Shown: piece by piece, positions 1 to 20,277 of the stretch | How the letters are laid out: every line of letters starts with the position of its first letter | Position numbering within the stretch: position 1 is the first letter of the stretch | Origin: a virus | Virus record (IMG/VR): IMGVR_UViG_3300027985_000115 | Location: 1-20,277 of that record | Reading direction: 5' to 3' (one strand) | Length of the DNA stretch: 20,277 nucleotides | Notes under the pieces: generated by a model | What the model was told of the DNA's origin: nothing | The model's input: the letters and a program-made list of their open reading frames with translations, nothing else | Database searches by the model: none | Made by a program: the position numbers and the translations under genes

Positions 1-1
1 A

Positions 2-154
2 ATAGAGGAAATCCGCCGAAAACTCGCTGAACAGAAAGAAATCACTTATGCGGCCTGTCAATGGTGCGGCGATCCCTCCGGAGGGAAGAGATATTGCACC
101 GCAGATTGCGCAATAGACGCAGAAAAACACGCCCGAATGACGATTGGGCGCTGA
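2..154 (+). CDS. Small zinc-finger-like protein, 5'-truncated by the window edge
   Basis: The reading frame is open from base 2 to a TGA at 152-154, giving 50 visible residues; the start lies outside the window. The visible part begins with a charged helix, followed by a CxxC-x9-CxxxC arrangement (CQWC ... YCTADC, residues 19-36) and a downstream His-43, which looks like a small zinc ribbon or zinc-binding knuckle. Short Cys4 proteins of this kind are common in phage accessory regions, often with unknown function or as nucleic-acid-associated factors. The next gene starts two bases after this stop, so the two are probably co-transcribed and translationally coupled. Zinc binding is inferred from cysteine spacing only and no specific family is claimed. 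Confidence 0.55.
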   Translation: MEEIRRKLAEQKEITYAACQWCGDPSGGKRYCTADCAIDAEKHARMTIGR

Positions 155-156
155 CC

Positions 157-420
157 ATGCAGGGACGGCGACCCACCATCGGGAAAATCATTATGGATCA
201 TGTCGAGAGGCACAAGACCGTCGCCGAGCTGGCCATGGCAACAGGGGCCGATCCTAGAACGATTCGTAAGGTGCTTATCAGGGCGGCCGACCGGGGCGAG
301 ATAGTCATCCGGCGATTCGTTCGGGGCAGGTCGCAGCGGGCAATGAAGGTCGAATCAAACGAAACCGTCAGCCTCGATGTGATCGCGCTGAATTCAATAC
401 TAACGAGGTGGGAACGGTAA
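157..420 (+). CDS. Small helix-turn-helix / winged-helix-like DNA-binding protein
   Basis: An 87-residue protein starting at ATG 157, two bases after the preceding stop. The frame stays open upstream to 61, but that part overlaps the zinc-finger gene and is unlikely to be used. Residues about 20-50 contain a helix-turn-helix-like stretch (TVAELAMATGADPRTIRKVL) followed by a short wing-like segment (RGEIVIRRFVRG); a basic linker follows. This is the pattern of small winged-helix regulators or DNA-recognition proteins. Lying directly upstream of the terminase genes, it could be a late-gene regulator or help recognise packaging DNA. The role is inference from position; no specific family is recognised. 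It ends one base before the next start codon. Confidence 0.6.
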   Translation: MQGRRPTIGKIIMDHVERHKTVAELAMATGADPRTIRKVLIRAADRGEIVIRRFVRGRSQRAMKVESNETVSLDVIALNSILTRWER

Positions 421-421
421 T

Positions 422-724
422 ATGAAATCCAGCAAAGTGACGGAAAAGAGCCGACAAAACCTAACAGGAGGCTCGCGAAAAGGCGTTCCTAACAAAGTAA
501 CATCTGATGTTAAGTCGATGATCCTTGGGGCGTTGCAAAAAGCGGGAGGCGAAGCGTACCTGTTGGAGCGTGCGAATGATCCAAAGACGGCAACCGCCTT
601 CATGGCTCTCGTTGGGCGTGTTCTACCGAAGGAGATCAAGGCAGATGTCGCCGCTACTCACGTTATTGGAAACTTGACGCCGGAACAACAGCGGGCTATT
701 GCCGAGGCGATTCTTGGTCAATGA
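422..724 (+). CDS. Probable terminase small subunit
   Basis: A 100-residue protein starting at ATG 422 behind a GAGGTGGG Shine-Dalgarno-like stretch. The N-terminal motif TGGSRKGVPNKVT followed by an amphipathic helical region (SDVKSMILGALQKAGGEAYL) and a phrase resembling 'AFMALVGRVLPKEI' is typical of short phage proteins encoded immediately upstream of large terminases. These are usually annotated as hypothetical or as small terminase subunits. A small terminase would recognise the packaging site and load the motor. The basic N-terminal arm could contact DNA. The gene overlaps the start of the large terminase, consistent with translational coupling. The identification rests mainly on gene order and the GxxKGxPNK motif, so it is moderately confident. 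Confidence 0.6.
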   Translation: MKSSKVTEKSRQNLTGGSRKGVPNKVTSDVKSMILGALQKAGGEAYLLERANDPKTATAFMALVGRVLPKEIKADVAATHVIGNLTPEQQRAIAEAILGQ

Positions 725-2150
725 CCTTGATTATTTCGCGTTAGCGCATAGCAACCTTCTTGCTTATGTCCGGTTGCAGTTTCCAAATTATCGGATTGGG
801 AAGCATCACAAGAAGATTGCGGATGCGTTGATGGCGGTAGAGCGGGGGGAAATCAAGCGGATTGTCCTCCAAGCCCCGCCTCGGCACGGAAAATCGATGC
901 TGACATCGGAGTATTTTCCTGCGTGGTATCTCGGGAGGAATCCGGACAAATACATCATCACCGCGACGTATGGGCAGGAATTGGCAGATGACTTCGGGCG
1001 CAAGGTGCGGAATCAGCTACGCAGTGGAGAGCATCGAGCATCGTTTCCAGCGTGCGTACTCGCGGAAGATTCACAGAGTGCATCACGATTCGGTACGGAG
1101 CAAGGCGGGGCGTATTTTGCTCTTGGCGTAGGAGCGCCAGCTACAGGACGCGGAGCACATTTACTCGTTGTGGATGACCCGATCAAAGGCCGCGAGGAAG
1201 CCGATAGCGAGACGATGCGGAGGCGGTTGAAAGACTGGTATGCGTCAGTGGCCTACACACGTCTGATGCCTGGCGGATCGGTCATTATCATGGCGACTCG
1301 CTGGCATGAAGATGATTTGATTGGCTGGGTTCTATCCGAACACGCGCATGAGAATTGGACGGTATTGAATCTCCCGGCGATTGATGAAGATGGCTCTGCG
1401 CTGTGGCCGGAGCATTATCCGTTAGAGGTGTTAGAGCAGATACGTCGAACGGTCGGAAGCCGTGAATGGGAGGCTCTATACATGCAGCGACCGGCCCCGG
1501 ACGCGGGGGATTATTTCAGGCGAGAGTGGTTTCGACGATACGAAACGGAGCCGAAACATTTGCGCATTTACGGGGCGAGCGATTATGCCGTCACGTCGGG
1601 GGATGGCGATTATACGGAGCATGGCGTTTTTGGTTTGGACCCGGATGGGAATCTATACATCCTCGATTGGTGGTACGGACAGACATCGTCAGACATCTGG
1701 ATTGAGACGCAGCTTGACATGATCGACAGATGGCGCCCGATGGCGTGGGTTGGCGAGTCCGGGCCAATTCGCCGGTCTATTGAACCGTTCTTGACTCGTC
1801 GCAGCCGGGAGCGGCGATCTTTGGCGCGGTTTGAGTGGTTGCCGAGCGTGCATGACAAGCCTACACGGGCGCGGACGTTTCAGGCGATGGCATCGTCAGG
1901 GATGATCTACCTACCAAAAACTGCATGGGCGGATCGTCTTCTATCGCAATTGCTGGTGTTTCCGGTTGGGGTTTCTGATGATGCGGTCGATGTGTGTTCG
2001 TTGATAGGCCGTTACCTGGACAAAATGCGTGATGCGCGGTTGCCTGATGCGCAGGAACAGAAAGCCAAAGCCGGAACATTCGCCCATCTGCTGGAAATAA
2101 CAGATAAGCCCGAGCGCGTGAGCAAGTATCGATCCGTCCGTCCAGCGTAG
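714..2150 (+). CDS. terL: Terminase large subunit (packaging ATPase and nuclease)
   Basis: This is the DNA-packaging motor protein: an N-terminal ATPase drives translocation and a C-terminal RNase H-like nuclease cuts the concatemer. No ATG lies near the 5' end of the frame. TTG 714 has GAGG six bases upstream (704-707) and gives 478 residues, so it is preferred; TTG 699 is also possible (483 residues). In the 478-residue numbering the Walker A is QAPPRHGKS (about 53-61), Walker B is LLVVDD (about 150-155) and a motif III-like ATRWHEDD lies at about 194-201. Acidic nuclease motifs occur in YGASDYAVTSGDGDYTEHG and the following LYILDWW. The length is normal for TerL. The start lies inside the small-subunit gene, suggesting coupled translation. 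The stop codon TAG is also the first three bases of a promoter-like repeat. Confidence 0.93.
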   Translation: MVNDLDYFALAHSNLLAYVRLQFPNYRIGKHHKKIADALMAVERGEIKRIVLQAPPRHGKSMLTSEYFPAWYLGRNPDKYIITATYGQELADDFGRKVRNQLRSGEHRASFPACVLAEDSQSASRFGTEQGGAYFALGVGAPATGRGAHLLVVDDPIKGREEADSETMRRRLKDWYASVAYTRLMPGGSVIIMATRWHEDDLIGWVLSEHAHENWTVLNLPAIDEDGSALWPEHYPLEVLEQIRRTVGSREWEALYMQRPAPDAGDYFRREWFRRYETEPKHLRIYGASDYAVTSGDGDYTEHGVFGLDPDGNLYILDWWYGQTSSDIWIETQLDMIDRWRPMAWVGESGPIRRSIEPFLTRRSRERRSLARFEWLPSVHDKPTRARTFQAMASSGMIYLPKTAWADRLLSQLLVFPVGVSDDAVDVCSLIGRYLDKMRDARLPDAQEQKAKAGTFAHLLEITDKPERVSKYRSVRPA

Positions 2151-2182
2151 TTTTTGGCGTGTTGTTCCACGACAGGTAAAAG
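2148..2182 (+). promoter_or_regulatory. Promoter-like element A (sigma70 type), copy 1 of a three-copy family
   Basis: The element begins with the 17-mer TAGTTTTTGGCGTGTTG, identical to the one at 11834. It supplies a -35-like TTGGCG at 2154-2159, a 17-bp spacer and a -10-like TAAAAG at 2177-2182. The -10 is the weakest of the three copies. Transcription would start near 2189, about 20 bases before the gene at 2210. The upstream TAG is the terminase stop codon. The exact repeat and the correct spacing support it; activity is inferred. Confidence 0.5.
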
Positions 2183-2209
2183 GTAGCCATCGTATCCGCG
2201 CTGGCTCTC

Positions 2210-2524
2210 ATGTCCGAACTTCAATCCATTCTGCACGGACTCTCAATCACCTGTCCGTCGCTGACCCTCGATCAGTTGCTGGCGATGGAAAACCCGACGG
2301 CACGATTCGAGGCGCACATTCCCGCAGAAACCGGCCCGGACATCTGGATTTATACCGTCGACGGCCATGTGGTTGAAGGCGACGCGATGGTCATCCGTGC
2401 GCGATTGCCGATTGAAGCGGAGACACGGGCACAAGAGGGGCTGCGCGACACCATCGCCGAGTTCAGAAAGTTCGACGTCAATACAGGATTGCAGGCGACC
2501 GTCGAAGTGCGAGGGGCGGAATAA
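2210..2524 (+). CDS. Small phage protein of unknown function between TerL and portal
   Basis: A 104-residue protein starting at ATG 2210, about 20 bases downstream of the presumed start site of promoter A. No good Shine-Dalgarno sequence precedes the ATG, so initiation might be leader-poor or start at a later codon. It has no signal peptide or membrane segment. The sequence alternates short beta-prone stretches (DIWIYTVDGHVVEGDAMVIRA) with a C-terminal helix (TRAQEGLRDTIAEFRKF), suggesting a small mixed alpha/beta domain. The TAA stop overlaps the portal ATG by one base (2522-2526), which supports it as a real, translationally coupled gene. I do not recognise the family. Confidence 0.7.
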   Translation: MSELQSILHGLSITCPSLTLDQLLAMENPTARFEAHIPAETGPDIWIYTVDGHVVEGDAMVIRARLPIEAETRAQEGLRDTIAEFRKFDVNTGLQATVEVRGAE

Positions 2525-4905
2525 TGGAAGAAGTCGAAACCAACGACCGCGACAAGGCGCTGGCAAAACGTTGGGGAAAACGCCTCGACCGTGCCCTTGA
2601 ACAGCAGCGCAAGGACGAGACGGAAAAGAACTACAAGCGCCAGCGCAAGTATGTGAGGGGTGAAGTCGGCGGCGACGAATCGCCTGGTCTGGTCCGCACC
2701 AACATCATTCACAGTAACTTCGCGGCGATCCTGCCGCAAATCTACGCCAAAAACCCGGAAATCGCCGTCACGCCGTCAGAATCGGCGGATGTGCGTCAAT
2801 ATGCGTGGGTCGGCGGCTTCTGCAAGACCTTATCGGCTGTTCTTGAACGAAAATTCGTCAAGGAAGGCCGGCTGAAGAAGCGCGCCAAGGCGGCTATCCG
2901 TTCGGCGATGACGACCGGCGCAGGTTGGGCGAAAGTCTCGTGGCAGAAGGACATCCGCACCGATCCGATGATTGAAAGCCGTATTGCTGATGCGCAGGAC
3001 AATCTTCAGCGCGTCCAGCATCTTCTGGACGAGATCGAGGAAGGCGACGACAAGCGCGGCGAAATCGAAGCAAATCAGACTGAAGTAGAGAACCAGATTC
3101 GTGCGTTGCAGCAGCAGGCGGAACTCAGCGTTGTGACCGGCATTGTGATCGATCGCGTGCTGACTGAAGACATTTTCATCCTCGATGACACGCTATACGA
3201 CATCGATACCTACGACAACGCGCAGGCCATCGCGCACCGCGTCTGGATGACGTGCAGTGATTACGAGCAGCAGTTCGGGCGGGAAGCGCCAAAGACGGCG
3301 AACAAGTACGGAGCGGACAAGAAGGAAAAGGGCGGCAGCCAATCGACCGACGACGAGCAAGTCGAACTGGTCGCTGTCTTTGAAGTGTGGGACAGGATCA
3401 GCAACACGGTCTATACACTGTGCGCAGGGGCGGATGAATGGGCGCGTGATCCTTACACGCCGCAGACGCTCGGTAAACGCTTCTATCCGTTCTTTTTTAT
3501 TGCGTTCAATCCGGTGGATGGTTCGATTGAGCCTCTATCGGACGTCGATTTGCTGATCGAACTTCAGGACGAGTACAACACGACGCGCACGAACTTTGCC
3601 GAGCATCGCCGGGAAAACCTCCCTGTCCGGGTGTATCGCAAAGGCGGCGCGCTGTCGGATAACGACGTCAAGGCATTAGCGAACCGTTCGGCGAACGATT
3701 GGGTCGGGATCGAAGGCGATCCGAACGCCCCGATTCAGAACGACATCGCTATTCTGCAAAATCCGCCTGTTGATCCAGCGACCTACGATGTATCACCGAT
3801 TCTCCGCGATGCCGAGATGGTTCTTGGCGCGGGTGATGCGTCGAAAGGCGTTATCAACAAGGCGAAGACAGCGACCGAAGCAGAGATCATGGCGCAAGGG
3901 TTGCAGTCGCGTGTTGCCGAGCGCCAGGATGTGGTGGAAGACTGGATCGGCGAGATGGCGAACTACGCCGCTGAACTCTGTTTACAGGAAATGAGCTTGC
4001 CGGAAGTTCAGCGCATCGCCGGGGAAGAGTCGGTATGGCCGCAGATGCGCAAGGAAGACATTTTCAGCCTCGTCCAGATCGATATTCGTGCCGGTTCCGC
4101 TGGAAAACCGAACAAAGCCAAGGAGCGCGAGCAGTGGGGGCAAATGCTTCCGCAGATTCAGCAGGCCGTGATGCAGATTGCGCAACTTCGCCAGTCTGGC
4201 AACAACGACATGGCCGAAACGGTGACGAAACTGCTGGAAGAGACGCTGCGCCGGTTCGATGAGCGGATCGACATCGAATCATTCCTCCCACAGCAGCAGG
4301 ACAAACAGGCAGGACAACAGATTCCGCCTGAGTTGCAGCAGCAAATTCAGCAGATGCAGGGCCAATTCCAGCAATTGCAGCAGGAAAACGCGCAATTGAA
4401 GGAGATTGCGGACGGAAAGGCGCAAGACTTGGCGTTTAACCGGGAAAAACTCGCGTTCGAGCAGTCGAAGGCCGGTGAGGAAATCCGCTTGAAGGGCGAG
4501 GAATCCGCAAGGAGTGAGGCGGCGACGATCCGTGCGGCGGAAATCAGGGCAGCGGCACAGGTGGAAGCGGCACGGCAATCCGAGACGGTGAAGGCTGAAT
4601 TGGAGCGCGAGCGCATTGCTTCTCAGGAGCGCGTCGAGATGTTCAAGGCTGTTACAGCCATGCGGCAGAAAGAAAACGCCGCCATTGCTCAGGAAACCGC
4701 CTCGGCAGATGCGTCTGTCACGGACGAAAGCCAGCAGCAGGTCGTCGCGATGATGCAGCAGATGCAGCAGGCCATGCAGGCGATGGCGGAACACTTCTCG
4801 GCGAGTTTCGCTGCGATGCAGGAGAGCATGAACGCCTCCAAGCGGGTTATCCGTGACGAAAACGGAGACATAACCGGAGTTGAAATCGTGAGGACGTTGC
4901 AATGA
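2524..4905 (+). CDS. Portal protein with extended coiled-coil C-terminus
   Basis: At 793 residues this is in the size range of P22-type portals (about 725). The portal forms the dodecameric ring at one capsid vertex through which DNA enters and leaves, and to which the tail attaches. The N-terminus contains features seen in this portal family: NIIHSNFAAILPQIYAKNPE (about 60-80) and a basic helix around RLKKRAKAAIRSAMTTGAGW. The central region has VLTEDIFILDDTLYDIDTYD and SDVDLLIELQDEYNTTRTNF. From about residue 590 to 770 it is very Gln/Glu/Ala-rich and predicted coiled coil, which fits a long helical barrel of the kind seen in P22. The last residues, VIRDENGDITGVEIVRT, resemble a motif often found at phage portal C-termini. 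Its position after TerL and before lysis genes supports the call. Confidence 0.88.
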   Translation: MEEVETNDRDKALAKRWGKRLDRALEQQRKDETEKNYKRQRKYVRGEVGGDESPGLVRTNIIHSNFAAILPQIYAKNPEIAVTPSESADVRQYAWVGGFCKTLSAVLERKFVKEGRLKKRAKAAIRSAMTTGAGWAKVSWQKDIRTDPMIESRIADAQDNLQRVQHLLDEIEEGDDKRGEIEANQTEVENQIRALQQQAELSVVTGIVIDRVLTEDIFILDDTLYDIDTYDNAQAIAHRVWMTCSDYEQQFGREAPKTANKYGADKKEKGGSQSTDDEQVELVAVFEVWDRISNTVYTLCAGADEWARDPYTPQTLGKRFYPFFFIAFNPVDGSIEPLSDVDLLIELQDEYNTTRTNFAEHRRENLPVRVYRKGGALSDNDVKALANRSANDWVGIEGDPNAPIQNDIAILQNPPVDPATYDVSPILRDAEMVLGAGDASKGVINKAKTATEAEIMAQGLQSRVAERQDVVEDWIGEMANYAAELCLQEMSLPEVQRIAGEESVWPQMRKEDIFSLVQIDIRAGSAGKPNKAKEREQWGQMLPQIQQAVMQIAQLRQSGNNDMAETVTKLLEETLRRFDERIDIESFLPQQQDKQAGQQIPPELQQQIQQMQGQFQQLQQENAQLKEIADGKAQDLAFNREKLAFEQSKAGEEIRLKGEESARSEAATIRAAEIRAAAQVEAARQSETVKAELERERIASQERVEMFKAVTAMRQKENAAIAQETASADASVTDESQQQVVAMMQQMQQAMQAMAEHFSASFAAMQESMNASKRVIRDENGDITGVEIVRTLQ

Positions 4906-5123
4906 CCGACACACAGCTATTGACTCTCTCAGCGCAACTTGTCGCGGTGCTTTTCGGTACGCTGATTGCTGTCCTCGCCTGGATGGGAAACAAACTCTAC
5001 AACAAACTCGAAAGCATCAGCCAGTTCTTTGACGAGCTGCGGCGTGATATTCACCTGATCGACGGGCGTGTTACCCGGTTGGAAGAGCGGTGCCGGTACG
5101 AGCATGACGCGAGGCCGCAATGA
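4902..5123 (+). CDS. Small single-pass membrane protein of the lysis cassette (holin/antiholin candidate)
   Basis: A 73-residue protein overlapping the portal stop by ATGA, with GAGG eight bases before the start. One hydrophobic segment (about residues 5-28, LLTLSAQLVAVLFGTLIAVLAW) is followed by a charged amphipathic helix with coiled-coil character (NKLESISQFFDELRRD, then GRVTRLEERCRYEH). This topology, one membrane helix plus a C-terminal coiled coil, is seen in several small lysis-associated proteins (pinholins, antiholins, XhlA-like). It lies immediately before the endolysin (ATGA overlap), so a role in timing or membrane permeabilisation is likely, but the precise role is not known. A second holin candidate follows the endolysin. 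Confidence 0.72.
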   Translation: MTDTQLLTLSAQLVAVLFGTLIAVLAWMGNKLYNKLESISQFFDELRRDIHLIDGRVTRLEERCRYEHDARPQ

Positions 5124-5644
5124 GCTTTGACGACGCGCTCGCCTTTGTCCTCCGCTGGGAGGGCGGCTTTGTTGATGACCCGGCTGATCGCGGCGGCGCG
5201 ACCAACAAGGGCATCACACAGGCCGTCTATGACGAATGGCGCGAGCGGAAGCACTACGACAAGCGCTCCGTGCGTGACATCGAAGACGGCGAGGTCAAGC
5301 AGATCTACCTCGAACAATACTGGAAGCCTGCCCGCTGCCAGGCGCTGGATTCCCCGATGTCGCTAATCCTGTTTGATTCGGCGGTCAATCACGGCGTGGG
5401 ACGGGCGGTGAAGCTGCTGCAAGAGGTGCTGAACGTCGCCGTGGATGGGCACTTCGGCCCCGCGACGATGGCCGCATATGACTTCCTTGAAGAGTGTCAC
5501 GGCACCGGGCACATTGCAACGCAGTACATCAAGGCGCGGGAGGCGTTTTACTTCCGCATCGTCGAAAAAGATCCGACACAAGGGAAATTCCTGCGCGGCT
5601 GGCTGAACCGGCTGGATTGGTTGCGGAAGGAGGCGAAACTGTGA
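5120..5644 (+). CDS. Endolysin, glycosyl hydrolase family 108 type (N-acetylmuramidase)
   Basis: A 174-residue peptidoglycan hydrolase. The N-terminal half matches the GH108 lysozyme pattern: an RWEGG motif whose Glu-14 is the expected catalytic acid, then DDPADRGGATNKGIT (about 19-33). The C-terminal part resembles the peptidoglycan-binding domain usually paired with GH108 (VNHGVGRAVKLLQEVL and VDGHFGPATMAA). It should cleave the glycan strand between MurNAc and GlcNAc. No signal peptide is visible, so it needs a holin to cross the membrane. It starts at ATG 5120 within an ATGA overlap, preceded by GAGG five bases upstream. Its stop overlaps the next gene as GTGA. Confidence 0.93.
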   Translation: MSFDDALAFVLRWEGGFVDDPADRGGATNKGITQAVYDEWRERKHYDKRSVRDIEDGEVKQIYLEQYWKPARCQALDSPMSLILFDSAVNHGVGRAVKLLQEVLNVAVDGHFGPATMAAYDFLEECHGTGHIATQYIKAREAFYFRIVEKDPTQGKFLRGWLNRLDWLRKEAKL

Positions 5645-5883
5645 CCTGGCTTCGCGAGGCGATCAACGACGGCAAGACAGGGCAAGCCTCGTCGAAGCGG
5701 ATCATCTCGCTCGTCGGCGCACTCGCGCTGGCCTTCGCTACAGTCATTCTCGCCGTCGCCGCCGTGTTCGGTCAGGACGTCGCTAACGCGCTGTGGGCTG
5801 CGAGTGGCCCGCTCGCCGCACTCGGTGGAACGAATTATGTCGGCGGGAAACTCGCGGAGAAACGCAATGAGCCTGCTGCTTAG
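5641..5883 (+). CDS. Holin-like membrane protein
   Basis: An 80-residue protein starting at GTG 5641, overlapping the endolysin stop (GTGA), with a strong GGAGG Shine-Dalgarno about eight bases upstream. It has a hydrophilic, net basic N-terminus, one clear membrane segment (about residues 21-43, IISLVGALALAFATVILAVA) and a second, weaker hydrophobic stretch (about 48-68, ANALWAASGPLAALGG) before a charged tail KLAEKRNEPA. Small two-segment proteins next to an endolysin are typical holins, which form membrane lesions that release the enzyme at a set time. It overlaps the start of the Rz gene by 17 bases. The frame extends upstream to 5494, but that part overlaps the endolysin and lacks support. 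Confidence 0.82.
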   Translation: MTWLREAINDGKTGQASSKRIISLVGALALAFATVILAVAAVFGQDVANALWAASGPLAALGGTNYVGGKLAEKRNEPAA

Positions 5884-6352
5884 TCTGCTCAAGAGCTACT
5901 GGCCGCAGGTCGCCGCGTTTATCGGCGCTGTCGCACTCGGCTTCATGGCCGCGTGGCAGTTGCAGGGGCTGCGGCTCGACGCGCTCGATCTGAAGTTCAG
6001 CAAATATGTTGCACAGACCGAAAAGAACGAGAGTGAAGCAAAGGCGGCAGCACTGGATAAGGAACGATTCTGGTTAGCGGAGAAAGAGAATGCACTCATC
6101 AATGCGCGACACCGAGAGAAAGAGCTTGAATCGGCTCTTGCCGCTTCTCAGTCTGCTGGTGTTCGGCTGCGGGACTCTGTCGCCACCTTGCGTACCCAGC
6201 TCGCCGACGCTCCCGGCTATGCCTGCCTTGACGCAGTCACTTCCCTCGGAGAGCTACTTGAAGCGTGTCGAGGACGATACGAAAGCCTGGGATACAAAGC
6301 TCAAGGCCATGTCATCGACATTGAAAAAATAATGAGGGTGTGGCCGAAATGA
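5867..6352 (+). CDS. Rz: Rz-like inner-membrane spanin (i-spanin)
   Basis: A 161-residue protein with start ATG 5867, GGAG seven bases upstream, overlapping the end of the holin gene by 17 bases. An N-terminal membrane anchor spans about residues 14-32 (QVAAFIGAVALGFMAAWQL), followed by a long charged coiled-coil region (about 40-105; KFSKYVAQTEKNESEAKAAA, then LDKERFWLAEKENAL) expected in the periplasm. This matches Rz/i-spanins, which bind an outer-membrane lipoprotein partner and fuse the two membranes in the last step of lysis of Gram-negative hosts. The partner Rz1 is encoded inside this gene in the +1 frame. Two cysteines in the C-terminal half could crosslink subunits (inference). Confidence 0.86.
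   Translation: MSLLLSLLKSYWPQVAAFIGAVALGFMAAWQLQGLRLDALDLKFSKYVAQTEKNESEAKAAALDKERFWLAEKENALINARHREKELESALAASQSAGVRLRDSVATLRTQLADAPGYACLDAVTSLGELLEACRGRYESLGYKAQGHVIDIEKIMRVWPK
6090..6332 (+). CDS. Rz1: Rz1-like outer-membrane lipoprotein spanin (o-spanin), nested in Rz
   Basis: An 80-residue protein read in a different frame, entirely within the Rz gene. ATG 6090 has GGAG about seven bases upstream; ATG 6102 is an alternative. The N-terminus is a classic lipoprotein signal: basic residues (RDTERKSLNR), a hydrophobic core (LLPLLSLLV) and a lipobox VFGC with the lipidated cysteine at residue 27. The mature part is short (about 54 residues) and proline-rich (SPPCVPSSPTLPAMPA), then a charged helical tail. 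All these are hallmarks of Rz1-family o-spanins, and nesting inside Rz is the lambda arrangement. It should sit in the outer membrane and pair with Rz, implying a Gram-negative host. Confidence 0.85.
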   Translation: MHSSMRDTERKSLNRLLPLLSLLVFGCGTLSPPCVPSSPTLPAMPALTQSLPSESYLKRVEDDTKAWDTKLKAMSSTLKK

Positions 6353-6546
6353 CGTGGGCAGAACTCGCACGGATCGCTGCTGACCGGGTAAGCATTGGTC
6401 TCGGCGCGCTTGAGGTCTGTCTCGACCTTCGCGGGCTACACCTCGACCGTAACAAAGTTCCGTTGATCCTGCCGCCAGACGGCGAACGCATTAGTGCAGA
6501 CGGAACAGTCGGCTATCTGTCAGGGCGACTTACGGAGGGGCCGTGA
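6349..6546 (+). CDS. Small phage protein of unknown function (65 aa)
   Basis: Starts at ATG 6349, overlapping the Rz stop by ATGA; a GTG at 6340 in the same frame would add three residues. A GAGGGTG stretch lies about 11 bases upstream. The N-terminus is a helix (WAELARIAADRVSIGLGALE) and the rest is a mix of short strands and loops (NKVPLILPPDGERISADG). No signal peptide, membrane segment or recognised motif is visible. It is tightly coupled to both neighbours (ATGA upstream, GTGA downstream), so it is probably a genuine gene of the late operon. I do not recognise it. Confidence 0.62.
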   Translation: MTWAELARIAADRVSIGLGALEVCLDLRGLHLDRNKVPLILPPDGERISADGTVGYLSGRLTEGP

Positions 6547-6779
6547 GCGAGAAACTTGAACCGCGCTACATCCGCATCCTGAAGAACCTCGACGCGCTCG
6601 GCTGCACGCTGATTGCGAAACGCGCCAAGGCCGGCGAGTACATCAGCACGTACGTCTGGCGAGTGCGCAAGACGCGGGCGATTCTGTTCATCGATTTCCT
6701 GTTCGGCGAGATCGGCCACTGCGCGGCCAGCTTCGACGGACAGAAGGACGATCTTGAACTGGTGAGGGACGAAGTATGA
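6543..6779 (+). CDS. Small phage protein of unknown function (78 aa)
   Basis: Starts at GTG 6543 within a GTGA overlap, with a strong GGAGGGG Shine-Dalgarno just upstream. The protein is compact and mixed (RYIRILKNLDALGCTLIAKR, then TRAILFIDFLFGEIGHC). The central hydrophobic stretch looks more like a buried beta-strand/helix core than a membrane segment because charged residues flank and interrupt it. No family is recognised. Its stop overlaps the next start by ATGA. Position between spanins and tailspike gives no firm functional clue. Confidence 0.65.
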   Translation: MSEKLEPRYIRILKNLDALGCTLIAKRAKAGEYISTYVWRVRKTRAILFIDFLFGEIGHCAASFDGQKDDLELVRDEV

Positions 6780-7171
6780 GCACCTGGCAAGTCACGAAGC
6801 GCCTGACCGGCGAAGTCGTCTATGCCTACACGGCAGACGAGCCGGTTGAATGGCCGGGGATGGAGTTCGCAACGCACAATCACTTGCTGCAAGTGCCTGA
6901 AGCCGTCCAGGAGACGACGGACGCGGACTGGCGCATCTACGTCGGGTCGTTCTTCGACCGATTCGGGGAGCAGAAAATCAGCATCCTCTCGTCCGAGGAC
7001 GCAGTGGTGCAGGCGCTGATCAAGGACGCCTCGGTGCGGCAGTATATCGGACTACGTGAGCGGCGCGACGAACTGGCGCAGATGATCGGCGTCCTCGTCG
7101 CCAAGGGCTTCACACTCGACGCCTCGGCGATCCTCGACACCGAACCGACTGACGCGGAGCGGTTCGTTTAA
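6776..7171 (+). CDS. Phage protein of unknown function preceding the tailspike-like gene
   Basis: A 131-residue protein starting at ATG 6776 (ATGA overlap), GAGG eight bases upstream. It begins with WQVTKRLTGEVVYAYTADEP, a beta-rich part, then WRIYVGSFFDRFGEQKISIL, and ends with a helical region (LRERRDELAQMIGVLVAKGF). No catalytic motif, signal peptide or membrane segment is seen. Its TAA stop overlaps the ATG of the next gene by one base. The immediate coupling to the beta-helix tail gene suggests a tail assembly or adaptor role, but that is inference from position only. Confidence 0.7.
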   Translation: MSTWQVTKRLTGEVVYAYTADEPVEWPGMEFATHNHLLQVPEAVQETTDADWRIYVGSFFDRFGEQKISILSSEDAVVQALIKDASVRQYIGLRERRDELAQMIGVLVAKGFTLDASAILDTEPTDAERFV

Positions 7172-8691
7172 TGGCGACTGTTCGCTCCCTCGTCTGCTGG
7201 GGCGGTCGCACCGGGAAATCGGTGACGGCCTCGAACTCCGGCGGATTGATCTTCACGTCGACCAATCACGGCTTGCGCGACGGAACGGCGCTGATGTTCT
7301 CCGGAACAACACTGCCGGGGAATGTCTCGTCGATTGTGCCGTATTACACGCAGTCGCTGTCAGCCAACACGTTCGCCATCTACACCGAGCCGGAACTGAC
7401 CAACCGTGTAGCGTGGTCGTCGGCGGGATCGGGCGTGTACGCGAAGTCGAAGAAGATGCTCGACTACTTCGCGCAGTATCCGGGACGGTGGGGCGACGCG
7501 GATGCAGAGCGGTGCTATGACTCGATCGTGTCGTGGCACAGCGCGCGCTCTGGTGCAGGAGTTTCTTCACTCGACTCGGAGGTCTGCGAACTTGGGCAGG
7601 CGTTTGTCGACATTCGCTCCGACGCGACGATTCCGACAATCAGCATCGCGGCGGCGACTGTTGAGATAACTAGCAGGATCAACGGAGTTCGAACCGAGGC
7701 GTTCCACTACGGACAGTTCGGCGCGGGGTATGAGTTGTACCGCAGCGCGAGCGGCTATGACTTGCTCAAGCTATCGACCCCGCGCACGACCGTTGATGGC
7801 TGGACCGTGAGTTCGTTCGCAGGTTACTACGGCAACAACTGTGTCAACCACGACGGGTGGGGCTGTGTAACGCAGAACATGATAATCATCGGAGGCGGCG
7901 GAACATCGACTATCGGCACCGCTTCAATTGGCATTTGGTTAAATAGAGCCTTATCCAAGGCGATTAATAATCTTGTCGTCGGGTGTTTACACGGAATTCG
8001 GCCGTGGAATTATCTGTCTGGAATTTACGTCGCAAATAATACGGTAACAAAATGTGGGACAGGAATGTCGCCAGCTGCATCAACAAATATGCAGGGAGAG
8101 TATTACAACAATATAAGCATTGGAAACACAACTAATTGGGGTGCGCTGACAATTAATAGCCTGACCAGTTGCGGCGGGAACGCTGGGCTTTCTGGTGAAG
8201 CGTGGGTTAGTGGAGCGAACCCGCAGATCACCATCGCAACGACGGATTTCGTCAATTTCCCGACCGACATGCGCCCAGCACTCTCGACCTCCCCGCAAGT
8301 CGATTCCGGCGTCGAATACTACGGAGCTCTCGGTTACGACATCGCCGACGCCGAGCGCCCGAACTACAACAACGGCGGCGCAGAGGCGTTCGATGTCGGC
8401 TGCTACGAGTTCGACCACGGCTACGGGGATCATCCGATCACCGCGTCTCTCACGCTGACGGGCCTCGTATCCGGCACGGATGTCGTCGTTCGCGCCGCAG
8501 GAACCAGCACGATCCTCGATTCCGTCGATTCGACCTCGGGCAACTGGACCTATTCGTACGGATCGGCGCACAACGTCGACATCGATGTCATCAAGCCGGG
8601 GATGGTCATCGTCACCTTCCGCAACCTCGCCCTGACCGCTGCCGGGGCAACCCTGCCCGTCTCGCAGCAGTTCGACAGAAACTATTCGTAA
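7171..8691 (+). CDS. Beta-helix tailspike-like virion protein
   Basis: A 506-residue protein. The N-terminal part has a phrase often seen in phage tail proteins (GTALMFSGTTLPGNVSSIVP, then YYTQSLSANTFAIYTEP). The middle (about 150-400) is rich in short repeated strands with Asn/Gly/Thr turns, e.g. ASIGIWLNRALSKAINNLVV and GIYVANNTVTKCGTG, typical of a right-handed parallel beta-helix. It then ends that domain with ADAERPNYNNGG...DVGCYEF, a motif resembling the end of beta-helix proteins with a 'choice-of-anchor Q' type pattern. This suggests a receptor-binding or polysaccharide-degrading spike; no catalytic residues can be assigned. Residues about 250-330 are encoded by an AT-rich patch (see the separate entry). 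The last ~37 residues resemble the C-terminus of the next protein. Confidence 0.75.
   Translation: MATVRSLVCWGGRTGKSVTASNSGGLIFTSTNHGLRDGTALMFSGTTLPGNVSSIVPYYTQSLSANTFAIYTEPELTNRVAWSSAGSGVYAKSKKMLDYFAQYPGRWGDADAERCYDSIVSWHSARSGAGVSSLDSEVCELGQAFVDIRSDATIPTISIAAATVEITSRINGVRTEAFHYGQFGAGYELYRSASGYDLLKLSTPRTTVDGWTVSSFAGYYGNNCVNHDGWGCVTQNMIIIGGGGTSTIGTASIGIWLNRALSKAINNLVVGCLHGIRPWNYLSGIYVANNTVTKCGTGMSPAASTNMQGEYYNNISIGNTTNWGALTINSLTSCGGNAGLSGEAWVSGANPQITIATTDFVNFPTDMRPALSTSPQVDSGVEYYGALGYDIADAERPNYNNGGAEAFDVGCYEFDHGYGDHPITASLTLTGLVSGTDVVVRAAGTSTILDSVDSTSGNWTYSYGSAHNVDIDVIKPGMVIVTFRNLALTAAGATLPVSQQFDRNYS
7921..8160. other. AT-rich patch inside the tailspike gene
   Basis: Counting by hand gives 99 G+C in these 240 bases (about 41%). 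A 60-base sample just downstream (8281-8340) has 36 G+C (60%), like most of the window. The patch encodes about residues 251-330, the centre of the predicted beta-helix, and uses AT-ending codons (aat, ata, tta) that are scarce in neighbouring genes. The frame is intact. This looks like a segment exchanged from a source with different base composition. Confidence 0.7.
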
Positions 8692-8700
8692 GGAGCCATC

Positions 8701-10083
8701 ATGGCGAAGATCACCACACGCGCAGAACTCAACGTCGGGACGGAACTGACCATCGATGAGCCGAACCGTACCTTCACGCTGAATGTCGCCGGAAACCTCG
8801 TGGCGAAAGACGGCGTGACGTTGCAGGCGCTCTATTCGAAGTTCTCCGACCTGTGGGCGACAGCAACGTATCAGGACAGCCCGTTCCCGATGAACGCGAT
8901 TGACGCGCTTTCCGGCCAGTATTATTTCGGCGTGGATGCCGGGGGGAATTACAACGGCTGGAAACCGGCGAACGACGCGACGCGGAACATGCTCCGTGAT
9001 GGCGGCTGGCGCGAGTACTCCGCTGCCGGTGTGCTGAACCGCGAATACTCCGGTTTCGTCGGTCTCGGCACGATCAATGATGGGGCGCAGCCCTACTACC
9101 ATCTAGCTGCGACGGACGCCCCGACGAACTTCGTCTTCGATGATCAGTTCAACCTCGGAGTGCAGGTCTACGGCGACGCATCAAACGGAAACTTCGACAA
9201 GCGCACCTACGCGAAAGCCTATGTTCGCGAGTACGGGAAGAAATTCAAGGACTCGGTGTTGTCCGACACAGGAAAGACGGCCACCGGGGCGTTCCTCGTC
9301 AATTTCCTGATCTCGAACGAGGACGATCTCAAGATCACGAACACGCTCGGCACGACGGATCAAGCGACCGGCGATGCGCTGATGAGCAGCGCCCCTTATT
9401 CCGGGATCACGGTCAGCTACTACACGGCGAACCAGTCGCGCACGATCAACGGGGCGGCTTGCAACTTCAAGATCATCGTCGAAGGCAACGGGGCAACGCT
9501 GGAGCAGATTTACGCCAAGTGCCAGTACCTGCTTCGTCAGGCGACCGATATCAACACCAGCGGAACGGCTGGAAGCAAGATAGGAAAGATTCAAGCTGCG
9601 CTGATGTCCTTCGTCGGCGATACGCTGGTCACGTCCAACTCGGTCTATATCGACAACATCCAGGCGACCGACAGCAACCGTATCGAGTTCTACGATGATA
9701 GCGGCACGAAGCGCACGAATCCGTATGTTGCAGCGGGCACGATGTACTTCAACGCGCCACTGGTCGGGGCCGGATCGTCCTACCGGCTGATGTTCGCAGC
9801 CCCTCCAGGAGCAGGTGACGACTACGGCGAGGCGGGCGCGGTCACGGTCAATGACGCTTCTGGCGATCCAATCACGGGAACGATCAGTTCGGCGAGTTTT
9901 ACCTTCGACTACGACTACGACGGCAACACGCAGGCGGGATTCACCGCGGGGACGGATCGGCCTGTAGTGCTGATCGGTATTCGGCCAGGCTATGGGAAGT
10001 TCGCTGTTGCCACTGGCACGCTGACCCGCAGCAAGAGCATCAGCCTGTCTCTCGTCGCCGAAGCTGATCGGGCGTATGTCTGA
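8701..10083 (+). CDS. Phage virion/tail-associated protein of unknown function (460 aa)
   Basis: Starts at ATG 8701 with AAGGAG upstream. It is soluble, rich in Gly/Asn/Thr/Tyr, with no signal peptide or membrane segment, as expected for a fibre or other virion part. Two regions look like diverged copies of one strand-helix motif: residues about 25-52 (GVTLQALYSKFSDLW) and about 256-280 (GATLEQIYAKCQYLL). A related phrase is near the N-terminus of the next protein. The last ~40 residues (PVVLIGIRPGYGKFAVATG ... LVAEADRAYV) align with the C-terminus of the preceding tailspike-like protein. It is probably a tail fibre, spike or connector component; no specific family is claimed. Its TGA overlaps the next ATG (TGATG). 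Confidence 0.72.
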   Translation: MAKITTRAELNVGTELTIDEPNRTFTLNVAGNLVAKDGVTLQALYSKFSDLWATATYQDSPFPMNAIDALSGQYYFGVDAGGNYNGWKPANDATRNMLRDGGWREYSAAGVLNREYSGFVGLGTINDGAQPYYHLAATDAPTNFVFDDQFNLGVQVYGDASNGNFDKRTYAKAYVREYGKKFKDSVLSDTGKTATGAFLVNFLISNEDDLKITNTLGTTDQATGDALMSSAPYSGITVSYYTANQSRTINGAACNFKIIVEGNGATLEQIYAKCQYLLRQATDINTSGTAGSKIGKIQAALMSFVGDTLVTSNSVYIDNIQATDSNRIEFYDDSGTKRTNPYVAAGTMYFNAPLVGAGSSYRLMFAAPPGAGDDYGEAGAVTVNDASGDPITGTISSASFTFDYDYDGNTQAGFTAGTDRPVVLIGIRPGYGKFAVATGTLTRSKSISLSLVAEADRAYV

Positions 10084-10586
10084 TGGCGATTACGTTCGAT
10101 CCTGCTGCCAAGCGGATCATCCTTGACAGCGCCAGCGTAACCGCCGAGGAGATTTTCTCCCGGTGGGAAGACTGGGCGCTGCTCTCTGACAACGCCAAGT
10201 ATGGCGCGGTGATGACGCACGTCGGCGGGGATGACCTCGGCGGCGGGCTGTTCATCCCGAACTACATCTTCTTGCAAAACGGCTGGCGGGTGCGCCCGAT
10301 GGAGGCGAGCCACAACCTGAACATCACTGGCAATCTGTTTGTGGCAGGCGGCGGGGTGCCAGTGGTCAATACGCTGGGGAATTACAACGTCGCCGTGCAA
10401 TACACAGTGCCGGTTCAGGCGCAGGGGATTGCGACTGAGGGGGGTACAGGACCCACCGCTGAGTCCATCGCCGCCGCCGTCCTCGCCGCGTTGCAAGGGG
10501 CGACGATTCCGGTGAATGTGACGCAAGTAAACAGCGTGACGCTGCAAGGCTCCGGCATCCCGTCTGACCCGATGAGGCCGGCGTGA
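10083..10586 (+). CDS. Conserved phage tail/virion accessory protein (167 aa)
   Basis: Starts at ATG 10083 in a TGATG overlap; no strong Shine-Dalgarno, so it probably depends on coupling. The sequence follows a pattern I recognise from many tailed-phage proteins near tail or fibre genes: a strand and helix ending in EEIFSRWEDWALLSDNAKYG, then VGGDDLGGGLFIPNYIFLQN and GWRVRPMEASHNLNITGNLF with a final VPVVNTLGNYNV. These proteins are usually annotated as hypothetical or tail proteins. The C-terminal third (PTAESIAAAVLAAL, then QVNSVTLQGSG) is a low-complexity extension. A structural role next to spikes is likely; the exact function is unknown. Confidence 0.72.
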   Translation: MAITFDPAAKRIILDSASVTAEEIFSRWEDWALLSDNAKYGAVMTHVGGDDLGGGLFIPNYIFLQNGWRVRPMEASHNLNITGNLFVAGGGVPVVNTLGNYNVAVQYTVPVQAQGIATEGGTGPTAESIAAAVLAALQGATIPVNVTQVNSVTLQGSGIPSDPMRPA

Positions 10587-10587
10587 G

Positions 10588-10845
10588 ATGTGGCAATCAG
10601 GCTTTTGGGCCGATGGCTTATGGTCCGATGGATTTTGGGACGGTCAGGCCGTCGTTCCTGCTTCGCTCGGCGGATGGGGGCCAATCCGAAAGCGCAAAAA
10701 AGAAGACGATGAGATTGACGAGGCGTTATCCGTTGATGTCGTTACGCGCATACAGGGCGAGTTACTGGCCGGCTCGTTCATGCAGGAGAGTATCAGGACG
10801 GCCAAACGGCGGCGTGATGAGACGCTGCTTCTTTTGATGATGTAA
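10588..10845 (+). CDS. Small tryptophan-repeat phage protein (85 aa)
   Basis: Starts at ATG 10588, one base after the preceding stop. The N-terminus is a striking repeat of xxWx(D/S)G units: WQSGFWADGLWSDGFWDG, with four tryptophans in the first 18 residues. Similar Trp/Gly N-termini occur in short phage proteins found near tail genes. The centre is highly charged (IRKRKKEDDEIDEAL) and the C-terminus is helical (RIQGELLAGSFMQES, then RTAKRRRDETLLLLMM). It lies between tail-accessory genes and the scaffold. Function is unknown; a small virion or tail-tip component is a guess from context. Confidence 0.65.
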   Translation: MWQSGFWADGLWSDGFWDGQAVVPASLGGWGPIRKRKKEDDEIDEALSVDVVTRIQGELLAGSFMQESIRTAKRRRDETLLLLMM

Positions 10846-10855
10846 AGGGGAAATC

Positions 10856-11836
10856 ATGGACGAGTTGGAAAACACGGAAATCACTCAGCCGGACGTTGAA
10901 CAGAGCGAACAGGTTGAAACGTCGACGGAACCGTCATCGATGCTCGAAGCGATTGAGCAGGGCATGGCGTCCGAGCCGGAAGAATCCAGTATGGATGAGG
11001 ACGGCCAGCCGCGTGACGAGCAGGGCCGGTTCGCGACCAAGCCGGAAGAAGCCAAGCCGGCACTGCCTGAGCCGACTACTGAACCGGAAGACGACCTGGC
11101 GATGCCGGAAGGACTCGGCAAGAAGGCGCAGGAACGGTTCAAGAAACTTACTGGCTACCTGCACGAGTCGAATGCGAGAGTCAAACAACTGGAAGCCGAC
11201 ACGCAGCAATTCCGCGAGGTGCTGAAGGCGACAGGCGGATCGCCGCAGCAGATCGGGCAGGCGCTGAACTACGTTGGGATGATGACGCGGGGCGATCTTG
11301 AAGGGGCGTTGCGTCTCATCGAACAGGAGCGCAAAACGATTTCCCTGTTGATGGGAAAGCCATTGCAGGGGGCTGATACGCTGGCCGATTTCCCAGACCT
11401 GCGTCAACGGGTCGATGCCTACCAGATGGACGAGCAGGCGGCGATTGAAATTGCCCGTGCCAGGACGATGCAGGCCGAGCAGCAGCGCGCCGTGCAGACC
11501 ATGCAGCAGGGGCAGCAGCGCCAGCAGGTGGCGCAACAGGAAAAACAGCAGGCCATCCAGCGGATTGACTTGCTGAACGCCGAGTGGTCGAAGCGTGATC
11601 CGGATTTCGCGTACAAGGAAGACATTATCCTGAAGCAGATTCCGGAGATTGCGCGCAATTTCCCACCGCAGCAGTGGCCGCAACAGGTGGCGATGCTCTA
11701 TCAGACGCTATCGGCGATGCCCGCTCCGGTGAAGCCTTCGGCAATTCCAGCCCCGTTGCGCGCCTCCGGTCAGTCGGGTGGTACGAAAGCGCCGTCATCG
11801 ATGCTCGACGCGATTACGGGCGGATTAGGGTATTAG
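10856..11836 (+). CDS. Capsid scaffolding protein
   Basis: A 326-residue protein starting at ATG 10856 behind AAAGGGGAAA. Composition is typical of a phage scaffold: an acidic, disordered N-terminus (residues 1-80, rich in Glu/Pro/Ser), a DEQGRFATK phrase, then long Gln-rich helices (about 90-240, e.g. RARTMQAEQQRAVQTMQQGQ). It ends in a Pro/Ala-rich linker and a short hydrophobic tail. It sits directly before the coat gene, the canonical scaffold position. A PSSMLxAI motif occurs twice, near the N-terminus (about 26-33) and at the C-terminus (about 313-320), encoded by a near-perfect 24-bp direct repeat. It would guide coat assembly and then leave or be degraded; no protease domain is visible. 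Confidence 0.82.
   Translation: MDELENTEITQPDVEQSEQVETSTEPSSMLEAIEQGMASEPEESSMDEDGQPRDEQGRFATKPEEAKPALPEPTTEPEDDLAMPEGLGKKAQERFKKLTGYLHESNARVKQLEADTQQFREVLKATGGSPQQIGQALNYVGMMTRGDLEGALRLIEQERKTISLLMGKPLQGADTLADFPDLRQRVDAYQMDEQAAIEIARARTMQAEQQRAVQTMQQGQQRQQVAQQEKQQAIQRIDLLNAEWSKRDPDFAYKEDIILKQIPEIARNFPPQQWPQQVAMLYQTLSAMPAPVKPSAIPAPLRASGQSGGTKAPSSMLDAITGGLGY
10931..10954 (+). repeat. Direct repeat, copy 1 (N-terminal end of scaffold gene)
   Basis: These 24 bases, starting CCGTCATCGATGCTCGA, match 11792-11815 with a single mismatch. Both copies are read in the same frame as PSSML(E/D)AI. The spacing between copies is about 0.86 kb. Confidence 0.85.
11792..11815 (+). repeat. Direct repeat, copy 2 (C-terminal end of scaffold gene)
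   Basis: This is the partner of the repeat at 10931-10954, differing at one base (C instead of A, turning Glu into Asp). It encodes PSSMLDAI just before the scaffold stop codon. Confidence 0.85.
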
Positions 11837-11868
11837 TTTTTGGCGTGTTGAAAACTTGGCGCTATAAC
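11834..11868 (+). promoter_or_regulatory. Promoter B (sigma70 type) for the capsid operon, copy 2 of the family
   Basis: It begins with the exact 17-mer TAGTTTTTGGCGTGTTG found at 2148, whose TAG is again the stop codon of the preceding gene. The -35 is TTGGCG (11840-11845), the spacer is exactly 17 bp and the -10 is TATAAC (11863-11868). Transcription should start near 11875, leaving a leader of about 100 bases before the coat ATG. A promoter at this point would raise coat protein output above that of the scaffold. The leader contains a short hairpin with a GGGTTCGTC motif shared with promoter C. Confidence 0.68.
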
Positions 11869-11977
11869 AGGCTCAAGCCTTTATGGCGCTGACCGGCAGT
11901 ACAGGGTTCGTCTCCTGTGTCTTTGGCGAGTTGTACCGCGTCGCCTGCGGATCGTTCAATTTCACAGGAGATTCATC

Positions 11978-12994
11978 ATGCCCTTCTCGGCTCTCAAAAA
12001 CAACCCGATTGACCAGGTTGCCGTTGAACGTCCTCTCATGAAGGCGTTGATGGGGAAAAAGAAATCGTTCCCCGGTGGCAAGGAATACGTGCAAGAGCAA
12101 CTGCGCTACCGCTATCAGTCGAACTTCCAGTGGTTCAACGGTTCGTCCGTTGTGACTTACAACAAGCGCGTCACGATTGAACAGGCAAAATTCCCGTGGC
12201 GTTCGGCACACGATGGATTCTCGCTGGATGAAGATCGTTTGGCGCAGAACGGCATCGTGATTCACGACTCGCAGACGGGCGGAAACGCTTCGCAAGCCGA
12301 GCGCGTGCAACTGACGAATCTATTGCAGGAACAGACCGAAGCTTTGCGCCTTGGTTTCGAGGAAAAGTTCTCGATGTACCTGCACCTCGACGGGTCCAGC
12401 TCGACCGATGCGATAACCGGCCTCGATGCGCTGGTGGCGATCAACCCGACAACCGGCACGCTTGGCGGTATTGACCGTTCGAACGTCTGGTGGCGGAACA
12501 GCTACACCACCGGCATGACCGCTCCGACCACGGCGGCACAGGCCACGACCTTCCTCGGGCAGATGGAAACTGCTTGGCGCGCCTGCGTGAAGAACGGTGG
12601 GCGTCCGGACCTGATCCTGGCCGGGGCTGCCTTCATCGACGCCTATATCGCCGCGCTGACGCTGAACGGCCAGCAGGTAACGTATGCCGGGGGTAAGCCG
12701 CGTGACATCGATGGTGGCGTGAATCAGATCTTCTACAAGGGGATCGAGATTCAATGGTGTCCGGAGTTCGACGACAATTTCGGCGGCTTTGTCAGCCCGA
12801 CACCGACGTGGACGAAACGCTGCTACTTCCTGAACACCAAGGCGCTGACCCTGCGCCCGATGGACGGTCAGGACATGGTAAGCCGCAAGCCGCCGCGTGT
12901 GTACGACCGCTATACGTACTATTGGGCGCTGACCTGGCGCGGCACATTGACCACCAATCGGGCGAACGCTCACGCCGTTCTGGCCGTATCGTAA
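11978..12994 (+). CDS. Major capsid (coat) protein
   Basis: A 338-residue protein starting at ATG 11978 with AGGAG about nine bases upstream, and with its own promoter and a ~100-base leader. It directly follows the scaffold gene. Sequence features fit an HK97-fold coat protein of the podovirus type: an N-terminal segment with SALKNNPIDQVAVERPLM, a long helix (NLLQEQTEALRLGFEEKFSM) resembling the spine helix, and a C-terminal beta-rich part ending VYDRYTYYWALTWRGTLTTN. It has no maturation-protease signal. The family assignment is from context and composition. It is followed 12 bases later by a probable decoration protein. Confidence 0.84.
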   Translation: MPFSALKNNPIDQVAVERPLMKALMGKKKSFPGGKEYVQEQLRYRYQSNFQWFNGSSVVTYNKRVTIEQAKFPWRSAHDGFSLDEDRLAQNGIVIHDSQTGGNASQAERVQLTNLLQEQTEALRLGFEEKFSMYLHLDGSSSTDAITGLDALVAINPTTGTLGGIDRSNVWWRNSYTTGMTAPTTAAQATTFLGQMETAWRACVKNGGRPDLILAGAAFIDAYIAALTLNGQQVTYAGGKPRDIDGGVNQIFYKGIEIQWCPEFDDNFGGFVSPTPTWTKRCYFLNTKALTLRPMDGQDMVSRKPPRVYDRYTYYWALTWRGTLTTNRANAHAVLAVS

Positions 12995-13006
12995 GGAGGA
13001 AAAACC

Positions 13007-13354
13007 ATGTCTCTTGCAACTGTTTCCCTTGGATCGGCGCTGACTTCGGCCACGTCGAACGCCAGCGTCAAGCCGGAAGATTCCGACGCCAAGTTCGCCC
13101 GTGGTTCGTCCATTCTCGCCATCATCCAGCCGACCAATGGCGCGTTTGTCGGGACGGCAAAGATTCAGGGCACGAACACCGACCTCGACGCGACGGCGGA
13201 TGCCTCCTGTACCTGGGTCGATTTAATGACCTTCACCGCACCGGCCTCGAACAGCGGCTGTAAGGCGGCGATCATCCCGGCGTATCGCCGGATGCGGCTG
13301 ACCGTTTCGGCCTTCACCTCGGGATCGGTCGAAGGCTTGATTGTCGGCGGTTAA
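13007..13354 (+). CDS. Probable capsid decoration / head-stabilising protein
   Basis: A 115-residue protein starting at ATG 13007 behind a near-perfect TAAGGAGG Shine-Dalgarno, so high expression is likely. It is small, Ser/Thr/Ala-rich, without long helices and with repeated beta-prone stretches (SSILAIIQPTNGAFVG, AAIIPAYRRMRLTVSAFTSG), consistent with a compact beta domain. Position immediately after the coat gene and before a strong terminator fits a coat-stoichiometric decoration protein. No family signature is recognised, and it could instead be another minor head protein. Confidence 0.68.
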   Translation: MSLATVSLGSALTSATSNASVKPEDSDAKFARGSSILAIIQPTNGAFVGTAKIQGTNTDLDATADASCTWVDLMTFTAPASNSGCKAAIIPAYRRMRLTVSAFTSGSVEGLIVGG

Positions 13355-13362
13355 TGCGGGCT

Positions 13363-13390
13363 TCCCCCGGCAGGTGTCGGGGGATTTTTT
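13363..13390 (+). terminator. Intrinsic (rho-independent) terminator after the capsid genes
   Basis: A 7-bp stem TCCCCCG / CGGGGGA (13363-13369 with 13378-13384) closes an 8-base loop and is followed at once by six T residues (13385-13390). It begins nine bases after the stop of the decoration gene. It would end or reduce the transcript from promoter B and so limit expression of the adaptor and tail genes downstream. Confidence 0.9.
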
Positions 13391-13405
13391 CATCATGGAG
13401 ACTGT

Positions 13406-13717
13406 ATGCTTGCAAAGCGCGTAACCGCCCTCGTCAGGCGGGACATGGCCGAAGCCATTCCGGCGACGGTATTCGAACACGAAGTTGATATTCTTCGTGA
13501 CATCCACGGGGCCGGGAATATCGAAGTTCTCGACGCGGAATTCCCCGATGAAGAAATCGACGCCGAAGATGAATTCGGGCGTCTAAAGATGTACTACGGA
13601 CAGAACGACCAGGGCGCGTTTTACGTTGAACGCATCCACGGCGTTTCCTCGCGTGCGCTGGAAGCCTTCGACGTTACGCCGAAGCGCGGACGCCGCAAGG
13701 CCGAAGACGAGGGCTAA
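13406..13717 (+). CDS. Small acidic phage protein of unknown function after the capsid genes
   Basis: A 103-residue protein starting at ATG 13406 with GGAG five bases upstream, 15 bases after the terminator. The N-terminus is basic (MLAKRVTALVRRDMAEAIPA), the centre is very acidic (LDAEFPDEEIDAEDEFGRLK) and the C-terminus again basic (TPKRGRRKAEDEG). Acidic proteins of about this size are common between coat and adaptor genes in related phages but lack a firm function. Candidate roles include a minor head or connector protein. No domain is recognised. Confidence 0.72.
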   Translation: MLAKRVTALVRRDMAEAIPATVFEHEVDILRDIHGAGNIEVLDAEFPDEEIDAEDEFGRLKMYYGQNDQGAFYVERIHGVSSRALEAFDVTPKRGRRKAEDEG

Positions 13718-13720
13718 TCG

Positions 13721-14293
13721 ATGATCTACCGGACGCTCGGCGAGTTGCGCTCCGAACTGGCAACGCGCCTTGGGTTCGGTGCGATGGGATCGGCAGGCAT
13801 CAATAGCGGCCTGCTGAACTCGTTTCTACAGAACGCACAGGATCAGCTTTTCGCTGATTTTCAGTGGCGGCACCTAATCACTTACGACGAGAAGACGACC
13901 GGCGCGGGACAGTCGCTCTACGATTGGGCAGAAGACTGCGATCCGTCGAATGTGACTGAAATTGCGGTGAATGACGGCGTGACATGGACGCCGATGACCG
14001 AAGGCATTGACTGGATGATGCGCTCGGACGACACACAGTTCATGCCGCAACGCTATGAACGATTCGCGCAGATGGAAGTATGGCCGGTGCCCGATACGCA
14101 ATACACCATCCGTCGCTATTACGTGCGTTCTCCGGATCGTTTCACGCAGGACAACGACCGGGCTTCGATTGACGATGGTTTGATCCTGCTTCATGCCATC
14201 ACCAACGCGAAACAGCATTACCAGCAGAAGGACGGCGCGAACTACGCCACGCAATTGAACGCGATGCTGATCCGTTTGAAGGGCCGCAGCTAG
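13721..14293 (+). CDS. Head-tail adaptor (connector) protein
   Basis: A 190-residue protein starting at ATG 13721, GAGG seven bases upstream, four bases after the preceding gene. The sequence resembles the phage adaptor family (P22 gp4-type role): an N-terminal helix (LGELRSELATRLGF), a motif QNAQDQLFADFQWRHL, a beta-rich middle with LYDWAEDCDPSNVTEI, VWPVPDTQYTIRRYYVRSP, and a C-terminal helix (ILLHAITNAKQHYQQKDG, then ATQLNAML). Such proteins bind below the portal ring and prepare it for tail attachment. Position before the gp10-like gene supports this. Confidence 0.82.
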   Translation: MIYRTLGELRSELATRLGFGAMGSAGINSGLLNSFLQNAQDQLFADFQWRHLITYDEKTTGAGQSLYDWAEDCDPSNVTEIAVNDGVTWTPMTEGIDWMMRSDDTQFMPQRYERFAQMEVWPVPDTQYTIRRYYVRSPDRFTQDNDRASIDDGLILLHAITNAKQHYQQKDGANYATQLNAMLIRLKGRS

Positions 14294-14327
14294 TGCGCCG
14301 CCTGTACCGCCACGACCGAGAATGGTC

Positions 14328-14362
14328 TAGATTTTTGCGTGTTGAACGCCATGCGCTATAAG
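14328..14362 (+). promoter_or_regulatory. Promoter C (sigma70 type) before the gp10-like gene, copy 3 of the family
   Basis: TAGATTTTTGCGTGTTG matches the 17-mer of copies A and B at 15 of 17 positions. The -35 is TTTGCG (14334-14339), the spacer is 17 bp and the -10 is TATAAG (14357-14362), inside a GCGCTATAA block identical to promoter B. Start is expected near 14369. A weak hairpin, GACC-gagaat-GGTC, followed by TAGATTTTT lies just upstream and might act as a minor terminator. The element would restore transcription after the terminator at 13363. Confidence 0.62.
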
Positions 14363-14410
14363 GGTTGAAACTGACTGTTCTAGCGGGTTCGTCGCCGTGG
14401 TGGATTGGCT

Positions 14411-15798
14411 ATGCCCGCAATCACATTCAGCGACTTCAAGCTCGGTTTGGACCTGCGCAAAGGCGCTTCCGTCAGCGAGGCGAACCGGCTGCGCGTGCTG
14501 GACAACGGCTACATCACCACAGGCGGAACGATTCACAAGCGCCCCGGGGACTCGTCCTGCAAACCGTGCTGGAAACAGGCACCAAGGGACTTAGAGCGGC
14601 CAACGGGAAACTGCATACATTTTACGCAACAGGATCGATCACCCACGCCGATACGACCTTCGTCGCCAACAAGGTGGCGCATCCGACGCTTCCGACGATG
14701 GAAGTCGCCAAGGTGCATTATGCCGACGTATTCAACGGCTATATCTACGCTTCTGTTCAGTACAACAACGGCGACATCATGCACCATTATCTCGACGGAA
14801 GCAGCCCGACGCATATTGCCGATACGAACTGCCCGAACACAGCTGCGGTGACGAAGAAGGCGAGCAAGATTTTCGCGGTCAAGGACGACGTTGTTCGATT
14901 TTCGAAAACAAATAACCCGCGAGACTGGACGGAAGCTTCAAACGCCGGATTTCTTGGGGTTGGCGTTCAACAATCCGGCGTGACCTATCCAACGGCGCTC
15001 GGCGAATACGCCGGTAATCTGGTTGTGTTCTTTCCCGATTCAGCTCAGGTCTGGTCGGTCGATCCGGACCCATCGCTGATGAAATTCATTCAAGGGGTCG
15101 ATGTCGGCTGTCCCTATCCTTACGGCGCGGCGAACATGGCCGGCGATGTGTTTTTCTGTAGCTACGACGGCGTTCGCTCGATCACCACGCAATCGACAAC
15201 GGGCAACCTGATTGACGTTGATGTCGGTTCGCCGATTGACAAGGCGATTTCACCGTATCTCACGCCATCGGCGAACGTCAAGGCGTTCTATTTCCGGGGT
15301 GGTGGGCAGTTCTGGATCATGATCGGGGCGCAGGCGTACGTGTATTCATTCTCGCGCACGGCGAAGATTTCCGCATGGTCGCGCTATGAGTTCTCCTACG
15401 AGATTACGGCGGTGACGGAACTCAACGGCGATTTATATTTTCGGGCCGGCGATTCAGTCTATCGGTTCGACAAGGAAGCGACAACCGATGCCGGCGTGAT
15501 CTTCCCGGTGACGATTGAATTCCCTTATCTCGATTTTCAATCACCCGGCGTCTTGAAGATGATTCGCGGCATGGATGCGGTCATGGTCGGAGAATGCGAC
15601 ATCGCGCACCGATTCGATGCGAGACAGCCGGATTTCATCACGCCGGAAACAACGCTCTCGGGCGACACCCGACCGGGCGAACTGACGCCGGTTGAAATCA
15701 TGTCAGTGGGCATTGCGCCGGTCATTACCAGCGCGACCGACGCCGATTTCGAGTTACATGCGCTGACATACAACTTCGACAAGATGGGGGCGCTATGA
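14411..15798 (+). CDS. Packaged-DNA stabilisation / tail protein (P22 gp10-like), frameshifted
   Basis: The natural N-terminus is at ATG 14411 (MPAITFSDFKLGLDLRKGAS, then ANRLRVLDNGYITTGG). After KRPG (to about 14548) the expected continuation, LVLQTVLETGTKGLRAANGK, is in the -1 frame, and runs to the TGA at 15796-15798. Joined, the product is about 462 residues, a normal length for the family. The late part, FYFRGGGQFWIMIGAQAYVY and DLYFRAGDSVYRFD, fits gp10-like tail hub proteins, which plug and stabilise the portal after packaging. The switch point is at CCCCGGGG (14542-14549). Without a shift, translation would stop at 14851 after 146 residues. The cause could be a sequencing error, mutation, or real ribosomal slippage; no canonical slippery heptamer is present. 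Confidence 0.78.
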
Positions 15799-16205
15799 AC
15801 GTCCACGCCATCCCTCGTCATCTGGTGCCGAAGCTCTGGCCGAAGGTATCGGCATGGCTCGACAAAGCAATGACGCATTCAGCGGGGGAATACAACCTCG
15901 ACCAGTTGCAGGCACTCGTAGTGCGGGGGGATCAAGTCCTGATGATCGCAGTAGATGACGCGGGCGACCTGCTCGGCGCGGCGACGGTGGCGTTTGTCCT
16001 TTATCCAGCGGCGCGGGTGGCCTTCATCACGGCGATTGGCGGGCGGATGCTGGCGAATCGCGATCTGTTCGCGCAGTTGTGCGAATGGGCACGCCTTGAA
16101 GGTTGTACCTCTGTCCAGGGAACAGCGTTCGAATCTTCGGCGCGGCTGTGGAAGGAAAAACTCGGTTTTGAGGAAATTTATCGGATTGTGGAGGTGAAAC
16201 TGTGA
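15795..16205 (+). CDS. GNAT-fold-like phage protein (136 aa)
   Basis: Starts at ATG 15795 in an ATGA overlap with the gp10-like gene. The sequence fits the GNAT fold: strands VLMIAVDDAGDLLGAATVAF and VAFITAIGGRML, helix LFAQLCEWARLEGCTSVQG and the final helix-strand SARLWKEKLGFEEIYRIVEV. The usual acetyl-CoA loop (Q/RxxGxG/A) is not clear, so it may be a structural derivative and not an active enzyme. Related small proteins occur in podovirus ejection regions, next to internal virion proteins. Role unknown. It overlaps the next gene by GTGA. Confidence 0.68.
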   Translation: MNVHAIPRHLVPKLWPKVSAWLDKAMTHSAGEYNLDQLQALVVRGDQVLMIAVDDAGDLLGAATVAFVLYPAARVAFITAIGGRMLANRDLFAQLCEWARLEGCTSVQGTAFESSARLWKEKLGFEEIYRIVEVKL

Positions 16206-16921
16206 TTCATGATTATCGCGAAGAGATTGACGGGCCGCAAAGCCGGATCGAAGTCGGAGGACGCCGCATTCTGTGCAAAGGGGGTGGTGGAGACGACGGG
16301 GGGGCGGCACAACGGGCCGCTGATGAAAAGGCGCGTGTCGATGCCGCGACGAATTCTGTAAATCGAATTTTCGGGATCGGCGACGATACGGCAGCAGCGG
16401 CACGACAAACGCTGTATGACACGACGCGGAACGATACGAGCGCCTACTACACGAAGCAACTCGAACAGGATCGCGCCGAAGCCGCGCGGCAGATCGAGTT
16501 TGCCAAGGCGCGCGCCGGAACGGCAGGGTCATCTCAGGGGATCAACCTCGACAGCCAGTTCCAGCAAGCCTACGATCGGGGGTTGCTCGAAATCGCCAAC
16601 AAGGCAGATTCTTCGGCCACGTCGATGAAGACCTCCGACGAGCAATCCCGTCTTGGGATCATCGCGAAGATTCTGGCCGGCATGGATCAATCTAGCGCGG
16701 TGAGTTCAGCGGCGAACCAGTTGTCGACTAACGCGCAGACGGCACAGCAGAACGCGCAAGGCTCGCGTATGGCGAACGTGTTCTCCGATCTTCTCTCCGG
16801 AATCCAGACCGGGCAGACGGTCGCTGGGCAGAACGCGGCGAAATCGGCTTATGAAAACACGCTAGGTAACTACTTCCCGACGAGCGGGACGAGTTCCACG
16901 GCCAACGGGACGATTTCGTGA
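16202..16921 (+). CDS. Probable internal virion (ejection) protein, 239 aa, first copy-like gene
   Basis: Starts at GTG 16202 (GTGA overlap), with GGAGGTG about nine bases upstream. The N-terminus is short and polar (REEIDGPQSRIEVGG) with a GGGGDDGG run; the rest is Ala/Gln/Ser-rich helix (KQLEQDRAEAARQIEFAKAR, QSSAVSSAANQLSTNAQTAQ). Such low-complexity helical proteins next to large phage proteins are typical internal virion proteins that leave the head with the DNA and help form a channel through the cell envelope. No membrane segment is clear. It has exactly the same length as the protein at 17369. Confidence 0.65.
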   Translation: MIHDYREEIDGPQSRIEVGGRRILCKGGGGDDGGAAQRAADEKARVDAATNSVNRIFGIGDDTAAAARQTLYDTTRNDTSAYYTKQLEQDRAEAARQIEFAKARAGTAGSSQGINLDSQFQQAYDRGLLEIANKADSSATSMKTSDEQSRLGIIAKILAGMDQSSAVSSAANQLSTNAQTAQQNAQGSRMANVFSDLLSGIQTGQTVAGQNAAKSAYENTLGNYFPTSGTSSTANGTIS

Positions 16922-17367
16922 TGGACATCCGCCCCGTTTCGATCATGACCATCCTCGCGGATTACGCGCTGATTTCCGAGCACTGGAAGGAGATCGCGAA
17001 GAATAAGCAGTTGATGGTTCTGAAACCGATGTATGACCGCTATGCGGCGATGGAGAAGGCCGGGATATTGATCTGCCTCGGCGCGTTCGATGGTGATCGT
17101 CTGGTGGGCTATGCGGCGTCTATCGTTTCTCCGCATCTGCACTATGCGGATTTGGTGACAGCCTCGAACGACATCATTTTCCTGTTGCCGGAATACCGCC
17201 TTGGTCATACCGGGCTGAAACTGATTCGTGAGACGGAGCGGATCGCCAAGGAAGACCACGGCTGCCGGATGGTGTCCTGGCACGCCAAGGACAACACGAC
17301 GCTCAATGAACTGGTGCCGAAGATGGGCTATCACGTTCAGGACGTCATCTGGACGCGGGAGGTGTGA
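16921..17367 (+). CDS. GNAT-family N-acetyltransferase-like protein
   Basis: A 148-residue protein starting at ATG 16921 in a TGATG overlap (GTG 16918 also possible). It follows the pattern of phage-encoded GNAT proteins: LGAFDGDRLVGYAASIVSPH, LHYADLVTASNDIIFLLPEY, RLGHTGLKLIRETERIA at the acetyl-CoA site (R-x-G-x-x-G region), and SWHAKDNTTLNELVPKMGYH near the C-terminus. This family is widespread in tailed phages. The acceptor substrate is unknown. Of the two GNAT-like genes here, this one has the clearer cofactor-binding region. It ends one base before the next gene. Confidence 0.83.
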   Translation: MDIRPVSIMTILADYALISEHWKEIAKNKQLMVLKPMYDRYAAMEKAGILICLGAFDGDRLVGYAASIVSPHLHYADLVTASNDIIFLLPEYRLGHTGLKLIRETERIAKEDHGCRMVSWHAKDNTTLNELVPKMGYHVQDVIWTREV

Positions 17368-17368
17368 C

Positions 17369-18088
17369 ATGGGATGGACGGCAGTTGCAGCAGCCGTTGC
17401 AGCAGCGGGGGCATACATGCAGTCCGATGCGGCCAACGACGCGGCAGACCGACAGAAGAAGGCATTGAACGAGGCATTGGCTGAACAGGATGCGTATGCC
17501 AAGCAGGCCGAGAATGTCGCGCTTGAAAACGCCGATCAGTATGAGGCGAACAAGCGGATCGAACGCCTGACGGAAGCCAAGCAGGAAGCAGGCGATTCGC
17601 TGACGCAGCAACTCATTTCAGCGAGAGAATCGACGCCATCGACGGCGCAAACGTCCGGAAGGATATCGAAGGAGTTTGAGGCGGCGACGAATCAGAGCGA
17701 AGCGGACACGCTGCAATCCTCGCTTGATCTGGCGCGGCTGATGGGCAACATGCGCGGCACGAACGACATGCTGACGAACGAAGCCTACATGAACGCGGAC
17801 TACGCAAGCGATTTAGGGCTGATCGGGCGGAATGCGAGTTCGACGTGGAACGGCGCGCAGCCTGGGATCGTGGCGGCGGGACAGGTGGATTCGCTGCAAT
17901 CCGGGCTGGGGGCGGGGATGTCGGCGCTCGGGACGTCGTACCTTGGCAGCAGTCTAGGAAAAGCATTCAGTGCCACGCCGACGACCAGCGCACCGGCTGG
18001 AACGCTCGGATCAGGAACGTACAACATTAACGGGTCATTGAGTACCGGCTATGACCTCGGTTCCGGTCTAAAAATGTTCGGGAAGTGA
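17369..18088 (+). CDS. Probable internal virion (ejection) protein, 239 aa, with hydrophobic N-terminus
   Basis: Starts at ATG 17369 with GGGAGGTG upstream. The frame extends upstream to 17228, but that part lies inside the GNAT gene. The N-terminus is hydrophobic (GWTAVAAAVAAAGAYM) and could insert into membrane, as in T7 gp14-type internal proteins. Next is a charged, Ala-rich helix (QKKALNEALAEQDAYAKQAE) and a Ser/Thr/Gly-rich C-terminal half. It probably belongs to the DNA-ejection machinery. It has the same length as the protein at 16202, and both follow a GNAT-like gene. Confidence 0.7.
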   Translation: MGWTAVAAAVAAAGAYMQSDAANDAADRQKKALNEALAEQDAYAKQAENVALENADQYEANKRIERLTEAKQEAGDSLTQQLISARESTPSTAQTSGRISKEFEAATNQSEADTLQSSLDLARLMGNMRGTNDMLTNEAYMNADYASDLGLIGRNASSTWNGAQPGIVAAGQVDSLQSGLGAGMSALGTSYLGSSLGKAFSATPTTSAPAGTLGSGTYNINGSLSTGYDLGSGLKMFGK

Positions 18089-18091
18089 GCT

Positions 18092-19411
18092 ATGGACCTT
18101 TCTAACTTCGGATCACAGATGGGCCGCGCATTGGCCGGGATCGTCTCCGGTGACAATTATCGCAACGCTTACGACGCTTCGATGGCGAAGCTGGCGCAGG
18201 CCGACGCGATGGGGGCGAGCGCTACGCTTAACCGCACCAAGGCCGACGCGATTACCAACCGGATGCAGTACCAGCGTCCGGAGTTCTCCAGCAAGATCGC
18301 GGCGGGGTTTGCAGGCCTGAATGATAACCAGCTTGGACAGGTAGAAGCGTACCAGCGCGGGGAGATTCCGACGCCTGAATTCTTCACGCCGGATGTTCAG
18401 CGGGCGTACAACTATGGGGTTGGGGTGCATCGTGCCGGCTTGGGCGGAACCGGCGACAGCAACGCCGATCAGATGGGCAAGCTGTTCGAGGCGCTGACCA
18501 GAACCGGAAACGTGCAGCGGGTGATCGCAGATCCGACGACAGCGGCGGCGGTCGGGAAAGCCTACGCAGCGACGGAAGGCAAGCCGCTGGTCGGGAACCT
18601 CGGCAATGCCGGGACGTTCGATCAGTTCGACATGTCCGCTCCGCAGAACCTGAACGGCATCGGCACGGCGACAATCGACCGGGAGAAGACCGCAGCAATC
18701 GAGAACCGGGCGCAGGCGGCGAATGCGTATGCCAGCGCGGCACTGAGCAAGGAGAAGATCAACACGGAGAAGGCCGACGCCGACCTGAAGCGCAGCAAGA
18801 TCGGGCAGGCAAGCGAACAGACGATCACCTTGCCCGATGGGACGGTGATTCAGAGTGCGCCAAAACTCACGGAAGGGCAGGGCAAGGCGCAACTGTTCGG
18901 GGCGCGTGCTGCGGAGGCCGACAAGATAATCACCGGATTGGAAGGGAAGTATTCGCCTCTGGCGATCAACGCAAAAACAGCGGCGGAGGACATGTGGGGG
19001 ATCGGCGGCGTCTTGGGGGCGGTAGGAAACAAGATGCTTCCGGAAGAAGCGCAGAAGGTCGAGCAGGCACAACGTGATTTCTTGAACGCCATCCTCCGAC
19101 AAGAATCGGGCGCGGTGATTTCACCAAGCGAATTCGACAATGCGAAAAAGCAATATTTCCCGCAGCCTGGGGATAAACCGGAAGTAATCGAGCAGAAGCG
19201 CCGGAACCGTGAAAACGCGATCGCCGGATTCAGGACGATGGCCGGTCCTGCGGCTTCGCGAGTCAGGCCGATGGATCAAGATAAAAAGACACCGGCACAG
19301 GATAACACGGCCATCTTGCGCGAGGCGCGTGCCGCTATCTCCGCAGGCGCACCACGGGCAGCTGTGATCGAACGACTGAAGGCGATGGGAATCAACGAAG
19401 GGGGTCTGTGA
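18092..19411 (+). CDS. Internal virion / ejection protein (439 aa)
   Basis: Starts at ATG 18092 with a GGGAAGTGAG stretch upstream. The protein is mostly helical and Ala/Gln/Lys-rich. The C-terminal third contains a conserved-looking block, QRDFLNAILRQESGAVISPS, then EFDNAKKQYFPQPGDKPEV and EQKRRNRENAIAGFRTMAG, which I recognise as a common pattern in podovirus internal virion proteins. It should act together with the neighbouring internal proteins in DNA delivery. Its TGA overlaps the next gene's ATG by one base. Confidence 0.75.
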   Translation: MDLSNFGSQMGRALAGIVSGDNYRNAYDASMAKLAQADAMGASATLNRTKADAITNRMQYQRPEFSSKIAAGFAGLNDNQLGQVEAYQRGEIPTPEFFTPDVQRAYNYGVGVHRAGLGGTGDSNADQMGKLFEALTRTGNVQRVIADPTTAAAVGKAYAATEGKPLVGNLGNAGTFDQFDMSAPQNLNGIGTATIDREKTAAIENRAQAANAYASAALSKEKINTEKADADLKRSKIGQASEQTITLPDGTVIQSAPKLTEGQGKAQLFGARAAEADKIITGLEGKYSPLAINAKTAAEDMWGIGGVLGAVGNKMLPEEAQKVEQAQRDFLNAILRQESGAVISPSEFDNAKKQYFPQPGDKPEVIEQKRRNRENAIAGFRTMAGPAASRVRPMDQDKKTPAQDNTAILREARAAISAGAPRAAVIERLKAMGINEGGL

Positions 19412-20277
19412 TGGGCGCGTTTGACGATCTCATCCCGAAGGCTGAAGCGCCGTCCGCCTCGTCGTTTGCCGACCTGATTCCGAAGCAACGGACGGCGGAA
19501 ACACCGATGGAATTGAGCATTGGCGAAAAACTGATCTCCATGCTTCCTGAAGGCGCGCAAAAATGGCTTTCTGATCCGTCTGTTGCCGGCGTTAGTATCG
19601 GGAAAGGCTCGGCGGTACATGGCACCATGCTCGGTGCGTCTGATCCGGTAGCCGGGGCCGCACAACTCGTCACGCTCGGCCAATCGCCGATCATCAACCA
19701 GGCGATTGATGCGAAGAATGCCGACTATGAAGCGGCCAGAAAAGGACAGGGCCGGGATGGCGTCGATATGGCGCGATTCGTCGGCAATGTCGCCTCGCCA
19801 GCCAATGTCGCTATCGGTTCAGCCGCCCCGATCACCGCTACGTCAAAAATAGGGCGTTTCTTGCAGGGAATTCGCTCCGGATTGGCGGGAGGTCTGGTCG
19901 CGCCGGTTGAAAACGCAGATGAAAGCTATGCAACAGAGAAGACAGGGCAGGGAATTTCCGGGGCCGTAATGGGCGGCGTTCTCACACCTGTTGTCGGGAA
20001 ACTTGGCGACATGACCATGCGCCGGTTCAGCACTCCCACCATTGTTGAGCGGTCATTGCAGATTGACGAAGCCGTTTCCAAGGCTACCGACGCACTAAGG
20101 GCGGAAGGCATTACGCTGAACAACCAGCAAGCTGCCTGGATTCGCCAGCAGGTTGCTGACTCGCTGGCGAACGGGAAATCTGTTGATGGAGCGGCTTTGC
20201 TGAGAAACGCCGATTTCAACGCCTTGGGCATGAAGCCGACACTCGGGCAGATTACCCGCGATCCAGCGATCTACTCC
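19411..20277 (+). CDS. Large internal virion / ejection protein, 3'-truncated by the window
   Basis: Starts at ATG 19411 (TGATG overlap) with a GGGGG stretch upstream, and stays open for 289 codons to the window end. The N-terminus carries two short repeats, FDDLIPK (4-10) and FADLIPK (19-25), a phrase seen at the start of many large phage proteins. Residues about 120-200 contain hydrophobic Gly/Ala stretches (GAVMGGVLTPVVGKL). The end of the visible part, LGMKPTLGQITRDP, resembles a motif common in large phage internal proteins. These proteins can exceed 1000 residues and may carry lytic transglycosylase or other domains, none visible yet. Confidence 0.78.
   Translation, partial: MGAFDDLIPKAEAPSASSFADLIPKQRTAETPMELSIGEKLISMLPEGAQKWLSDPSVAGVSIGKGSAVHGTMLGASDPVAGAAQLVTLGQSPIINQAIDAKNADYEAARKGQGRDGVDMARFVGNVASPANVAIGSAAPITATSKIGRFLQGIRSGLAGGLVAPVENADESYATEKTGQGISGAVMGGVLTPVVGKLGDMTMRRFSTPTIVERSLQIDEAVSKATDALRAEGITLNNQQAAWIRQQVADSLANGKSVDGAALLRNADFNALGMKPTLGQITRDPAIYS

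Follow-up and report, generated by a model that had tools for sequence, protein, structure and literature searches.

Putative late promoters and a candidate winged-HTH activator in a lineage of uncultured phages

Phage-encoded activators with matched sites are known in kind. The late activator Ogr of phage P2 binds zinc and acts at a dyad around position -55, and CII of phage lambda, which controls lysogeny genes, reads a direct repeat of TTGC. At the RNA level, translational operators of coat genes or other phage mRNAs involve leader hairpins able to hide the Shine-Dalgarno (SD) sequence. In the middle promoters of phage T4, the MotA box is located 12 +/- 1 bp from the -10 element (PMC2988021). 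Here we analyse computationally a viral record of 20,277 bases from IMG/VR (the whole stretch is called the window below) together with relatives, among them 48 viral loci retrieved by a coat-protein search. Our analysis suggests, with a probability of about 0.7, that three similar sequences of the window are phage-specific late promoters read by a small winged helix-turn-helix (HTH) protein of the same phage. Text searches of the literature found no description of this activator-box pair. The reading offers a likely switch for the expression of virion genes in this lineage of uncultured phages, whose coat also has relatives in prophages of Burkholderiales and other bacteria.

Promoter-like copies in the window

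The 17-mer TAGTTTTTGGCGTGTTG, which a preliminary description had reported twice, is present exactly at 2148-2164 and 11834-11850, and its third copy, with two changes (TAGATTTTTGCGTGTTG), at 14328-14344. With up to three mismatches allowed, these are the only three places on both strands of the window, the expectation from shuffles being 0.04 +/- 0.20 matches. The -35-like and -10-like hexamers and the exact 17-bp spacing given in the same description also hold at all three copies, designated A, B and C. The features of the window considered here are the following.

157-420, + strand: gene of an 87-aa winged-HTH protein, the candidate late activator, just upstream of the terminase genes
2148-2182, + strand: putative promoter A; -35-like TTGGCG (2154-2159), 17-bp spacer, -10-like TAAAAG (2177-2182)
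2210-2524, + strand: small conserved gene (104 aa), presumably driven by A and followed by the portal gene; start and sequence kept in relatives
2524-4905, + strand: portal protein gene, with PHROG portal matches
11834-11868, + strand: putative promoter B; TTGGCG (11840-11845), 17-bp spacer, TATAAC (11863-11868)
11899-11920, + strand: predicted coat-leader hairpin with a GTTCGTCT loop; complementarity to the coat SD region in TCTCCTGTG (11911-11919)
11936-11950, + strand: second predicted coat-leader hairpin, CCGC-GTCGCCT-GCGG, from the sequence and the hairpin enrichment in leaders
11963-11971, + strand: coat SD region CACAGGAGA, exact complement of 11911-11919, from the sequence and the swap test
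11978-12994, + strand: major coat protein gene (phrog_9953 major head protein, E 1.6e-47)
13363-13390, + strand: strong intrinsic terminator after the coat and decoration genes; 9-bp stem with seven G-C pairs, T run
14328-14362, + strand: putative promoter C; TTTGCG (14334-14339), 17-bp spacer, TATAAG (14357-14362)
14383-14398, + strand: predicted leader hairpin after promoter C, GCGG-GTTCGTCG-CCGT
14411-15798, + strand: gp10-like gene; relatives read MPSVIAFDRFDAGLDLRKGASVSDANRL in one frame

As had been noted, the TAG of the motif serves as the stop codon of the upstream frame at A (terminase, 699-2150) and at B (scaffold-like frame, 10856-11836), and the copies precede the small gene and portal (A), the coat gene (B) and the gp10-like gene (C). 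Predicted start points lie near 2189 (A), 11875 (B) and 14369 (C). The suggested division of the late region into separately driven units is plausible, with the terminator at 13363-13390 standing after the coat and decoration genes. Comparison with relatives places the start of the gp10-like gene at the ATG at 14411, not at 14365. Relative to relatives, the same gene has a frame break near 14548, at CCCCGGGG, which is either an assembly error or a real frameshift.

A generic sigma-70 scan of the window flagged none of A, B and C, and none of them has a T at position 6 of the -10; therefore, the case for promoters rests on comparison and not on the sigma-70 consensus. The -35 hexamers match TTGACA at four of six positions at A and B and at three of six at C, and the distance to the -10, 17 bp in the window and 17 or 18 bp in relatives, is within the sigma-70 range of 16-18 bp. 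A weaker fourth half-copy, TCTTTGGCGAGTTG, is found within the coat leader (11920-11933), with no -10 at the right distance. Megablast and blastn searches of the window and the coat against phage records gave no matches, and tblastn of the coat yielded only coats of approximately 25% identity.

The two-part element and its candidate reader in relatives

The preliminary description proposed looking for the motif at equivalent positions in relatives, and it is there: sites A and B were found in nine relatives, one of which, L011, has a divergent box, and fragments L013, L093, L100, L102, L110 and L113 each showed box plus TATAA at one of these two sites. In the closest relatives the element reads TTT[AG][TG]C[AG][TC][GC]TT[GC]A - N11/12 - TATAA, that is, a 13-bp box over the -35 position (TTTRKCRYSTTSA in relatives) separated by 11-12 bp from a TATAAV -10. 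Site A is located just after the terminase, which belongs to different families in different genomes, and before the small gene and portal; site B is located before the coat gene. At the equivalent places the motif occurs on the + strand only (15 vs 0; reversed control 2), and an exact-consensus search gave two sites per record in six records, with none on the other strand and none in the control. The -35/-10 spacer is 18 bp at both sites of L005 and L008, 18 bp at A and 17 bp at B in L011, and 17 bp elsewhere.

Copy C appears to be particular to this phage, as it was not found in relatives where this could be checked; in L008 and L012 there is no intergenic gap at that place. It looks like a lineage-specific copy of the B cassette, comprising promoter and leader hairpin. 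In L006, an inserted gene is preceded by a third copy particular to that genome and weaker (score 18.4).

Box copies differ at 0.4 of 13 positions within a genome and at 3.2 between genomes (p 5e-6). Such matching within genomes, combined with drift between them, implies a phage-encoded reader. Of the two explanations offered in the preliminary description, recent duplication of a promoter cassette fits copy C, which does resemble a copied B cassette, and an additional phage-encoded factor is the better supported, the boxes being pair-matched in each genome and tracking the HTH recognition helix (see below).

The same data could also be explained by host sigma-70 promoters, duplicated and kept alike in each genome by recombination, with no phage factor involved. 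The -35 sequences TTGGCG, TTGGCA, TTGTCA and TTATCA do match TTGACA at four to five of six positions, with 17-18 bp spacing, and L038 possesses TTGACG-17-TATAAC with no box. However, conservation extends past the -35 (CGTTGA and more), the matching within genomes is confined to the box, spacer and flanks being different, the final T of the -10 is absent from all 25 sites tabulated (0/25), and the boxes follow the HTH recognition helix, which makes this explanation unlikely. Sigma-54, a T7-type polymerase and a phage sigma factor were considered as well and are not supported. A search of 25 records with PF04545, which would miss very divergent sigma factors, gave only four sub-threshold partial HTH hits, and control genomes matched; PF00940, in 25 records, gave no match, nor did it in the control genomes.

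The candidate reader is the 87-aa protein. In the nine box genomes of the first comparison (L011 and fragment L013 aside), a small HTH gene invariably lies directly upstream of the terminase; the gene was also present in L091/L110, L092, L093, L100 and L102, and no HTH-bearing record extending as far as the small gene lacks a box in front of it. No HTH match was obtained in 16 element-less records (the whole of L038 and 15 others), two positive controls being found, and none in the L011 fragment with its divergent matched boxes. As judged from these records, the HTH protein seems to accompany the element wherever both regions are readable, one divergent fragment excepted. It alone among the late-region genes shows this presence pattern, shadow frames aside, and the genes common to four well-covered genomes include no other regulator-like candidate. 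The structure model, of moderate confidence (mean pLDDT 65), is a winged HTH with a recognition helix at residues 33-45 that includes Lys38; the Pfam winged-HTH matches of the protein were all below cut-off. HTH matches in 401 genomes of the Roseateles family were weak, lay in longer frames and were judged unrelated. On the portal tree, most forks of which are weakly supported, L038 groups with box-bearing phages and has therefore probably lost both HTH and box. Between its terminase and small gene (721-1101), it encodes a different HTH-like protein that by eye resembles sigma region 4 (RLREIGDRLGVSAARARGMVIEAERM), perhaps a replacement regulator.

In ten non-redundant genomes, the distance between recognition helices correlates with the distance between boxes (Mantel r 0.41, p 0.007), and the rest of the HTH protein gives r 0.06 (p 0.32). 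Lys38 is found with TTTGGC boxes in four of four genomes, and other residues with TC boxes in six of six. This Lys38-GG rule had been written before L091 and L093 were fetched, and both obeyed it. As label shuffles of the ten genomes produced some perfect residue-base pair in 22% of cases, weight is placed on the helix-only correlation, these two forward predictions and a sister pair, L007 and L017 (support 99/97, portal tree). Differences between the HTH proteins of the two sisters fall within the recognition helix and directly behind it (AAPNTVQAVLRRAADRGEI vs ATPDCVRKVLRNASDKGVI), with two more in the wing; the boxes share TTGATC and are distinguished by the preceding 5' half alone, ATCATC vs GGCACG, which makes L007 and L017 a natural specificity-switch pair for studying joint evolution of activator and site. 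Members of the Lys38 group lie apart on the portal tree, where at least two changes are forced.

These observations also bear on the possibility that the promoters are activator-dependent but read by another protein, the association with the HTH gene being due to hitch-hiking. The sample is small, L011 has matched divergent boxes with no HTH detected, and L038, devoid of both box and HTH, has a different HTH protein in the same region; nevertheless, correlation of the box with the recognition helix only, the switch in the sister pair and the two correct forward predictions render another reader still less probable than plain host promoters. It is very improbable that the box is a module-boundary or insertion sequence for recombination and not a promoter. 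The terminase genes that the box directly follows do come from different families, and L010 (9365-9800) and L008 (9376-9796) share a 435-bp insert ahead of the coat gene, 94% identical between these two phages of differing flanks and with the respective genome's box variant at either end, but the fixed TATAA partner at 17/18 bp, the constant ATG distance, the single orientation and the matched HTH helix would be left unexplained. The insert itself resembles a small RNA gene in having a promoter-like site (TATAAT) and a stem that runs into a terminator, and it has no match in phages, plasmids or Rfam. Finally, chance likeness of three unrelated AT-rich intergenic stretches, for which nothing speaks beyond the loose match of copy C, is negligible, having already been refuted by the recurrence of the motif in relatives on top of its low expected number.

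Proposed late switch, transcript starts and coat leaders

According to the phage-specific reading, the HTH protein would be produced by the time late expression begins, would bind the box where sigma region 4 normally contacts DNA, and would help the host RNA polymerase to start downstream of the -10. Expression of the small gene and portal operon would thereby be turned on from A and that of the coat gene from B, with the gp10-like gene (C) as a further target confined to this phage. Several facts stand against it: the lack of a final T in the -10s, unexplained under plain sigma-70; the L011 fragment; the number of non-redundant genomes, only ten; and the position of the window ATG away from the start point of A.

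At site A, an ATG follows the -10 by 6-7 nt in 10 of the 12 genomes tabulated, which would put the 5' end of transcript A on the start codon or no more than one base from it. The gene is thus probably leaderless at most site-A equivalents and is a clear candidate for a leaderless phage mRNA. L038, lacking the element, has a GGAGG Shine-Dalgarno before its small gene. The window is an exception, its ATG being 27 nt after the -10 and with no SD. In the two exceptions (window, 2189-2212; L011, 2588-2611), the place held by ATG in relatives, 6 nt after the -10, is taken by an in-frame isoleucine codon, ATC and ATT, respectively, which is the first codon of a similar seven-codon extension (IVSALAL-M and IASWIAA-M); conceivably, a leaderless mRNA is translated from AUC/AUU in both.

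Transcripts B and C would begin with hairpins having UUCGYC-type loops, one such hairpin being found in the window after each of these promoters. In 40 coat leaders there are 62 hairpins of this type, as compared to 6.5 +/- 2.8 in shuffles, and their density is nine times that elsewhere. Reading the GGTTCG hairpins as tRNA was rejected, as ARAGORN found none and the A conserved in T-loops is missing from the loop. No leader matched at gathering score when the window and a set of leaders were scanned with Rfam, and the coat leader is a candidate new RNA element. DNA patterns for the hairpin arrays, run against IMG/VR, mainly returned members of the same clade or fortuitous matches in coding sequence. 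In L078 (4822-4866) and L086 (1601-1645), a non-coat gene (MPTYRVKPEPDYN...) is preceded by the same tandem leader hairpins, with a sigma-70-like TTGACT-16-TATTCT upstream. In L015, L018, L019, L022 and L037, a frame that by eye is HNH-endonuclease-like is inserted between the leader hairpins and the coat gene, and L038 has a group I intron inside the major coat gene (10130-10491; Rfam RF00028, 84 bits).

The Shine-Dalgarno could be an alternative pairing partner of the coat-leader hairpin: two complements are available in the window to UCUCCUGUG (11911-11919), the arm of its own hairpin and the SD region at 11963-11971. A swap test among leaders was used, the MAFFT leader alignment having misplaced the SD. 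The mean duplex energy of the hairpin region with its own SD was -19.2 kcal/mol, as compared to -15.1 kcal/mol with swapped SDs (p 2e-4 or less); in controls with reversed or shuffled sequence, the differences were approximately 0.1 to 1.1. The best cases of SD pairing are distant relatives (L030, L039, L045, L046 and L048). In the close relatives L006, L008, L009 and L012 it was not seen, and SD pairing is therefore a lead and not a result for all members. A switch of coat translation by hairpin/SD pairing is possible, as a separate and weaker claim. The fuller picture, in which activator-promoter pairs co-diverge by the Lys38/GG rule even between sister phages and the coat leader is bistable, with the hairpin opposed to a covarying SD-hiding helix, is tentative and has slightly less than an even chance.

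Comparison with known systems

The T4 MotA/AsiA system of sigma appropriation and the element described here both have a box at the -35, which in our case ends 11-12 bp before the -10, and share a small phage-encoded DNA-binding reader, in our case a candidate one. By analogy, we infer an activator that would act at the -35 with the host polymerase. Unlike in T4 middle promoters, the genes under control would be virion genes, the reader would be a winged HTH protein of approximately 70-90 aa, and the final T of the -10, needed in T4, is lacking; no MotA or AsiA family was found among the Pfam and PHROG matches of the proteins scanned. Ogr-type activation in P2 is alike in that the phage encodes a small late activator whose few cognate sites lie in front of structural operons; however, the putative activator described here is a winged HTH protein and its box lies over the -35. 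Promoters dependent on lambda CII similarly have an activator site overlapping the -35 of a promoter for the host polymerase, whereas the present element precedes virion genes and has one 13-bp box. Finally, in comparison with known translational operators, the coat leader would have tandem UUCGYC-type-loop hairpins competing with a long-range helix.
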